A DNA stretch of 64,000 bases from NCBI GenBank assembly GCA_910575475.1, contig CAJTGD010000002.1:62001-126000 (forward strand), read 5' to 3'. The position numbers were made by a program, and so were the translations under genes. Origin of the DNA: Lachnospiraceae bacterium. Its GTDB lineage: Bacteria; Bacillota; Clostridia; Lachnospirales; Lachnospiraceae. The notes below the pieces were generated by a model, which was not told where the DNA came from, did not search any database, and saw only the letters and a program-made list of their open reading frames with translations. Below are positions 1-64,000 of this stretch, in pieces (positions within the stretch are counted from its first letter, which is position 1; every line of letters starts with the position of its first letter).

Positions 1-265
1 TTTTTGAAATAAATGTCTCAAATTTCACATTTTTTTCAACGTCAAATTTGTCGATCGCAGACATTATGGCGATGACGCCCTCGCTGATGATATCGTCCAC
101 CTGCGAAAAACTCAGGTAAATATCCCTCATCTGCAGCGCAATGCTCTTCACAAGGTAGATATAGCGCATGACGATCTCCTGCTTGATCTCCAGGCTGCCG
201 GTCTCTTTATACAATTGTAGAAGTTCTTCATTCGACTTATCCTTGTATTGCTCCTGCGTACCCAT
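1..265 (-). CDS. fliA: Flagellar sigma factor sigma-28, 5' part only
   Basis: RNA polymerase sigma factor of the FliA/sigma-D family, which directs late flagellar and flagellin promoters. Only the first 88 codons lie inside the window; the gene runs off the left edge. The visible peptide starts MGTQEQYKDKSNEEL and contains the region 2 stretches VDDIISEGVIAIMSAI and VEKNVKFETFIS, typical of FliA/WhiG core-binding and -10 recognition segments. The ATG at 265 follows GGAGCAGGA at good spacing; an in-frame GTG at 280 is an alternative. It is the last visible gene of the operon and directly follows flhA, with no flhF or flhG between. Its product is the likely reader of the flagellin promoter near 34.46 kb. 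Confidence 0.85.
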   Translation of the reverse strand, partial: MGTQEQYKDKSNEELLQLYKETGSLEIKQEIVMRYIYLVKSIALQMRDIYLSFSQVDDIISEGVIAIMSAIDKFDVEKNVKFETFISK

Positions 266-290
266 ATTGTCCTGCTCCACTTCATTTATT

Positions 291-2420
291 TCAGTCCCGA
301 TCCACCTGCAGCGAGATATTTCCTACCGCCTGGATCTGAATGTTATTGCTGATCTCATTAAACGACAGCACAAACATATCCGGGAAAAACTGCTCTATCA
401 AATGATAGAAATGAATCCTCACTACCTGGCTGGTAAGAACGATCGGAGCCTGCCCAAGCTCCTGGAATTTTTTCACCTCTTCGGAAAGCTGTGTGATCAC
501 GCTCTGCATTACATCCGGGCTGAGCGCAAGATAAAGGCCGTGATCCCCGTTTGTCAGGCTGGTGATGATATTCTTTTCCAGATCCGCGTCCAGCGTCACC
601 ACCTTCATGCTGCCGCCCTCGCAGAACTTTCTTGTAATTGTCCTCTTCAATGCTACACGGATATTCTCCGTGATCGTATCCAGATCCTTCACTGTCATGG
701 CAGAATCCACGATCGTCTCGATGATCGTCTCCAGATCCTTGATCGGAATGCCCTCCTTGAGCAGATTCGTCAGGATCTTCTGGAAGCCACCGTAGGAGAT
801 CACTGCCGGGATCGCTTCCTCCACGAGCTCCGGCGACTGATTCTTCAGATTCTCCACCAGGCGGACCACCTCCTGCCGGTTCAGCAGTTCGTGGGCATGC
901 TTCTTCACGGTCTCTGACAGATGCGTCAGCATAACAGAAAGCGGATCGATAACGGTATATCCGTAGATCTCCGCCATCTCCCTTTTATCCATGGTGATCC
1001 ATTTACTGGGGATACCATATGCAGGCTCAATGGTATCAATACCGTCAATTTCCTTTTCCAGATTCGGCGGCTCCAAAGCCAGATAATAATCGATCAGAAT
1101 CTCGCCCTTGGCTACCTCTTCGCCCTTGATCTTGATCACATACTGGTTCGTATTCAGATAAGAGCTGTCACGCAGCCGGATCGAAGGAATGACCAGGCCC
1201 ATTTCCTGGGCATACTGCCGCCGGAAGATCACGATACGGTCGATCATCTTGCCGCCGCTGGCCTCATCCACAAGGGGAATCAGGCTGTATCCAAATTCCA
1301 TCTCGATAGGTTCCACATTGATCAGAGAGTAAACCGTATTGATATCCTTGAAGCTCTCTTCCTCGGCCATCATCTCCTCTTCCAGAGACGGGCCCGCTCC
1401 TTCCATACCGCCTGTACCGCCCATGCCTGACATAACGCCTGCGGCTCCTACCATAACAGGTTCGCCCATTTCTTCCATGCGTCTCAGCAGATAATATCCG
1501 CCGAGCAGCATGCCCAGAGCGATCACCGCGAGCTGAAACTTGGGCATCCCCGGAACCGCGATCAGGATCGCCAGTACGCCTCCGGCGATCATGATTGCCC
1601 TCGGCTGTGCCTTAAACTGTCCAAGTACTTCTATATTCAAGCTGTCCTCGGCAACCGCACGGGTTACGATCATACCCGTTGCCGTGGATATCAGAAGGGC
1701 CGGGATCTGTCCTACCAGACCGTCACCGATCGTAGCGATGGAATAGACCGAGAGCACCTCTGTAAAGGTCATTCCGCCCTGCACCATACCGATGATACAG
1801 CCTCCCAGGAAGTTGATCGCCGTCGTCACGAGGGACAGCGTCGCATCTCCCTTTACGATCTTCGTGGCGCCGTCCATGGCCCCGTAAAAATCTGCTTCCT
1901 TCTGGATCTTATAACGTCTTGCTTTCGCCTCCTGCTCGTCGATCAGCCCACTTCCCAGATCGGCATCGATCGCCATCTGCTTACCGGGCATCGCATCCAG
2001 GGTAAATCTTGCCGCAACCTCAGCGACACGCTCGGCGCCCTTATTGATAACAAGGAACTGGACCAATACGATGATCAGGAAGATAACAACTCCGACAACC
2101 GCATTTCCCTGCAGCACGAAATTACCCATAGCCCCGATGACGGAGCCGGCGGAACCACCGTTGCTTAGGATACTTCTTGTAGTTGATACATTAATACCGA
2201 TCCGATATAAAGTTGTGATCAGAAGCAGTGAAGGGAAAATGGAAAATTCCAGTGCCTCTTTGATATTCATACTGATCAGCAGTACGATCAGTCCTACGGA
2301 TATATTCAGAATAATCATAACGTCCAGGAAAAACGGACTTATCGGTATGATCAACAGCAGTACGATCATGACTACGATCAATGATACCGCATTATTTAAT
2401 ATATTCTTAATATTAGTCAT
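291..2420 (-). CDS. flhA: Flagellar type III export protein FlhA
   Basis: Export-gate protein that forms the cytoplasmic nonameric ring receiving flagellar substrates and chaperones. The 709-residue product is the usual length. The N-terminal half holds about eight hydrophobic segments starting at residue 12, with the conserved cytoplasmic loop containing RFTLDAMPGKQMAIDADL (about residue 140). The soluble C-terminal half includes the YVIDPL-type region (here YTVIDPLSVMLTHL). A Gly/Met-rich linker (GVMSGMGGTGGMEGAG) lies near residue 330. It is 34 bases downstream of flhB in the same operon. Confidence 0.96.
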   Translation of the reverse strand: MTNIKNILNNAVSLIVVMIVLLLIIPISPFFLDVMIILNISVGLIVLLISMNIKEALEFSIFPSLLLITTLYRIGINVSTTRSILSNGGSAGSVIGAMGNFVLQGNAVVGVVIFLIIVLVQFLVINKGAERVAEVAARFTLDAMPGKQMAIDADLGSGLIDEQEAKARRYKIQKEADFYGAMDGATKIVKGDATLSLVTTAINFLGGCIIGMVQGGMTFTEVLSVYSIATIGDGLVGQIPALLISTATGMIVTRAVAEDSLNIEVLGQFKAQPRAIMIAGGVLAILIAVPGMPKFQLAVIALGMLLGGYYLLRRMEEMGEPVMVGAAGVMSGMGGTGGMEGAGPSLEEEMMAEEESFKDINTVYSLINVEPIEMEFGYSLIPLVDEASGGKMIDRIVIFRRQYAQEMGLVIPSIRLRDSSYLNTNQYVIKIKGEEVAKGEILIDYYLALEPPNLEKEIDGIDTIEPAYGIPSKWITMDKREMAEIYGYTVIDPLSVMLTHLSETVKKHAHELLNRQEVVRLVENLKNQSPELVEEAIPAVISYGGFQKILTNLLKEGIPIKDLETIIETIVDSAMTVKDLDTITENIRVALKRTITRKFCEGGSMKVVTLDADLEKNIITSLTNGDHGLYLALSPDVMQSVITQLSEEVKKFQELGQAPIVLTSQVVRIHFYHLIEQFFPDMFVLSFNEISNNIQIQAVGNISLQVDRD

Positions 2421-2454
2421 CTTCTACACCATCTTCTGGGTCCTTTATACCAGT

Positions 2455-3525
2455 TTACTTCAATTTATTATTCAAGCGGAAGATCTCAACCAGGATCTCC
2501 GCAACAACTCCGTAATATTCCGCCGGAATCTCACTGTTCAGCGGAGTGGAAGCATACAGCCCCCGTGCAAGAGGCTTATTCTCCAGGATCCTGACCCCAT
2601 GCTGCTCCCCGACCTCCACAATCTTGAGAGCGATATGGTCCTGCCCCTTCGCGATCACGATCGGAGCATTATCCCGGTTAATGTCATATTTCAGGGCTAC
2701 TGCGAAATGGGTCGGGTTACGGATGATCACATCCGCGTCCGGCACCGCCTGCATCATCCTGCTCCTTGCCATACTCTGCTGGATGCTCCGGATCTTGCCC
2801 TTGACCTTGGGATCTCCTTCTGTCTGCTTAAACTCTTCCTTGACCTCTTCTTTGGTCATCTTCATGTCCTTCTCAAAGGACCAGCGCTGATAGAACAGAT
2901 CAAACCCCGCAATGGCAATAAATACCATGCCGACCTGCAGGACCATGTTAAAGATCTTTTTCAGCACATAGACACCGGACGCCGTCACGGACGTATCCAT
3001 CATCTGTGCAATGACTATGATCTGGTCCTTCAGGATATTATAGAGGACCACACCCAAAATCAGGATCTTTACCGAAGCCTTCAAAAGCTCGATCACCTGC
3101 TTCAGGGAAAACATATTCTTAATCCCTTTCAGCGGATTCAGCTTACTGAGTTTAAACTTCAGCGGATCCCAGGTAAACAAAAATCTGGTCTGAACCCCTG
3201 TACCCAGTACCGCAAATGCAATACTGAGCAGCCCCAGCGGGAACACGCATTCCGCTATGACCACAACCGCTTTCCAGCCCACCTGCTGCTGGTTTGCCAG
3301 GGACATTTCATCCATCCCGCCTACTGCGGAGATCTGAAATACCATTGCATCCTCCAGCGATTCATAGATCAGCGGGAACAGCAGCCGAAGGCAGCAGAAG
3401 ATTCCGATAAGGGAGACGACTGTGACTACATCCTTACTCATTGCCACATGTCCCTTTTTACGCTCGTCTCTGCGCTTTTTCGGTGTGGCCCGTTCGGTTT
3501 TTTCCTGTCCGCCCTGGTCAGCCAA
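2455..3525 (-). CDS. flhB: Flagellar type III export switch protein FlhB
   Basis: Export-apparatus protein that switches secretion from rod/hook to filament substrates by self-cleavage. At 356 residues it has the family's usual length. It shows the basic N-terminus (KTERATPKKRRDERKKG), four hydrophobic segments, and the autocleavage motif NPTH in VIIRNPTHFAVALKYD of the cytoplasmic domain. The start is TTG at 3525 (peptide MADQGGQEKTERATP), preceded by AAAGGATG; no better ATG is present. It lies between the fliP-fliR chimera (32 bases upstream) and flhA. The gene itself looks intact, unlike its upstream neighbour. Confidence 0.95.
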   Translation of the reverse strand: MADQGGQEKTERATPKKRRDERKKGHVAMSKDVVTVVSLIGIFCCLRLLFPLIYESLEDAMVFQISAVGGMDEMSLANQQQVGWKAVVVIAECVFPLGLLSIAFAVLGTGVQTRFLFTWDPLKFKLSKLNPLKGIKNMFSLKQVIELLKASVKILILGVVLYNILKDQIIVIAQMMDTSVTASGVYVLKKIFNMVLQVGMVFIAIAGFDLFYQRWSFEKDMKMTKEEVKEEFKQTEGDPKVKGKIRSIQQSMARSRMMQAVPDADVIIRNPTHFAVALKYDINRDNAPIVIAKGQDHIALKIVEVGEQHGVRILENKPLARGLYASTPLNSEIPAEYYGVVAEILVEIFRLNNKLK

Positions 3526-3556
3526 AGGTTCTCACATCCTTTCTATATTTACACGT

Positions 3557-4051
3557 TTACACAAAAGTCAGTATGCCCTGGACCGACTTCATCATGATCG
3601 ACATGATCTTGTTCAGATATTCTCCGATCGGGGAAAACATCAGAAACAGAAGTCCCAGTCCGACAACCAGTTTCATCTGGATATTGATGACGAAAATACT
3701 GATCTGGGGCACTACCTTATTCAGGATCCCGACCCCGACCTCGATCAGAAATTCCGCCGCGATCATGGGAACCGAGAACCGGATCCCCAGCTCTACACAC
3801 TCCAGGAATATCTCAATCATCCGGACCGCAATGTCCTGGGTGATCAGGATCCCTCCGTAGGGAACGATCTCCGCGGACGTCATCATGATCTTCATCAGCG
3901 CGAGATGTCCGTCCACCGCGAAAATTATGGTCCTCATAAAAGAGGTCATCATGAGTAAAAGTGACGGCAGAAGTGAAATGATCGTCAACATCAACAATAT
4001 GTCTAATGTAGGCACCTGCTCGCCGTTCACATTTATCAGTGAATCATACAC
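3557..4051 (-). pseudogene. fliP'-'fliR: FliP-FliR in-frame chimera (fliPQR deletion remnant)
   Basis: The 164-residue product joins two export-gate proteins. Residues 1 to about 43 are the FliP N-terminus (INVNGEQVPTLDILLML followed by a hydrophobic helix and MMTSFMRTII, matching FliP MTSFTRIIIV). From about residue 44 on it is the FliR C-terminus (FAVDGHLALMKIM, then ILNKVVPQISIFVINIQMKL, matching FliR ARxVPQMNxFV). The middle and end of FliP, all of FliQ and most of FliR are absent, yet the frame is open throughout. Start is GTG at 4051, overlapping the fliO stop by one base, with AGGAGG eight bases upstream. FliP5-FliQ4-FliR1 forms the export pore, so this chimera is unlikely to work alone; a full set elsewhere cannot be excluded. 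Confidence 0.85.
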
Positions 4052-4401
4052 TAATCCTTACCTCCTCTTTTGCCCAGGTCATTCAGCTTGCCCAGCATCT
4101 TTCTGAAATCCATCGGCTGAGAGCCTCCGCCTTCCTCCTCAGGAGCCAGCGGAAAGAGCTCCTCATCCTTCACCTCAGACAGGATGCTGATCTGCCCTGC
4201 GGTCACCCCTACGAGCAGATACTTTCCCCCTACCTGTACCACCGCGATATACCGATCCTGCCCCAGCGCAAGCTGGTCGATCAGACGCATATAACGGGAA
4301 TTGCTGCCTTTACTTATTCCCCGGCCCACATACTTGCTGGCTAGATAGCTTAAGTAAATAATACATGCCACTATGACAAATGTGGCGAAGATCCTCCACA
4401 T
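4051..4401 (-). CDS. fliO: Flagellar biosynthesis protein FliO
   Basis: Small membrane protein that helps assemble the FliP ring of the flagellar export gate. The 116 residues comprise one N-terminal hydrophobic helix (about residues 4-22) and a cytoplasmic domain with the family pattern LALGQDRYIAVVQVGGKYLLVG, where FliO proteins have an SLG-x-Q-x-(I/V)-hydrophobic-(V/I)-G segment. ATG follows GAGGTAGG by five bases. Its stop codon overlaps the start of the fliP-fliR chimera, so the two are translationally coupled. Its client FliP is largely deleted here. Confidence 0.9.
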   Translation of the reverse strand: MWRIFATFVIVACIIYLSYLASKYVGRGISKGSNSRYMRLIDQLALGQDRYIAVVQVGGKYLLVGVTAGQISILSEVKDEELFPLAPEEEGGGSQPMDFRKMLGKLNDLGKRGGKD

Positions 4402-4476
4402 ATAATCCTACCTCAACTCTGATGCCGCAGCGCCTATCCCACATCAGATACCTTTCTTAGAAATCAGGAAGACGCC

Positions 4477-5889
4477 TTACTCCAATGCCGCCAGGTTCAC
4501 CTTCATGATCTCTGTGATCCGGATACCAAAATTATCCTCCACAACCACCACATCGCCTCTGGCAATGCACTGGCCATTGACAAACAGATCCACCTGCTCT
4601 CCTGCCAACTTGTCCAGAACAACCAATGAACCTTTAGTGAAATCAAGGATATCCTTCACAAGCTTCCTCGTCCTGCCGATCTCCACCGAGATCTCCAGAG
4701 GAACGCTCATGATCAGCTCCATGTTCTCTTCCTGCACGCCTTCCAGCACAATGCCGTTGTCTGCCTTCAGCTTCTGCTGCTGCGGCGACTGCACATGGAT
4801 CATCTTCGGCTCTGCCGGGGCCGGCTTCTCTGCGGCCTTCTCCATCATCTGCTGCATCTGCTGCATCATCTGCTGCATCATCTGCATCTGCATCATGGCC
4901 ACATCCGGGCTCACTGCCGCCTGCATCATCTGCGGCGCCGGCGCCATGCCTGCCGTTCCCTGCATCATATTAGCCGCTCCCATATCTACCGGCTGCGTTG
5001 CAGGCATACCCGGTGCTGCAGGTGCTGCTGGAGCTGGCACGGGCGCAGGTTCTTCACCAAGGCCGCCTGCAAGCATCTTCTCGATCTCTTCCTGGGAAAG
5101 CGTTCCGCCTCCCCCGGACGGTGCGGGCGCAGGCGCTGGTGCAGGTGCAGGTTCTGCATCTGCACCACCGGCAAGCAGCCTCTCAATCTCTTCCTGGGAA
5201 AGCGTCCCGCCGCCTCCTCCGGAAGAAACAGGCTCCGGTGCCGCCGGTGCGGGTGCGGGCATCTCTTCCTGCATGGAGCTGATATCAATGATCGCGTCCT
5301 CCGGAAGGAACCCTTCCACAAGGCTCTTCGCCAGATTCATAGGCATTACATTGAAGAACTCACTCTCCAGCTTCTCCGCGATCTGCAGAGTAAATCCGAC
5401 CACAACCTTCGGCTGGTCGTCTACAAAATATTTATCAATAAATTCCTGCTCATTGGCAACCTCAAACGAAATCGGGGTCGAGATATTGACCATCTTCCCC
5501 AGAAATTCAGACAATGCCGTCGCCGAGGATCCCATCATCTGGTTCATGACCTCGCAGACCACGCTGACGTTGATCTCGTCCAGTTCGAAATCTTCATCGG
5601 CGATCTCCATGCCCATGACCATCTCTACGATGACCTTCACATCGTGCCGCTTGAGCAGCATAACGTTCTTGCCTTCCAGACCGGCGACATAAGTAATCTC
5701 AACGCCGACAGCGGGCTCTACTTCGCCCATCTCGAATTCTTCTTTTTTGACGACGTTCACGACAGGCGTTGTGATATCTACCCTGGCATTCAGCATTGTA
5801 GAAACTGCCGTAGCAGATGCGCCAAGGCTGATATTCAGTATTTCGCCTATCGCGTCTATTTCCATTTTGCTAAAGCACTCCAAACTCAT
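4477..5889 (-). CDS. fliY: Flagellar motor switch phosphatase FliY (CheC + FliN domains)
   Basis: Switch protein of Gram-positive flagella that joins a CheC-like CheY-P phosphatase part with a FliN/SpoA C-ring part. Residues 1-200 contain two CheC-type repeats (EIDAIGEILNISLGASATA and EINVSVVCEVMNQMMGSSA). Residues about 210-375 are a long Ala/Pro/Gly- and Met/Gln-rich linker. The C-terminal ~85 residues are the SpoA domain (LEISVEIGRTRKLVKDIL, ending VNLAAL). The linker holds two copies of a FliM-like CheY-binding motif, LSQEEIERLL (230-239) and LSQEEIEKML (264-273), whereas FliY normally has one such motif at the N-terminus. At 470 residues it is longer than the usual ~380. Confidence 0.92.
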   Translation of the reverse strand: MSLECFSKMEIDAIGEILNISLGASATAVSTMLNARVDITTPVVNVVKKEEFEMGEVEPAVGVEITYVAGLEGKNVMLLKRHDVKVIVEMVMGMEIADEDFELDEINVSVVCEVMNQMMGSSATALSEFLGKMVNISTPISFEVANEQEFIDKYFVDDQPKVVVGFTLQIAEKLESEFFNVMPMNLAKSLVEGFLPEDAIIDISSMQEEMPAPAPAAPEPVSSGGGGGTLSQEEIERLLAGGADAEPAPAPAPAPAPSGGGGTLSQEEIEKMLAGGLGEEPAPVPAPAAPAAPGMPATQPVDMGAANMMQGTAGMAPAPQMMQAAVSPDVAMMQMQMMQQMMQQMQQMMEKAAEKPAPAEPKMIHVQSPQQQKLKADNGIVLEGVQEENMELIMSVPLEISVEIGRTRKLVKDILDFTKGSLVVLDKLAGEQVDLFVNGQCIARGDVVVVEDNFGIRITEIMKVNLAALE

Positions 5890-5927
5890 ACTAACGCTAC
5901 TCTCCTTTCGATGATATCCCCCTCATA

Positions 5928-6407
5928 CTATTTTCCGATATCCAATGCACGCATCGCCATCGTCTTCATCGCATTGAATGCCGTAATATTTGCTTCATAA
6001 GACCGGGTCGCGGACATGGCATCCACTGTCTCCTTCACCGGATCCACATTCGGCATCATGACATAGCCCTGTTCATCAGCATCCGGATGGTCGGGGTTAT
6101 AGACCGGGTACAGGTCTCTCTGGTCTTCTACGATCTCAGTCACCCGTACGCCGCCCTTGGTAGCGTTCTTGTTCAAAAGGCTGTTGAATCTGGAACGAAA
6201 AGAACCGGAAGCCGCAGCATTCCTGGAAGATGTCACGTTCGTAGACGGAATCTCCTGGAATACGACCATCTTTCTCCGGTATGGACCATCGCCGCTCTCC
6301 GTGCGGGTCGAATTGGTATTCGCAAGATTCTGGGAAGCGATGTCAAGTCTCTGCCTCTCAGCCGTCAGCGCCGAAGCACTGATATCAAATGAACTTAAAA
6401 AAGACAT
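5928..6407 (-). CDS. flgC: Flagellar proximal rod protein FlgC, displaced from its usual locus
   Basis: Proximal rod subunit exported early in basal-body assembly. The 159-residue product shows the N-terminal rod/hook signature ALTAERQRLDIASQNLANTNST and the FlgC-specific YNPDHPDADEQGYVMMPNVD, ending in the C-terminal D0 helix (SYEANITAFNAMKTMAMRAL). Both D0 helices are present, so it looks functional. In Firmicutes flgC nearly always sits between flgB and fliE; here it lies between cheY and fliY, and the flgB-fliE interval (20032-20290) has no flgC. It is 14 bases downstream of cheY in the same operon. Confidence 0.95.
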   Translation of the reverse strand: MSFLSSFDISASALTAERQRLDIASQNLANTNSTRTESGDGPYRRKMVVFQEIPSTNVTSSRNAAASGSFRSRFNSLLNKNATKGGVRVTEIVEDQRDLYPVYNPDHPDADEQGYVMMPNVDPVKETVDAMSATRSYEANITAFNAMKTMAMRALDIGK

Positions 6408-6421
6408 ATTGCACCTCCCGC

Positions 6422-6781
6422 TTAGCCGAGAATCTTCTTCACAGTTGACAAAATACGCTCCGGCTTAAAGGGTTTTACAATAAAGTCCTTCGCGCCGGAC
6501 TTGATGGAATCCATAACCATCGCTTCCTGGCCCATGGCGGAACACATCACGATCGTCGCTCCGGGATCCATTCCCTTGATCTCCTTCAAAGTCTCCAGAC
6601 CGTCCTTGTTCGGCATGGTAATGTCCATGAATACAAGATCCGGCTTCTCCGCTGAATAAACCTCCACAGCCTTCGCGCCGTCTTCCGCCTCAACCAGATC
6701 CGTATAGCCCGCCTGGGTAAGGGTATTCTTTAACATCATCCTCATAAATGCAGCGTCATCTACTAACATTATTTTTGCCAT
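6422..6781 (-). CDS. cheY: Chemotaxis response regulator CheY
   Basis: Single-domain receiver protein that carries the phosphorylation signal from CheA to the motor switch. The 119 residues contain the acidic pair D8/D9 (IMLVDDAAFMR), the phospho-acceptor D53 (LVFMDITMPNKDG), S81 (VMCSAMG) and K103 (IVKPFKPER), i.e. the complete catalytic set. No output domain follows. ATG is preceded by GAGAGG. It lies between fliM and flgC; Clostridia usually place cheY after fliY/fliN, so the order here is altered together with flgC. Confidence 0.95.
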   Translation of the reverse strand: MAKIMLVDDAAFMRMMLKNTLTQAGYTDLVEAEDGAKAVEVYSAEKPDLVFMDITMPNKDGLETLKEIKGMDPGATIVMCSAMGQEAMVMDSIKSGAKDFIVKPFKPERILSTVKKILG

Positions 6782-6882
6782 TTTCCTATACCTCTCTTTT
6801 TTTCAATATTATACTTATTGTAATTTATATACACAGATATTTCAACAGATTTATCTGGTAAATAATGCAGTAATCCATGGCT

Positions 6883-7899
6883 TTATACCGCTACATCTTC
6901 TTTATTTTCAATAATGCGGTCTTCAATCTTTACTGCGACATTCTTGTTATGTACGCCAAGCTGCCCATTGAACCATGGCTGTCCCTCGATAAACAGGGAA
7001 ACCAGTGAATCCTGCGGCTTGTTCAGGTCGATCACGTCTCCCACGTGGAGATTGTATACATCATCCAGGTTCAGCTTTGCAACGCCAAGCTGTGCCATAA
7101 CGTCCATCGTGGACTCCCGGATGCTGTCCATGATCTCTTCCCTGTTGCTCCGGACATTCTCACTCTTCTTCGCGATATGCTTCGTCTTGTCGATGATATC
7201 GAAGATATTGCTCAAAAGCGTACCCGGAATACAGATATTCATCGTCCCCGCGATATCCCCAAGCGTGATGCTCAGCATGATGATAACAACCGTCTCATCC
7301 ACGCTGATGCCCTGGAACATACTCGGGTTCTCCTCAATATGCTCAAACTGCGTATTCAGCGAAATGTGAGTCCCCCACACATCCGTGTTGATCGCCACCA
7401 GATACTTGATGATCTTCTCATACAATGCAAGCTCTATATCTGTATAAGTATAAGATATATCGATGGACCTGTCAAATCCAAGTCCTCCCAGCATACGGTC
7501 GATCATCGCCGTCATCAGCGTGGGCGCTATATGGAAAAGTACGGGCGGGTTGGTGGAATTGTCCGGAAGCTCCACTTCAGCCACAGTCAGTACATCCGTC
7601 TCATTCAGTGCGTTTCCAAATTCGTAATAGCGCTGCTCCTCGATCCCGACCACCTCAACCTCGCTCACCAGACGGAACAGACCGTTGATCTGCGATGTTG
7701 CGATCCTGGAGTAATTATCATAGATGCTGCGGAGCATTTTCAGCTTGTCTTTTGTATACTTTTTCGGACTATAGAAGTCGTATTTTCTGTATTCCTGCTT
7801 TGGCTTCTTCTCAGGCTCCGGCGCCTTCGCTTCCGCTTCGGCATTTTGCATTGAATTCAGCAGCGCGTCTATTTGACTTTGTGATAATACATCTGCCAT
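6883..7899 (-). CDS. fliM: Flagellar motor switch protein FliM
   Basis: C-ring subunit that binds CheY-P and links FliG to FliN/FliY. The 338 residues begin with the CheY-binding peptide LSQSQIDALLNSM (residues 5-17). The central CheC-like domain follows (QINGLFRLVSEVEVVGIEEQ, later PTLMTAMIDRMLGG), and the SpoA-like C-terminal domain ends with VIDLNKPQDSLVSLFIEGQP. ATG at 7899 follows a GGGTTTGGGATGG-like leader. No fliL lies between motB and fliM, where it is common in Clostridia. About 100 AT-rich bases separate it from cheY. Confidence 0.95.
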   Translation of the reverse strand: MADVLSQSQIDALLNSMQNAEAEAKAPEPEKKPKQEYRKYDFYSPKKYTKDKLKMLRSIYDNYSRIATSQINGLFRLVSEVEVVGIEEQRYYEFGNALNETDVLTVAEVELPDNSTNPPVLFHIAPTLMTAMIDRMLGGLGFDRSIDISYTYTDIELALYEKIIKYLVAINTDVWGTHISLNTQFEHIEENPSMFQGISVDETVVIIMLSITLGDIAGTMNICIPGTLLSNIFDIIDKTKHIAKKSENVRSNREEIMDSIRESTMDVMAQLGVAKLNLDDVYNLHVGDVIDLNKPQDSLVSLFIEGQPWFNGQLGVHNKNVAVKIEDRIIENKEDVAV

Positions 7900-7956
7900 C
7901 CCAAACCCCTACTTTCATTATATGTTATCGTGCTCAGCTGTATGGAGCACCGTCCG

Positions 7957-8724
7957 TCACTGCGCTGGTCTGTTCATCTCCGCGTAGTACTCTTCCAGAC
8001 TCCTCTCCACGGTATCCGACTTGGTGATCAGCATCTCTACCCTTCGGTTCCTTGCCCGGTTCTCCTCCGTGTCAAACGGAGCGATGGGACGGAACTGTCC
8101 GTATGAGGTTGCTACCAGCTTATCCGGCGATACCGTTGTCCGCTGCTGAATATATGCCGTAACCCGGGCCGCCCTCTCCGCAGAGAGTACACGGTCTGAT
8201 TCCGGCTCATTCGGAACATTTGGATCTGCCTGTGTGGTGTGTCCCAGAATCTGGATCTCCTTTATGGAATCCGATACCCCTGAGATGATCGTCGCAAACT
8301 GATCCAGGATCCCTTTTCCTTCATCTCTTATGATAGAACTGTCCCCGGCGAAAAATACATTATCGCGGAATGTGACAAATGTATATCCATCGCCTTTGTA
8401 CAGATCCACCTCTCCTTCCAGCCCGGCCTCCTCCAGAGCCTTTCTCAGGCTTTCGTAAAGGGAGTCGAACTCATCCTCATCCAACGAGCCGTCCTCTACG
8501 TGGTTGGGAACCTCATCCGTAGCCTCCGGTACGTTGTCTATGGCGATCTGTGAGACTTCCACCGCGTTTGGGTTGAAGCTTTTTACGACCTGTACCCACT
8601 TTGCCTGGTCTACGGTAGAGATGGAGTACAGGAGCACGAAAAAGCACAGCAATAGTGTAACCAGGTCACCGTATGTATCCATCCAGTTCGCGCCGCCGCT
8701 GGCTGATTTATTCCTCTTCTTCAT
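7957..8724 (-). CDS. motB: Flagellar motor stator protein MotB
   Basis: Stator subunit that anchors the ion channel to peptidoglycan. The 255-residue product has a short basic N-terminus, one membrane helix with the essential proton/sodium-binding Asp (D20 in WMDTYGDLVTLLLCFF), a plug/linker, and a C-terminal OmpA-like domain (GHTTQADPNVPNEPESDRVL, SAERAARVTAYI, NRRVEMLI). It follows motA by 70 bases in the operon. Ion choice (H+ or Na+) cannot be told from sequence alone. Confidence 0.95.
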   Translation of the reverse strand: MKKRNKSASGGANWMDTYGDLVTLLLCFFVLLYSISTVDQAKWVQVVKSFNPNAVEVSQIAIDNVPEATDEVPNHVEDGSLDEDEFDSLYESLRKALEEAGLEGEVDLYKGDGYTFVTFRDNVFFAGDSSIIRDEGKGILDQFATIISGVSDSIKEIQILGHTTQADPNVPNEPESDRVLSAERAARVTAYIQQRTTVSPDKLVATSYGQFRPIAPFDTEENRARNRRVEMLITKSDTVERSLEEYYAEMNRPAQ

Positions 8725-8794
8725 ATTCTCCTCCTGTTGCCTGCCGCATATCCGGATGCCTCACAGCCGTACATGCACAGTCAGTCGTCTGTCA

Positions 8795-9604
8795 TTATTC
8801 CGCATCAGCCTTTCCGCCGCCGCCCGCTGAATCCAGAAGCTTACCGCGTCCCTTCTGGGCAACGTATGTAACCAGCTTCTCCTTCAGGAACTTCGGATTG
8901 TCTCCTGACTGGATCGCGAGGATACCTTCGATCATGATCTGCTTATACAGAAGCTCCTCTTCGTTTCTGACCGTCAGCTTATTTGCAATAGGTGAGAAAA
9001 GTACGTTTGCAAGGATACAGCCGTAGAACGTGGTGATCAATGCTGTCGCCATGGCAGGACCGATGGAGGATGCTCCTCCGGAATCAATGTCCATCTCCTT
9101 GAGCATGTTAACCAGTCCGACCAGGGTACCGATCATACCGAATGCCGGTGAAAATGCGGAAGCCTTGTTGAACAGGTTGATGCCTTCCTCATGCCGCGCG
9201 GACATGGCGTCTACTTCATTTTCCAGGAGCGCCCGGACCTCCTCTGGTTCCGTGGCATCCACAATGAGCATGATGCCCTGCTTGAAAAACGGGTCGTCGA
9301 TCTCATTGGCCTTTTCTTCCAGTGCCAGCAGGCCGTTCTTTCTGGCAAGCTGTGCCATCTCCTCCAGGGTGTCCACCAGAAAACCGATGTTATAGCGGTT
9401 GCCCTGGATCAGGAGCACCAGCATCTTAGGAATGGTTGCCAGCGTCTTCAGCGGGTAGCTGGCAACGACCGCACAGATCGCGCCGCCGACTACGATCGCC
9501 AAACTCGCCGGATCCCAGAAGTTCCCCAGCTTTGTCGGATTGATACCGACAAATACGATCAATACCGCACTTACGACTATACCTAAAATTGTTGTTATAT
9601 CCAT
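8795..9604 (-). CDS. motA: Flagellar motor stator protein MotA
   Basis: Stator channel subunit that couples ion flow to torque on FliG. The 269 residues carry four hydrophobic segments, with the conserved P-rich region before helix 3 (FSPAFGMIGTLVGLVNML) and helix 4 region GPAMATALITTFYGCILANV. The cytoplasmic loop between helices 2 and 3 is rich in charged residues as expected. It lies between flbD and motB and is likely co-transcribed with both. Confidence 0.95.
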   Translation of the reverse strand: MDITTILGIVVSAVLIVFVGINPTKLGNFWDPASLAIVVGGAICAVVASYPLKTLATIPKMLVLLIQGNRYNIGFLVDTLEEMAQLARKNGLLALEEKANEIDDPFFKQGIMLIVDATEPEEVRALLENEVDAMSARHEEGINLFNKASAFSPAFGMIGTLVGLVNMLKEMDIDSGGASSIGPAMATALITTFYGCILANVLFSPIANKLTVRNEEELLYKQIMIEGILAIQSGDNPKFLKEKLVTYVAQKGRGKLLDSAGGGGKADAE

Positions 9605-9628
9605 ATTCTCTTCACCGCCCTTACCTTT

Positions 9629-9826
9629 TTATCTGTCCGTATGGAAACTATGAATCTTTTGGTTATACGCAATCGTTTTTTCAATGATCTCCTCGGCGCT
9701 CTCCTTCACGATAAAGAACTTTCCGTTCATCATGATCACCTTCGATTCCGGTATCAGCTCCACCGATTCGATCTGATCGCAGTTCAGCACGATCTTATTG
9801 TCATTTAATTTGGTCAGCATTATCAT
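9629..9826 (-). CDS. flbD: Flagellar protein FlbD (SwrD family)
   Basis: Small protein of the FlbD/SwrD family, found beside motAB in Firmicutes and known in Bacillus to raise motor power. The sequence MIMLTKLNDNKIVLNCDQIE followed by ESKVIMMNGKFFIVKES matches the family pattern of N-terminal I-x-L-T-x-L-N and central NGK-(hydrophobic)-V-(K/R). The ATG at 9826 is chosen because AGAGGGA lies seven bases upstream and the homologous N-terminus starts there; the reading frame stays open further upstream to 9850. It gives 65 residues. Confidence 0.85.
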   Translation of the reverse strand: MIMLTKLNDNKIVLNCDQIESVELIPESKVIMMNGKFFIVKESAEEIIEKTIAYNQKIHSFHTDR

Positions 9827-10178
9827 ATCATATTCCCTCTTTTTTTTCAAACACAGCCGGGAATCCGCCCGGAAACCTTAACCGCGTTTTTACCTCCTCT
9901 ATATAAATTAACAGTAGACCGCCTGAAATGCGGAACTGTAAAAATGGTTCTGCCGCATGATGGATCATGCGGGCAATCTGCTTACAATTCCTTTGTACAA
10001 CTGCATTGTAGATTGTCATTGTTGTTACAGACAGTACATCAGGCGGGAATCTGCCATGAGCTGCCTGTTGCCGTTCACAGCAGATTCCCAGCGATATTTA
10101 TAAGGATATGCAAATATAAAGTTTCTATGTTATGTTCTTTATAGAATGCTTATGCTATTTGCTCAGTTCCTTTTAAGC
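9827..10178 (-). promoter_or_regulatory. flgE-flbD intergenic region with stacked palindromes, candidate leader RNA
   Basis: This 352-base gap holds no convincing gene. Read in the direction of transcription, it has (a) a 10-bp perfect stem, GGGAATCTGC (10045-10054) with GCAGATTCCC (10080-10089); (b) a near-perfect palindrome at 9953-9972, CCGCATGAT-GG-ATCATGCGG; (c) a second pairing that would use the same CCGCAT bases (9953-9958) with ATGCGG near 9928. Hairpins (b) and (c) exclude each other, as in attenuators. No clear U-run follows. A regulatory or processing element is plausible but unproven. Confidence 0.35.
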
Positions 10179-11522
10179 TTAACGCTTCATGTTGACAAGT
10201 TCCTGGAGCATCTCATCCGTTACGGTGATGATCTTCGAGTTCGCCTGGAAACCACGCTGGGTGGTAATGATGTTGGAAAACTCGTTGGCAAGGTCTACAT
10301 TGGCCATCTCCAGGTAGCTGCCCTTGATGATTCCGATCGGCTGAGCGCCCGCTTCCTCATGAGTGACTGCACCGGCATTTTCACCGATGGTATAGTAATA
10401 TCCATTTGTCTTTTCCAGACCATTCGGATTCTCTACTGCTACCAGTGCAACCTTTCCAAGTACGATGGCACGGTTCTGCTTATCTACACCTGTCACAGTT
10501 CCGTTCTCTGTGATGCGGTAGCTGGTAAGCTCATACGGCAGGCCGGTTACCGGGTCTGTCGGAATCTGAATTGTAGACAACTGATCCGAATATACTGCGG
10601 GGACGCCAGGCTGCCAAGTGGTTCCAGGCGTATCTTCACTTGTTGCGCTCAGGGTACCAATACCGTCAACATCTTGCATGGAGTTGACCCCTGTATTAAC
10701 CGAAGTCACTGTGAGACTCACGGTCCAGTCATACCCACCAGTAGCATTCGCTGTTCTACTATCTATATTATTAAAATCGATTTTAACTTTTGCATAAGTC
10801 TCAGGCACTAATGGATTCGGCTGTGGATTTGCAGTTGTATCTTGATTATTCGTATTAGACACATACTTTATCCATTCCTGTACAGCCTCCTGTATATCAC
10901 TTTCACTTTGTACATTTCCTGATAAGTCTACAGCTATCCCGTTAATATCAATTTTTGTTGGCTTTGTAGGTCTGGTAGCATCACCAAAAGTCAAATTAAT
11001 CGGAACCTCTGCATACTTCTTAGATGCCGCCGTAGCCGGCTGTTCCGGTGTGCCTGTTCCTTCCTGCACTGCATATCCATATACATAGCTTCTCTGGTCA
11101 TCTACCAGATATCCGTTTTCATCCACACTGAAGATACCGACTCTGGACAGGTACAGTCCGGAATCTGCTACATTGTTGAAGCTTCCATTTACCATACCGC
11201 CTACCAGGAAAAATCCCGTTCCATCGATCATACAGTCCATCTCTCTGGATGACGGAGACGGCGCTCCTGTTTCGAATACATTTGAGATAGATGATAACTG
11301 GGAACCGTAACCTACCTGAGACGCATTACGTCCGCCGGATGCCCCTGCCAACACGCTACCACCGCTACTGTTGATCGAATTGGTATACATAGAATCCTTA
11401 AAGTTGTAGCTGTAGCTCTTAAATCCCCATGTATTTACATTGGCGATATTATTACCGATTACGTCCATCTTAGACTGATGTGCTCTGAGTCCTGCGACTC
11501 CTGCTATCATTGATCTGACCAT
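10179..11522 (-). CDS. flgE: Flagellar hook protein FlgE
   Basis: Hook subunit forming the universal joint between rod and filament. The 447 residues begin with the rod/hook signature (SMIAGVAGLRAHQSKMDVIG then NNIANVNTWGFKS) and end with the D0 helix (LANEFSNIITTQRGFQANSK, ITVTDEMLQELVNMKR). The middle (about residues 150-330) is the variable surface domain and is more AT-rich and Thr/Asn-rich than the ends. The central FlgE domains are complete. It is downstream of flgD and the TIGR02530-type gene. Confidence 0.95.
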   Translation of the reverse strand: MVRSMIAGVAGLRAHQSKMDVIGNNIANVNTWGFKSYSYNFKDSMYTNSINSSGGSVLAGASGGRNASQVGYGSQLSSISNVFETGAPSPSSREMDCMIDGTGFFLVGGMVNGSFNNVADSGLYLSRVGIFSVDENGYLVDDQRSYVYGYAVQEGTGTPEQPATAASKKYAEVPINLTFGDATRPTKPTKIDINGIAVDLSGNVQSESDIQEAVQEWIKYVSNTNNQDTTANPQPNPLVPETYAKVKIDFNNIDSRTANATGGYDWTVSLTVTSVNTGVNSMQDVDGIGTLSATSEDTPGTTWQPGVPAVYSDQLSTIQIPTDPVTGLPYELTSYRITENGTVTGVDKQNRAIVLGKVALVAVENPNGLEKTNGYYYTIGENAGAVTHEEAGAQPIGIIKGSYLEMANVDLANEFSNIITTQRGFQANSKIITVTDEMLQELVNMKR

Positions 11523-11707
11523 TTTATTTTTCTTCCTTTCTTTTTCTATACAACCCTCTTAGGAACCGTAAAAATGAATCTCCGCCAGTTCCTTACCGTA
11601 CTTCGGCATGCCCTCTCCGCCTTGGAAGCTGTCACCGCAGCTTCCGGGAGGGAGCACGCCTGTACCTGCGAGTCACGCAGATACGAAACCTCCACAAATG
11701 GTCCGGC

Positions 11708-12127
11708 TTACATAAGTACGGCGCTGTCAATATTTGTAAAGATATTTTCTTTCATTTCCGTTCCAGACATCGTCGTTACGACTACGTTGTTCGGGACATT
11801 TACAATAAAGGCACCGCTCTCTCCGATGATGACTACATCCCTGGCTCCTTTTGCCCGGGCCTTCTGAACGGCCTGATTGAGTTCATTGAGAAGATTGTCT
11901 GTCATATCAATGCCGCGCTCCTGTACTCTCCGCGCCGCATGCTTCGAAAACTGAACGGATTGCGCCTTTTGTGCCTCCTGCTGCAGAAGATCCGCAAACT
12001 GCACGCCCGAAGTAGCATCTGCCGTCTTCTGAAGCTGTAACGAAGCGGATTGAAGCTTCAGCGCACCGGCATTCGTAATCTGACTGATCTGACTGACCGG
12101 AGGAATCTGATTAATTTTGTTTTCCAT
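11708..12127 (-). CDS. TIGR02530-type flagellar operon protein
   Basis: A conserved protein of unknown function found between flgD and flgE in many Firmicutes. The 139 residues include VQFSKHAARRVQERGIDMTD and KGARDVVIIGESGAFIVNVP, ending NNVVVTTMSGTEMKENIFTN, the pattern of the family named 'flagellar operon protein' (TIGR02530). No membrane segment or signal peptide is visible. ATG at 12127 follows AAGGCGGTG; an ATG six codons upstream (12145) with AGGTGAG is also possible. A role in hook assembly is suggested only by position. Confidence 0.75.
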   Translation of the reverse strand: MENKINQIPPVSQISQITNAGALKLQSASLQLQKTADATSGVQFADLLQQEAQKAQSVQFSKHAARRVQERGIDMTDNLLNELNQAVQKARAKGARDVVIIGESGAFIVNVPNNVVVTTMSGTEMKENIFTNIDSAVLM

Positions 12128-12166
12128 TCTATGCACCGCCTTCATCTCTCACCTGCAAATGCTCTG

Positions 12167-12733
12167 CTACTTAGAATCCTGCGTCTCGTCGCCTGTCCCC
12201 TCTGTCTTATCCGTGGTATCTGTCTTGTCGGAATCGGTCTTATCGTCTGTCTTGTCATTCATGTCTACCGTCGGTACGTCCCCGATCGCCATAACATCCG
12301 ACAGCTCATATTTCTTGCCGTCCACAAAGATGGAGGTTGCTCCTGTCAGGTCTACTCCTGTCACAGTCCCCTTCGTTGTTTTGATCTTTCCGTCCTCATC
12401 CTTGCCGGTTACGACTGTAACCTCTCTGCCGAGGAGCCCGGTGGAATATGTGGTCAATGTCACGGAAGACAAGTTATTGATTACAGTTGAAAAGTTCGAA
12501 ATCGCCGTTGCCATAGAGTTCATGGTACTCATACTTGACATCTGGGTGATCTGCTCCATCATTGCCGCGTTGTCCATGGGATTGGACATGTCCTGATATC
12601 TCAGCTCCGCGGCAATCAGCGTCCAGAAATCCTCTGTGCTGAGTGTGGAATTATCAGATTTTGCTCCTGCCTGCGTCGCAAGACTTGCATTATACAATCC
12701 GCTTGCCACATCACTGTCCAAATTTACTGCCAT
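12167..12733 (-). CDS. flgD: Flagellar hook capping protein FlgD
   Basis: Hook-cap scaffold needed to polymerise FlgE. The 188-residue product contains the FlgD N-terminal signature (EDFWTLIAAELRYQDMSNPM, then MEQITQMSSMSTMNSM). The middle has a short SH3-like part (LGREVTVVTGKDEDGKI), and the C-terminus is a Thr/Asp/Lys-rich tail (DDKTDSDKTDTTDKTEG). It is shorter than enterobacterial FlgD, as is usual in Clostridia. It follows fliK by 25 bases. Confidence 0.92.
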   Translation of the reverse strand: MAVNLDSDVASGLYNASLATQAGAKSDNSTLSTEDFWTLIAAELRYQDMSNPMDNAAMMEQITQMSSMSTMNSMATAISNFSTVINNLSSVTLTTYSTGLLGREVTVVTGKDEDGKIKTTKGTVTGVDLTGATSIFVDGKKYELSDVMAIGDVPTVDMNDKTDDKTDSDKTDTTDKTEGTGDETQDSK

Positions 12734-12758
12734 ATGTTCTCTATCTCCTTTCCCTAAT

Positions 12759-13916
12759 TTACACTGTGAGTCCCAAGCGGAGCTTCTGTAAGAACTGTTC
12801 GGGATCGTCAGCTTCCTGCTTCTGATGGTTTTCCTTCTTCTGCTCCCGTTCGTCCTGCCTGCCCTGCTGGTTCTCGTCGCTGTTCCGGTTTAAATAGTCG
12901 GCTTCCTGCTTCTCTACAATGATCTTCGTCTCGCCGCCGAGGTTCTTATCGATGATCACGCCAATCTCTCGCGCGCGGTCGCCCAGCACTTCCAGCGCTT
13001 TCTTTTCCGTACAGAAGATGGATACGGTTGCCTGGCCGTCCTGATACTGGATCTTGACCGCAATCTTGCCCAGGTTCGCCGGCTCAATCTCGATCTCAAA
13101 GGAATCCACGCCTTCCTGCATCTTTCCAAGGATCTGGTCTGTCAGCTTGTCGGGCAGTTCTTCCGGCTGTGCCACATGGACCTTCGTCACTTCCTGAGGG
13201 ATCTCCTCCTGAATGTTCCGGACAGGCGCCTGCGCTACCGGCGCTGCAGCGGACTGTTCCGCATGGGTATCATCTGCCTGAGACTGGGTTTCCTCTCCTG
13301 CGGACTGGGTTTTCACCGTTTCCTTACGGATCGGAGCCGTATCTACGGTCTCAGCAGCCTCCGTTTGAACTTCCGGCGCTTTTACCTGAACGGTTTCCTC
13401 CGCCTTTACCTCAGATTGGAAATTCGACGCGGCCACATTCTGCTCCGGCTGTACATTGGCCTGTTCTGTCATTCCATCAGCGATCAGCTCTCCCGCCGCT
13501 GTCGGATCTACTGCCGTCACTTCTGCGTCTGCCTGAACTACCTCCGGCACTTCAATAACTACCTCCGGCTCGGTCGTCAGGACCTCCGGGCGCATTCCCT
13601 GGCCCATCTGGTATGCCGCAAGCAGACCTCTTGCCTGGCTGTCGTCTGTGCTGACTGTCCCCTCCGCGGTGTCCTCTTTGGTGTCTTTTGTGTCGGTGTC
13701 CTCGCCATCCTCAGGCTTTTTGGTTTCCCCGGTTTTCTCCGGCTTGTTGTCCTTGGACACTTCCTGCGCTGTGCTGTCCTGGCTGCCGTCCTGCTTGCCT
13801 TCGAGCAGCTTCTTGAACTGTTCTGACTGGGCCTTTTGGGTTGACGCACCGGCTGTCTTACCGCTGTCCGGCACCTGGAAACCGATATCCATTGCCTTCA
13901 CATTTACATTCACCAT
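12759..13916 (-). CDS. fliK: Flagellar hook-length control protein FliK
   Basis: Secreted ruler that sets hook length and triggers the FlhB substrate switch. The 385-residue product has a low-complexity Glu/Thr/Val/Ala-rich N-terminal two-thirds and a C-terminal Flg_hook domain near residues 255-345 (FEIEIEPANLGKIAVKIQYQ, ALEVLGDRAREIGVII), the part that binds FlhB. The tail is Gln/Glu/Lys-rich. ATG follows GGAGGA. Position between fliJ and flgD is standard. Confidence 0.9.
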   Translation of the reverse strand: MVNVNVKAMDIGFQVPDSGKTAGASTQKAQSEQFKKLLEGKQDGSQDSTAQEVSKDNKPEKTGETKKPEDGEDTDTKDTKEDTAEGTVSTDDSQARGLLAAYQMGQGMRPEVLTTEPEVVIEVPEVVQADAEVTAVDPTAAGELIADGMTEQANVQPEQNVAASNFQSEVKAEETVQVKAPEVQTEAAETVDTAPIRKETVKTQSAGEETQSQADDTHAEQSAAAPVAQAPVRNIQEEIPQEVTKVHVAQPEELPDKLTDQILGKMQEGVDSFEIEIEPANLGKIAVKIQYQDGQATVSIFCTEKKALEVLGDRAREIGVIIDKNLGGETKIIVEKQEADYLNRNSDENQQGRQDEREQKKENHQKQEADDPEQFLQKLRLGLTV

Positions 13917-14105
13917 TGGTTTTTCCTCCTTTCTGCCTCGATCCGGAATCTCCCGCCAGTGACGGGCTTCCGTGATCGGAAATATTTTATATGGTAACTG
14001 TATTAAATACAGGGTTACCCTTATTCCATGCGGCCGGGCGTGTCATGCCGCGGATACGGCAGCTCCCGGCTGTCTCTTCTTAAATGCAGACATGGCAATA
14101 AGTGA

Positions 14106-14558
14106 TCATCCGTTCAGCCTTGCCATAGCGTCCCTTGTGGTCACAAATTCCTCAATCAATCGTTCATCCTGTTTTAGTACTTCCTTATCGTATTCAAACC
14201 GCTTCCGTTCTTTTAATTTATCAATGGAAGAGGTCTCCTTCTTTGCCTCCACGACTTCGTTCCGTTTGATCTCCTCCTGCTCCCGCAGTCGTGCGAGCTG
14301 TTCCTGCTTTCTGCGGATCTTCAGGCGCAGTGAGTCGAAGTAATTTTCATAGGTATGCATCTCGTTGATCTTCATACCGTTTATTTTATTCTGCTGAAAC
14401 TCGGCGGCACGCAGGCTGTACTCGTGTTCCAGTTCATCAATTGCGTTTTCACATTCCCTGATCTTCGCCAATATCCTGGCGTGCTCCCCTTTCAGGCTGT
14501 CCAGTACCTGCTCTTTATAACGGAGTACCGTGTCCAATGGGAAAAAGAATTTTTTCAT
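14106..14558 (-). CDS. fliJ: Flagellar export chaperone FliJ
   Basis: Soluble export-apparatus protein that inserts into the FliI ATPase ring and escorts chaperones. The 150 residues are almost entirely charged coiled coil (for example EHARILAKIRECENAIDELE and EEIKRNEVVEAKKETSSIDK), starting MKKFFFPLDTVLRYKEQVLD as FliJ proteins do (F-x-L-x-x-V-L). It is 55 bases downstream of fliI. About 190 bases with no evident gene separate it from fliK. Confidence 0.9.
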   Translation of the reverse strand: MKKFFFPLDTVLRYKEQVLDSLKGEHARILAKIRECENAIDELEHEYSLRAAEFQQNKINGMKINEMHTYENYFDSLRLKIRRKQEQLARLREQEEIKRNEVVEAKKETSSIDKLKERKRFEYDKEVLKQDERLIEEFVTTRDAMARLNG

Positions 14559-14613
14559 CTTCGTGCGTCCTCGCTTTGATTATTCGCGGTCCGTATGCGG
14601 CCGCCTGGCATAT

Positions 14614-15915
14614 CTACTGCAGGATCCGCCGCATGATCCGCAGCGATTCCTCAACTGAAAAGCTTTCGTCTGTCTTCTGCATTAAGAATTCATTGACCTT
14701 ATCGATCTTGGAAATGGCAACGTCCAGTTTGGGGTTAGTTCCCGCCTTGTACGCGCCAATGGAGATCAGATCCTCATTTTTTGTATACAGGCTCAGGATA
14801 TCCCGAAGCCTTGCCGCCGCGTCCTTGTGCTCCTGGGGTACGATGCTGGACATCAAACGTGAGATGCTCGCGTTGATGTCAATGGCCGGGAAATGGTTCT
14901 CATTGGCCAGCTTCCTGGTCAGCACGATATGTCCGTCCAGGATGCCTCGTACCGTATCGGATATGGGTTCGTTGGTATCGTCCCCTTCTACCAGTACGGT
15001 GTAAACCCCAGTGATGGAGCCCTTTTCGAAGTTTCCGCTGCGCTCTAAGAGCTTGGGAAATTCCGCATAGATGGACGGGGTATACCCTCTCGCCACAGGC
15101 GGCTCTCCTGTGGCAAGCCCGATCTCGCGCTGTGCCATGGCGAAACGGGTGAGGGAGTCCATCATCAGCAGGACGTCCTTCCCCTGGTCTTTGAAGTATT
15201 CGGCAATGGTGGTGGCTACCAGGGGACACTTGACACGGAGCATGGCGGGCTGATCTGAGGTAGCTACGACGACCACGCTCCTCTTCATCCCTTCCGGGCC
15301 CAGGTCATTTTCCACAAATTCGCGAACCTCACGGCCCCGCTCTCCTACCAGCGCAATGACGTTGATGTCTGCCTTGACGTTCTTCGCGATCATGCCGAGC
15401 AAAGTGCTCTTGCCCACGCCGCTCCCCGCGAAGATGCCGATACGCTGGCCTTTGCCGATGGTATTCATGCCGTCGATCGCCTTGACGCCGAACTCCAGCG
15501 GTTCGGAAATAGGCGGCCGGGACATGGGATTAATAAATGCATTTTCTACATAATAGTATCTGGATGAGGGCAGCGGCCCCCGGTCATCCATAGGGTTGCC
15601 CGTAGCGTCTATGATACGCCCCCGAAGACATTCTCCTACCGGGATCTTGAGACGCTTTCTTGTGTTGCGGACAAAGCTGCCTGCCGAAACGCCGCTCAGG
15701 TTCTCATATGCCATGAGCTGCATCTTATCTTCCCGGAAGCCAACGACCTCCACCGGAATCTGCCTGTGCTTCTCCTCATTGTAGATCATGGCGATATCAC
15801 CGATGCTGGCGCGGTTTCCGGAGGATTCCATAGACATGCCGATCACATTTTCAATTTTTCCTATGTAGCTGACTGTCTCTGCTTTCTGGATCAGCTCCGG
15901 CAGCTTCGAAAACAC
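14614..15915 (-). CDS. fliI: Flagellum-specific ATPase FliI
   Basis: ATPase that energises substrate entry into the export gate; related to F1 beta subunits. The 433 residues show Walker A GSGVGKST at 164-171, Walker B-like VLLMMDSLTRFAMAQREIGL, the GERGREV loop and the PSIYAEFPKLLERSG region. Start is GTG at 15915 (MFSKLPELIQKAETV), with GAGGTG seven bases upstream. It follows fliH by 34 bases. Confidence 0.96.
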   Translation of the reverse strand: MFSKLPELIQKAETVSYIGKIENVIGMSMESSGNRASIGDIAMIYNEEKHRQIPVEVVGFREDKMQLMAYENLSGVSAGSFVRNTRKRLKIPVGECLRGRIIDATGNPMDDRGPLPSSRYYYVENAFINPMSRPPISEPLEFGVKAIDGMNTIGKGQRIGIFAGSGVGKSTLLGMIAKNVKADINVIALVGERGREVREFVENDLGPEGMKRSVVVVATSDQPAMLRVKCPLVATTIAEYFKDQGKDVLLMMDSLTRFAMAQREIGLATGEPPVARGYTPSIYAEFPKLLERSGNFEKGSITGVYTVLVEGDDTNEPISDTVRGILDGHIVLTRKLANENHFPAIDINASISRLMSSIVPQEHKDAAARLRDILSLYTKNEDLISIGAYKAGTNPKLDVAISKIDKVNEFLMQKTDESFSVEESLRIMRRILQ

Positions 15916-15948
15916 TCGCGTTCACCTCGGTTTCTATTACAATATGCG

Positions 15949-16737
15949 TTATCCCCTTACATTGTTCAGGATATCTTTGATATTTTCAAGCTGTGTGCTC
16001 ACGCTGGCATCTATGATCTCGTCGGGAAGCTCAATAATGCAGGTTCCCTCCTCGCCGTTGTCCATGGTGATGATCTTGATGTTGTCGGACAGCTTGGACA
16101 TGGCGTCCAGAAATTCCGTATCCACATCCATGGATATGCCGGTGTCGCACTTAGTTATGTATATTTTTGCCCATTGCTTCTTGGTGATCTTGTCGGTGGC
16201 CGCAAGGATCATGCGCTTCACAATATCCCCGCTGGACTGCAGGCTGGTCTGGATGATCTTCTCCGCCACTGCCAGTGAGATCCTTTTCAGGTCGTCTACA
16301 TACTGCTCCAGAAGCTTTGTTTTTTCTATCGAAACGCTTTGTATCACGTCCGCAGCGTTGGTCTGCAGCTGGCGGATCTCCTGATCCAGGAGCTTGCGCT
16401 GTTCCTCGTAGGCGTCCCGGGTTCCGGTCTGACATCCTTCCTCATATCCGTCGCGAAATGCCTTCTGACGAAGGATGTCCGCCTGACCGCGGGCGTCGGT
16501 AAGAATCTGCTCTGCCTTTTTTTCCGCCTCGCTTATGATCTCATTCGCCAGCTCCGTAGCGAACTTTTCTTCCTGTTCTTCCTTTTTGTCCTCCTCCGCC
16601 CCGCCGTCTTCCTCTTCTTCCCCTTCCGGCTCTTCGGCTGTTACGGTCCGCTCGATCTGGAACCCTGCGAAGAAGTCATATGGCCGGATATCCTGTGCCT
16701 CATCCGGCTTTTTCATAATCCTGGGCATCGGTATCAT
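15949..16737 (-). CDS. fliH: Flagellar assembly protein FliH
   Basis: Regulator and stator-like partner of FliI, related to F-type ATPase b and delta subunits. The 262-residue product has an acidic segment (PEGEEEEDGGAEEDKKEEQE, about residues 39-58), a long coiled coil (about 60-150), and a C-terminal delta-like domain (AVAEKIIQTSL then AKIYITKCDTGISMD). ATG follows GAAAGG. It lies between fliG and fliI. Confidence 0.9.
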   Translation of the reverse strand: MIPMPRIMKKPDEAQDIRPYDFFAGFQIERTVTAEEPEGEEEEDGGAEEDKKEEQEEKFATELANEIISEAEKKAEQILTDARGQADILRQKAFRDGYEEGCQTGTRDAYEEQRKLLDQEIRQLQTNAADVIQSVSIEKTKLLEQYVDDLKRISLAVAEKIIQTSLQSSGDIVKRMILAATDKITKKQWAKIYITKCDTGISMDVDTEFLDAMSKLSDNIKIITMDNGEEGTCIIELPDEIIDASVSTQLENIKDILNNVRG

Positions 16738-16869
16738 CCTTTCTGTCTAAGCTGCAGTTCGTGCCACGGCTCTATGTGCCGCATTCGGCTTTTCAGACCC
16801 AGGCCGCTGCGCAGTGTCGCGGCAGGCTGAGATTCTGTCTTTTATATCTTCCGTTTCAGGAGGCCGAAA

Positions 16870-17889
16870 TCAGGCAATGATCTCGTCCTTGCCGCTCTTC
16901 ACGATGATCAGCTCGCCTGCTTCTTCCAGACGGCGGATCACAGCTACGATCCTCTGCTGTGCCTCTTCTACGTCGCGCAGACGGACATTGACCGTAACCT
17001 CCAGGTCGGAGCGGATGCTCTCTGCCATACGGCTGGATACATTTGCAAATACAAGATCCTTGATGTTCTGATCGGATCCTTTGAGAGCGTAAACGATATC
17101 CTTGACGTCGCATTCGCGGATGAATCTCTGGATGGACCTGTTGTCCATGGATACAATATCTTCGAATACGAACATCTTTTTCCGGATGGTCTCGGCCAGT
17201 TCTTCGTTTTCCTTGCCCAATTCGTCGAAGATAAACTTCTCGTTCGCGCGGTCCATGTTGTTCATGACCTCTGCTATGTAGTCGATACCGCCGATGGTTG
17301 TAAAGTCCGCAGTCGTCAGTACGCTCTCGAACCGCTTCTTCAGGGAGGCTTCTACGATCTTGATGGCCTCGGGAGACGCGCTCTCCATCTTGGCAATAGC
17401 CTCTACCACCTTGATCTGCTTCTCCTTGGGAAGCTCGCTGATGACAAATGACGCCTGATCCGGGTCCGCATAGGAGAGGATCAACGCAATCGTCTGGGGC
17501 CTCTCATGCTGCAGGAAAGAGAACAGGTTCTTCACATCGCTCTTGCGGATGAACTCGAAGGGCCGCGTCTTCATGGATTTGGCCAGCTTATCCAGCAAGG
17601 TCTGTGCCGTGCTCTCGCCGAACGCTTTTTCCAGAACCGCCCGGGCGTATTCCATACCGCCGTCGGTCACCACCTTCTGCGTGAGGCAGGTCTTGTAAAA
17701 TTCATCCAGGACCGCCTCCATCTGCTCCGGGCTCACATGTCCCAGCTTGGCAACCTCTATGGTCAGCTTCTCTATATCTGATTCACTTAAATGCTTATAA
17801 ATCTTGGATGCCTTGTCAGCTCCCAGAGAGACAACAACCGCTGCCGCCTTCTGTTCCGGTGTCAAGGTCGCTGCAGCATTAGCCTCCAT
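16870..17889 (-). CDS. fliG: Flagellar motor switch protein FliG
   Basis: C-ring torque protein that contacts MotA. The 339 residues include the N-terminal FliF-binding part (LTPEQKAAAVVVSLGADKAS), the armadillo-like middle domain (FLQHERPQTIALILSYADPD), and the C-terminal domain (MFVFEDIVSMDNRSIQRFIR, then MAESIRSDLEVTVNVRLRDV) whose charged helix faces the stator. Its start overlaps the end of fliF by 11 bases, indicating translational coupling. Confidence 0.96.
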   Translation of the reverse strand: MEANAAATLTPEQKAAAVVVSLGADKASKIYKHLSESDIEKLTIEVAKLGHVSPEQMEAVLDEFYKTCLTQKVVTDGGMEYARAVLEKAFGESTAQTLLDKLAKSMKTRPFEFIRKSDVKNLFSFLQHERPQTIALILSYADPDQASFVISELPKEKQIKVVEAIAKMESASPEAIKIVEASLKKRFESVLTTADFTTIGGIDYIAEVMNNMDRANEKFIFDELGKENEELAETIRKKMFVFEDIVSMDNRSIQRFIRECDVKDIVYALKGSDQNIKDLVFANVSSRMAESIRSDLEVTVNVRLRDVEEAQQRIVAVIRRLEEAGELIIVKSGKDEIIA

Positions 17890-19444
17890 CTAAACCGCCC
17901 CCGTTCAGCCAGTTCTTCAATAACTGGGCAGATATCTCCGCATTCTGTTCCGCGAACTCCCGAATGCTCCTCTTCAGTTCCATACCTCTGTCATTCTGAA
18001 TCTGCTGAAGCTCTTGATTGAGATCAATATGCTCAACTTCTTCTTCCAGAAGTTCCTCTTCTTCCTCTTCTTCCTCAGCCCTGCGCCGTCTGATGATCAG
18101 TACCACGATGATACCTGTCAGGATCAGCAGCAGCGCGACTGCCGCGATGATCGCCCACAGCGGAATGCTCTCAAGCAGTGAAGTGCTTGCCGTCTCTGTG
18201 TCTTCATCATCGATCCTGCCGTCAAACGGTGCGCTTGCCAGAGTGATCTTGTCTGCCTGTTCCCCTCTCGCGATCCCGGCCGCATTGCCGACCAGGGAAC
18301 GGAGCTGGGCTTCCCTCAGGCTTCCGAATCCATTTCCGTTGACTACGACAGATACCGACAGGTCATCCAGCGCTCCGGAATCCACCTCACCCTGCTCCTT
18401 GATCTGGTTCACAAGGTAATCGGTCGAACGGCTTTCACTGGATGCAGTCGCCCCGGCCCCGTCACCTTCTGTATTGTACTCGGCGGTGTCTGCGTTAGTC
18501 TCTGTACCGACCACGCCTCCTGCCGTACTGCCCGTACCGGATCTTTCATTATAAACATCTTCATGGCTGATGATTCCGGTCTTATCTTCATCGTCGATCT
18601 TTTCCGGGGTGTTGTATGTAGTAGTCTCCCGGATCAGTCTCTCCATGTTGATCTGCGCTCTTACAGCGACGCTCACATTGTCGTCCCCGTAGATCGGTCC
18701 CAGAACCTTGAGGATCTTTTTCTCGATCTGTCCTTCCACGACTGCCGCGATCTCTTCCGCGTCGGAGCTGTTGGCCGTCTTATTTTCCGTCTCAGATACC
18801 GTTACTCCATTGCCGTCTATGACCCCGACCTCTTCCATGGTCATATTCGGAACGGCCTTTGATACCAGACGCTGGATTCCTTCGACCTGCTTCGCACTCG
18901 GGGAGCCGCCGTCCGCCATCACAACCGTAACTGCCGCTGAGGATTTTGTTTCCGAATCATTGAGCACATACCGATTGTCCTCACCCAGAGCGATGGTGAC
19001 GTTCGCATCCTTTACACCGTCAAACAGCTTGATCGTTGCGCCAATGCGGTCCTGAAGTTCGTAAAGCCTGTAAGTATTCTTATCTGAATCCGTGGTCATC
19101 AGGCCTGCATTGTCTTTAAAGGTATCATATGTGAACCCGCTCTTCGGATATCCCTGCTGTACAAGGGTAGCCTTCGTCTGATCGACTACATTCTCCGGCA
19201 CCATAATGGTGGAATCGTCCTCATAGCGGAACGCGATCTGTTCCTCCTGCAGCTTCGCTGTGATCTGCTGCGCCTCCTGCTCTCCCAATCCGGAAAACAG
19301 GACAGCATATGGGCGGTTGTTGAGAATCAGCGCGATCACAATCGCTGCCACGACAAGTACGGCGGCCACGGCAATAATGATCTTTTTTGTTTTACTGCTT
19401 AAATTTCCAGCAAATTCTTTGAATTGCCCCAACTTTTCTTTCAT
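17879..19444 (-). CDS. fliF: Flagellar MS-ring protein FliF
   Basis: Membrane ring protein that nucleates the basal body. The 521 residues have a membrane helix near residues 22-42 (IIIAVAAVLVVAAIVIALIL), the YscJ-type domain with LFSGLGEQEAQQITAKL, a periplasmic-equivalent region, and a second membrane helix near 435-460 (IPLWAIIAAVALLLIL). A Glu-rich stretch follows it, and the C-terminal tail that binds FliG closes the protein. The ribosome site upstream of ATG 19444 is weak, and a 240-base leader separates it from fliE. Confidence 0.95.
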   Translation of the reverse strand: MKEKLGQFKEFAGNLSSKTKKIIIAVAAVLVVAAIVIALILNNRPYAVLFSGLGEQEAQQITAKLQEEQIAFRYEDDSTIMVPENVVDQTKATLVQQGYPKSGFTYDTFKDNAGLMTTDSDKNTYRLYELQDRIGATIKLFDGVKDANVTIALGEDNRYVLNDSETKSSAAVTVVMADGGSPSAKQVEGIQRLVSKAVPNMTMEEVGVIDGNGVTVSETENKTANSSDAEEIAAVVEGQIEKKILKVLGPIYGDDNVSVAVRAQINMERLIRETTTYNTPEKIDDEDKTGIISHEDVYNERSGTGSTAGGVVGTETNADTAEYNTEGDGAGATASSESRSTDYLVNQIKEQGEVDSGALDDLSVSVVVNGNGFGSLREAQLRSLVGNAAGIARGEQADKITLASAPFDGRIDDEDTETASTSLLESIPLWAIIAAVALLLILTGIIVVLIIRRRRAEEEEEEEELLEEEVEHIDLNQELQQIQNDRGMELKRSIREFAEQNAEISAQLLKNWLNGGGLDGG

Positions 19445-19683
19445 GTTCCAATACTCTCTTATCTACATTTATTCCCACATCGCTTAAGGATTCTGCAAGC
19501 ATCAGTACGGGATGCCCTTTGGGTACGGTTTCACAGACACAAAGAGCAATGTGCAACAGATCTATCGCACATTGACTCGTTGTCTGTCCCGCGAGGGCAT
19601 TCACCGCCTGATGCCTTCCGGCATACAGGATTATACCTTGTATAATGTCCGAATGACCATAACGTGATGCCCCCGGGTATGCA

Positions 19684-20031
19684 TTATGAACTGAGACGCA
19701 TAATCTCGTTGTATGCTTCCAGTGCCTTTGTCCGAAGAGCCGCCAGCAGATCTATAGATAGCTGCGCCTGGGATGCCGCGATACCTACCGTATGTGGATC
19801 CTCAATCTGGCCTGTAGCCAGAAGATACTGGTTCTTTGCCAGGTTCTGATCCGTCTCCCTTACGTTATTGATTGCCTCCTCGAAAATGCTTTTGAAGGCC
19901 GAGACACCCTCCTGGCCTTTTAAGCTTTTGGATGCGGATGCTGCGGAAGCCGAGCCTTTCACTGATCCGACAGAGCCGACTGCTCCGATCCTGTCCCATG
20001 GTTGAATCGGGGTAATGAACATGTCTTCCAT
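19684..20031 (-). CDS. fliE: Flagellar hook-basal body complex protein FliE
   Basis: MS-ring/rod adaptor and first exported rod component. The C-terminal part (FKSIFEEAINNVRETDQNLA, then TVGIAASQAQLSIDLLAALR and KALEAYNEIMRLS) matches FliE. The ATG at 20031 gives 115 residues; an in-frame TTG at 20043 lies too close to AAAGGA to be preferred. flgC, normally directly upstream, is missing here. Confidence 0.92.
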   Translation of the reverse strand: MEDMFITPIQPWDRIGAVGSVGSVKGSASAASASKSLKGQEGVSAFKSIFEEAINNVRETDQNLAKNQYLLATGQIEDPHTVGIAASQAQLSIDLLAALRTKALEAYNEIMRLSS

Positions 20032-20290
20032 AGATAGCGCCAATCCTTTCTTAATTAATTATTCACAGGGCTGTTCCTGTCTCCCGTCTTATATCTTCCT
20101 TATAGAAGATATAAGACTGAATATGCGTTACATTTGGCCACGAACCGCTTCGCCATGACAGTGTCCTAAAGCACTGCTGCGGGCGGACTGTCCGTGTGCC
20201 TGCTGTATTTTGTCCTGTTTTTTCCTGCTCATTTTCTGACTAAAAAAACGGAATATCCCATCATTTTTAGGAAAAATTTATCAAAAAATC
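20032..20290 (-). other. flgB-fliE interval lacking flgC, with a 13-bp hairpin
   Basis: This interval is where flgC normally lies. It holds no flgC sequence. A perfect 13-bp stem is present: GTCTTATATCTTC (20086-20098), six-base loop, GAAGATATAAGAC (20105-20117). The stem is AT-rich and has no U-run, so it is not a typical terminator. A 34-codon minus-strand frame (20128-20232) begins MSRKKQDKIQQ but has no good ribosome site and no recognisable family. Confidence 0.4.
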
Positions 20291-20683
20291 TTACTGTCCT
20301 TTAATTGCAGTCTGATATCTCTTGATATCAGCCGTCACAGTCTGCAGCAGATACTGATAATGAAGCGCGGTTCTGGCCATGTCCGCTTCTTCAACATCAG
20401 AATGGACATTGTTCTCATCCACCCTTGCAGATGAATCATAAGGGGTGTATACAAAGTAGTTCGCCCCTGAGATCGCCTGCTTCATCTGTGTATTGCTCTT
20501 CGTCTGGCTGGCCGCCCGGAGTCTCTTGTCAAAGACCTCTTCGAAGCTGACATCCTTCTTCTTGTAACCCGGTGTATCTACATTGGCAAGGTTGTTCTGA
20601 ACAACCTCCATCTTCCTCCAGAGATAATCCAGAGACTTATTCGCCATTGACATGGTATTTCCGAATATGGAGCTTCCAAACAT
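20291..20683 (-). CDS. flgB: Flagellar proximal rod protein FlgB
   Basis: Proximal rod subunit. The 130-residue product shows the rod signature (RKMEVVQNNLANVDTPGYKK, then KDVSFEEVFDKRL) and the C-terminal helix (DMARTALHYQYLLQTVTADI). ATG at 20683 (MFGSSIFGN) is chosen because family members begin there; a GTG four codons upstream sits too close to AAGGAAG. It opens the basal-body part of the operon after a 320-base gap. Confidence 0.92.
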   Translation of the reverse strand: MFGSSIFGNTMSMANKSLDYLWRKMEVVQNNLANVDTPGYKKKDVSFEEVFDKRLRAASQTKSNTQMKQAISGANYFVYTPYDSSARVDENNVHSDVEEADMARTALHYQYLLQTVTADIKRYQTAIKGQ

Positions 20684-21006
20684 GATATGTATCACTTCCT
20701 TCTTATATTAATGTATATATTTTATTAGAGTTAACAGGGTATCATTCGTATCGGCTTTCTCCTCCGCTGAAAATCCCGAAAGTTTTTTCCGCAAATTGCA
20801 CCTATACCGGATTAATGATACACCTTATTTTCCCAAAAGTCCAGTTTTTTCGGTGAATTTTTATATTAAAAATTTACCAGTTAAATGCTTCTGTTGAGCG
20901 GTTTTTGAGCATTTCCCGTATCATGTAGGTAAGATGGTAAGATATTATGTACACACAATATATAGGAAATACCTCTGCTTCCAGATGGATTGTCCAGACA
21001 GTACAT
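20684..21006 (-). promoter_or_regulatory. flgB upstream region with candidate promoter
   Basis: This 323-base region between the transglycosylase gene and flgB is AT-rich and without a supported gene. On the minus strand a possible sigma-A promoter is TGGACT (20838-20843), 17-base spacer, TATCAT (20815-20820), about 130 bases before flgB. A GCCGATAC at 20748-20755 resembles a sigma-28 -10 box but has no TAAA at the proper distance. Read-through from the upstream gene is also possible. Confidence 0.3.
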
Positions 21007-21858
21007 TCAGATCAGACTGGTATAGTCGGAGTCGGAATCCAGACTTCCGATGGAAACGCCTTTCCCAAGGCTGCTCACACGGCTCATCATCTGCAGCCGC
21101 ATCATTCCTACGAAATATTCCGCAAGCTGCTGGGTCAGATCCGTTGCGGTTGAACCGTTCAACGCGCCTGTACTCGTTCCGGTCCGGCCGGCAGAGATCC
21201 CGGTCCCGTTATCCCCAAAGACTCCGGAAGTGCCGGTCCTGCTGCTGACAGTCTGGCCTGTAGTGAGCTCCTGTCCCATATAGCTCTTGATCCGGCTGAT
21301 GTAGTTAATGGTCTCTTCAAACGGAGGAACTCCGCCGTACTTCGCCACATTGCCGCTCCCTGCATTGTATGCGGCAAGAGTCAGATCGATGTCTCCATTA
21401 TACTGCTGCAGCTTCTGCGCCAGGTACTTTGCCCCGCCCATGATGTTGCTCCTTGCATCAAATGCATCCTCCACACCTAATGCAGCCGCAGTTGCAGGCA
21501 TAAGCTGCATCACTCCCTGGGCCCCGGCCGAGGAAACCGCGTTAGCGTTGTATCCGGACTCTGCCTTGCCGACTGCCATCAGAAGCTTAACGGGAACATT
21601 GTACTTCTCCGCCGCTTCCTGAAAAATCGCGTCCATGCTTTCCGGCACACCCAGTCTGCCTGCCGCGTTCTGGAAGGTTTCCCCAAAACTCAGACCGTTC
21701 GTCTGCATCCCGCCGGAGTACGGACTGCTGCCGGACTGCGTTCCGTTGGAATACAGGCTTTCGATCGACTGCGTCATGGACTGCAGTGACTGAAGCTGTC
21801 CCAGGACACTATTCATATAGGTATAGAGACTCTGGTAAACTGAATAATCCATTGCCAT
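21007..21858 (-). CDS. SLT-domain lytic transglycosylase, flagellum-associated
   Basis: A peptidoglycan-cleaving enzyme probably needed to open the wall for the rod. The 283-residue product has a Ser/Gly-rich N-terminal half and a soluble lytic transglycosylase domain at about residues 85-200: catalytic Glu in MAVGKAESGYNANAVSSAGA, then QGVMQLMPATAAALG and the conserved LTLAAYNAGSGNVAKYGG. No clear signal peptide is seen, so it may leave through the flagellar export system or act as a substrate-like protein. ATG at 21858 follows GAGGA; a TTG seven codons earlier is less likely. A Ser/Thr/Gly-rich tail follows. Confidence 0.85.
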   Translation of the reverse strand: MAMDYSVYQSLYTYMNSVLGQLQSLQSMTQSIESLYSNGTQSGSSPYSGGMQTNGLSFGETFQNAAGRLGVPESMDAIFQEAAEKYNVPVKLLMAVGKAESGYNANAVSSAGAQGVMQLMPATAAALGVEDAFDARSNIMGGAKYLAQKLQQYNGDIDLTLAAYNAGSGNVAKYGGVPPFEETINYISRIKSYMGQELTTGQTVSSRTGTSGVFGDNGTGISAGRTGTSTGALNGSTATDLTQQLAEYFVGMMRLQMMSRVSSLGKGVSIGSLDSDSDYTSLI

Positions 21859-21974
21859 TTTTTTATCCTCATTTCTCAAATTCTACAATGCTACTCCACT
21901 CTTGCCACAGGTCAGACCTTTACTATGTGTGGCCTACCGCACATTCTTCTCAACCCAAACGGCATATCAATAGT

Positions 21975-22003
21975 ATTATAGCATACATTTTCAATAATGT
22001 CAT
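21975..22003 (-). promoter_or_regulatory. Sigma-A type promoter for the transglycosylase gene
   Basis: On the minus strand, ATGACA (21998-22003), 17-base spacer, TATAAT (21975-21980). The -10 is perfect and the -35 matches five of six. It lies about 115 bases upstream of the start at 21858 and could open the whole flagellar operon. Confidence 0.55.
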
Positions 22004-22115
22004 TATGCCACTTTTACCCAGTCTTGAAAAGTCTTTTTTTACAATTTAGGAAATTTTTTACTGTATGTTTACCAGCAATTTCCAAAAATGACTTCAAATT
22101 ATATGAAAATATATA

Positions 22116-22144
22116 TTTACAATCTTTTGATTTAGGTATAGAAT
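22116..22144 (+). promoter_or_regulatory. Candidate sigma-A promoter for the chemoreceptor gene
   Basis: TTTACA (22116-22121), 17-base spacer, TAGAAT (22139-22144), each five of six to consensus, about 55 bases upstream of the GTG start at 22204. The surrounding 21859-22203 region is a divergent intergenic stretch of 345 AT-rich bases with no gene seen. Confidence 0.4.
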
Positions 22145-22203
22145 AATGTTAAATACGTATATTTTTTTACAGAAAAATCTAAATTACATAGGAGGGAGTA
22201 GAC

Positions 22204-24096
22204 GTGTTTAAGAATTTAAAAGTGAGGAGCAAACTGCTCGTCTCATTCGGCATTGTCATTATTTTCTATATTATTGCTATCATTGCTTCGTCGATCGGAC
22301 TGGGCAGCGTATTCGGCGGATTGGAGGATTTTTATCATATTCCATTCCCGATGGTGAAGAGCGCGCTTGAGGCACAGTCCATTACCAGAGGGATCCAGCT
22401 GGATGTATACCGCGCCGTTTCTATCAGCGGTTCGGAGCGTCAGGCCGTGATCAGCGAGATTGAGGAGTCTTCCGCAGAGCGGAATAAGGTCATGGAAGAG
22501 TTGAAGGCGAATTTCGACGGAGACGCTTCCCTGCTCACGAGCGTCGAAGATGCCAACGCGGCGACCTCCGCAGCCCGCGAAAAGACGATGGAGTATATCC
22601 GCGCAGGCAATTCCACGGCCGCCATCGAATCCATCAACGGCGAATATCTGGAAGCGGCCAATCATTTTGAGGATACCTTAAATCAGGTTATTGATCAGGC
22701 TGAGAAGAATGCGGATGAATATTATCAGAGCGGTACGACAACCAAGCGTATCTGCACGATCATTTTATACGGCCTTGCTCTGGTCAGCATCATTTTAACC
22801 ATATTCCTTGTGCTGTCTATCGTGAAGGGCCTGACCCGTCCGATCCTGGAGATCGAGGATGCCATCAAGGCAATGGCAAAGGGCGACATGAGCAGCAAGG
22901 TTACATATACGTCCCGCGATGAGTTGGGTGATCTGGCGGAGAACCTGCGTTTTGTACTGGCTACTCTGTCCAGTTACATCGGCCATATCTGCGAGCGGAT
23001 GGATTCCCTTGCAACAGGCGATCTGACGGTAGAGATGGATATGGATTATCTGGGCGAGTTTGAGTCGATCAAGCAGTCCGGCGCCAAGATCATCAATTCC
23101 CTGAATGATACGCTTGGCCAGCTTCATCAGGCATCGGAACAGGTTGCAAATGGATCCGAGCAGGTTTCCAGTGGTGCCCAGGCCCTCAGCCAGGGCGCTA
23201 CGGAGCAGGCAAGTTCTGTTGAAGAGCTTGCAGCGACCCTGGGCGACCTGTCCAACCAGGTCAATGATACCGCGGCGAATTCCCGCGATGTCAACCAGCT
23301 GATCTCCGACACCGCAAAAGAGATCAACAACAGCAAGCAGAAGATGGAAGCCATGGTCAATGCCATGACCAACATCAACGAGTGCTCCAGCGAGATCGAG
23401 AAGATTATCAAGACCATTGAAGATATCGCATTCCAGACCAATATCCTTGCGCTGAATGCCGCAGTTGAGGCAGCCCGTGCAGGCGAGGCAGGCAAGGGCT
23501 TTGCCGTTGTCGCGGATGAGGTTCGCAGCCTGGCATCCAAGAGCCAGGAGGCGGCGAAGAATACGACTGTCCTTATTAATAACTCATTGAACGCGGTTTC
23601 CGAAGGAAGCCAGATTGCTACGGATACTCAGAGTTCACTGCTCAAGGTTGTGGAGAGCGCGGATAAGATCGCAGTTAATATGGCGAAGATCACTGAATCC
23701 GCTGATCTGCAGGCAGAAGGTATTTCCCAGGTGACTCAGGGAATTGACCAGATTTCCTCCGTTATCCAGACCAACTCCGCTACCGCAGAGGAAAGCGCCG
23801 CAGCCAGCGAAGAACTGTTCAGCCAGTCCAGCCTGCTCAAGAGCCTGGTTGGCCGCTTCCGCCTGAAAGGAATGGCAAGTTCTATGGTAAGTCGGCCTGC
23901 AGCATCTGAGCCGGCAGAGATGGAATCCTATGACAGCAATGTGTATGGCGGCGGGTCATTTGACAGCGGGTCCTATGATATGAATTATGACAGTTCCGAC
24001 AGCTTCGGCGGGGCGGTGGATACTTCGTACAGCGCGCCGAGCGGGAATAATAAGAGCTTTAGTAATGAAGTGATCTATGATGGGGCGAAGTATTGA
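22204..24096 (+). CDS. Methyl-accepting chemotaxis protein
   Basis: Transmembrane chemoreceptor that controls CheA. The 630 residues comprise a first membrane helix (about 12-34), an extracellular four-helix-bundle-type sensor (about 35-185), a second helix (about 186-208), a HAMP domain (about 209-262) and the signalling domain with the hairpin tip [17 protein letters not shown] near residue 420. No CheR-binding pentapeptide is seen; the tail is Ser/Tyr/Asp-rich. Start is GTG at 22204 with GGAGGGA six bases upstream. It is divergent from the flagellar operon and has its own terminator. The ligand is unknown. Confidence 0.95.
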
Positions 24097-24217
24097 TCAT
24101 TGACCGGAAAAGTTGCTTGGCGTGTGAAGGATAACACGCAGGATGGAAACGGATCGGGCTTTTGCATCGGATTGGTGTGAAGGACTCGTGAAGGATGAAG
24201 TGAATAGAGAAATGGAT

Positions 24218-24248
24218 ACCCGGGAGATGCGGTCTCCCGGGTGTTTTT
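24218..24248 (+). terminator. Intrinsic terminator after the chemoreceptor gene
   Basis: Stem ACCCGGGAGA (24218-24227), five-base loop, TCTCCCGGGT (24233-24242), then GTTTTT. The 10-bp stem is perfect and GC-rich. It ends only 16 bases before the next gene's ATG. Confidence 0.9.
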
Positions 24249-24264
24249 GATGACGAGGTGAACC

Positions 24265-25335
24265 ATGAAAACGATCGGTGTGGTTATGATTGTGAAAAAT
24301 GAAGGGCGGAGTCTGGATAAATGTCTCTCCCGGGTCAGACAGCTTGTAGATGAGATTTATATTACAGATACTGGCTCTACGGACAATACGCTTGAGATTG
24401 CGGAAAAATATCAGGCACATATTTCGAATTTTGAATGGAACAATGACTTTTCTGCCGCGAGGAATTTTTCCCTGGCGCAGTCGGCATGCGACTGGAATCT
24501 GGTACTGGATGCGGATGAATATCTGGTGTCTGGGAAACGGAAGGAGCTGCAGAGGTTTGTTGAAAGGGGCGGGTCTGTAGGTGCGATCCAGAGGCATGAC
24601 AGCTACAGGGAAGCAAATGGTGAACTCAGCAAAAGCTGTTCCTACATTACCCGCCTGATCCCTAAGGATACCTGGTTTGAAGGCCGGATCCACGAACAGG
24701 TGATCAGCCCCCTCTCCATTGCTCCGCTCCCTCTTGTTTTTGAACATGACGGATATCTCCAGGAGGGAAAGGGTGAGCGGAATCTGGAGATCCTTCTCGA
24801 AGAGCTCCGGGAAGCTCCGGAGGACTCCTATATTCTGTATCAGGCCGCCCGTACTTTGTGGCTGATGAAGGATCATGCCCGTGCGGATAAATATTTCGAA
24901 GAATTTTATCGGTTGGTTCCCGATTCCGGCACAGGTTATCGGACAAGCGGTGTGATTTCTTATATATATAATTTGCTGGAATTGAAAAAATATGACAAGG
25001 GATTCGAGATCATTAAGAATGAAAAGGAGCGGCTGGAGCCTTATGCGGATTACCATTTTGCATGCGGGACATTTTATACGCAGGCGATTTTTTCAGATGT
25101 GCAGCGCTATATTAATTACCTTCCGCGGATTGAACGGTCTTATATACGGTGTCTGGAGATCGGGGAAGTTCCGGAGCATGAGGGCGTGTATGGGAATGGG
25201 TCGTTTAAGGCGGCGTATAATCTGGGAGTGTGGTATGAGGTGAACGGGGATGTGAAGAAGGCGCTGAATTATTACAGGAAGGCGCAGAGCAAGGGGTATC
25301 AGTTGGCGAAGGAGCGGATTAAGGCGTTGGTGTAG
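24265..25335 (+). CDS. Family 2 glycosyltransferase with TPR repeats
   Basis: Cytoplasmic sugar transferase of the GT2 family joined to TPR-like helices, related to SunS-type and flagellin-modifying enzymes. Residues 1-110 are the GT-A fold (VVMIVKNEGRSLDKCLS, then ITDTGSTDNTLEIAEKY, and the metal-binding VLDADEYLV near residue 88). From about residue 185, TPR-like units follow (YILYQAARTLWLMKDHARAD; AYNLGVWYEVNGDVKKALNY). ATG follows GAGGTG. It lies between the chemoreceptor and the left flagellin cassette and is half the length of the cassette enzymes. Acceptor and sugar are unknown. Confidence 0.82.
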   Translation: MKTIGVVMIVKNEGRSLDKCLSRVRQLVDEIYITDTGSTDNTLEIAEKYQAHISNFEWNNDFSAARNFSLAQSACDWNLVLDADEYLVSGKRKELQRFVERGGSVGAIQRHDSYREANGELSKSCSYITRLIPKDTWFEGRIHEQVISPLSIAPLPLVFEHDGYLQEGKGERNLEILLEELREAPEDSYILYQAARTLWLMKDHARADKYFEEFYRLVPDSGTGYRTSGVISYIYNLLELKKYDKGFEIIKNEKERLEPYADYHFACGTFYTQAIFSDVQRYINYLPRIERSYIRCLEIGEVPEHEGVYGNGSFKAAYNLGVWYEVNGDVKKALNYYRKAQSKGYQLAKERIKALV

Positions 25336-25456
25336 CACATGCGGTATGCCGCGGCTCTGGAAGCAAAGTGAATCGCGCCGGGACGGATCTGAAAGTATGG
25401 ATTTGCGTTTGATAGGAAGAAGGTTTTGATTGGATGACCGTTGAAATATTCTCTGC

Positions 25457-25502
25457 CCAAAAAGCAGGCCGTCACTCTACAGATAAGGGATCTGGCCTGC
25501 TT
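25457..25502 (-). terminator. Terminator at the end of flagellin cassette 1
   Basis: Read on the minus strand: AAGCAGGCC (25494-25502), a 23-base loop, GGCCTGCTT (25462-25470), then a run of T. It lies about 40 bases beyond the stop of the CgeB-like gene and would end the cassette 1 transcript. Confidence 0.55.
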
Positions 25503-25540
25503 GATTTATCGGCCGGGAAGCATCAAAAAGATACCGCCTT

Positions 25541-26731
25541 TTATGAATCATATGAGGCGACAGCGTCCAGAATCCAGTCCGCGCAATTGGACCAGGTATA
25601 GTTATGGAACACTTTCTCATAGCCTTTTTCAATCATTGCTTCGGCCCTTGTACTGTCCCATAGCAACGAACCTGCAATCTCCGGAAGCTGTTCCAGATGT
25701 TTCAGATCATACAGCGCGATATCTTCCCCATCCGTAAAATGTTCCGTGACCCATTTGCTGGGATCGGTGAGCGGCAATGAATGTTGGAGCAGCGTATTGA
25801 AGATTCGGTCATGAGTCCCGGATTTGAACCAGGGAAATATGTTTAAATTGATTTTTGCGTCCGCCATATAGTAAAGCGTTTTTTCGTAAGGAATCCGGTC
25901 ATCAATCCGGTGCACGTTGGGATAGGAGGCCGTACTGTGGTTCTCCCATCCACGTCCCAGGAGATGGAGTTCAAATCCGGCATCCGCCAGAGCTTCCACG
26001 ACACGTCCCCTGTAATACATGCGGATCGCCCAGTCCACAGATTCCGAGAAGTTCAGCAGGGTTTTCAACTCCCCCGGTTCGGCATCAAAGCCTGCCTGCC
26101 GGATCGTCTGCAGGACAGCCTGTTCGGTGGTAAGGCTGCTGTCCTCAGTCAGAAGCCGAAACATGAATTGATAAAACTGGTAGATAGGCGTGCCCTTCTC
26201 GAAAAATTTCTCAATCTTTGCAAACATATCTTCCGGCCGGTAATAAGTGCCGGAAAATAAAATGTCATATTGTTTCTGGCTATAAGGGATGACAGGCGTA
26301 TCTTTTTGCGGCATAACACCAACGTGCGGCATGAACTCTACAAAGGGTACGGTTTCGATAAAATACCTTTTGACATATTCCACATGATCACGGTCGCAGC
26401 AGAATAAAAGATAATTCTGCGGATGCTTTTCCAGTGTGGCATGGAACCGCAGCGGCGGATCCAGAAGGATATCCACAACAATTGCCTGATGTTTGTCCCA
26501 AATATTAATATATTTCTCTTCCCTGGTTCCTATACCGTCAAAACAGATCACCACATCTATCTTTTGGGAAATGAACTCCGTAAAACGCTGGAAGGAATGC
26601 GGAGTGCCCACAGAGGAAGCAGGAATCTCCAAAATAAAGGTTTCATGTCCTCTTTTCTGAAATTCCTCTGCCAGCCTGTCTGAAAAATAACAGAGCGATT
26701 CTGTCAGCGAATAAAATAATACGATTCTCAT
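25541..26731 (-). CDS. CgeB-like glycosyltransferase, cassette 1
   Basis: A 396-residue protein resembling CgeB/'spore maturation' family glycosyltransferases (GT-B type, Glyco_trans_1_2-like C-terminus). Seen: N-terminal MRIVLFYSLTESLCYFSDRL; central YDILFSGTYYRPEDMF; C-terminal GFELHLLGRGWENH, KTLYYMADAKINLNIFPWFK and GTHDRIFNTLLQHSLPLTDP. It is paralogous to the gene at 37699-38889, with most residues identical and scattered differences, and lies in inverted orientation. It follows the GT2-TPR gene in a presumed three-gene flagellin operon, so flagellin glycosylation is the likely job (inference). It is probably silent in the present orientation. Confidence 0.78.
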   Translation of the reverse strand: MRIVLFYSLTESLCYFSDRLAEEFQKRGHETFILEIPASSVGTPHSFQRFTEFISQKIDVVICFDGIGTREEKYINIWDKHQAIVVDILLDPPLRFHATLEKHPQNYLLFCCDRDHVEYVKRYFIETVPFVEFMPHVGVMPQKDTPVIPYSQKQYDILFSGTYYRPEDMFAKIEKFFEKGTPIYQFYQFMFRLLTEDSSLTTEQAVLQTIRQAGFDAEPGELKTLLNFSESVDWAIRMYYRGRVVEALADAGFELHLLGRGWENHSTASYPNVHRIDDRIPYEKTLYYMADAKINLNIFPWFKSGTHDRIFNTLLQHSLPLTDPSKWVTEHFTDGEDIALYDLKHLEQLPEIAGSLLWDSTRAEAMIEKGYEKVFHNYTWSNCADWILDAVASYDS

Positions 26732-26815
26732 AGTTGAAATTCTCTTTCATGTTTTAAATAGCTATACATACAAACTAAAGGGCAGATTTTTCTGTCCCTT
26801 AGTATACTGTTCAGA

Positions 26816-28831
26816 TTACATCTGCCGCAGGATTTCCTGCTTCATTTTCAGAACCTCCAGATCATCCGGCAGGAGCGTGACCAGCTGCTCCGCGACTCCA
26901 TATGCCTCCTGCCATTGCCCGGCCTGGATCAGCCCCTGGAGTACCTGCTTCACCTGATTGCCAAGCGCCTGGAATTCTTCGGAAACCGGCTGCCAGGGGG
27001 GCTGCAGTTTCTCTTCCAGGTCACTGCTCAGTACTTTTATCACATCAGACATCTCCGGAAGCGCACGAACCGCCTTTGCCAGAAGAGGAATACAGCTGCT
27101 GTAATCCTGACTCGCCAGGCAATCCAGGACATTTTTCATATGAAGCACAAATTTATACCGGGATGGCAGCGCATAATAATCCGGTATGGAGAGAATCTCA
27201 CTTTTATATAGTGATTCTGCCTCCGTAATCACGACGTTGCAGTATTCCTGTAAAAGTTCCAGCAGGCCTGCTATTTCCAGAGAGTTCTGCATCAGCTGCT
27301 TTTCCAGGAAATACTGCTGTAGCCGCCCTGCATAGATGGGGTACCCGGTTGCTTCCTGCTGGAGATTTTGCGCGAGTTCAGGCATATCTGAGATTTCCGT
27401 ACGCTCTGCCAGTATCTTCGCACAAGCGTCCCAGTTTTCTATGGACAGCTGTTCAAACAGCGGATCCAGTGAAAATTGATTCCTTACGGCAAGCTCCGCG
27501 AGCTGGTACAGGAATGCATGGGGACAGTTCGCCGCACAGCTCTTGAATAAATCCTCTGCTTCCGTAAATCGCTGTGTTTCTTCCGCGTACAATGCCTTTT
27601 GGAGCGTGACATATCCATTGTCTGTCTGCAGTATGGAATACCCCTCCAAGATTCTGCGTCTCTGTTTGGGATAATTGTGCTTCCAGTTTTCCAGATTCTG
27701 ATACTGGAAGCGTACCTGCTCTTCATCCTCCCAAGGAATCCAGGTGAGGAATTCTTTGATCTGGCGGGCGTCTTCCAGCTCGGCGGCAAAGAGAAGCCCG
27801 CCGACATAAGCGGTCATGCAGCGTTCTTTCGCGCTGGCGTAAGTGACGGTGGCGCCGTTCTGGCGTTCTGCTTTGTCAGGGTGGTTTTTGAGATATTTCA
27901 TCCTGTCACGGTAAGCACGGACATGTCGGATCCCTTTTTCAAATTCCTTCAATTCCCAGCAGAGCCCGGCCATGATCGCATGGAGATGGGCCTGTCCGAC
28001 CTCCAGGGTACGCGGAGACAGAAGCAGACGTTCTCCTTCCTTCAATGCCTCTTCGGGCCTTCCGACAGAGGAGAGGAGGAGCGGAAAACGCACCTGCATC
28101 CACAGCTCACAGGCTCCTACTCTTGCCTCCTTTTCCGCAAGCTTCAGGCCCTGGCGGCAGTACTTGATGGCTGTCTCATAATCGTCAATGCTCTGGTATT
28201 CCTGTACTAACTGCATGCAGTTGTGGACATCCGGCTTCTTTTCATATTCCTTAAGGAGCGGAGGGAGGTTCCGTGCAAACTTGGAAGCTTTGTATTTCTC
28301 GCGATCCTTTTCTGCATAACCATAATGGTGTACGAAACAATGGAAAAATTTATTTGGCTTGTCGAGCGGGTTGAGAAACTCATGGATCGGGTTTATAAAT
28401 TGAGTCTCAGGGGTCAGGCGGCACATGCGGGCTACGTTGGCATCTGTGTATTGTCTGCCGCTCCAGTCCGTATAGTTGCGGACAACGTAATACCCGGATC
28501 GGAATTTCTGATATTCTCCGCTCTGGAAGAATTGGATAATCTCGCTCGGGTCTTCAAACCACTCATCATCATCTATAAATAAAAACCATTCCCCTGAGGC
28601 TTCCCGCAGCCCTGTATTCCGCGCGGCAGAAAAATCATCGCACCAGGTAAACGGGAGGATGTGGGATGTATACTGTCGGATGAGGTTCAGTGTTGCCTGT
28701 TCCTTTCCGGTAAAAACAACAATCAGTTCACTGCTCAGTTCTTTCAGGAACGGAGTCAGGGAATCCAGGCATTTTTTGAGAGTATCCGGACGGTCTGATG
28801 CCAGGAGGGAGATAGTAAGCTGGATATTCAT
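26816..28831 (-). CDS. GT2-TPR glycosyltransferase, cassette 1
   Basis: A 671-residue enzyme with an N-terminal GT2 domain (residues about 1-230) and a long helical, TPR-like C-terminal part. GT-A features: DDFSAARNTGLREASGEWF, then LFIDDDEWFEDPSEI (DxD near residue 87) and CRLTPETQFINPIHEFLNPL. It lies 82 bases downstream of flagellin 1 beyond a terminator hairpin. The N-terminal half is almost identical to the protein at 35616-37631; the C-terminal third differs more. The fixed link to a flagellin gene supports flagellin glycosylation. ATG follows AAAAGGAG. Confidence 0.82.
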   Translation of the reverse strand: MNIQLTISLLASDRPDTLKKCLDSLTPFLKELSSELIVVFTGKEQATLNLIRQYTSHILPFTWCDDFSAARNTGLREASGEWFLFIDDDEWFEDPSEIIQFFQSGEYQKFRSGYYVVRNYTDWSGRQYTDANVARMCRLTPETQFINPIHEFLNPLDKPNKFFHCFVHHYGYAEKDREKYKASKFARNLPPLLKEYEKKPDVHNCMQLVQEYQSIDDYETAIKYCRQGLKLAEKEARVGACELWMQVRFPLLLSSVGRPEEALKEGERLLLSPRTLEVGQAHLHAIMAGLCWELKEFEKGIRHVRAYRDRMKYLKNHPDKAERQNGATVTYASAKERCMTAYVGGLLFAAELEDARQIKEFLTWIPWEDEEQVRFQYQNLENWKHNYPKQRRRILEGYSILQTDNGYVTLQKALYAEETQRFTEAEDLFKSCAANCPHAFLYQLAELAVRNQFSLDPLFEQLSIENWDACAKILAERTEISDMPELAQNLQQEATGYPIYAGRLQQYFLEKQLMQNSLEIAGLLELLQEYCNVVITEAESLYKSEILSIPDYYALPSRYKFVLHMKNVLDCLASQDYSSCIPLLAKAVRALPEMSDVIKVLSSDLEEKLQPPWQPVSEEFQALGNQVKQVLQGLIQAGQWQEAYGVAEQLVTLLPDDLEVLKMKQEILRQM

Positions 28832-28860
28832 AAGGGAAAACTCCTTTTCATGTAGTATAA

Positions 28861-28894
28861 AGAAAAAAGGCTTCTTCCGAAAAAGAAGCCTTTT
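28861..28894 (-). terminator. Hairpin terminator after flagellin 1
   Basis: Minus-strand stem AAAAGGCTTCTT (complement of 28883-28894) with AAGAAGCCTTTT (complement of 28865-28876), six-base loop, then TTTTTT-rich sequence. The same element follows flagellin 2. It should limit read-through into the glycosyltransferase genes. Confidence 0.85.
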
Positions 28895-28912
28895 CTATGA
28901 AAATTCAATTCA

Positions 28913-29770
28913 TTACTGGAGTAACTGAAGAACTCCCTGCGGTACCTGGTTAGCCTGTGCAAGCATAGCCTGAGAAGCCTGAACAAGGATGTTATTCTTC
29001 GTGTAAGCCATCATTTCCTTCGCCATATCTACGTCACGGATACGAGACTCGGAAGCAGTGATGTTCTCGTTCTGAACATTCAGGTTGTTGATCGTATGCT
29101 CCAGACGATTCTGCAGTGCACCGAATGTAGAACGTAAGGAAGAAATGTTATCAATTGCATTATTGATACTGGTTATAGCTCCCCTTGCCTGATCAGCAGT
29201 AAGAATAGAAACATCATTCTTCAGATCTATTCCTGTGGTCGGTGAACCATCCAAACTAATTCCTGCGATGTTGCTTGCAGACATCTGCGCAAGAGTAACT
29301 GCCAACTGGTTATTGGTAGATCCGGACTCACCAACATGGAGCTTAATAACACTATCACTTGTAAATAACTTCATACCATTGAAGTTAGCGGTCTGACCAA
29401 TCCTGTCAATCTCAGCATACAGATTCTTCATTTCCTTTTCCATTTCCATACGGTTCGTAGAAGAATATGTTCCGTTGGCAGACTGTGTAGCCAGCTCAAC
29501 CATACGATTCAGCATGGAGTGAACTTCTGTCAGAGCGCCTTCTGCTGTCTGTACAAGAGATACACCGTCGTTAGCATTCTTTTCAGCTGTTGCAAGACCT
29601 GTGATCTGTGCACGCATCTTTTCGGAAATAGCCAATCCAGCAGCGTCATCGCCTGCACGGTTGATCTTATAACCAGATGATAATTTCTCCAGGTTCTTTC
29701 CTACAGAAGAGTTGTTGTTGGATAAATTTCTGTGAGCATTTAATGCTGTAATATTATGTTGAATTCTCAT
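28913..29770 (-). CDS. Flagellin 1 (cassette 1, probably OFF)
   Basis: Flagellar filament subunit of 285 residues consisting only of the D0/D1 parts; no D2/D3 domain. The N-terminus MRIQHNITALNAHRNLSNNN and the C-terminus (ITASESRIRDVDMAKEMMAY, ending SQAMLAQANQVPQGVLQLLQ) are essentially identical to flagellin 2, while the centre (about residues 130-205) differs (for example LFTSDSVIKLHVG and SPTTGIDLKNDVSI). ATG at 29770 is set by AAGGAGGAATCACT; the open frame extends upstream through the shared leader but is not the true start. Upstream lies the left recombination site, and no sigma-28 promoter is seen inside it, so this copy is probably silent here. Confidence 0.95.
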   Translation of the reverse strand: MRIQHNITALNAHRNLSNNNSSVGKNLEKLSSGYKINRAGDDAAGLAISEKMRAQITGLATAEKNANDGVSLVQTAEGALTEVHSMLNRMVELATQSANGTYSSTNRMEMEKEMKNLYAEIDRIGQTANFNGMKLFTSDSVIKLHVGESGSTNNQLAVTLAQMSASNIAGISLDGSPTTGIDLKNDVSILTADQARGAITSINNAIDNISSLRSTFGALQNRLEHTINNLNVQNENITASESRIRDVDMAKEMMAYTKNNILVQASQAMLAQANQVPQGVLQLLQ

Positions 29771-29889
29771 AGTGATTCCTCCTTGAATTTTTACCAGGGA
29801 ATTCCTTTTCCCCGTCTGATTAATAATTGTTTTGTAAGAAGCGTCGGGAAGCGAAATAAACATAATTTATGGAACAATGCCGGCGAACT

Positions 29890-29915
29890 GTCCAATAAAG
29901 TACACTTTTCCAGAT
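29890..29915. repeat. Left 26-bp inversion site (candidate)
   Basis: Half-site GTCCAATAAAGT (29890-29901), core AC (29902-29903), half-site ACTTTTCCAGAT (29904-29915). Seen from inside to outside the core reads GT, the same as at the right site. The outer half-site is identical (inverted) to that of the right site; the inner half-site shares only the core-proximal bases. Length and layout (two 12-bp halves around two bases) resemble hix-type sites of serine invertases. Confidence 0.7.
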
Positions 29916-29931
29916 TGTATTTTCCTGAAAA

Positions 29932-29984
29932 TAATGCTAAAATCATCATATCATTCAGAGAAATTAAAAAGGATAGATTAAAAT
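29932..29984 (+). repeat. 53-bp direct repeat, copy A
   Basis: Lies upstream of the first AAA-ATPase-like gene and matches 31770-31822 with a single mismatch. It contains TCATCATATCATTCAGAG and GGATAGATTAAAAT. With the 3' 34-bp repeat it frames each gene of the tandem pair. Confidence 0.9.
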
Positions 29985-30021
29985 AAAAATTAACTTGTTA
30001 TTCAGAAAGGTATGTGCTTAT

Positions 30022-31701
30022 ATGGGAAAATTTCTAAACAGCAAAAAAGCCGCGTTGCTTTTTAAGGATGATGCCGATTCCACTTATTTTGTAGATAAAA
30101 CGGCAATTCTTGATGAATTGATCCCGATCATTGATCCAGGCGTTCGGCCAGACAATAGAGCATGCTGCAGCGGAAAATACTTGGGCAGGAGTGGAAAATA
30201 TATCTGTATCATCCGTCCCCGCCGCTTTGGAAAGTCTGTGATGGCTAATATGATCGCGGCATATTTTGGAAAAGGCAGGGACACCCGCCCCGTTTTTGAT
30301 CAACTGGAGGTCAGCACCCGGAACTGGTATCAGGCGCACATCAATCAGCACAATGTGATCCATATCGCATTTAACTCATTGCCGGCTGACTGCACCTCTT
30401 ACCGTCAGTATATCCAGCGGATACAAAAACGCCTCATACGTGATCTGATACAGGAATATCCGGACGTGGGAATTTCGGAAGATGATGCTCTGTGGGATGC
30501 ACTGAATGATATTCTGGAATCCAGGACGGAAGATGTAAAATTTATTTTTGTCTTGGATGAATGGGACTTCATCTTTCACAGGGACTTTGTAACAGACAAG
30601 GATCGTGCAGAATACATCGATTTTCTGAGCAACCTGCTGAAAGACCAGCCCTATGTCGAGCTTGCTTACATGACGGGCATCCTGCCAATCGCAAAATATT
30701 CCAGCGGTTCGGAACTGAATATGTTTTTAGAATACACCATGGCTTCCGAAGAACGTTTCAGCGAATTTTTTGGCTTTGGTGAGTCCGAAGTAGATACACT
30801 TTTCAGCAGATATCAAACGCTCACAGAGTGTCCAAAGGTTACCCGGGAAGGCCTGCGGGTATGGTACAACGGCTATCATACAAAGGGCGGCGGCCGTGTT
30901 TACAATCCACGTTCGATCGTGGCGTCACTGACAAATAACAATCTGGGAAATTACTGGACAAGCGCAGGGCCTTACGATGAAATATTTTATTATATCCGTC
31001 ATAACACTGCTGCTGTAAGAAATGACCTGGCGCTGATGGTTTCCGGCATACCGGTCCGTACAAATGTCCGGGAATATGCCGCAGTATCCATGAATCTGAC
31101 CACCCGTGACGAAATATTTTCCGCAATGGTTGTATATGGTTTCCTCAGCTACGAAAACGGTTATGTCAATATTCCGAACAAGGAATTGATGGACAAATTC
31201 GATGACATGCTGCAAAAGGAGCCATCCCTTGGCTATATTCATCAGCTGGCCGAAAAGTCCGGACAAATGCTCAAGGCTACTTTGGAAAACGATACTGCGT
31301 CAATGCTCGAAATTCTGGAGTTTGCGCATAATACAGAAGTTCCACTGCTGACATACAATCATGAGACGGAGTTGACTGCCGTAGTGAATCTTGTATACCT
31401 GGCCGCGAGAGATTTTTACCGGATTGAACGTGAGGACAGGGCAGGGATTGGGTACGTGGATTTTATTTTTTATCCGGAATTTGACAGAAATGCAGATGGA
31501 ATCATTCTGGAATTGAAGGTAGGCCATACGCCGGAAGAGGCGCTCCAACAGATCAAAAATAAAAAATACGCGTTAAAATTTGAAGGGAAGCTTGGAGAGG
31601 AAAGCAGGTATACAGGAAGGATCCTCGGGGTCGGGATTACTTATGATAAGGAGACAAAGGTGCATGAGTGTAAGATTGAGGTGCTGAGGGAAGCTCTGTA
31701 A
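30022..31701 (+). CDS. AAA-ATPase-like protein with C-terminal PDDEXK domain (1)
   Basis: A 559-residue member of the AAA-ATPase_like (PF09820-type) plus PD-(D/E)XK nuclease-like (PF08011-type) family, common in multiple copies in Lachnospiraceae and Bacteroidetes; cellular role unknown. Seen: FVDKTAILDELIPII, a P-loop variant RPRRFGKS (65-72), Walker B-like FIFVLDEWD (about 174-182), GILPIAKYSSGSELNMF, NYWTSAGPYDEIFYYIRHN, and the nuclease-like GYVDFIFYPE with IILELKVG. It has about 20 residues before the P-loop that the second copy lacks. ATG at 30022 aligns with the second copy's start. It lies inside the candidate invertible segment. Confidence 0.85.
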   Translation: MGKFLNSKKAALLFKDDADSTYFVDKTAILDELIPIIDPGVRPDNRACCSGKYLGRSGKYICIIRPRRFGKSVMANMIAAYFGKGRDTRPVFDQLEVSTRNWYQAHINQHNVIHIAFNSLPADCTSYRQYIQRIQKRLIRDLIQEYPDVGISEDDALWDALNDILESRTEDVKFIFVLDEWDFIFHRDFVTDKDRAEYIDFLSNLLKDQPYVELAYMTGILPIAKYSSGSELNMFLEYTMASEERFSEFFGFGESEVDTLFSRYQTLTECPKVTREGLRVWYNGYHTKGGGRVYNPRSIVASLTNNNLGNYWTSAGPYDEIFYYIRHNTAAVRNDLALMVSGIPVRTNVREYAAVSMNLTTRDEIFSAMVVYGFLSYENGYVNIPNKELMDKFDDMLQKEPSLGYIHQLAEKSGQMLKATLENDTASMLEILEFAHNTEVPLLTYNHETELTAVVNLVYLAARDFYRIEREDRAGIGYVDFIFYPEFDRNADGIILELKVGHTPEEALQQIKNKKYALKFEGKLGEESRYTGRILGVGITYDKETKVHECKIEVLREAL

Positions 31702-31702
31702 G
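31669..31702 (+). repeat. 34-bp direct repeat at 3' end of AAA gene 1
   Basis: Starts TGTAAGATTGAGGTGCTGAG and ends at the stop codon; identical to 33485-33518. It codes the common C-terminus CKIEVLREAL in both genes. Confidence 0.9.
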
Positions 31703-31769
31703 TTTGGAGATTGAAGGTATGAACTTTTGCTTAAGAGATACCATTGATTCATCGGTTAAAAGTACAAAT

Positions 31770-31822
31770 TAATGCTAAAATCATCATATCATTCAGAGAA
31801 ATAAAAAAGGATAGATTAAAAT
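31770..31822 (+). repeat. 53-bp direct repeat, copy B
   Basis: Matches 29932-29984 with one mismatch and lies upstream of the second AAA-ATPase-like gene, showing that the tandem pair arose by duplication of gene plus upstream region. Confidence 0.9.
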
Positions 31823-31897
31823 GGCGAAATCTAATAACAGCATATAAGATCCAACAGCATCAATGTGTTTTAATAAAAAATGAAAGGAACTGCGTAT

Positions 31898-33517
31898 ATG
31901 GGAATTTTTTTGAACAGCAAAAGCCCTTGTGCCGATTACCGCGAAACAGTATCAGACCTGTATTTTGTTGATAAATCCATGCTGATCACGGAACTGATCC
32001 CAGCGTTGGAAAAGAAAAACCGTTTTTTCTGTATTACAAGACCTCGTCGTTTTGGGAAAAGCGTTATGGCAAATATGATTGGTGCGTTTTTTTCAAAAGC
32101 GGTGGATTCCAGCGGCCTTTTTGACCGTCTGGCAATCGCAAAACACAGATCATACAGTGAGCATCTGAACCGGCACAATGTCATTTATATTGATTTCAGC
32201 CGAATGCCGGAAGACTGTGACTCCTATCAATCCTATATCAGCCGGGTTCAAAATGGCCTGAAAGAAGATCTCATACTGGAATATCCGGCTCTTGCGCTTG
32301 ATCCGGCAAAAGCCGGATGGGATATTTTGCAGCAGATATTTGAAAAACAGGGTGAAAAGTTTATATTTGTGATAGATGAATGGGACGCTATATTTCATAG
32401 GTCATTTATTCGGGAGACTGACAAAGAAAAATATCTTGCATTTCTGAGAAATCTTTTGAAAGATCAGGTCTACGCAGAGCTGGTCTACATGACCGGGGTA
32501 CTTCCGATTGCAAAATACTCCAGTGGTTCAGAACTGAATATGTTTTTGGAATATGATATGGCAACCAAGAAAAAATTCAGTGAATATTTTGGTTTTTCAA
32601 ATACAGAGGTTGATATCTTGTTTGAAATATATCAACAGGAGACAGCGCATCCGGAGATATCGAGGAAAGACCTGGGGCTTTGGTATGACGGTTACTGTAC
32701 TGCAACAGGAAAAAGACTGTATAATCCCCGTTCGGTCATATGCGCACTGACAGACAATGAGCTCTCCAATTATTGGACGAGTTCAGGTCCCTACGATGAA
32801 ATTTTTTATTATATCCGAAATAATATCGAAAATGTCCGGGAAGATCTGGCATTAATGGCAGCCGGAGAACGCATTCCTATTATACTTCAAGGATATGCGG
32901 CTGTAGAAGACGAACTGGAAACAAAAAATCAGATTTATTCCGCAATGGTTGTGTATGGACTCCTTACTTATGAGGACGGCGCGGTTTTTATTCCGAACAA
33001 AGAATTGATGGATAAATATAATGAACTGCTCATCACAAATGACAGTCTGGGATATGTCCACCGTCTGGCAAAAGAATCAGAAAAAATGCTTGCCGCAACA
33101 TTGTCCGGGGAAACAAAAACAATGACGGAAATCCTGAAGCTTGCGCATGACACGGAATCACCGATCCTTTCCTATAATAATGAAACTGAACTATCGGCAG
33201 TGGTGAATCTGGTCTATCTGGTGGCAAGAGACAAATATCGTGTAGAGCGCGAAGACAAAGCAGGGGAAGGATTTGTAGATTTTATCTTTTATCCGGAACG
33301 AAGGAATGCCGTCGGCCTTATTTTGGAATTAAAGGTGGACAGTACACCGGAAGAAGCCATATGCCAAATTAAGGAGAAGAACTATATACTCCGCTTTACC
33401 GGAAAGGTCGGAGAAAAAGAAAAATATAAAGGGAAAATATTGGCAGTGGGAATCAGTTATAGTAAAAAAACGAAAGAACACAGATGTAAGATTGAGGTGC
33501 TGAGGGAAGCTCTGTAA
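31898..33517 (+). CDS. AAA-ATPase-like protein with C-terminal PDDEXK domain (2)
   Basis: A 539-residue paralogue of the preceding gene, of the same AAA-ATPase_like/PDDEXK family. Seen: FVDKSMLITELIPAL, RPRRFGKS (48-55), FIFVIDEWDAIFHRSF, GVLPIAKYSSGSELNMF, NYWTSSGPYDEIFYYIRNN, and GFVDFIFYPE with LILELKVD. The proteins are clearly diverged over most of their length although the flanking repeats are almost identical. ATG at 31898 follows GAAAGG and matches copy 1; an ATG at 31880 is in frame but overlaps that site. Function unknown; its place beside the recombinase may mark it as cargo of the segment. Confidence 0.85.
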   Translation: MGIFLNSKSPCADYRETVSDLYFVDKSMLITELIPALEKKNRFFCITRPRRFGKSVMANMIGAFFSKAVDSSGLFDRLAIAKHRSYSEHLNRHNVIYIDFSRMPEDCDSYQSYISRVQNGLKEDLILEYPALALDPAKAGWDILQQIFEKQGEKFIFVIDEWDAIFHRSFIRETDKEKYLAFLRNLLKDQVYAELVYMTGVLPIAKYSSGSELNMFLEYDMATKKKFSEYFGFSNTEVDILFEIYQQETAHPEISRKDLGLWYDGYCTATGKRLYNPRSVICALTDNELSNYWTSSGPYDEIFYYIRNNIENVREDLALMAAGERIPIILQGYAAVEDELETKNQIYSAMVVYGLLTYEDGAVFIPNKELMDKYNELLITNDSLGYVHRLAKESEKMLAATLSGETKTMTEILKLAHDTESPILSYNNETELSAVVNLVYLVARDKYRVEREDKAGEGFVDFIFYPERRNAVGLILELKVDSTPEEAICQIKEKNYILRFTGKVGEKEKYKGKILAVGISYSKKTKEHRCKIEVLREAL

Positions 33518-33518
33518 G
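33485..33518 (+). repeat. 34-bp direct repeat at 3' end of AAA gene 2
   Basis: Identical to 31669-31702, covering the last codons and the stop. Confidence 0.9.
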
Positions 33519-33601
33519 GTTTCCTGAAATTTCACCGTAAATAGTAAAGAAATCATCAGTGCAAGAACAAAGTGCCGAAAGGAATATGAGACACAAATTC
33601 A

Positions 33602-33734
33602 TTCAACTTTTTGCATTTTTCAGTATACTTAAAAACAGGCTGATTCGGTGTTCAATATTTATAGTAATGATGGCGCAGGACATATGAATTTAAGAGCCTT
33701 TTTGCAATATTTATTTAAAGCATACTGAAAATGC
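33602..33734 (+). promoter_or_regulatory. Recombinase promoter with an inverted repeat
   Basis: A sigma-A candidate is TTCAAC (33602-33607), 16-base spacer, TATACT (33624-33629). An inverted repeat overlaps it: GCATTTTTCAGTATAC (33613-33628) and GCATACTGAAAATGC (33720-33734), the second ending right before the AGGAGG of the recombinase. The arms could be operator sites for self-repression. Confidence 0.45.
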
Positions 33735-33748
33735 AGGAGGTACAGGGA

Positions 33749-34378
33749 ATGGATAGCAAAGTATACGGGTATATCAGAGTTTCTACGCGGGAACAGAACA
33801 TTGAACGACAGATGATCTCACTTCTCGACGCAGGTGTAAACCAAAAAGATATTTATATCGACAAACAGAGCGGAAAAAATTTTCAGCGCCCTGCCTACAA
33901 AAAGATGATGCGGCGGGTTCGGGAAGGGGATCTGGTCATTGTGAAAAGCATTGACCGCCTCGGGCGGAACTATCAGGAAATCATGGAGCAATGGCGCATT
34001 ATCACGAAAGAAAAGAAGGCGGACATCTGTATTCAGGATATGCCTTTATTGGACACAACCAAGACAAAGGATCTGCTTGGCACCTTCATTAGTGATGTTG
34101 TCCTGCAATTACTTTCTTTTGTGGCAGAAAATGAGCGTGATAATATCCGCCAGAGACAAGCCGAGGGAATTGCTGCTGCGAAAGCAAGAGACGTCCGATT
34201 TGGGAAACCAACGATTCCTATACCCGATAATTTTCCAGAATTATATATGCGGTGGGAGGCCAATGATATTTCGATTACAGAATTTGCAAGCCTTTGCAAT
34301 ATGGGACGTAGCACAATGTATAAAAGGATTGGGGAGTACAGGGAGTGTCTTTGCCAAAGAAATGAGTTCCAAATATAG
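33749..34378 (+). CDS. Small serine recombinase (DNA invertase/resolvase family)
   Basis: Site-specific recombinase of the Hin/Gin/resolvase type. The 209 residues show the catalytic motif YIRVSTREQ with Arg10 and Ser12, IDRLGRNYQEI (D69-R73) of the active site, the long E-helix region (FVAENERDNIRQRQAEGIAA) and a C-terminal helix-turn-helix (SITEFASLCNMGRSTMYKRI). ATG at 33749 is chosen because AGGAGG lies eight bases upstream; the ATG at 33731 overlaps that site. It lies inside the segment bounded by the 26-bp sites, next to the flagellin promoter, as Hin lies inside its own switch. It is the likely enzyme for inversion. Whether it needs a Fis-like enhancer is unknown. Confidence 0.92.
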   Translation: MDSKVYGYIRVSTREQNIERQMISLLDAGVNQKDIYIDKQSGKNFQRPAYKKMMRRVREGDLVIVKSIDRLGRNYQEIMEQWRIITKEKKADICIQDMPLLDTTKTKDLLGTFISDVVLQLLSFVAENERDNIRQRQAEGIAAAKARDVRFGKPTIPIPDNFPELYMRWEANDISITEFASLCNMGRSTMYKRIGEYRECLCQRNEFQI

Positions 34379-34457
34379 GATATTATGATGTTAGCAGTAC
34401 TATATTTTGTAGGATATATCGCATAAAAATTATTCCAAAAAAATTTTCAAAAAGTCT

Positions 34458-34483
34458 TAAGTTATTCGGATATCATACGATAT
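34458..34483 (+). promoter_or_regulatory. Sigma-28-like promoter for flagellin 2, inside the invertible segment
   Basis: TAAG (34458-34461), 15-base spacer, ACGATAT (34477-34483), against the Gram-positive sigma-28 consensus TAAA-N15-CCGATAT. It points right, 28 bases before the right 26-bp site, and gives a leader of about 165 bases to the flagellin 2 ATG. A TATAAT at 34481-34486 overlaps it but has no -35. I saw no equal match at the left end of the segment. Confidence 0.7.
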
Positions 34484-34510
34484 AATAAATGTCAAGAAGT
34501 TTTAGGGAGA

Positions 34511-34536
34511 GTCCAAATAAGTGTACTTTATTGGAC
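34511..34536. repeat. Right 26-bp inversion site (candidate)
   Basis: Half-site GTCCAAATAAGT (34511-34522), core GT (34523-34524), half-site ACTTTATTGGAC (34525-34536). The halves match in 10 of 12 positions as an inverted repeat. Sequence identity with the left arm starts at AAGT next to the core (34519) and goes outward, as expected for exchange at the core dinucleotide. Confidence 0.75.
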
Positions 34537-34656
34537 AGTTCGCCGGCATTGTTCCATAAATTATGTTTATTTCGCTTCCCCGACGCTTCTTACAAAACAA
34601 TTATTAATCAGACGGGGAAAAGGAATTCCCTGGTAATCATTCAAGGAGGAATCATT

Positions 34657-35532
34657 ATGAGAATTCAACATAATATTACAGCATTAAATGCTCACAGAAA
34701 TTTATCCAACAACAACTCTTCTGTAGGAAAGAACCTGGAGAAATTATCATCTGGTTATAAGATCAACCGTGCAGGCGATGACGCTGCTGGATTGGCTATT
34801 TCCGAAAAGATGCGTGCACAGATCACAGGTCTTGCAACAGCTGAAAAGAATGCTAACGACGGTGTATCTCTTGTACAGACAGCAGAAGGCGCTTTGACAG
34901 AAGTTCACTCCATGCTGAATCGTATGGTTGAGCTGGCTACACAGTCTGCCAACGGAACATATTCTTCTACCAACCGTACAGAGATGCAGAAGGAAATGAA
35001 GAATCTGTATGATGAAATTGACAGAATTGGTAAGACCGCAAACTTTAATGGAATGAAGTTATTTGTTGGTAGTGGTGCAAACACAGGGCAGACAGTTATC
35101 AAACTTCATGTTGGTGAGTCTGGATCAACAAATAACCAGTTGGCAGTTACTCTTGCTGCGATGAGCGCAAGTAATATAGCAGGAATCAGCTTGGATGGTA
35201 AGCCAAGTGCAAATCCAATTAATCTGAGGAACGTTACTATTGAAACTGCTGATGGAGCAAGGGGCGCTATCACTACTGTTAACAACGCAATTGATTATAT
35301 TTCTTCCTTACGTTCTACATTCGGTGCACTGCAGAATCGTCTGGAGCATACGATTAACAACCTGAATGTTCAGAACGAGAATATCACTGCTTCCGAGTCT
35401 CGTATCCGTGACGTAGATATGGCGAAGGAAATGATGGCTTACACGAAGAATAATATCCTTGTTCAGGCTTCTCAGGCTATGCTTGCTCAGGCTAACCAGG
35501 TACCGCAGGGAGTTCTTCAGTTACTCCAGTAA
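34657..35532 (+). CDS. Flagellin 2 (cassette 2, probably ON)
   Basis: Flagellar filament subunit of 291 residues, D0/D1 only. N-terminal MRIQHNITALNAHRNLSNNN and C-terminal SQAMLAQANQVPQGVLQLLQ are the same as flagellin 1; the centre differs (LFVGSGANTGQTVIKLHVG, KPSANPINLRNVTIETADGA) and has six more residues. ATG at 34657 is set by AAGGAGGAATCATT. The sigma-28-like promoter at 34458-34483 points into it, so it is the likely expressed flagellin in this orientation. A terminator follows. Confidence 0.95.
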   Translation: MRIQHNITALNAHRNLSNNNSSVGKNLEKLSSGYKINRAGDDAAGLAISEKMRAQITGLATAEKNANDGVSLVQTAEGALTEVHSMLNRMVELATQSANGTYSSTNRTEMQKEMKNLYDEIDRIGKTANFNGMKLFVGSGANTGQTVIKLHVGESGSTNNQLAVTLAAMSASNIAGISLDGKPSANPINLRNVTIETADGARGAITTVNNAIDYISSLRSTFGALQNRLEHTINNLNVQNENITASESRIRDVDMAKEMMAYTKNNILVQASQAMLAQANQVPQGVLQLLQ

Positions 35533-35550
35533 TACATTGAATTTTCATAG

Positions 35551-35586
35551 AAAAGGCTTCTTTTTCGGAAGAAGCCTTTTTTCTTT
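35551..35586 (+). terminator. Hairpin terminator after flagellin 2
   Basis: Stem AAAAGGCTTCTT (35551-35562), loop TTTCGG, AAGAAGCCTTTT (35569-35580), then TTCTTT. Twin of the element after flagellin 1. The glycosyltransferase ATG is 30 bases downstream, so the enzymes are probably made by read-through at a lower level than flagellin. Confidence 0.88.
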
Positions 35587-35615
35587 AGATACTATATAAA
35601 AAGGAGTTTTCCCTT

Positions 35616-37631
35616 ATGAATATCCAGCTTACTATCTCCCTCCTGGCATCAGACCGTCCGGATACGCTTAAAAAATGTCTGGATTCCCTGACCCCGTTCC
35701 TGAAAGAACTGAGCAGTGAACTGATCGTTGTCTTTACCGGAAAAGAACAGGAGACCTTGAATCTCATTCGACAGTATACCTCCCACATCCTCCCGTTTAC
35801 CTGGTGCGATGATTTTTCTGCCGCGCGGAATACAGGGCTGCGGGAAGCCTCAGGGGAATGGTTTTTATTTATAGATGATGATGAGTGGTTTGAAGACCCG
35901 ATCGAGATTATCCAATTCTTCCAGAGCGGAGAATATCAGAAATACCGATCCGGGTATTACGTTGTCCGCAACTATACGGACTGGAGCGGCAGACAATACA
36001 CAGATGCCAACGTAGCCCGCATGTGCCGCCTGACCCCTGAGACTCAATTTATAAATCCGATCCATGAGTTCCTCAACCCGCTCCTTAAACCAAATAAATT
36101 TTTCCATTGTTTTGTACACCATTATGGTTATGCCGAAAAGGATCGCGAGAAATATAAAGCTTCCAAGTTTGCACGGAACCTCCCGCCACTTCTCAAGGAA
36201 TATGAAAAGAGACCGGATGTCCACAACTGCATGCAGTTAGTACAGGAATACCAGAGTATTGACGATTTCGAGACAGCCATCAAGTACTGCCGCCAGGGAC
36301 TAAAGCTTGCGGAAAAGGAGGCAAGAGTTGGAGCCTGTGAGCTGTGGATGCAGGTGCGTTTCCCACTCCTCCTCTCCTCTGCCGGAAGGCCCGAAGAGGC
36401 CTTGAAGGAAGGAGAACGTCTGCTCCTGTCTCCGCGTACCCTGGAGGTCGGACAGGCCCACCTCTATGCCATCATGGCCGGACTCTGCTGGGAATTGAAA
36501 GAGTTTCAAAAAGGAATCCGGCATGTGCGTGCCTATCGTGAGAAAATGAGGTATCTCAAAAACCACCCTGATAAGGCGGAGCGTCAGAACGGGGCTACAG
36601 TCACTTATGCCAGCGCAAAAGACCGATGCATGACTGCATATGTTGGAGGACTGCTTTTCGCCGCAGAGTTAGAAGATACTCGCCAGATCAAAGAATTTCT
36701 CACCTGGATCCCATGGGAGGATGAAGAGCAGGTAAAATTTCAGTACCAGAACCTGGAGAACTGGAAGCATAATTATCCCAAACAAAAAAACAGCATTTTG
36801 GAAGGCTATTCTATTCTGAAAACGGATAACGGATATGTCACGCTTCAAAAGGCTCTGTATGCGGAGGAAACACAGCACTTTACAGAAGCAGATGAGTTTT
36901 ACAGGATGTGTGTTAGCAGCTGCCCGCATGCTTTCTTATATCAGCTGATCGAGCTTGCTGTGAGGAATCAATTTTCGCTGGATCCATTGTTCGAGCAGCT
37001 GTCCATAGAGATCTGGGATGAATGTGCAAAACTACTTACAGAACGTACACAAACTGTGGATATGCCTGAATTTTTAAGGAATGTCCAGGCCGGTACAGCA
37101 GGATATCCCATCTATACCGGACGCTTGGAACAGTATTTTCTGGAAAAACAGCTGATACAGAGTTATCTGGAAATATCAGATCTTCTGGAGCTGTTACAGG
37201 AGTATTGCAGGGTCGTTATCGCGGAAGCAAACAGCTTATATAAAAGCGAGGTGCTCTCCGATCCGGATTACTATGCGCTTCCATCCCGGTATAAATTCTC
37301 TCTTGTCATGGAGAAGGTTCTGGATGGCCTGTCGAACAACGATTATAACAACTGCATTCCTCTTTTGTCAAAAGCAGTCCATGCGTTTCCGGAAATGTCA
37401 GATGTGATAAGAAAACTGAGCAATTATCTGGAAGAAAAATTACAGACGCCCCGTCAGCCGGTTTCTGAGGAATTTGAATCCTTGGGCAATCAGGTGAAGC
37501 AGGTGCTGCGTGGGCTGGTAGAGACCGGGCAATGGCAGGAAGCCTTCGGTGTTGCGGAGCAGCTTATGGCACTCTTGCCAAATGACCTGGAAGTCCTGAA
37601 AATGAAGCAGGATATCCTGCGGCATATATAA
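35616..37631 (+). CDS. GT2-TPR glycosyltransferase, cassette 2
   Basis: A 671-residue paralogue of the gene at 26816-28831, with the same GT2 domain (DDFSAARNTGLREASGEWF; LFIDDDEWFEDPIEI) and helical TPR-like C-terminal region ending EEFESLGNQVKQVLRGLVE and NDLEVLKMKQDILRHI. Differences from cassette 1 gather in the last third, the part that would contact the acceptor or partners if the TPRs bind flagellin. It follows flagellin 2 and its terminator, on the same strand. Flagellin O-glycosylation is the likely role (inference from position and family). Confidence 0.82.
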   Translation: MNIQLTISLLASDRPDTLKKCLDSLTPFLKELSSELIVVFTGKEQETLNLIRQYTSHILPFTWCDDFSAARNTGLREASGEWFLFIDDDEWFEDPIEIIQFFQSGEYQKYRSGYYVVRNYTDWSGRQYTDANVARMCRLTPETQFINPIHEFLNPLLKPNKFFHCFVHHYGYAEKDREKYKASKFARNLPPLLKEYEKRPDVHNCMQLVQEYQSIDDFETAIKYCRQGLKLAEKEARVGACELWMQVRFPLLLSSAGRPEEALKEGERLLLSPRTLEVGQAHLYAIMAGLCWELKEFQKGIRHVRAYREKMRYLKNHPDKAERQNGATVTYASAKDRCMTAYVGGLLFAAELEDTRQIKEFLTWIPWEDEEQVKFQYQNLENWKHNYPKQKNSILEGYSILKTDNGYVTLQKALYAEETQHFTEADEFYRMCVSSCPHAFLYQLIELAVRNQFSLDPLFEQLSIEIWDECAKLLTERTQTVDMPEFLRNVQAGTAGYPIYTGRLEQYFLEKQLIQSYLEISDLLELLQEYCRVVIAEANSLYKSEVLSDPDYYALPSRYKFSLVMEKVLDGLSNNDYNNCIPLLSKAVHAFPEMSDVIRKLSNYLEEKLQTPRQPVSEEFESLGNQVKQVLRGLVETGQWQEAFGVAEQLMALLPNDLEVLKMKQDILRHI

Positions 37632-37698
37632 ATTTGTGATCGCAGAGTATTTAATAGCATTCATTTTTATGTCATGAAAAAAGAAGGAGAAGTCAACT

Positions 37699-38889
37699 AT
37701 GAGAATCGTTTTATTTTATTCTGAAACAGAATCCCTCTGTTATTTTACAGACAGGCTGGCAGAAGAATTTCAGAAAAGAGGACATGAAACCTTTATCTTG
37801 GATCTCCCTGCTTCTTCTGCGGATACTCCGCACTCCTTCCGGCATTTTACGGAGTTTATTTCGAAAAAAATTGATGCAGTAATCTGCTTTGACGGTATCG
37901 GAACCAGGGAAGATATGTTTATTGATACCTGGAATAGGCATCAGGCTGTTGTTGTGGATATCCTGCTGGATCCGCCGCTGCGGTTTCATCCTACGTTGGA
38001 AAAGCATCCGCAGAATTATCTTTTATTCTGCTGCGACCGCGATCATGTAGACTATGTAAAAAGGTACTTTAACGAAACTGTGCCTTTTGTAGAGTTCATG
38101 CCGCACGTTGGTGTTATGCCGCAAAAAGATGCGCCTGTCATCCCTTATAGTCAGAAACAATATGACATTTTATTTTCCGGCACTTATTACCGGCCGGAAG
38201 ATATGTTTGCAAAGGTTGAAGGAATTTTCGAGAAGGGCACGCCCATTTATACATTTTATCAATACATGTTCAAGCTTCTTGTAGAGGACAGCAACCTTAC
38301 TATAGAGCAGGCCGTCCTGGAAACGATTCGTCAGGCCGACTTCCAGCCTGATCAAAAGGAACTGAAAACCCTTCTGGGGTTCTCGGAGGATGTGGACTGG
38401 GCGATCCGTATGTATTACAGAGGGCGCGTTGTAGAGGTATTGGCAGACGCCGGATTTGAACTCCACCTATTAGGCCGTGGATGGGAAAATCACTGCACGG
38501 CCTCCTATCCGAACGTACACCGGATTGATGACCGAATTCCTTACGAAAAAACGCTTTACTATATGGCCGACGCAAAAATAAATTTAAACGTATTTCCCTG
38601 GTTTAAATCCGGAACCCATGACCGGATTTTTAACACATTGCTCCAACATTCATTGCCTCTCACTGATCCCAGCAAATGGGTTACGGAACATTTTACGGAT
38701 GGTAAGGACATTGCACTGTATGATCTGAAGCACCTGGATCAGCTTCCGGAGATTGCGGGTTCGCTGCTCTGGGACAGCACAAAGGCCGAAGCAATGATCG
38801 AAAAAGGCTATGAGAAAGTGATTCATGATTATACCTGGTACAATTGCGCGGACTGGATATTATCAAAAATTTCATCTGTCCAAGCCTGA
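37699..38889 (+). CDS. CgeB-like glycosyltransferase, cassette 2
   Basis: A 396-residue paralogue of the gene at 25541-26731 with the same CgeB-like layout: MRIVLFYSETESLCYFTDRL, YDILFSGTYYRPEDMF, GFELHLLGRGWENH and GTHDRIFNTLLQHSLPLTDP. The differences concentrate around residues 175-225 and at the extreme C-terminus, where the arms stop matching. ATG follows AAGAAGGAG. It probably works with the upstream GT2-TPR enzyme on flagellin 2. Confidence 0.78.
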   Translation: MRIVLFYSETESLCYFTDRLAEEFQKRGHETFILDLPASSADTPHSFRHFTEFISKKIDAVICFDGIGTREDMFIDTWNRHQAVVVDILLDPPLRFHPTLEKHPQNYLLFCCDRDHVDYVKRYFNETVPFVEFMPHVGVMPQKDAPVIPYSQKQYDILFSGTYYRPEDMFAKVEGIFEKGTPIYTFYQYMFKLLVEDSNLTIEQAVLETIRQADFQPDQKELKTLLGFSEDVDWAIRMYYRGRVVEVLADAGFELHLLGRGWENHCTASYPNVHRIDDRIPYEKTLYYMADAKINLNVFPWFKSGTHDRIFNTLLQHSLPLTDPSKWVTEHFTDGKDIALYDLKHLDQLPEIAGSLLWDSTKAEAMIEKGYEKVIHDYTWYNCADWILSKISSVQA

Positions 38890-38944
38890 ATTTTTCCGGT
38901 ATAATAGCAATAGCTATTAGTTTAAACAAAAGGAGAATTCTACC

Positions 38945-40963
38945 ATGAGCATACAGCTTTCTATCTCTCTTTTAATGTCAGACCGGCCGGAGACCGCGGG
39001 GAAATGTCTGGCATCCTTAAAGCCTTTGTTAAAAGAGCTGGACAGTGAACTGATTGTTGTTTTTACCGGAAAAAACAATGATATCCTGGATTTGATCCGG
39101 CAATATACCTCCCATATCATTCCCTTTACCTGGTGCAATGATTTTTCGAAAGCACGGAATGCCGGATTAAAGGAGGCAAAGGGGGAATGGTTTCTCTTCC
39201 TTGACGATGATGAATGGTTCGAGGATACGGAAGAGATCATTCGCTTTTTCAAAAGCGGCGAGTACAGGCAATACCAATCCGCGCTTTACATTCAGCGGAA
39301 TTACTCCGATTGGGACGGACAATGCTATGCGAATTCGGATGTGGGGCGCATGTGCCGCCTGACTCCTGATACAAAATTTGTATATCCGATCCATGAAAAC
39401 CTGAACCCTTTTCCTGAGCCTTACAAATACCTCCGAAGCTATGTCCATCATTACGGCTATGTGGAAAAGCCTGATTCTGCGTCCGGGAAACGCAAAAGCC
39501 AGCGGAATCTGTCCCTGCTCCTGGAGAATTATAAGAAGTCTCCCTCCGCCCAGTACTGCATGCAGATCACACAGGAATATACGACTGTAAAAGAATACGA
39601 CACGGCTGCTGCATATTGCAGAGAAGGGCTGAAGCTTGCCGCAAAGGAGGGGCGGATCGTGGAATCCTACGAGTTATGGATGCAGGCGCATCTTCCTTTC
39701 CTGATTTCCTCCGCAGGTGAACCAAAGACTGCGATCAGGGAAGGGGATACACTCCTGTCTTCCCCGAGAACCCTGGAAGTCGGCAAGGCATATATATACA
39801 ATACTCTGGTGGATCTATGCCAGCAGTTAAGGGATTTCCAGAAGGGGATTGACTATGTACGGAAGTATCATCAGACAATGGAATATCTGCGCAAACATCC
39901 TGAAAAAGCCAGCCGCCAGAAATGCCTTTCTATTACATTTTCCGATGTGGAAGGACGAAGTGCTAAAACCTATATTGCAGGATTATGCTTTGCCGCAAAA
40001 ATGGGGAATCTCGATTTGGTAAAAGAACTGCTTGCATGGATTCCGTGGGATGATACCGCCCAGGTTCAGTCTTGCTATTCCGAACTGGAAGAATGGAAGC
40101 AAAATCATGAAGATCTGCTGGATATGATATTAGAAGGATTTTCCCAGCTAAAGACAGAAAACGCCTATGTATGCCTTCAAAAATCGCTTTTCGCTGTAAA
40201 GACCGGACAATATTTCGATGCAGAAAGATACTGGAAGGCATGCGCTGTTCAATGCCCGTCCGAATTGCAGCCGCATTTGGCAGAGGCTGCCGTCATGCAT
40301 GGGTTTTCCTTAAAGCCATTTTGGGAAAATATCTCCTTGGAATCATGGACAGAATGTGCCGATGGATTGGCAGAACGTATTGCTGTTCCAGATATGCCGG
40401 CATTTTATCAAAAGATTTTACCGGAATTAGAGGAGTTTCCGCTCTACGCGGAAAGGCTCAATCAGCGGTTCCTGGAAAAACAGCTTCATTACGGACTTCT
40501 TGATCTCTCAAAGCTAACGGAATTGCTGGGGACATACTGCGGAAGTGTTCTGACAGAAGCAAAGGCATTGTATCGGGATGAGCTTCTACGTGATCCTGAT
40601 TCCTACGCCCTGCCGCCCCTGTATAAGTTTGCCTTTTTGGTACAGGACGTCCTGGGCTTGATAGAAACCGGAAAGCTGGCTGAATGCATTCCTTTATTAA
40701 AAAAGGCAGTCCGCGTCTATCCCCGGATGTCCGCCCTGATCGGACGTCTGACAAAATTGATCGATGAGCAGGCAAACAGACCGCAGACAACAGTTTCTGA
40801 GGAATTTGCGGCGCTTGGGCTCCAGGTAAAGCAGGTTCTGTATGGGCTGATCGAGAACCGGCAATGGGTCGAGGCCTATGGCGTAGCAGCTCAGCTTGCC
40901 TCACTGCTGCCGGATGATCTGGAAGTATTGCGGCTGAAGCAGGAGATACTTTGTAATATGTAA
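38945..40963 (+). CDS. Third GT2-TPR glycosyltransferase, only beside cassette 2
   Basis: A 672-residue homologue of the two cassette GT2-TPR enzymes but clearly more diverged. Conserved parts: TSHIIPFTWCNDFSKARNAG, LFLDDDEWFEDTEEI, MCRLTPDTKFVYPIHENLNP; the C-terminus again ends SEEFAALGLQVKQVLYGLI and PDDLEVLRLKQEILCNM. ATG follows AAAGGAG, 56 bases after the CgeB-like gene, with no terminator between, so it probably shares the cassette 2 transcript. It has no partner in cassette 1, so a flip would also change this activity. Confidence 0.8.
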   Translation: MSIQLSISLLMSDRPETAGKCLASLKPLLKELDSELIVVFTGKNNDILDLIRQYTSHIIPFTWCNDFSKARNAGLKEAKGEWFLFLDDDEWFEDTEEIIRFFKSGEYRQYQSALYIQRNYSDWDGQCYANSDVGRMCRLTPDTKFVYPIHENLNPFPEPYKYLRSYVHHYGYVEKPDSASGKRKSQRNLSLLLENYKKSPSAQYCMQITQEYTTVKEYDTAAAYCREGLKLAAKEGRIVESYELWMQAHLPFLISSAGEPKTAIREGDTLLSSPRTLEVGKAYIYNTLVDLCQQLRDFQKGIDYVRKYHQTMEYLRKHPEKASRQKCLSITFSDVEGRSAKTYIAGLCFAAKMGNLDLVKELLAWIPWDDTAQVQSCYSELEEWKQNHEDLLDMILEGFSQLKTENAYVCLQKSLFAVKTGQYFDAERYWKACAVQCPSELQPHLAEAAVMHGFSLKPFWENISLESWTECADGLAERIAVPDMPAFYQKILPELEEFPLYAERLNQRFLEKQLHYGLLDLSKLTELLGTYCGSVLTEAKALYRDELLRDPDSYALPPLYKFAFLVQDVLGLIETGKLAECIPLLKKAVRVYPRMSALIGRLTKLIDEQANRPQTTVSEEFAALGLQVKQVLYGLIENRQWVEAYGVAAQLASLLPDDLEVLRLKQEILCNM

Positions 40964-40989
40964 TATGCGGTATTTGCAGGTCGCCGTCT

Positions 40990-41027
40990 CTTACCAATCC
41001 CGTCAACTGCATGATGGGATTGGTAAG
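40990..41027. terminator. 12-bp hairpin between convergent operons
   Basis: CTTACCAATCCC (40990-41001), 14-base loop, GGGATTGGTAAG (41016-41027), a perfect stem between the plus-strand cassette 2 and the minus-strand glycan cluster. It lacks a U-run on either side, so it may be a bidirectional, weak terminator or another kind of structure. Confidence 0.45.
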
Positions 41028-41102
41028 AAAAATGCATCGTACTCGTCTTTTCTCTGATATGATGCGCCATATGAAAACTCATATGAACCAAATCACTGCA
41101 TT

Positions 41103-42098
41103 TTATTTTTGAACCAAACACCCTATCCCCATCCACTGATCCGGATAAATTGAAAAGATCTTCTTTTCCTTCCCACTGTTCAATTCACAGACCTCTTTCC
41201 ACATCCTCACTGTTCCGCCATTACATTCATCGTATTCATGGGCATAGATATCATGAAATACAGTGAGTTTTCCTGCATATTGCCCCACATTCAGGTAATC
41301 CCGCATTGCGGCATCATAAGAATGGTCTGCGTCGATAAAAACGAAGTCATAGCTTTCGCCTTTATAGTCATCTGATGTGGACGGGATTTTTTTCTCCAAA
41401 GCCGGCAATACCTTCTGAAATTCCTGGAAGGAATCCAGTTGGTCATAGATATCTACCATGATATATCTTAAATTCGGATTCTTCCTTAATAATAGCGCAC
41501 ACATAATGTAGGAGCTTCTTCCTCTGTATACTCCGATTTCAATTGCCGTCTCGATCCGCTCCAGGCTTCCGATATAATTGCAATATCCGGCAAACTCTTC
41601 CAAAACCTGGTTCAGCCCATATTCTGTCCAGTTGATCTCCCGCGATCTGGCATTTGCACCAAATGGATATATCCCATACTGGCTGATCTTGCCGCACATC
41701 CATTCATGATCACTGATCTCTTCATCGGATGCGTTTAAAATATCCTTCAATACTTCCATCTGTTGTTGGATCAGGGGAGTATAATCATCTACTTCCGCAT
41801 ATTTCAGATACTCCGGAAGGTCAATCACACGCTCCTTTGGAATATGTAACTCCTCGATATCCTTCATAATGCTCTCTGCCACTTCCGGCCTCCCGGTCAA
41901 TATGATGATCCGGTCATAATCATATTCTTTGACATTTTCTTTCGTGATCACTTTATATCCATCTTTTATTTTCTCATGCTCATCCCTGCTGACCAAGGCC
42001 AGGATCTCTATCTTACCGCTGTCAATTAACCCCCCCCGGATCAAATTATACCTCGTCTCATAATAAAACCCGGTTCCCCACAAAAGTACTTTTTCCAT
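41103..42098 (-). CDS. Rossmann module plus class I methyltransferase
   Basis: A 331-residue protein in two parts. Residues 1-100 are a Rossmann-like module (EKVLLWGTGFYYETRYNLI). Residues about 130-330 are a class I SAM-dependent methyltransferase of the Methyltransf_24 kind: TAIEIGVYRGRSSYIMCALL for motif I, YDFVFIDADHSYDAAMRDY for the acidic motif. The target may be a sugar or a glycan end; none is shown by the sequence. It is the last gene of the minus-strand cluster, 18 bases after the TIM-barrel gene. Confidence 0.75.
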   Translation of the reverse strand: MEKVLLWGTGFYYETRYNLIRGGLIDSGKIEILALVSRDEHEKIKDGYKVITKENVKEYDYDRIIILTGRPEVAESIMKDIEELHIPKERVIDLPEYLKYAEVDDYTPLIQQQMEVLKDILNASDEEISDHEWMCGKISQYGIYPFGANARSREINWTEYGLNQVLEEFAGYCNYIGSLERIETAIEIGVYRGRSSYIMCALLLRKNPNLRYIMVDIYDQLDSFQEFQKVLPALEKKIPSTSDDYKGESYDFVFIDADHSYDAAMRDYLNVGQYAGKLTVFHDIYAHEYDECNGGTVRMWKEVCELNSGKEKKIFSIYPDQWMGIGCLVQK

Positions 42099-42116
42099 TT
42101 TATCTTTTATCTCCTT

Positions 42117-43055
42117 TCATTCTCTGATGCGCCCGGAAAAATATTCCCCCGTCCAGGCAATGAATCTTAATACTTGTTCCTTCATTTCCTCTGGAAAGGC
42201 CGTCAGGACAGGGGCCGTCTCAAAGCTCAGCACGGAATCAAATCGGATTCTTTTTAATCCTCTGATAAATCCTTCCCAATCTGTTGAGGCTTTATTTTCC
42301 CTTGTCCTTGTAAATGTAAACGGGATCTGATGGAGGTCCCCTATCCCGTCGTTGTCATGGATATGCAGCACCTTCAGCCGGCTCCCCAGCCCTGCCAGGA
42401 AATTTTCAAAATCAATCCCCACCAGATTCGCATGGCCTGTGTCAAAGCAAAAGCCAAGGATCTCCGCATGATATTTCTCGTTAAAACGGTCGATACGTTC
42501 CGCGGCTTTTTTCGCATTGCAGCATGGGCCTTCTACCACATGGCCGCCGGTCACGTTATAAATATTTTCCATGCAGACCGTGATCCCCATCTCTTTTGCC
42601 ATAGGGGCCAGAAAATCCAGAAACCGTTCCGTCTGTTCCCACTCCGCCGCTTCTGATCCATAATGGCGGGCCAGCTTAAATCCATGCACGACAATATACG
42701 GGCATTCAAAAAACGCACAGATCTTCATGCTTTTCGGCGCAACCACATTTCTCAGGTACTCATTCAGTTCTTTCTTCCCGTTCGGGACATAGTTGGGATA
42801 GGGCATGTGCATCTGATGGATCCTGATCCCTTCCGACTGCGCGCCTTTTTTATGAGGTTCAAAAAAAGCCTCTAATTCGGAATCCGTCCGGTCAAAAAAA
42901 TCATTCAATTCAAATTTATATAAAGAGAGGTTCTTAAGATACGAGTTCAGGCTAAAATCCGCGCAGGAGAACCCGGCATCTTTCAACATTTTAAACCCAG
43001 CTTCCGGATCTGAATCGCGGACAACATTTTGCGTCTGCACGCCGATCGAGACCAT
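42117..43055 (-). CDS. Sugar-phosphate isomerase/epimerase-like TIM barrel
   Basis: A 312-residue protein of the xylose-isomerase-like TIM barrel superfamily. Metal-site segments are visible: VCMENIYNVTGGHVVEG (Glu), LGFCFDTGHANLVG (Asp/His), KVLHIHDNDGIGDLHQIPF (His/Asp) and a late SFETAPVL (Glu). It likely isomerises or epimerises a sugar or sugar phosphate. It starts four bases after the stop of the related next gene upstream, so the two are coupled. Confidence 0.8.
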   Translation of the reverse strand: MVSIGVQTQNVVRDSDPEAGFKMLKDAGFSCADFSLNSYLKNLSLYKFELNDFFDRTDSELEAFFEPHKKGAQSEGIRIHQMHMPYPNYVPNGKKELNEYLRNVVAPKSMKICAFFECPYIVVHGFKLARHYGSEAAEWEQTERFLDFLAPMAKEMGITVCMENIYNVTGGHVVEGPCCNAKKAAERIDRFNEKYHAEILGFCFDTGHANLVGIDFENFLAGLGSRLKVLHIHDNDGIGDLHQIPFTFTRTRENKASTDWEGFIRGLKRIRFDSVLSFETAPVLTAFPEEMKEQVLRFIAWTGEYFSGRIRE

Positions 43056-43059
43056 CTGG

Positions 43060-44316
43060 CTACACCCCTTTCAGCCTGTCAAAATAAAATGACGGCATAT
43101 ATTCATCATTAAAAAACTCAATATTTTTTATCCCCATATCCCGCAGCTGCCGCTCGATCTCACGGTAATAAATATTGCAGATAAAAACTCCGCAGCCTTC
43201 CGGAATACTTTTAAGCGCCTCCGGCGTTCTCACCTCAAGACCAAAAAAATCGGTTCCCCACATCCTGGGATTGTTGTCGCAGGTGAACAGAGGCGGATAC
43301 CTTTCTCCATAGCACTTCAGATAATTCCGGCACATGTTCCCTGCGCCGAACAGTACGATTGACTCATATTTTTTTAGCAGACTTTCTATCTCAATCTGCC
43401 ATTTGAAGTATTCTGCCGCTGCCCTGGCCAATGACAAAAGCTGCGGGCGGAGCAATGGGGAAAATGTAATGACGGTATCCGGAATATGTAAGATCAGCTG
43501 CCCGTCAAAGCCGGCTTCCCGCAGCCCCCGGATCAGCCCCAGCCAGTCTGTCTGCGGCTGGCCGAAACGTGTACAGGTAAAGGGCAGCATCGCCCCTTCG
43601 TGCTGGCCGTCACAGTCACGCAGGACCACAGCCTTGATCCTGTTTCCTAATGCCGTTGCAAACTCATACATGTCCTGGCCGCAAAGACTGCAGACACCTG
43701 CATCCATGCAAAATCCAAAGCGGTTCCCGCCTGCAGCCCTGTTCAGCGCGTCCACCCATTCTGCCGCCTCTTCACCATCTGAGCATATGCTGCGCTGCAT
43801 GTGGCCGTTTTTGTCCCGGCACTGGTTTTCCAGCAGGATCATCACATGGTTCTCCCGGGCCGTTTCCGCAAGCTCAAGATAATATCCCCGGTTCAGCGCC
43901 CAGTCTGCATAGAAAGGGCGGATGGTAATATAACCGCATCCAACCCTTCCGCAGTACCGTATGCACTCCTTATGGAGCATGAGCATCCGCTCCGTCAGGT
44001 CACCCCGCTTCGTATCCCGGGGCAGGTAAGGCGCCCGGGCAATGGGAATCTGCAGATGGTTTTCACAGCATGCCGCATACATTTTTTCAAAAAACCTAGG
44101 GATTTCCGACGGATGTTCCGATATCGGGAGGAACAGTCTCTCCCCGGCATCCTCATCCTCGTTGGGAATCTTCCCAAAATGTTCCAATTCATAGCCGGAG
44201 CAGCACATGTCCAGCTCCAACGATATATTTTTAAAGCCGGCATTTACGATATCCATGATGCCCTGAACCGGACGGAGAGGATGGACGATACCGGCAGGAG
44301 AACACACAATGTCCAT
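43060..44316 (-). CDS. TIM-barrel isomerase-like domain plus Rossmann module
   Basis: A 418-residue two-part protein. Residues about 1-285 are a xylose-isomerase-like TIM barrel (VMILLENQCRDKNGHMQRSI, FGFCMDAGVCSLCGQDM, KAVVLRDCDGQHEGAMLPF). Residues about 295-418 are a Rossmann-like module (ESIVLFGAGNMCRNYLKCYG, then PLFTCDNNPRMWGTDFFG). ATG at 44316 (MDIVCSPAGIVHP) follows AAAGGTGG; the frame is open further upstream into the previous gene. It sits between a cytidylyltransferase multi-enzyme and a second TIM barrel, suggesting a route to a CDP-linked sugar or polyol. Confidence 0.75.
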   Translation of the reverse strand: MDIVCSPAGIVHPLRPVQGIMDIVNAGFKNISLELDMCCSGYELEHFGKIPNEDEDAGERLFLPISEHPSEIPRFFEKMYAACCENHLQIPIARAPYLPRDTKRGDLTERMLMLHKECIRYCGRVGCGYITIRPFYADWALNRGYYLELAETARENHVMILLENQCRDKNGHMQRSICSDGEEAAEWVDALNRAAGGNRFGFCMDAGVCSLCGQDMYEFATALGNRIKAVVLRDCDGQHEGAMLPFTCTRFGQPQTDWLGLIRGLREAGFDGQLILHIPDTVITFSPLLRPQLLSLARAAAEYFKWQIEIESLLKKYESIVLFGAGNMCRNYLKCYGERYPPLFTCDNNPRMWGTDFFGLEVRTPEALKSIPEGCGVFICNIYYREIERQLRDMGIKNIEFFNDEYMPSFYFDRLKGV

Positions 44317-44333
44317 GTTGCCACCTTTCCTTT

Positions 44334-46715
44334 CTACTTTATACGCTCTGTGATCGCAGCCTGCAGCATGGTAGAACTGGTACTCCTGGTATAAGGGAAA
44401 AATTCCAATTCCGAACCGATCGTCCGCAGCTTTCTCTGCAGCCAGGTCCAATACGGCTGCCCCTCATGGTCACTTCCCGAGAACAGGCATCCATATCTCA
44501 ATTCTTTCCAAGCGTCAATTTTATTGGTATTATGAAAATCAACCGACACAACCCGGTCTACATATTTACACTGCTTTACGATCTCCATTCTTTCCTCAAA
44601 CGGAATGAACGGCCTCTTCGCTTTATCCTGCTCCGTGAGTTCATCCGTGAGCACTCCGGCGACCAGATAATGGCACCGCTTTTTACAATTTTTCAAAAGA
44701 TTCAGGTGGCCTATGTGAAACAGGTCAAAAACACCTGTCACATAGCCTATATTATACTTGCCGTCGGACATGGTATCTGTTAGCTTTTCTGCTAATAATG
44801 TATCGATCTCCCAGTTTAAAATCCGGCAGCTGTCCATGCCGATCCCCATTTTCTCCAGTTGTTCCGCAACCGGTTCATAATCCTTGATCGCGATAATGAC
44901 CCGGTAGGTGCCGTACATCATTTTGCTCAACGCGTCCGGCGCTTTGATCTCGATCCCTTCTTTTTCCGTTCCCCATTTTTCGGAATTATTGTCCACTATG
45001 AAAAGCGGCCTGTGCGCCTCTCCATATTTACTCAGATAATAATCCGCCATTTTCCCTGAGCCGAAAAGAATGATCCTTCTGCCGTCCAGATTGTAAATGG
45101 GATCGAAGCAATGATATTCTCCGTTTTGCATATCCAGTTTTCTCCTGTTCTCTTTCATTACATCGCCATAGTACCAGATCCAATGGTAAAAACCGCTGAA
45201 TACCTTCCGCCTTCGTAATTCCGTCTGGAACAGTTCTTCTTCCTGCTGGTAGTAGCCCCAGGTTGAAGTGATCCCATATCTGGCCTTGAGTGTCTCCAGC
45301 GGGACGATCCCCTCCAGCTCCGATGCAAAGAAATACATATCCCTCAATGCCCTGAAAAGCACATAATCCGCCGGGCAGTCTGCCCTGGCAAACTCCTGGT
45401 CATAGAACAGGAAATCCCCCTGGTCGCAGAAGCAGTTTACCGGGATCATTTCTATATACGCCTTTTTGAGGATGATCCCCCATTCCGCTTCCGGGTCCCA
45501 ATGCCTCATGCAGTTTTTCTCTGCCGGTACATGCTCGGAGGATCTTAAGATGTATTCCCGGAGCTTGTCCATAGAGCGGATCAGCACCCCCGCATCCTTC
45601 TTTGTCTCCTCCCTGATATAACGGGAGAGCGACGGGGCATGTATACGCCGCATTGCCGCTGTTCCATTTTTTTCTTCCATTGCCAGCACCGGGACCCCTC
45701 TTTCAGAAAGCTCCCGCGTATGCCGCAGAAGACTCTCGATCCCTTTCCTGCCTTCCGGATATAAGGGAATCTTTTCCACCCGGTCGTCATCGTAGATATT
45801 CGTCGCGAATGCCCTGTCCCTGTCCCGCTCCGCTGAGACCGCCGAATAGACCACATTGCTGCATAGGGCATTGCCCGCTTCTATGAGAAACGCGTTCGAA
45901 AAGAACAGCATCACATCATTGTGGATCAAATGGTCTACCAATGTGGGTTCATCCAAAACACGCTGGGTCTTATAATCCACATATATGTCAATCTTTTCGC
46001 GCATATCTGTCCCGGGCCTGCATTCCTCCGTATAGATCAGCCGTGTGCGCCGATGGTCCGGCATGGGATAATAGAGCTTGGAATATGGAAATCCAAGCTG
46101 TTCCATAAAGTCCAGCAGTTCCGCCCTGCTGAAACGAAAAAGGCCGGACTCGTTACAGGTCATCCCGTCAAATCTCACTTTTGTATTCGGATCAGGCTCT
46201 CCGCAGAAATATTTCACGCCAAACCGATTCGGCACTGCCATCAGGAGCCTGCCCCCTGTATTCAGAGTCGACCTTGCGGCCTGGATGATCTCAAAATACG
46301 TTTCTTTATCCGGGATCTCATCCCGGTTTTCGTCTACCGCAAATATGATATAGTCAAAGCGGCTGCCGCAATCCCTGCAATATTCAAATATACTTTTATT
46401 GACAACCTCCAGGTTCCCCAGCTTTTGTAACCTGGTCTTTGTCATAACGGCACGGTAAGGGTCGCTTTCAACCACCGTGATCTTATTACACCGCAAACTT
46501 AACATCTCTGTAAACGCGCCAAACCAGCTGCCGATCTGCAGGATTGCGCTTTTTCCATCAAATGGATACCAGCCCAGCAATCCATTCGGCAGCTCACTCA
46601 GATAAGACGCCACTTCGAGCCGCTCATCCCCTGACAGGATATCGCTGAAATCATTCCGCCGGCAGTCTGATATATAACCGCCTATCACTTGATCCATTTT
46701 ACTGGCTGGCTTCAT
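44334..46715 (-). CDS. Multi-domain methyltransferase / kinase-like / Rossmann / cytidylyltransferase
   Basis: A 793-residue protein with four parts. Residues about 45-240: class I methyltransferase (SAILQIGSWFGAFTEML, FDYIIFAVDE). About 245-480: kinase-like region with MIPVNCFCDQGDFLFYDQEF, which looks like a choline/aminoglycoside-kinase catalytic and metal segment. About 550-660: Rossmann module (RIILFGSGKMADYYLSKYG). About 665-793: nucleotidyltransferase with GVFDLFHIGHLNLLKNCK (HxGH) and FIPFEERMEIVKQCKYVD, the glycerol-3-phosphate/ethanolamine cytidylyltransferase type. Start at 46715 is set by GGAGGG seven bases upstream; ATG 46730 is possible. It may charge a phosphorylated polyol or amine with CTP. 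Confidence 0.78.
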   Translation of the reverse strand: MKPASKMDQVIGGYISDCRRNDFSDILSGDERLEVASYLSELPNGLLGWYPFDGKSAILQIGSWFGAFTEMLSLRCNKITVVESDPYRAVMTKTRLQKLGNLEVVNKSIFEYCRDCGSRFDYIIFAVDENRDEIPDKETYFEIIQAARSTLNTGGRLLMAVPNRFGVKYFCGEPDPNTKVRFDGMTCNESGLFRFSRAELLDFMEQLGFPYSKLYYPMPDHRRTRLIYTEECRPGTDMREKIDIYVDYKTQRVLDEPTLVDHLIHNDVMLFFSNAFLIEAGNALCSNVVYSAVSAERDRDRAFATNIYDDDRVEKIPLYPEGRKGIESLLRHTRELSERGVPVLAMEEKNGTAAMRRIHAPSLSRYIREETKKDAGVLIRSMDKLREYILRSSEHVPAEKNCMRHWDPEAEWGIILKKAYIEMIPVNCFCDQGDFLFYDQEFARADCPADYVLFRALRDMYFFASELEGIVPLETLKARYGITSTWGYYQQEEELFQTELRRRKVFSGFYHWIWYYGDVMKENRRKLDMQNGEYHCFDPIYNLDGRRIILFGSGKMADYYLSKYGEAHRPLFIVDNNSEKWGTEKEGIEIKAPDALSKMMYGTYRVIIAIKDYEPVAEQLEKMGIGMDSCRILNWEIDTLLAEKLTDTMSDGKYNIGYVTGVFDLFHIGHLNLLKNCKKRCHYLVAGVLTDELTEQDKAKRPFIPFEERMEIVKQCKYVDRVVSVDFHNTNKIDAWKELRYGCLFSGSDHEGQPYWTWLQRKLRTIGSELEFFPYTRSTSSTMLQAAITERIK

Positions 46716-46732
46716 AAGTATGCCCTCCATAT

Positions 46733-48064
46733 CTATGCCTTCTTCTCCAGCATCTTCATTTTTACATATCCCTTTTTCAGGGAAGCCTTATTTTTCATAA
46801 CGTATACGGTATTTAGCAATTCAGCGATATACCCTAGGTAACGGTTATCGCATTGTATCCCCCGGTCAAGATAGTGCCTGTCCACCTCTTCCAGTATGGA
46901 GAATACCCAGGTACAATACTCTTCAAATATGTCCCGGCGCATGATAAACATGTTGTATGAGATCAGGAAAAAGGACTCTGGAAGAGCCTGCCAGGATTCC
47001 AGGTATTCCGGGGACAGCCGTCCGACCGCCTCCCCGGTAAGCTCCCACATCTCAGGGGTCAGGAAGTAATTCCTCTCCACAAATTCTTCCCGCAGCCCGC
47101 CGTCCGTTATCTGGGGGAGCGTGTATATGGCATCGTACCCTTCTTCCATCATCCCTTTAATCATGTCTTCATCCGCGTAAAATCTGCGCCTGTAATGGCA
47201 GAGTCCTATATAATCGCTCTCCTTGTCATTTTTCCACGCCCAGTATACTGCCGACATCTCACAATAGTCCCTGTTCCGCTTTGAAACGTTGTCTCCTGTG
47301 TTATCTTTTAAATTCGAGATATCCACATCTGTCAGATCCGCGCCGACCTGGATCGTCTCAGTAAATGGTGAATCAAACTCTTCTGTCACTTCCTCATCGA
47401 AATGGGATTTGGCCAGATATATTTTGCATCGGCGCCTGCTTTCGTACTTTTTATCTGTCTTATTGAAAGAAATATATGGGCCCAGCTGGCTTTCACGTAA
47501 TTCATCCAGGCTTTTCTGTCCCTCGAAGATGCGCTTGTCCGGGAGAACTCCACGGAAAACGCGGACCATATAGAGGTAGTCATTTTTGTATCTGCCGTCA
47601 TATATAAGATACATTCCCTCCTGGCATGGGTTTGAAGAAACCATATACCTTTTGGTGATATTTCTGTAAGGAAATGAAAGGTAATGGTAGTACATGATCG
47701 TGTTCACAAAATCGCCTGTATGATACCAATTTCCTTCCAGATTTTCCTCAAACAATGAAAGCAGTTGGTTTTTTATTGTTTTTTCTCTTGCCGCCAAAAA
47801 GACGCTGCCGCTTTGGTCCGTTTCTTTCAGCCACTTTATATCCCTGACCGGGATGCCGTGGAGTATCTTTAATTTTCTGGTGTCGTCATACCTGTTTATG
47901 TCTGAGACAAGGAAAGCTTTTATATTTTGGGCAGCGTTATTTTCTTCACAATAGAGATAAAAGATATGCGCGTAAAATGTGGTGCCGAATATGTAAAACG
48001 GATGATCCCCCAATGCGTCTAAGATGGCATCATAGTCATTTTTAAAGTAAAGTTTTCCTGACAT
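46733..48064 (-). CDS. Rossmann module plus DUF4422 glycosyltransferase-like domain
   Basis: A 443-residue protein. The N-terminal part (HPFYIFGTTFYAHIFYLYC; SVFLAAREKTIKNQLLS) is a Rossmann-like module. The C-terminal part, about 190-430, is a DUF4422 domain, the type found in capsular and LPS glycosyltransferases: CEMSAVYWAWKNDKESDYIG, LCHYRRRFYADEDMI, and SYNMFIMRRDIFEEYC. The sugar is unknown. Its stop is followed by the multi-domain gene within a few bases, indicating co-translation. Confidence 0.75.
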   Translation of the reverse strand: MSGKLYFKNDYDAILDALGDHPFYIFGTTFYAHIFYLYCEENNAAQNIKAFLVSDINRYDDTRKLKILHGIPVRDIKWLKETDQSGSVFLAAREKTIKNQLLSLFEENLEGNWYHTGDFVNTIMYYHYLSFPYRNITKRYMVSSNPCQEGMYLIYDGRYKNDYLYMVRVFRGVLPDKRIFEGQKSLDELRESQLGPYISFNKTDKKYESRRRCKIYLAKSHFDEEVTEEFDSPFTETIQVGADLTDVDISNLKDNTGDNVSKRNRDYCEMSAVYWAWKNDKESDYIGLCHYRRRFYADEDMIKGMMEEGYDAIYTLPQITDGGLREEFVERNYFLTPEMWELTGEAVGRLSPEYLESWQALPESFFLISYNMFIMRRDIFEEYCTWVFSILEEVDRHYLDRGIQCDNRYLGYIAELLNTVYVMKNKASLKKGYVKMKMLEKKA

Positions 48065-48122
48065 AGCTCTTTAATCCTTTCTGCATTTTTACAAACACGA
48101 TGTTAGTCTTTCCAAGAATAAT

Positions 48123-49550
48123 CTATCTGATGATCACATATGGCAGTTCTTTAATACGGAACCGGTTCTTTCTCAGCCATACTGTCCACATCCTCTCAGC
48201 GAAGAAACCAATTACTCTCTGGCTGTAACTGTCATACCCTTCTACATCTATTTCTTCTGCAGCTTCTATTAAAAAAGAAAACAGCCATTCGCAATACTGA
48301 TCTAATATTTTTCGTTTCGTCACGAAAATATTACAGTTAAATATGATATGCCCATTCAAGACACTCTCAAATGCTTTTAAGTAGTCTGGCTGTTTCTCCT
48401 TAATTTTATCTCTGATCATTTTGTAACCTTTGCGGCATAATTCCGGATCCATAGAATTTCTTATCTGTTCATATATGGTAATTTTTTCCAACGGAACAGA
48501 CAGCGGCAAAATAATATCATACTGATCCATAATATCACTTATATGCTCATGGTCCAAATAATTATCCATGCTCCTTATCTCATTATTGTAAAAATATCTG
48601 CGATAATGATTTAATCCAACATAGCTTGATCTGGTATTTTTCCAGATCCAGTATAAAGCCGTACATTCATTAATTTTTTTATTCAGATGAGCTATATTCG
48701 CCCCCTCTTCCTCTTTCAGATGTCCATCTTCCCTATACCCCCCTACACAAAGTGGAATATAGGTATTATTTGAATACAGGTTATATTTCTTATGAATTAT
48801 TACATAAATGGCTATATCTTCCGTTTCTTTTTTTCCTTCTGTATTTATGGTCCAGAAATCTCCCTCAACTGTCGAAATGCATTTCACTTTTCCATATTGC
48901 CACAATCTTTCCTGCATTGCTTTCCTATCTGATATAGTTTTCCGCTCTGCTCTAACTATAATATCTTTTGTCCGCCTATAAAGCTTTTCCAAAGTACCAT
49001 CCATACACTGCAGTTCACTCCAGAAAAATATGACATCATAGTTTTTTTTACATTCGTTTATATTTTCATAGGCATTATCATATAAATTTTGATTATATAT
49101 TGCAGATTCACTTTGTATGCCATCTAAAATAATCTCTTCACCCATCAGCAATTCTGACTTTGTCAAATATCGAACCGGAAGGACATTCATGCCAACATCC
49201 AGAAATCTCTTATACTTTTTTTCTTTCAGATACGGCCTATATAGCAGAAAATCGTCTATTACCTGCTCATCCACTATATTCCGCCAGGATATAACCTTAT
49301 CCTTCGGAACAAAATATTGTCCCACCAGATCCATCTTGATTTCTTCAAAATATGGATTTGAAAAAACAGCAATAAAATCATATTCTAAATCGCACAACGA
49401 CTTTACTGGAATCACTGGTATCTTATATTCATTATAAAAAAAGCTGGAATCCGTTGCATTTTTATCACATAATGCTATGATATCATCCCAATTTATCCTT
49501 TTCTTATAACGTTCAAATATCTGCCCCATTGCATAAATGACTATTTTCAT
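48123..49550 (-). CDS. Rossmann module plus DUF4422 glycosyltransferase-like domain
   Basis: A 475-residue protein with the same two-part plan as the previous entry. N-terminus: KIVIYAMGQIFERYKKRI and ALCDKNATDSSFFYNEYKIP. C-terminal DUF4422: INECTALYWIWKNTRSSYVG, LNHYRRYFYNNEIRSM, FNCNIFVTKRKILDQYCEW. Coding sequence is AT-rich compared with the genes at 41-47 kb. ATG follows AGAGGATAG. It lies six bases downstream of an RgpF-like gene. Confidence 0.75.
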   Translation of the reverse strand: MKIVIYAMGQIFERYKKRINWDDIIALCDKNATDSSFFYNEYKIPVIPVKSLCDLEYDFIAVFSNPYFEEIKMDLVGQYFVPKDKVISWRNIVDEQVIDDFLLYRPYLKEKKYKRFLDVGMNVLPVRYLTKSELLMGEEIILDGIQSESAIYNQNLYDNAYENINECKKNYDVIFFWSELQCMDGTLEKLYRRTKDIIVRAERKTISDRKAMQERLWQYGKVKCISTVEGDFWTINTEGKKETEDIAIYVIIHKKYNLYSNNTYIPLCVGGYREDGHLKEEEGANIAHLNKKINECTALYWIWKNTRSSYVGLNHYRRYFYNNEIRSMDNYLDHEHISDIMDQYDIILPLSVPLEKITIYEQIRNSMDPELCRKGYKMIRDKIKEKQPDYLKAFESVLNGHIIFNCNIFVTKRKILDQYCEWLFSFLIEAAEEIDVEGYDSYSQRVIGFFAERMWTVWLRKNRFRIKELPYVIIR

Positions 49551-49556
49551 TGAAAG

Positions 49557-50675
49557 CTATCCTCTATCAAATTGAAATACAAAGAGTTGTCCCTGTTCAA
49601 ATTCATGTTCAATCTCATCCAACACTTCCTGTGTTGCCGCTCTGCCCAATGCCAGGATGATTCCATCTGTTTTTTCAAAATGCTCGCCAGAATAATTACT
49701 GCACTCTTTATCTTCATTTATATTATCTGACACTAAAAATTTCTCAAATTTCCATTCCCGGCATTGAAAGTACTTTTGCATTCTTTTTCCATATTTTCCT
49801 GCCCCATAGATAAATATCCGCTTATGATTTTCATAAAACTTTTCCAAAGCATAGTAATTGAGAATAGATTCAAATCTTTCTTCTTTGCATAGGCGCGAGA
49901 TATTCTCCCAGATCAAGTTTAAATCATATTCCGAATTTTTTCCTATATAATCCAGAGCCTTTAACGTATCATCATACCATTGGCCTTCAAAAGTCAAACA
50001 TCTCTTTTTAAAAAAAGGAAGCTTGTTCTCCAAAATCAATTGATAACTATTATATAAATAAGGATTCCCTACATATGAATTATCTATATCATCTGTAATG
50101 GTTTTACTGCGGAAACCTTTGTTTTCAAAGTATTGCGTAAAGTTTAACTCAAACGTATCTATTGTACTTTGATAATCTACAGGATATGACAAATTTTTCC
50201 AATATTTCAAGAAATCACAGCTTTGCAGCATCCTTTTTCTAATTACTAAAAAAAAGGACTGAACATGACTATTGATTAACTTTCCATTGTTAAGCACTAT
50301 CTTCGGATGTCTGGTAATTCCCCAAAAATCAGCGTCATCTTCTTTCACTTTATTCCATATATCAAGTAAAGGGAACACCGGACCAAAAAAGGTATCATTC
50401 AACAATACAACTTCATCATAATGTTTCCATTTATCATAGGGAATAAATTTGAGTAATGCATCTTTATACGCTCCAGCATCAAACCCCTCGTTATTTCTGA
50501 CATAGGCGTCTGTAATATACCCTTCTATGCGTCTCAAATCACTTGGCCTGATCCGTCCATTAACAATCAAAACAATTTCCTTACATAGTTCACCTAATGC
50601 TTTTAAAGAATAATCAATATATCTGTCCGCTATTCCACTCTTATCATACAATACGAATATACCCAGCCGCTCCAT
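49557..50675 (-). CDS. RgpF-like (rhamnan synthesis F) protein with Rossmann module
   Basis: A 372-residue protein of the rhamnan synthesis F family, used in rhamnose-rich wall polysaccharides. N-terminal MERLGIFVLYDKSGIADRYI, then NEGFDAGAYKDALLKF and VVLLNDTFFGPVFPLLDIW match the family core. It is much shorter than streptococcal RgpF (about 580). The C-terminal 90 residues are a Rossmann-like module (RIFIYGAGKYGKRMQKYF; GIILALGRAATQEVLDEI). Three RgpF-like genes follow each other here. Confidence 0.78.
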   Translation of the reverse strand: MERLGIFVLYDKSGIADRYIDYSLKALGELCKEIVLIVNGRIRPSDLRRIEGYITDAYVRNNEGFDAGAYKDALLKFIPYDKWKHYDEVVLLNDTFFGPVFPLLDIWNKVKEDDADFWGITRHPKIVLNNGKLINSHVQSFFLVIRKRMLQSCDFLKYWKNLSYPVDYQSTIDTFELNFTQYFENKGFRSKTITDDIDNSYVGNPYLYNSYQLILENKLPFFKKRCLTFEGQWYDDTLKALDYIGKNSEYDLNLIWENISRLCKEERFESILNYYALEKFYENHKRIFIYGAGKYGKRMQKYFQCREWKFEKFLVSDNINEDKECSNYSGEHFEKTDGIILALGRAATQEVLDEIEHEFEQGQLFVFQFDRG

Positions 50676-50832
50676 ATTTATATTTCACTTTCATATTATT
50701 AAAAAGGTTAATCAATATATATTGCGAAATTGATAACTATTTTCATCAAATCTTTTCCTTAAAAATATTCCTTAAACTTAACTCTAAAAACATCTATCAC
50801 TTTGATAATCTGCAGGACATAATAAAAAGCAC

Positions 50833-52083
50833 TTAACTAATAAATATATTATTAAAAAATTGATTTTTATTTTTAATATTTAAAAGAATTTCTTGTTGAT
50901 ATTTTTCACTTACCCCGATGATAATTCCACAATTCTCATCTAGTTCAACCTCTGAAATGTTATACACTGGTATGTCATGAATCGCTTTTTCTTCTTCACC
51001 TTTATCACTTACGATAAAAGCTGTTGGTTGTCTTTTCATCTTCTCTAAATAAGAATAGTATCGTTCTCCCCGGATTCCTGCCCCATATATATATATTTTC
51101 TTATATTTATGAATAAACGGTATAAATTTTTTTGTTCTCTCCTCATATTTTTCTAGTTCTAAAATATTTCGTATATCTAATGACTTGTTGAGTCTTTCGA
51201 ATGCCTTTCTTAATACCATCTGCATATATTCAATTTCTTCTCCAGCATATCTGTCTGTCATCACCCAGCCTGTCTCAAATCCTGCATCCTGCGCCACATA
51301 TGCTAAGACTCTTTCAATTGCATGGCTTAAAGTCCCATCATTCTTTAAAGGTTCCTCATCAAAATCATCATATTTCCATTCGATTTCTAATAGCTTTTTT
51401 AAAGCTGGCACTTTTGTCCAAAAAACTGTTCCCAATGTTATTGGTTGCTTTTTATCATCCAAATCACAGTTTAAGTTCATTTTTTCTGCCAGATCTTCTA
51501 CAAGCGAAAAATCTTCTCCCCAAGTATCCGCAAAAAAATGAGCTACACAATTACTTATTGGAAATGGCGGCACCAATAGCCCCAATTTCGGATTTCTATA
51601 AAAAACACTTAATACATTATTAATATATGTTTTACTCCCAATCATATTATTCCATAACCCTAAAGCCCACTTTCTTATATCATCTTTTGATTCAACACTT
51701 TTTTCTTTCTTATCATGTAAAAAACAGAAATAATCATATTTTAATATTTCTTTACGGCAGGCAACGAGAAAAGCACTAATATCTCGTCCTCTGTTCTCTT
51801 TTTCTATAATTTTATATCGTTTCTTTTTGTAAAATTCAGTATCCCGAAGCTTCTTTTTTACTTGTTCATTCGCGACTGTAAAAATCAAGTCAATATTCCC
51901 TGGAATTTCATCAATAAATTTCAAATAATCTTTAACTGTATCAGAATAATGCAAATGCATAACAATCAATATTTTGCTATTTTCCAAATAATTAACATCT
52001 GTTTCTAATTTTTGATACAATGGTAAAATAAAATCTAATCCTTTTTCATATTTTATATCATATACATTTTTCAATATTATCAA
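50833..52083 (-). CDS. RgpF-like protein with Rossmann module
   Basis: A 416-residue member of the rhamnan synthesis F group: KILIVMHLHYSDTVKDYLKF, KENRGRDISAFLVACRKEIL, YFCFLHDKKEKSVESKDDIR and LGLLVPPFPISNCVAHF. The C-terminal ~100 residues are a Rossmann module (KIYIYGAGIRGERYYSYLEK; GIIIGVSEKYQQEILLNI). Start is a TTG: 52083 is given, but a second TTG three codons later is equally possible; AAAGG is close to the first. A 157-base AT-rich gap follows before the next RgpF-like gene. Confidence 0.72.
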   Translation of the reverse strand: MIILKNVYDIKYEKGLDFILPLYQKLETDVNYLENSKILIVMHLHYSDTVKDYLKFIDEIPGNIDLIFTVANEQVKKKLRDTEFYKKKRYKIIEKENRGRDISAFLVACRKEILKYDYFCFLHDKKEKSVESKDDIRKWALGLWNNMIGSKTYINNVLSVFYRNPKLGLLVPPFPISNCVAHFFADTWGEDFSLVEDLAEKMNLNCDLDDKKQPITLGTVFWTKVPALKKLLEIEWKYDDFDEEPLKNDGTLSHAIERVLAYVAQDAGFETGWVMTDRYAGEEIEYMQMVLRKAFERLNKSLDIRNILELEKYEERTKKFIPFIHKYKKIYIYGAGIRGERYYSYLEKMKRQPTAFIVSDKGEEEKAIHDIPVYNISEVELDENCGIIIGVSEKYQQEILLNIKNKNQFFNNIFIS

Positions 52084-52157
52084 CTACCTTTCTATGAATT
52101 CCCAGATGTTCTTACTATAGCTTCCTCTCTGCTGCTTTTGAAATCACCCCGGATTTT

Positions 52158-53276
52158 CTAGTCATATATTGGGAAAATCAGTTGTTTAAATGGTATATTC
52201 TTTCTGATTTTTTCTTCAACTTCCATTAAATGCTTCTGATTTAATGCAACTATTATACCATTCCAAGGCTTTACTTCAAATTCTTCTATTTCAAATAATC
52301 GTTGATTTATTTCCCTCTCTTTTTTTGAAACAATATTTCCAGCTATCACTATTCCATTATCGCTCAAATACTGTTCTATATTTTCTGCATATTCGCCCTT
52401 ACCAAATAAATATATCTCGCTATACTTATCACAAAATTTTATAATTTGCTCTGGATTATATGGTCTAATTTCACCATTTATACTACGCTGATAAATGTCT
52501 GCCAAAATATTTTCTAATGGATACAATGTACTAATATCTATATATTGAAAAGTTTTCTTTAATTGCAAATAATATTGAAGCATATACTTTTTTCGTTTTA
52601 GTACAGGAAAATGTAATTTAGTGATTTGTGTCTCTATATTGTATGTTGTCTGAAAATCACTTTTATTCAAGCGTTCCTTTTGTACTTCTATCCAGGAATC
52701 ATATTGAAATCCCAATTTTGTAAAATACTCCGAAAAATAAATTTCAAAATTTCTCACTGCATCTTTATAACTTTCAGGATATTCCAGTTCTGCCCAAAAT
52801 TTATAGAATGCAGGATTTAAAAACATTCTTCTTTTTATAACAATAAAATATGATTGTATATGCGCAGAAACAATTTCTCCATCCAGAAATTCTTCTACAC
52901 CTCCTGGATGTCCACTCAATCCCCAAAAATCACAGGCTCTTTCACACATGAGTGTAAAAATATCTTTCCAGGGGAAAAATGGGCCATAAAAAGTATCATT
53001 AAGCAAAAGTATTTCATCCCATTTAGTCAACTCTTCGTTGTCCAGAAAATGCAAAAAAGCATCTTTATATGCTCCCCCATCAAAGCCAACATTATCTCTT
53101 TGATAAACACTTTCTGTATATTCATATAATTTCATTCTTTCATCAATCTGAATCTCTCCATTAATCACTATGATAAGTTTATTTATCACATCTTCTAAAC
53201 TTTTTAGTAATGTTATAATATAGTCTCCCACAAGCCCTTGCTTGTCAAAAAATACGAATATTCCACATCTTTTCAT
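52158..53276 (-). CDS. RgpF-like protein with Rossmann module
   Basis: A 372-residue member of the rhamnan synthesis F family and the closest relative in the window of the gene at 49557-50675: MKRCGIFVFFDKQGLVGDYI, NVGFDGGAYKDAFLHFL, ILLNDTFYGPFFPWKDIFTL, DFWGLSGHPGGVEEF. The C-terminal Rossmann-like module is EIYLFGKGEYAENIEQYLSD with GIIVALNQKHLMEVEEKI. ATG at 53276 follows AAAGGTG; a GTG four codons upstream is less likely. Confidence 0.76.
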   Translation of the reverse strand: MKRCGIFVFFDKQGLVGDYIITLLKSLEDVINKLIIVINGEIQIDERMKLYEYTESVYQRDNVGFDGGAYKDAFLHFLDNEELTKWDEILLLNDTFYGPFFPWKDIFTLMCERACDFWGLSGHPGGVEEFLDGEIVSAHIQSYFIVIKRRMFLNPAFYKFWAELEYPESYKDAVRNFEIYFSEYFTKLGFQYDSWIEVQKERLNKSDFQTTYNIETQITKLHFPVLKRKKYMLQYYLQLKKTFQYIDISTLYPLENILADIYQRSINGEIRPYNPEQIIKFCDKYSEIYLFGKGEYAENIEQYLSDNGIVIAGNIVSKKEREINQRLFEIEEFEVKPWNGIIVALNQKHLMEVEEKIRKNIPFKQLIFPIYD

Positions 53277-53291
53277 AAATACATTCACCTT

Positions 53292-54956
53292 TCATCCAAC
53301 ACATTCTCCTCTAAAAGACGCGAAATCTCCAATCTTGTCCCTTTGAACCTCCTCCATTAATTGAATCATCTGATCAACCTTCTTCAATGTACCTTCATCT
53401 TCTATTTTTGAGTAAACAATCCCCCGCTTGCATTCGAGAAAAAATAATTTCCTCCTTCTTATATATTCATTTAAAATATCTTTAAGTTCAGTTCCATTTA
53501 TTTTTTGAATAATATCGTTCAATTCGAAATCAAATACGTATCTCCCCAACAGACTATAGCTTTTCTCCATAAATGAATTATATGCCTCTTCTGGCACTCC
53601 ATTTTTTTTATTGATTCTTATACTTTCTGAGTGGTCTGAATAGTAATTATTTGTTCCCCATACATATGCTCCATCAAATGCATTGACTTTCTCTGATAAT
53701 TCCTTAATGACTCCCTTTCCATGAATAAAACAGTCTGTGTAAAGCAATACTAATTTAGATGAAGACATGAATCCCTGATTCTTTTTCATATATTCTACAA
53801 CATTATACGTATCAGATATAACGTAATTTATTTTCATTCCAAATTCGCTTCCAGAACCTATAAGCGCTTGATATTCTTTCTCTAATTCATCAGATATTAT
53901 TATATCTATTTCTTTTACATGTATTAGTTTTAATGTATTCAAAGCATAAAACATAATAGGCTTATTCCCCATTGATATCATTTTAGCTTGCTTTTTCTCT
54001 ATATAGCTCCCCACTATAATACCTTTTGCTCGATTGTGCCCTTTACATAAAAAATTATAGGATATCCCTGGTTTTTCCCTTAATAATGAAGCGATAGCAC
54101 CTCCACCACATGCTGAATAGATACCTATCGAACATTTTGAAATAACATAAAGCGAATAAAGATATTTTAAATCCCTGTCATATCCATCTTCATACTTATA
54201 TATTACATTTAGTGTGCCCTGACCAAGTTTCTCATATCTCCTAGTCTCTACAGAACATACCTTTCCTGAATATTTATTCTCAAATTCCCGCAAAATTCCT
54301 TTATCTTCCGTAGCCAGAAAAATTTTTCTTTCAGCCATTTTCTCTGAGAATTCATCTATTTTATTAAAGATTTCATTCATTGAGATTGGACACAAATGTC
54401 CTACCGGTCTTAATTCTTTATAATCTGTTCCCCTTGCCAGAACACCAATTATATCATCATCACATACTCCCTGTTTATTTCTGCAACATTCAAAATATTT
54501 TTTTACCTCTGCCTTTATACGAATATACTGTTGAAAATACCTACGCCATGTCATAGTGTCATCATCAAAAAAATCTATAAATTTCTCTAAGTCTAATATA
54601 TTTACAGAAGCAAGTTCGCTTACATCATCTATTACAAAAAAATCATTGCTATTATAAGCTTCCTCTATACTTACATTAAATGGCTGCTCAAAATAATATT
54701 CCCACACATTCTCTTTTCCTACTTTAGAAGCATCATATTGTGGAATTTTACAATTTCTCCAATCTACAACTGGAATAAAATTGTTTTCCACCGCAAATCT
54801 AATTCCACATAACGTATATAATATATACCAACCCAATCCGCCAGTTGAAATTAATGTATAACCCATTTTTAAAACCGCAAATTTCTTGTCTGTTGTCATT
54901 TTTGCAGACAACGTATCATTACGCAAACTTGTATAATCTATTACGTCTTTATTCAT
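53292..54956 (-). CDS. Fucosyltransferase-like domain fused to degenerate nucleotidyltransferase domain
   Basis: A 554-residue fusion. Residues about 10-310 resemble fucosyltransferase/NodZ-like GT folds: TGGLGWYILYTLCGIRFAVE, IIGVLARGTDYKELRPVGH in place of the usual HxRRGD motif, and SIGIYSACGGGAIASLLREK. Residues about 320-554 resemble an NTP-transferase fold (MISMGNKPIMFYALNTLKLI, LVLLYTDCFIHGKGVI), but the glycine-rich GxGTR loop is replaced by GSYIEKKQA. The second half may therefore be non-catalytic. ATG at 54956 is chosen over 54980 because TAGGAG precedes it. Confidence 0.6.
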   Translation of the reverse strand: MNKDVIDYTSLRNDTLSAKMTTDKKFAVLKMGYTLISTGGLGWYILYTLCGIRFAVENNFIPVVDWRNCKIPQYDASKVGKENVWEYYFEQPFNVSIEEAYNSNDFFVIDDVSELASVNILDLEKFIDFFDDDTMTWRRYFQQYIRIKAEVKKYFECCRNKQGVCDDDIIGVLARGTDYKELRPVGHLCPISMNEIFNKIDEFSEKMAERKIFLATEDKGILREFENKYSGKVCSVETRRYEKLGQGTLNVIYKYEDGYDRDLKYLYSLYVISKCSIGIYSACGGGAIASLLREKPGISYNFLCKGHNRAKGIIVGSYIEKKQAKMISMGNKPIMFYALNTLKLIHVKEIDIIISDELEKEYQALIGSGSEFGMKINYVISDTYNVVEYMKKNQGFMSSSKLVLLYTDCFIHGKGVIKELSEKVNAFDGAYVWGTNNYYSDHSESIRINKKNGVPEEAYNSFMEKSYSLLGRYVFDFELNDIIQKINGTELKDILNEYIRRRKLFFLECKRGIVYSKIEDEGTLKKVDQMIQLMEEVQRDKIGDFASFRGECVG

Positions 54957-55003
54957 GATTGTTGACACTCCTACCATCATTTTTTTGAAAGAATATACTC
55001 ATA

Positions 55004-56446
55004 TTATTGTAAATCCAAAATCTTTTCCCAAAACTTTAGATGTGTTTCCATTAAACTTTTAGGATATACCATCTCATGAGCCAGCTTCCCCATCGTATGC
55101 AGCTTCTCCCTATGCGCGGCCAAATATTCTATTCTTTTAGCTGTCGCAAAGTAATCTCCTATTGGAACAATATATCCATTTGTTCCATCCATAATATCTT
55201 CTTTCACCCCTGATGTAGCCGTCACGACAGGCACTGTGCCATTTCCCATTGCTTCTATAATACTAATGCTTCTTCCCTCATAATCTGCGAGATTAATACA
55301 AATATCCTGCCGTTTCCAAAAATCCGATATTTCAGAACGATTTAACCTGCCAGAAAAATGTACCTTTTCATGCAATCCATTGCCATATACGAATTCCTCC
55401 ATTTCTTTCCGCGCAGGACCATCCCCAGCAAGTTCCATATTATAATGAATCCTATCCCTCTCCAACACTTCCACAAGCCGCAACAATAGATCCATTCTTT
55501 TCTGTGAATACTTCATACCATCCATACGGCCTGCATAGCCTATATGGATTGGTGAGAAAGCATCCTCTGTATAAACACGATCCAATATAGGTTCACATGG
55601 AAAAGGGCAAGTCATAGAATATACCTTTTCGGGCTTTATCCCTTTCAATATCATGTCATTTCTTATATCCTGGCTAACGCCAATATAAATGTCGGAACAT
55701 TCCTTTAAGTCCATATACTCTTCGTAAATTCTATAATTGCCACCATGAATCACAGATATAATTTCAACCATATCCGGATAGTATTGCTTTAGCAAATATG
55801 CTGCTAACATCACTCCATCCGGCTTACTTGTAATAATTTTACAAGGTAATTTGTTCATAATAGCCTCGATTAAATTAGTGATCGTATTCAGTGAAAATGG
55901 CTCATTATGATTAATGTCTACGCTTATAACATTTCTTTTTATAGAATCTGGCATGTTGCAAGTAACATTATCCGAAATAATAAAAATATCTTTATATCTT
56001 TTTAGCAAAGCTTCACAAATATCTATCGTCCAGGCTTCAATCCCCCCCAAACCCAAACCATCATAACAATCAAACATTATTGTTTCCTTTTTATTAACAT
56101 CAGGTGTCTGACAGGTTATTCTTTGTTCTATTTTGTAATTTTTCTTATATACATCAAGGATGAGTTTGTGATAACCAATTTCCTTCTTCAAGTCATAATG
56201 GTACACTTGCCGCAATACTTGCCTGATTTCTTTTACTGCATATAAATCAGCGACAGCAATACATATATGTGCTTCCTGATATTCTTTTATTCTGTCGGGA
56301 TTTACAACTTGATTTCCCTCTATGTTTTTCCCCCAATTGGCCGGATCACTATCTACAATCGCTAATATTGTTGCGTTATCCCATCGTAAAATCTTACATA
56401 ACGCCCTACAGCGTTTTCCTGCCCCATACAGAATCAATCCATTCAT
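55004..56446 (-). CDS. Rossmann module plus GT4-type glycosyltransferase
   Basis: A 480-residue protein. N-terminus: Rossmann module MNGLILYGAGKRCRALCKIL with AIVDSDPANWGKNIEG. The rest is a GT-B glycosyltransferase of family 4: GLGLGGIEAWTIDICEAL, ISVIHGGNYRIYEEYMD, PIHIGYAGRMDG, MELAGDGPARKEMEEFVYG, and the donor-site SIIEAMGNGTVPVVTATSGV. ATG at 56446 is set by GGAGGA six bases upstream; the frame is open to 56473. It is in line with the surrounding transferases. Confidence 0.85.
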   Translation of the reverse strand: MNGLILYGAGKRCRALCKILRWDNATILAIVDSDPANWGKNIEGNQVVNPDRIKEYQEAHICIAVADLYAVKEIRQVLRQVYHYDLKKEIGYHKLILDVYKKNYKIEQRITCQTPDVNKKETIMFDCYDGLGLGGIEAWTIDICEALLKRYKDIFIISDNVTCNMPDSIKRNVISVDINHNEPFSLNTITNLIEAIMNKLPCKIITSKPDGVMLAAYLLKQYYPDMVEIISVIHGGNYRIYEEYMDLKECSDIYIGVSQDIRNDMILKGIKPEKVYSMTCPFPCEPILDRVYTEDAFSPIHIGYAGRMDGMKYSQKRMDLLLRLVEVLERDRIHYNMELAGDGPARKEMEEFVYGNGLHEKVHFSGRLNRSEISDFWKRQDICINLADYEGRSISIIEAMGNGTVPVVTATSGVKEDIMDGTNGYIVPIGDYFATAKRIEYLAAHREKLHTMGKLAHEMVYPKSLMETHLKFWEKILDLQ

Positions 56447-56541
56447 GCTAATTCCTCCATTCGGCATTACCATTACAGGAAGCTTTCAGACTTAACTCAT
56501 AGTCATCCAGTGACATTTCTAATTCACCAAATACATTACTT

Positions 56542-57747
56542 TCATAAAATACCGGCATCCCCTGATTCAAAAAAACTTTGCGGAAGTTCTTGATAAGATA
56601 TCAATTTTTGATCAATCAGTTCTATTTTTTCAGAATCAATACTTCTTTTTTTCAATTCTTCTTTTACTTGCATTGCTACATCTATTTTTAGTAGTGCCAG
56701 AACTATGTAATCAAAACTGCTCTCACATATTTGGTCTATTTCACATACCGGAAATCCATCGTTTTGGTAAATCCGATAGTTTTTATCTACCCACAATACC
56801 AGTTCATATAAATGATACTGTTTGATAAAATCATACAGTGCCTGTCCAAAAACGCCTGCTCCGTAAATAATTATCTTACTTCCTCTGCTTACATTCTTAA
56901 AAGGATACAAATATTTCTTATCCACAAACGTTTCATATCCTCCTATTAATAGAGAAAAGATTATAATCCATTCTAACTGTTTATATACATTGGGAGATAC
57001 TTTTCTCTTTTTAAATTCCGGCATCAGGAAACGATATACATACTGTTCAGAAGTAAAATTACTTTTCACGTGATTGTGCATAATCGAGCCACTATTTTGG
57101 CGGTAATAATATAAGCATTCATCTATGAAATAGACATATTTTGCATCCAGCAGCGCAAGTATATGACAGGAAAAATCTTCTGAAAATTGAATTTTTTCAT
57201 CCACAGTGGCAAAAATATTTTTAAGGATACTGGACTTGTAAAGGTTTGCTACAAGTCCCAATGTCATATTTGATTTATAAAACATATTCAAATCTATCAT
57301 ATTTTCCGCGGTAAACCTGCCAGTATATTTTCCCTGTCTCCATTTTCCTATAATTCCTATATCTATCCCTTCTAATGTCTTCATCACCCTAGGGATGACA
57401 ATATCAACGTCATACACAGTCATGGCCCGTATAAGTTTATCACATAGCAATTCATCTATGTAGTCATCCGCGTCAATAAACATCACAAACTCACCTGATG
57501 CCATCCCCAGTCCCTTTTTTCGCGCGCTGTTCGGGCCTTCATTCTTTTTCCTGATTCCAGTGATATTATGATACTGATTAGAATATAACTGGATAATCTC
57601 CCAACTGGAATCTTCCGAACCATCGTCAATTAAAATCAATTCATATTTTGAATATGTCTGCTTTAAGATACTTTCGATACATTCTGCCAGAAAGCATTGC
57701 GCATTATAAACTGGAACAATAATACTGATCAAACCTTTTTTTTCCAT
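56542..57747 (-). CDS. Family 2 glycosyltransferase plus Rossmann module
   Basis: A 401-residue enzyme. N-terminal GT2 domain: GLISIIVPVYNAQCFLAECI, LILIDDGSEDSSWEIIQLY, GEFVMFIDADDYIDELLCDK (DAD metal site). The C-terminal ~110 residues are a Rossmann module (KIIIYGAGVFGQALYDFIKQ; VLWVDKNYRIYQNDGFPV). ATG follows AGGTGG. About 95 bases separate it from the GT4 gene downstream. Confidence 0.85.
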   Translation of the reverse strand: MEKKGLISIIVPVYNAQCFLAECIESILKQTYSKYELILIDDGSEDSSWEIIQLYSNQYHNITGIRKKNEGPNSARKKGLGMASGEFVMFIDADDYIDELLCDKLIRAMTVYDVDIVIPRVMKTLEGIDIGIIGKWRQGKYTGRFTAENMIDLNMFYKSNMTLGLVANLYKSSILKNIFATVDEKIQFSEDFSCHILALLDAKYVYFIDECLYYYRQNSGSIMHNHVKSNFTSEQYVYRFLMPEFKKRKVSPNVYKQLEWIIIFSLLIGGYETFVDKKYLYPFKNVSRGSKIIIYGAGVFGQALYDFIKQYHLYELVLWVDKNYRIYQNDGFPVCEIDQICESSFDYIVLALLKIDVAMQVKEELKKRSIDSEKIELIDQKLISYQELPQSFFESGDAGIL

Positions 57748-57796
57748 TTATCCACCTGCTGAATCAAACAAAACCGTATAATGTTCTTTATCATAT

Positions 57797-58945
57797 TTAA
57801 AGATTTATTCGACATATTTTTTGCTTATTTATACCCAGATGTATCAAGTAATTTTCTATATCATCTGCCACTGTCGCATTTATAACTGCCAGAATTACTT
57901 TATCAAAATAATACTCTGAAATATTTTCAGGATAAATCAGCCCCTCTCCTTTTACCTTATCCGCCCATGCCACAATTTCACAATAATTTTGGGACTCTAT
58001 CACCCCTTTTATCGCCTTTCCGAATCTGCCCGCCCCGTATAATATAACCTTGTCTTGCGGATTTATTTGACTAAATGGATAAAGCATTCCACCATTGATC
58101 CGAAATATGGAATCCGGATCGGACATACACATAAAAAAAGTGTGTACCTGTGATAATTGCTCTTTCATATTTTCAATCTTATTTTCATTTCTAACTATAC
58201 ATTTGTCAAAAATGTCTTTCATTATTTTCATGCTTTCCTTATGTGTGATTGAGGTTCCCATAATAGAATCGTTTCTCACCACATAGTGATAAAAGCATTT
58301 TCCCGAAACAGCGATTTTTTTAGATTCAAAAATATACGGATATATTACATCCGCGTCCTCTCCAATCTTCGCGTCCAGAGGTACATCCATTTGATATTTT
58401 ATTAGTCTCTCTTTCCTAAATATTTTATTCGTTATATGCATATTAATCTGAGAATCAAAAAAATGATTTGTTTTGATTACATGGCGCAATAGGTGATATA
58501 AAGTATCTCCTCCATATATACCCGCATTTATTTTTTCATTTTCAATGATTGAATGGTTTTTATAATCCCGTATCAACCCACTGGTTACAATATCTGAATT
58601 GCTTGCAACCGCGATCCCCATCAGATATTCATACATATCCGCCTCTATCCAATCATCACTATCGACGCAGGCAACATAATCCCCCACAGCTAAACGAAAT
58701 CCCTGCTGCCTTGCGCTTGTCGAGCCGCCATTCTTTTTATGCAGCACTCTTATTCTGGGATCCTTCTTTTTCCATTCATCACAAATTCTCCCGCATCCAT
58801 CTATCGATCCATCATCTACAAGAATAATTTCTAAATTTTGATATGTTTGTCTAACAACACTTTTTATACATTTATTAAGATATGCTTCCACATTATAAAC
58901 TGGAATTATAACTGATAGCAACGGCTCATTTATTCTATATAGCAT
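57797..58945 (-). CDS. Family 2 glycosyltransferase plus Rossmann module
   Basis: A 382-residue enzyme with a GT2 domain (LLSVIIPVYNVEAYLNKCIK; IILVDDGSIDGCGRICDEW; GDYVACVDSDDWIEADMYEY with DSD metal site) and a C-terminal Rossmann module (KVILYGAGRFGKAIKGVIES; VAWADKVKGEGLIYPENI). It is paralogous to the adjacent 56542-57747 gene in layout. AT-rich codon use like its neighbours. Sugar and acceptor unknown. Confidence 0.85.
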   Translation of the reverse strand: MLYRINEPLLSVIIPVYNVEAYLNKCIKSVVRQTYQNLEIILVDDGSIDGCGRICDEWKKKDPRIRVLHKKNGGSTSARQQGFRLAVGDYVACVDSDDWIEADMYEYLMGIAVASNSDIVTSGLIRDYKNHSIIENEKINAGIYGGDTLYHLLRHVIKTNHFFDSQINMHITNKIFRKERLIKYQMDVPLDAKIGEDADVIYPYIFESKKIAVSGKCFYHYVVRNDSIMGTSITHKESMKIMKDIFDKCIVRNENKIENMKEQLSQVHTFFMCMSDPDSIFRINGGMLYPFSQINPQDKVILYGAGRFGKAIKGVIESQNYCEIVAWADKVKGEGLIYPENISEYYFDKVILAVINATVADDIENYLIHLGINKQKICRINL

Positions 58946-58983
58946 TTTCTTATCCTTCTACAATTTTCTCTAACCATTGTCAT

Positions 58984-60228
58984 TTATATTAAAACCGTAC
59001 ATGTCTGCAATTTTCCCAGTATTTCTAAAACCTCACTTCTTCCATTCACCAAACAAGGCCAGACAAATATATTTTCTTTAAATTTCATTTCCTCTAATAA
59101 TCGGATTGGGTATCCGAGCAATGTATCAATTTTATTGTCTCTCTTTGTAACAATCAATCCACTTATATTTACTCCAAAACGCATTAACACAATGATTGCC
59201 TTGACGGCTTCTGCACCGGCTCCGTAAATAAATATTTTATTCCCATTCTGATATATACTTTTTATCCGATTTAATACAGTACATTCATAATAATCAATGC
59301 TTTGGATAATATATTCGTCATGGAACACATTCATTAGCTTGTCCACCACATGATCTGATATGATTTTTAAGTCATTTAAGTCATTTTCAAATTGTTCTAC
59401 CGTATATCCATATGCATATTTGATATTAAATAATCGTTTAATAGCCTGCATATATTTAATATGTAGATACTTAGAAAATCTTTTTCCGGAATATTCATCA
59501 AATTTCGTAAAATAATTCACTGTATCCACAATGTATCTAGCAGCTATCTTTTTATCACTTCGATATCTTTGGTTCCAAGATCCATCAGCAAAATCCCGAT
59601 ACACACTCCATGCAGCATTTATAAAATATAAATCCCCTTTACACGCCATATATGTTCTTAAAGCTTCATCGCCTGTGGCTGCCTTAAAGTCCGGCTGATT
59701 TTTCATATAATCTGTTCTGCCAAAAAAAGATGCTGTTGGATACCAGCCTTTTGTAGGTGATATTATTTCCCTATCATCTATATAGCCAGATGGATGGTTA
59801 TGTACATTAATCTGCAATTCATCTGATTCCTCCCGATACACTAATGCATTATGATAACATAGAGAAATATTTGGATTTGACTCCATCAGATCATATTGTT
59901 TCTGTAGTTTTTTATTATAGATCCAAAAATCGTCTCCTTCACAAAAAGCTATATACTTACCTTTTACTATAGGATAAATATATGTTCGAAGGATGTCCAC
60001 TCCTTTTGAATATTGGTTCTCTTTTTGAAGAATCAGTTTTATCTTATTCGGATATTCTTTTTTATATTCCTGCAATATTTTTGTAGTTCCATCTGTAGAC
60101 GCATCATCATGGATTAAAATCTCATATTCAAACCCACCCTTTTGCATGAGGAAACCATCCAATGCATTTTTAACATATTTTTCCTGGTTATATGTTGCAC
60201 AGACTATTGATATATCTACTTTTTCCAA
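58984..60228 (-). CDS. Family 2 glycosyltransferase plus Rossmann module
   Basis: A 414-residue enzyme. GT2 domain: VDISIVCATYNQEKYVKNAL, EILIHDDASTDGTTKILQEY, KYIAFCEGDDFWIYNKKLQK (EGDDFW in place of DxD, typical of this subgroup). The C-terminal ~90 residues are a Rossmann module (KIFIYGAGAEAVKAIIVLMR; GLIVTKRDNKIDTLLGYPIR). Start is TTG at 60228, with AAGGGGAA five bases upstream and no better ATG. Confidence 0.83.
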   Translation of the reverse strand: MEKVDISIVCATYNQEKYVKNALDGFLMQKGGFEYEILIHDDASTDGTTKILQEYKKEYPNKIKLILQKENQYSKGVDILRTYIYPIVKGKYIAFCEGDDFWIYNKKLQKQYDLMESNPNISLCYHNALVYREESDELQINVHNHPSGYIDDREIISPTKGWYPTASFFGRTDYMKNQPDFKAATGDEALRTYMACKGDLYFINAAWSVYRDFADGSWNQRYRSDKKIAARYIVDTVNYFTKFDEYSGKRFSKYLHIKYMQAIKRLFNIKYAYGYTVEQFENDLNDLKIISDHVVDKLMNVFHDEYIIQSIDYYECTVLNRIKSIYQNGNKIFIYGAGAEAVKAIIVLMRFGVNISGLIVTKRDNKIDTLLGYPIRLLEEMKFKENIFVWPCLVNGRSEVLEILGKLQTCTVLI

Positions 60229-60253
60229 TATCTTCCCCTTTCTATGCTAAATA

Positions 60254-61357
60254 CTAACTATGTTTGTTATCTACTGCATACATTATCGTTTCAGTTGTAA
60301 TATTGGTATAATGGCGAATATAAATCCTATACCAAGGATAGTTTTCTATAATATAAAAAGGAATTTTCCATAAATCATCTTCCCAATGATAAACAGATAT
60401 TGCCAACTTTGGATGATATTTTTCTATCGTACACTTTGCTCCTTTCAATGCCTCCATTTCTGCACCTTCTATATCCATCTTAATATAGGTCGCTTCTTTC
60501 CCACGGAGCATTTCGTCAATGGAAATAACTTGAATACTTTTTTCAGCTTCATCTGCAATTCTTGATGACCCTGTCTCAGAATCCTCAACAAAAAATGTTT
60601 TACCAGTCTTCGAATATGCTCCACAATTTACAGCCTCAATATTTTTTAAATTGCTTAATTCAATCGTTCCCTGCAAAATATTGTACATAAGCGGATCAGG
60701 CTCCATTGCATAAATATTCTTATACTTCCCTTTTGACCATTCTGCAAACTGTACTGATGTTCCTCCATCATATGCACCAGCATCTACAAACACTTCTTTT
60801 TCATAAGGCTTCATTATTTCATTAATTGGAAAATACTGGTAATGCCCCTTTTCGAAACTGGCTTCTAACAATTCCACATTATTCGTTTGTCTGTATTTTA
60901 ATAAATTATCAAATACTACAACCGAACGTTCATCTGCCAAATGTTCTTTAACTTTTAGAATCATATCGTTTTCTTTCTCTATCAAATCTTTCAGGCTATT
61001 TACTTCATACATCCCTGGACCATATACCATCCCTCGCGCATAGATATTTATCCCTTCAACATCTTCAGTAAGTTCTAAAATCTGTTTTTGGAATTCCCAA
61101 TTATAGGTTGCAATGCAAATAGACACTTCCTTCATTGATTTTAATTCTTGAAATGTAAACACTGGCAAACCTGCAAACGTGGTTCCTTCTTGTTCTATTC
61201 TTGAAGAATCCGCAAATCCAACCACCTCAATTCCTGCATGCGATAATTCTTTATACATACTCAATCCAGATACTGAACAACACCATATTATAACCTTTTT
61301 ATACTTAATTTCATCATAGTTGAGTTTTAATTGCTTATAATTGTAGTGTTTTACCAT
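60254..61357 (-). CDS. Rossmann module plus FkbM-family methyltransferase
   Basis: A 367-residue protein. Residues about 15-120: Rossmann module (KKVIIWCCSVSGLSMYKELS; VGFADSSRIEQEGTTFAGLP), with the glycine motif weakened. Residues about 170-340: FkbM methyltransferase (VFVDAGAYDGGTSVQFAEWS, AMEPDPLMYNILQG, VISIDEMLRGKEATYIKMDI, EGAEMEALKGA). FkbM enzymes O-methylate sugars and similar groups. ATG at 61357 (MVKHYNYKQL) follows GGAGGGGG; the frame is open to 61381. Confidence 0.83.
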   Translation of the reverse strand: MVKHYNYKQLKLNYDEIKYKKVIIWCCSVSGLSMYKELSHAGIEVVGFADSSRIEQEGTTFAGLPVFTFQELKSMKEVSICIATYNWEFQKQILELTEDVEGINIYARGMVYGPGMYEVNSLKDLIEKENDMILKVKEHLADERSVVVFDNLLKYRQTNNVELLEASFEKGHYQYFPINEIMKPYEKEVFVDAGAYDGGTSVQFAEWSKGKYKNIYAMEPDPLMYNILQGTIELSNLKNIEAVNCGAYSKTGKTFFVEDSETGSSRIADEAEKSIQVISIDEMLRGKEATYIKMDIEGAEMEALKGAKCTIEKYHPKLAISVYHWEDDLWKIPFYIIENYPWYRIYIRHYTNITTETIMYAVDNKHS

Positions 61358-61405
61358 TGTACCATCCCCCTCCTTTCCCAAAAGCTAATGGTCTACTTAT
61401 CCTCC

Positions 61406-62239
61406 CTACATTATACATTGACCCTTGTTGTCTAATAATTTTATTGCACTGACTGGATGGACTTTTCTCTTTTTTAATGGCGGGATCTCCATATAATTTC
61501 CAAACTTAAAACTCAGATAACTATCGTAATCTTTAATTCCTTGAAATAGTTTTCCCTCAAACATAATGTCAATACTATTTTCATACCATTTTCGATAATA
61601 TCCATATTCTCTATTAGGTGTTGGAAACATTAATATCCTGACCATCCTGGTTTTCTTTTTATTCGCAATGATAATCATCTTGTAATAATATTCCCAAACT
61701 AATTCCACTGGTATCTTGGCCAGTACCTTATAGCATTGCCGTTTTATTGTATTTTTTTCTGCTATCTGTCCTACTTTTGACCACAGTATCTTCCTGACAC
61801 AAAAGCATTCAAAATTTTTTATACTTCTCAATATATAATTATCAGGCACTCCATCTAGCGGAAAAATATCAATAAAAATCCCCTGTTTATAGGGCATATG
61901 CTCTTGGTATTCTCTAAGAAACAGCGTATTTTTCCTTCGGAGCTTTCCATATCCCCATCGGTAGCCTTTTGTTCTTCTATTGTCTTGAAAGTAAAAACGA
62001 GTGTCATCCAGTTCTGTTTTTACTGCCTGCCGAAACCGCTCATATTCCGACCTGAGAAACGCTACATCTGCATCATCATCCCACGGTATATATCCACCAT
62101 GCCGGACTGCGCCTAATAAAGTTCCCGCTATAATATTGTATTTAATCCTACATTTTTTACATATTCTGTCTACCTCTACAAGCAATTCCAATTGTATCAT
62201 CTGTATCTGCCGAAGGGTATCGTTGTCAATCTGCATCAT
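61406..62239 (-). CDS. LicD-family phosphotransferase
   Basis: A 277-residue LicD-type protein, which transfers phosphocholine or a similar phospho-group from a CDP-linked donor to a glycan. Core motifs are complete: NIIAGTLLGAVRHGGYIPWD, DDADVAFLRSEYERF, and GIFIDIFPLDGVPDN. It has no Rossmann module. GAGGGAAAT precedes two adjacent ATG codons (62239 and 62236). It lies 17 bases downstream of the partial gene at the right edge, and its donor may come from the cytidylyltransferase of the multi-domain gene (inference). Confidence 0.85.
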   Translation of the reverse strand: MMQIDNDTLRQIQMIQLELLVEVDRICKKCRIKYNIIAGTLLGAVRHGGYIPWDDDADVAFLRSEYERFRQAVKTELDDTRFYFQDNRRTKGYRWGYGKLRRKNTLFLREYQEHMPYKQGIFIDIFPLDGVPDNYILRSIKNFECFCVRKILWSKVGQIAEKNTIKRQCYKVLAKIPVELVWEYYYKMIIIANKKKTRMVRILMFPTPNREYGYYRKWYENSIDIMFEGKLFQGIKDYDSYLSFKFGNYMEIPPLKKRKVHPVSAIKLLDNKGQCIM

Positions 62240-62256
62240 TTATTTCCCTCTATATA

Positions 62257-64000
62257 TTATAGTTTACTCATAAATGCATGAACTTCTTCTCCACAAGTAC
62301 CATGGCTATTGGATATGACTTCCTTATATAATTCTATCTCACTTTCCCTGTCAAATTGATTGCCTATAGTAGACCCATCAAGAAAATTGCGAATGGAATT
62401 AAATGCATTCTCGTGGCAACAATACCGGAGCTGTTCTGATGAACGGCAGAATCCCGGCTCATGTGCTTTTAATTCCTCAATGTCGAATTGAATCTTTAAC
62501 TCAACAAAATTATTTGTCTCAAGACAAATCTCATATAGTTTTCTTTTAGGATATGAAAAAAGCATTGCTTTTCCTTTTTCATCTGGCCACCCCCATATAA
62601 AACTGCTTTTTGCAGTAGTGTAAAAATATTCGTTTCCTTCTCCATCATCAAAAGGAGTTTTCCACTCTGTCATTTTTCCTGTTTTGGTATTGAGACAGAT
62701 ATACATATTAGCGTAGTCGGGAGTAAGATATAGACATTCTCCGCAAAGTATACCGCTGCTAAATGCTCTTTCAACGTGCTCATCCCCAGACATCGGATCC
62801 AAACATTGGAATCCTTGCGGAAACTCGTCATACTTCTCAACCTCATTTGTATCAGGGTTCCATCTTACAATGTGGAGTAAGTCACCTTCATAAGGTAATA
62901 ACCAGAAACCATCTATATGCGGTATAATAATTCTATATCCACATTCGGATTTTATAGGAATTTCTACAATCTGATGTTTCCCGGTTTCTATATCGAACAT
63001 GTATACCCGATTATCTGTCGGGGATGTTAAATAGAGCTTTCCATTTTTACCACCAAGTCCCCCAAATTTTAGAGTACCATTCACTTCTTTTACAAATACA
63101 TCTATATCATCTCTAAAATATTTAATTGTATCATCTGTAACATCGTACCTAACAATCGCAGGATACCCATATGGCAGTAATATAAGATAATTTCCGCAAT
63201 TCAGTGCGCAGAAGAAATTACATGTTACTGATTCAACTCGTTCCAATGCAATCTTCTTTTTCTCCCCCAATTCATCAATTACTAGAATATTTTGTGCATT
63301 TTGCGGACATACATATAGTTTTTGATCAACCTCATAAACTATGTTATAGTCTCCACCATATACATAATCTGCCAAATCACATAAATATTTATAGTCATGT
63401 GCAAATGGCTGAGACACATACAATCTGTTTCCCTGGGTTATAGAAAATCTGTTGCCCTCAGTATAATTGAATCCCGGATATACTTCTCCTCTCCAACTAT
63501 TCTCATCAGGTTCACTATGCAACTTATTATTTAATATAAACATCGGCTTCCCCACAATTCCAAACAAGGAAGTCACAGATGTCCCTGCATCTCCGATATA
63601 TGCATCACATAAGGCAATTGTATCCTCCATATCCGGTGTATCATCATAGATTCCCAGCTCTTTATCAAGAAATTCTCTTTTTAATGTCAGATATTCCTCT
63701 CTATACATTGGTCGCATGGAATCAAACGTAGACTCCAGCAACGGATGCGGACGCCACAGAAGACATGCGTCTTCCCTTCCCTCAAAACAGGAAAATATAT
63801 ATTTTATTTTCTTCAAAAAATCTTCCGTCTCACTAAGCATCCCACCAATACTGGTATTATAAAAATATACTTTCCGCCCTTCCATTTTCTTTTTCCAATC
63901 TGCAGGTGGTTCCGGCGGATTCTGACATTTTCGTATAATCTTGTCAAATTTCGGTGATCCAAACGGAAGGAACTTTTCATCCGGGATCCTCTCATCAAAA
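62257..64000 (-). CDS. CDP-glycerol glycerophosphotransferase-like protein, 3' part
   Basis: The reading frame is open to the right edge, so the start lies outside. Visible near the edge are FGSPKFDKIIRKC and MEGRKVYFYNTSIGGML, then CLLWRPHPLLESTFDSM and DTIALCDAYIGDAGTSVTSL with FGIVGKPMFILNN, the donor-binding region of CDP-glycerol glycerophosphotransferases (TagF/TagB type) as found in Lachnospiraceae. The last ~350 residues are a beta-rich region with repeated hydrophobic and acidic strands (for example GKLYLTSPTDNRVYMFDIET, MYICLNTKTGKMTEWKTPFD) that looks like a beta-propeller. An ATG at 63885 is internal, not the true start. Confidence 0.7.
   Translation of the reverse strand, partial: FDERIPDEKFLPFGSPKFDKIIRKCQNPPEPPADWKKKMEGRKVYFYNTSIGGMLSETEDFLKKIKYIFSCFEGREDACLLWRPHPLLESTFDSMRPMYREEYLTLKREFLDKELGIYDDTPDMEDTIALCDAYIGDAGTSVTSLFGIVGKPMFILNNKLHSEPDENSWRGEVYPGFNYTEGNRFSITQGNRLYVSQPFAHDYKYLCDLADYVYGGDYNIVYEVDQKLYVCPQNAQNILVIDELGEKKKIALERVESVTCNFFCALNCGNYLILLPYGYPAIVRYDVTDDTIKYFRDDIDVFVKEVNGTLKFGGLGGKNGKLYLTSPTDNRVYMFDIETGKHQIVEIPIKSECGYRIIIPHIDGFWLLPYEGDLLHIVRWNPDTNEVEKYDEFPQGFQCLDPMSGDEHVERAFSSGILCGECLYLTPDYANMYICLNTKTGKMTEWKTPFDDGEGNEYFYTTAKSSFIWGWPDEKGKAMLFSYPKRKLYEICLETNNFVELKIQFDIEELKAHEPGFCRSSEQLRYCCHENAFNSIRNFLDGSTIGNQFDRESEIELYKEVISNSHGTCGEEVHAFMSKL

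What the first reader, a model, noticed from the sequence alone, without database searches (positions are those of the whole stretch)
29890..34536. Candidate DNA-inversion switch choosing between two flagellin-plus-glycosyltransferase cassettes
A 4.6-kb segment with a serine recombinase lies between two divergent, near-duplicate flagellin cassettes. It is bounded by inverted 26-bp sites and has one outward sigma-28-like promoter at its right end. A flip would move the promoter from flagellin 2 to flagellin 1. Unlike the Hin switch of Salmonella, each side would bring its own glycosyltransferases, so protein and sugar coat could change together. I know of no described system with this full layout, but I could not search.
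Basis: partly seen in the sequence, partly recalled or inferred. Interest (0 to 1): 0.95.

Follow-up and report, generated by a model that had tools for sequence, protein, structure and literature searches.

The report
Invertible promoter choosing flagellin-glycosyltransferase gene sets
A bacterium related to Schaedlerella carries a 4.6-kb DNA segment, bounded by matching inverted sites and holding a recombinase gene and a single predicted promoter, that likely flips to choose which of two flagellin-plus-sugar-transferase gene sets is switched on; a relative's genome record holds its version of the locus in two forms that differ exactly by such flips.

Summary
Confirmed and extended. Two divergent flagellin + glycosyltransferase (GT) cassettes flank a 4,621-bp segment holding a serine recombinase, two AAA-ATPase-like genes, 26-bp inverted sites (12 + GT + 12, within a perfect 62-bp inverted repeat) and one sigma-28-type promoter motif, at the right end only. 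These are the only full-length flagellins found in this genome. The layout recurs in eight further species (one with a short second flagellin); each of ten regions has exactly one promoter-bearing site. S. arabinosiphila and S. musculi arrays have four flagellins and one promoter. Inversion has happened in a relative: the redundant ends of the S. musculi contig carry different arrangements, and two in-silico inversions cut at the GT cores turn one into the other as a single 52-kb alignment at 99.64%. Promoter direction relative to the flagellar operon also differs between species. Flipping in the window's own strain was not seen. Co-switching of GTs is inferred: gene order supports it, but a terminator-like hairpin separates flagellin from GT. 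In one relative the flagellins are 99.6% identical and the GTs 71%, so glycosylation may be what is switched. A new variant of Hin-type flagellar phase variation; closest published case found: a ~120-bp promoter inverton in Flavonifractor plautii.

The parts
29890..29915 (-). left recombination site (26 bp; core GT at 29902-29903), end without the promoter; its inner half is a poor match to the half-site
34511..34536 (+). right recombination site (26 bp; core GT at 34523-34524), end with the promoter
29846..29907 (.). left arm of the 62-bp perfect inverted repeat (leader of the left flagellin plus outer site half and core)
34519..34580 (.). right arm of the 62-bp perfect inverted repeat
29903..34523 (.). 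predicted invertible segment, core to core (4,621 bp)
   Evidence: inversion inferred from relatives
34457..34482 (+). sigma-28-type promoter motif TTAAG-N16-CGATA, reading towards the right flagellin
   Evidence: not above chance by a loose pattern alone
33749..34378 (+). small serine recombinase (209 aa; ORF could start at 33731), predicted invertase
29995..31701 (+). AAA-ATPase-like + PDDEXK_9 protein, likely passenger of the segment
31880..33517 (+). second AAA-ATPase-like + PDDEXK_9 protein, likely passenger
34657..35532 (+). right flagellin (291 aa), next to the promoter in this arrangement
28913..29770 (-). left flagellin (285 aa), without the promoter in this arrangement
35549..35582 (+). 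terminator-like hairpin after the right flagellin (15-pair stem)
   Evidence: not listed by the pattern scan
28863..28896 (-). terminator-like hairpin after the left flagellin (15-pair stem)
35616..37631 (+). right GT2-family glycosyltransferase with TPR (671 aa)
37699..38889 (+). right second glycosyltransferase (Glyco_trans_1_2, 396 aa)
38945..40963 (+). third GT2-family glycosyltransferase, right side only (672 aa)
26816..28831 (-). left GT2-family glycosyltransferase with TPR (671 aa)
25541..26731 (-). left second glycosyltransferase (Glyco_trans_1_2, 396 aa)

Best explanation
The 4,621-bp segment between the two GT cores is likely an invertible promoter switch: its own serine recombinase is predicted to flip it at the two 26-bp sites, so that its one sigma-28-type promoter motif would read into either the right or the left flagellin-glycosyltransferase cassette. 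SHOWN by sequence: the inverted sites, the recombinase gene, the promoter motif at one end only, near-identical leaders in front of both flagellins, and this anatomy in eight further species (one with a short second flagellin). SHOWN in a relative: the S. musculi record holds two arrangements that differ by two inversions cut at the site cores. INFERRED: that the window's recombinase does the cutting, that the window's segment flips, that FliA uses the promoter, and that the cassette without the promoter is silent. INFERRED with less weight: the GTs are transcribed by read-through of the hairpin after the flagellin, so that filament protein and its glycosylation change together. In S. musculi and S. 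arabinosiphila, with four flagellins and one promoter, the same chemistry would act as a carousel, because the promoter end can recombine with several sites.
For: Sites and repeat. Recombinase. A FliA homologue above the curated cut-off straddles the window's left edge. Same layout in G061, G063, G065, G066, G067, G068, G071, G072 (G063's second flagellin hit covers residues 1-103 only). 27 sites in 10 regions of 9 species (S. musculi counted twice): GT core in 27 of 27 (the pattern allowed G or A, then fixed TAC); 10 with the promoter and 17 without, one promoter per region. Strict motif: 12 hits in 585,620 bp, 10 of them 65-66 bp inside a site, one per region. S. musculi contig: 1-33458 matches 5374608-5408074 (99.58%) and 42003-52217 matches 5416623-5426837 (99.81%), with the part between rearranged. 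Inverting s1-s3 and then the small segment gives one 52,217-bp alignment at 99.64%; no inversion and two tested single inversions each leave two pieces. The promoter end abuts GTACTTTTCTGG in one copy and GTACCTTTTTAA in the other, so the exchange lies within the four bases GTAC. The promoter faces the flagellar operon in G067 and G068, and away from it in the window, G065 and G061. In MAG G062 the last 127 bases of contig C11 also occur in C32, so one inner end is joined to two different flagellins.
Against: No alternate junction is in the window's own assembly. By a loose pattern the promoter is not above chance in the window; the strict pattern has three hits in the genome, so it was not shown to mark other flagellar genes, and simulated sequence of the size of the ten regions gives 1-7 hits, so position is the evidence and not number. 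The left inner half-site is poor. A terminator-like hairpin separates flagellin and GTs on both sides. The S. musculi copies come from contig ends; in the second copy the recombinase and several GT frames are broken, which I read as poor consensus there. The S. arabinosiphila recombinase match has one TAG inside it, whose place I did not check.
Confidence: 0.9

Rival explanations
1. The switch serves mainly to choose the glycosyltransferase set rather than the flagellin: the flagellins are kept alike and what changes is the sugar coat.
For: In G066 the two flagellins are 99.6% identical (271 aa each) while the first GTs are 71.3% (first 250 columns 91%, rest 60%). In 7 of the 7 regions where both could be compared for the two cassettes next to the promoter segment (window, G065, G066, G067, G068, G071, G072) the first GT is less alike than the flagellin; G063 and S. 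musculi were left out of this count because of a short flagellin and broken GT frames.
Against: GTs differ more than flagellins between species too, so they may simply evolve faster; in G065 and G067 the first GTs are about 31-33% identical and may be different paralogues. In 6 of the 7 regions the flagellins differ as well (79.7-96.1%). Transcription of GTs from the switched promoter is not shown.
Confidence: 0.4
2. The segment is a switch that once worked but is fixed in this strain; the right flagellin is always on.
For: Only one arrangement is in the assembly; the left inner half-site has decayed.
Against: Recombinase frame intact; the 62-bp repeat is still perfect; in relatives off-end half-sites are often poor too, S. 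musculi's among them, where exchange is seen.
Confidence: 0.1
3. The arrangement and the S. musculi difference come from homologous recombination or misassembly between repeated flagellin genes, not from site-specific recombination.
For: Flagellin genes and leaders are long inverted repeats; the S. musculi copies lie at contig ends.
Against: In S. musculi the partners change within the four bases GTAC, where leaders A and B differ on the very next base, and two inversions at the cores account for the whole 52 kb. Exchange inside the flagellin genes would not put the break there.
Confidence: 0.04

Closest known systems
Hin/hix flagellar phase variation of Salmonella (hin, fljBA, fliC)
   Same: Serine recombinase gene inside its own invertible segment, 26-bp sites with a 2-bp core, flagellin promoter at one end (site details recalled; the switch described in passages of PMC11868660 and PMC8306008).
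   Different: Here the promoter would serve a flagellin in each orientation, so no repressor of a distant flagellin is needed; both flagellins flank the segment; GTs follow each flagellin; two relatives have four flagellins for one promoter. By sequence the recombinase is nearer to Sin (110 bits) than to the DNA-invertase chains 4m6f and 3uj3 (62-64 bits).
hin-linked FliA-promoter inverton at csrA-tldR-fliC loci of Flavonifractor plautii (PMC13418256; section 11 read in full, other passages seen)
   Same: Gut Clostridia, invertible FliA-dependent promoter by a hin-like gene at a flagellin locus. In the F. plautii genome held here a 60%-identical recombinase lies about 2.2 kb from a flagellin, with two GTAC-centred sites about 113 bp apart beside it.
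   Different: There the inverted piece is about 120 bp and lies upstream of csrA-tldR; here 4.6 kb including the recombinase, between two flagellin + GT cassettes. My motif for the promoter did not hit the F. plautii stretch.
Shufflons and phage tail-fibre switches (e.g. the gin-linked shufflon in PMC13418256, passages seen)
   Same: More than two sites and alternative arrangements, as in S. musculi and S. arabinosiphila.
   Different: Shufflons swap 3' coding ends of one gene; here whole genes are kept and the promoter changes partner.

Membership tests
Small serine recombinases (resolvase/invertase) | Resolvase catalytic domain | tested here: met
   PF00239, 106.4 bits against a cut-off of 23.3
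Small serine recombinases (resolvase/invertase) | Belongs to the Hin/Gin invertase branch | tested here: inconclusive
   PDB sequences: Sin 109.8 bits, gamma-delta 81.9, DNA-invertase (4m6f, 3uj3) 64.2 and 62.3; NCBIfam Mpi-type invertase 58.8 bits against a cut-off of 272; no tree was built
Hin-type flagellar switch | Inverted 26-bp sites with a 2-bp core bounding a segment that holds the recombinase | tested here: met
Hin-type flagellar switch | Flagellin promoter inside the segment at one end | tested here: met
   By motif only; transcription not testable here
Hin-type flagellar switch | Both orientations exist in one strain | tested here: inconclusive
   Two arrangements in the S. musculi record; not seen in the window's strain
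Hin-type flagellar switch | Repressor gene (fljA) co-transcribed with one flagellin | not tested
   The genes identified beside the flagellins are GTs; FljA was not searched for
Hin-type flagellar switch | Fis-bound recombinational enhancer | not testable with these tools
   feature recalled; no call
csrA-tldR-fliC inverton of F. plautii | csrA-tldR between the invertible promoter and the flagellin | tested here: not met
   Right flagellin ATG (34657) lies 134 bp from the site core with no room for such genes

The most novel reading that the evidence does not exclude
Probability: 0.5. Interest if true: 0.9.

Novelty: new variant of a known kind. Interest (0 to 1): 0.78.

Why it matters
Lachnospiraceae flagellins are targets of elevated antibody responses in Crohn's disease (PMC11285207, abstract and passages seen). 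A built-in switch of flagellin, and perhaps of its glycan, in this family would make such antigens phase-variable and would offer commensals a way round antibodies, TLR5 or flagellum-binding phages (inference). It may also explain why assemblies break or disagree at these loci. The parts are compact, so ordinary long-read data can test it directly.

Tried and rejected
Alternate junction as a separate contig in the window's genome: none. A loose sigma-28 pattern as evidence on its own: not above chance. The strict motif as a marker of other flagellar genes: three hits in the genome, one of them this promoter. Comparison of whole promoter-side and off-side flanks between species: mixed for most pairs because the cassettes are paralogous; opposed for L043/L047 and L042/L107, but I rely on the operon landmark instead. 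Rfam: no hit in 24000-42000. The terminator scan as a class is not above chance (15 found, 13.7 expected); the hairpins rest on the fold. The order of recombinase and promoter inside the segment differs between species, so it was not used as a switch state. No structure prediction or tree was run.

Mistakes of mine: the right flagellin was read from five codons inside, so the 88.7% is replaced by 90.4%; the first AAA protein was read out of frame and the 13.9% is discarded. The promoter/off split used the motif itself; the count without that choice is. The looser motif also hit inside two flagellin genes of G010.

Literature: ten searches in an open-licence library; no listed paper described the two-cassette layout. 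Titles and abstract starts only were seen, except for the four papers opened. Subscription papers and preprints are not covered.
Full report
WHAT IS THERE. The window lies in a 6.06-Mb draft genome of 159 contigs. S. arabinosiphila looks to be of the same genus: same-genus genome G007 has its recombinase match at the place where the S. arabinosiphila record has it; this identification is mine. Flagellar operon genes lie at the left of the window and a FliA homologue straddles its left edge. Two flagellin genes stand head to head, 28913-29770 (-) and 34657-35532 (+). They are the only full-length flagellins found: a third hit in the genome is 39% identical over residues 25-165 only. Between them is a segment bounded by a 62-bp perfect inverted repeat. 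The repeat ends inside a 26-bp site of two 12-bp halves around GT. The right site is close to a perfect dyad; the left one has a poor inner half. The segment holds a serine recombinase (PF00239) and two AAA-ATPase-like/PDDEXK_9 genes, likely passengers, since relatives have other cargo.

THE PROMOTER. TTAAG-N16-CGATA at 34457-34482 resembles the sigma-28 consensus as I recall it. A loose version is no more frequent in the window than in shuffles. In ten regions from nine species (585,620 bp; S. musculi counted twice) the strict motif has 12 hits, 10 of them 65-66 bp inside a recombination site, one per region; ten simulated sequences of that size gave 1-7 hits in total. The other 17 of 27 sites lack it. 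Loci outside those regions (G010, G069, L045) also have a promoter-like motif by the recombinase, and G151 a near match; the looser motif used there also hit inside two G010 flagellin genes.

RELATIVES. One scan of genome contigs gave 80 loci; I examined 72 (L037-L108) and left out the eight most distant. Eleven have a flagellin within 6 kb of the recombinase, all with recombinase identity of 67% or more (L108 over a C-terminal fragment only). Three other loci of 81-86% (L037, L039, L045) are cut by a contig end; none of the remaining 58 (65% or less) has one in the held flank. A 60% homologue in F. plautii does lie near a flagellin, so linkage is not strictly limited to the closer ones. In a draw of 397 genomes of the family, 4 including the window's own pass E 1e-84, with at most 7 candidates scored per genome. 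The S. arabinosiphila array has four flagellins with four sites and one promoter, and so has that of S. musculi.

INVERSION HAS HAPPENED IN A RELATIVE. The S. musculi contig NZ_WUQX01000001.1 repeats its first 52,217 bases at its end: 1-33458 matches 5374608-5408074 at 99.58%, and 42003-52217 matches 5416623-5426837, its last base, at 99.81%. I read this as an untrimmed circular overlap; a true duplication is not excluded. Between the two matches the copies differ: the promoter end faces flagellin A in the first copy and flagellin B in the second, and the two other inner ends have changed partners too. Cutting at GT|AC and inverting s1-s3, then the small recombinase segment, turns the first copy into the second: one alignment of 52,217 bp at 99.64%. 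No inversion, the small inversion alone and the large inversion alone each leave two pieces. Leaders A and B differ directly after GTAC, so the crossover is confined to four bases. The recombinase and some GT frames are broken in the second copy, which I put down to poor consensus at the contig end. In MAG G062 the last 127 bases of contig C11 also occur in C32, joining one inner end to two different flagellins; I take this as an assembly-graph sign of both junctions.

ORIENTATION ACROSS SPECIES. With the flagellar operon as landmark the promoter faces towards it in G067 and G068, and away in the window, G065 and both copies of G061; in G063, G066, G071 and G072 the operon was not in the fetched stretch. 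In G010, with three flagellins, it faces away.

THE SUGAR COAT. Each window flagellin is followed on its own strand by GTs, as are flagellins in the relatives with full cassettes. In the window the first GTs are 98% identical over the first 250 columns and 80% after; the right side has a third GT. A strong hairpin stands between flagellin and GT on both sides (z -2.78 and -2.91); the pattern scan named only the left one. About 33 bases separate the hairpin from the right GT start, too few for a full promoter beyond it, so read-through is the likely way the GTs are expressed (inference). In G066 the flagellins are 99.6% identical and the first GTs 71.3%: there a flip would hardly change the filament protein but would change the GT set. 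In 7 of 7 regions compared the first GT is less alike than the flagellin. This is the best hint that glycosylation is what is switched, with the caveats that GTs diverge faster in general and that in some regions the first GTs may be different paralogues.

WHAT IS KNOWN. Salmonella Hin is the model. In print for gut Clostridia is a hin-linked ~120-bp inversion with a FliA-dependent promoter at csrA-tldR-fliC loci of F. plautii (PMC13418256, section 11 read). In the F. plautii genome held here the 60% recombinase homologue lies about 2.2 kb from a flagellin, with two GTAC-centred sites about 113 bp apart beside it: a cousin with related sites. I found no paper on the two-cassette or four-flagellin layout in ten searches. 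By PDB sequence the recombinase is nearer to Sin than to Gin-type invertases, so 'works like Hin' is the claim, not 'is a Hin'.

VERDICT. Real and well supported; inversion shown in a relative and inferred in the window; a new variant of a known kind.

Noticed in passing
L046/L107; G061:C2:1-52217 and 5374608-5426837: The S. musculi WCA-9-b2 chromosome record carries a redundant 52-kb end overlap in a different arrangement, perhaps why it was not closed.
   Followed up: yes
window 29928-29984 and 31766-31822: A 57-bp stretch, 96% identical, precedes both AAA-ATPase-like genes of the segment; similar AT-rich sequence (TTTAGCATTATT...GGAAAATACAAT) lies inside off-end sites of G063 and G061.
   Followed up: partly
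promoter ends; window about 34490-34510: Between the CGATA box and the site, GTCAAGAAGTTTT is largely conserved across species, more than a promoter alone would need; it may be a transcript leader or a recombination accessory element.
   Followed up: no
window 37342-37371 (-): A 12-of-12 sigma-70 consensus with TG before the -10 hexamer, antisense inside the right GT gene.
   Followed up: no
L108: A recombinase match confined to residues 154-198 beside a single flagellin, possibly a decayed, locked version of the switch.
   Followed up: no
window 41103-63885 (-): A long run of genes that look like methyltransferases, glycosyltransferases and nucleotidyltransferases beyond the right cassette (judged by eye), perhaps supplying the flagellar sugar.
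   Followed up: no
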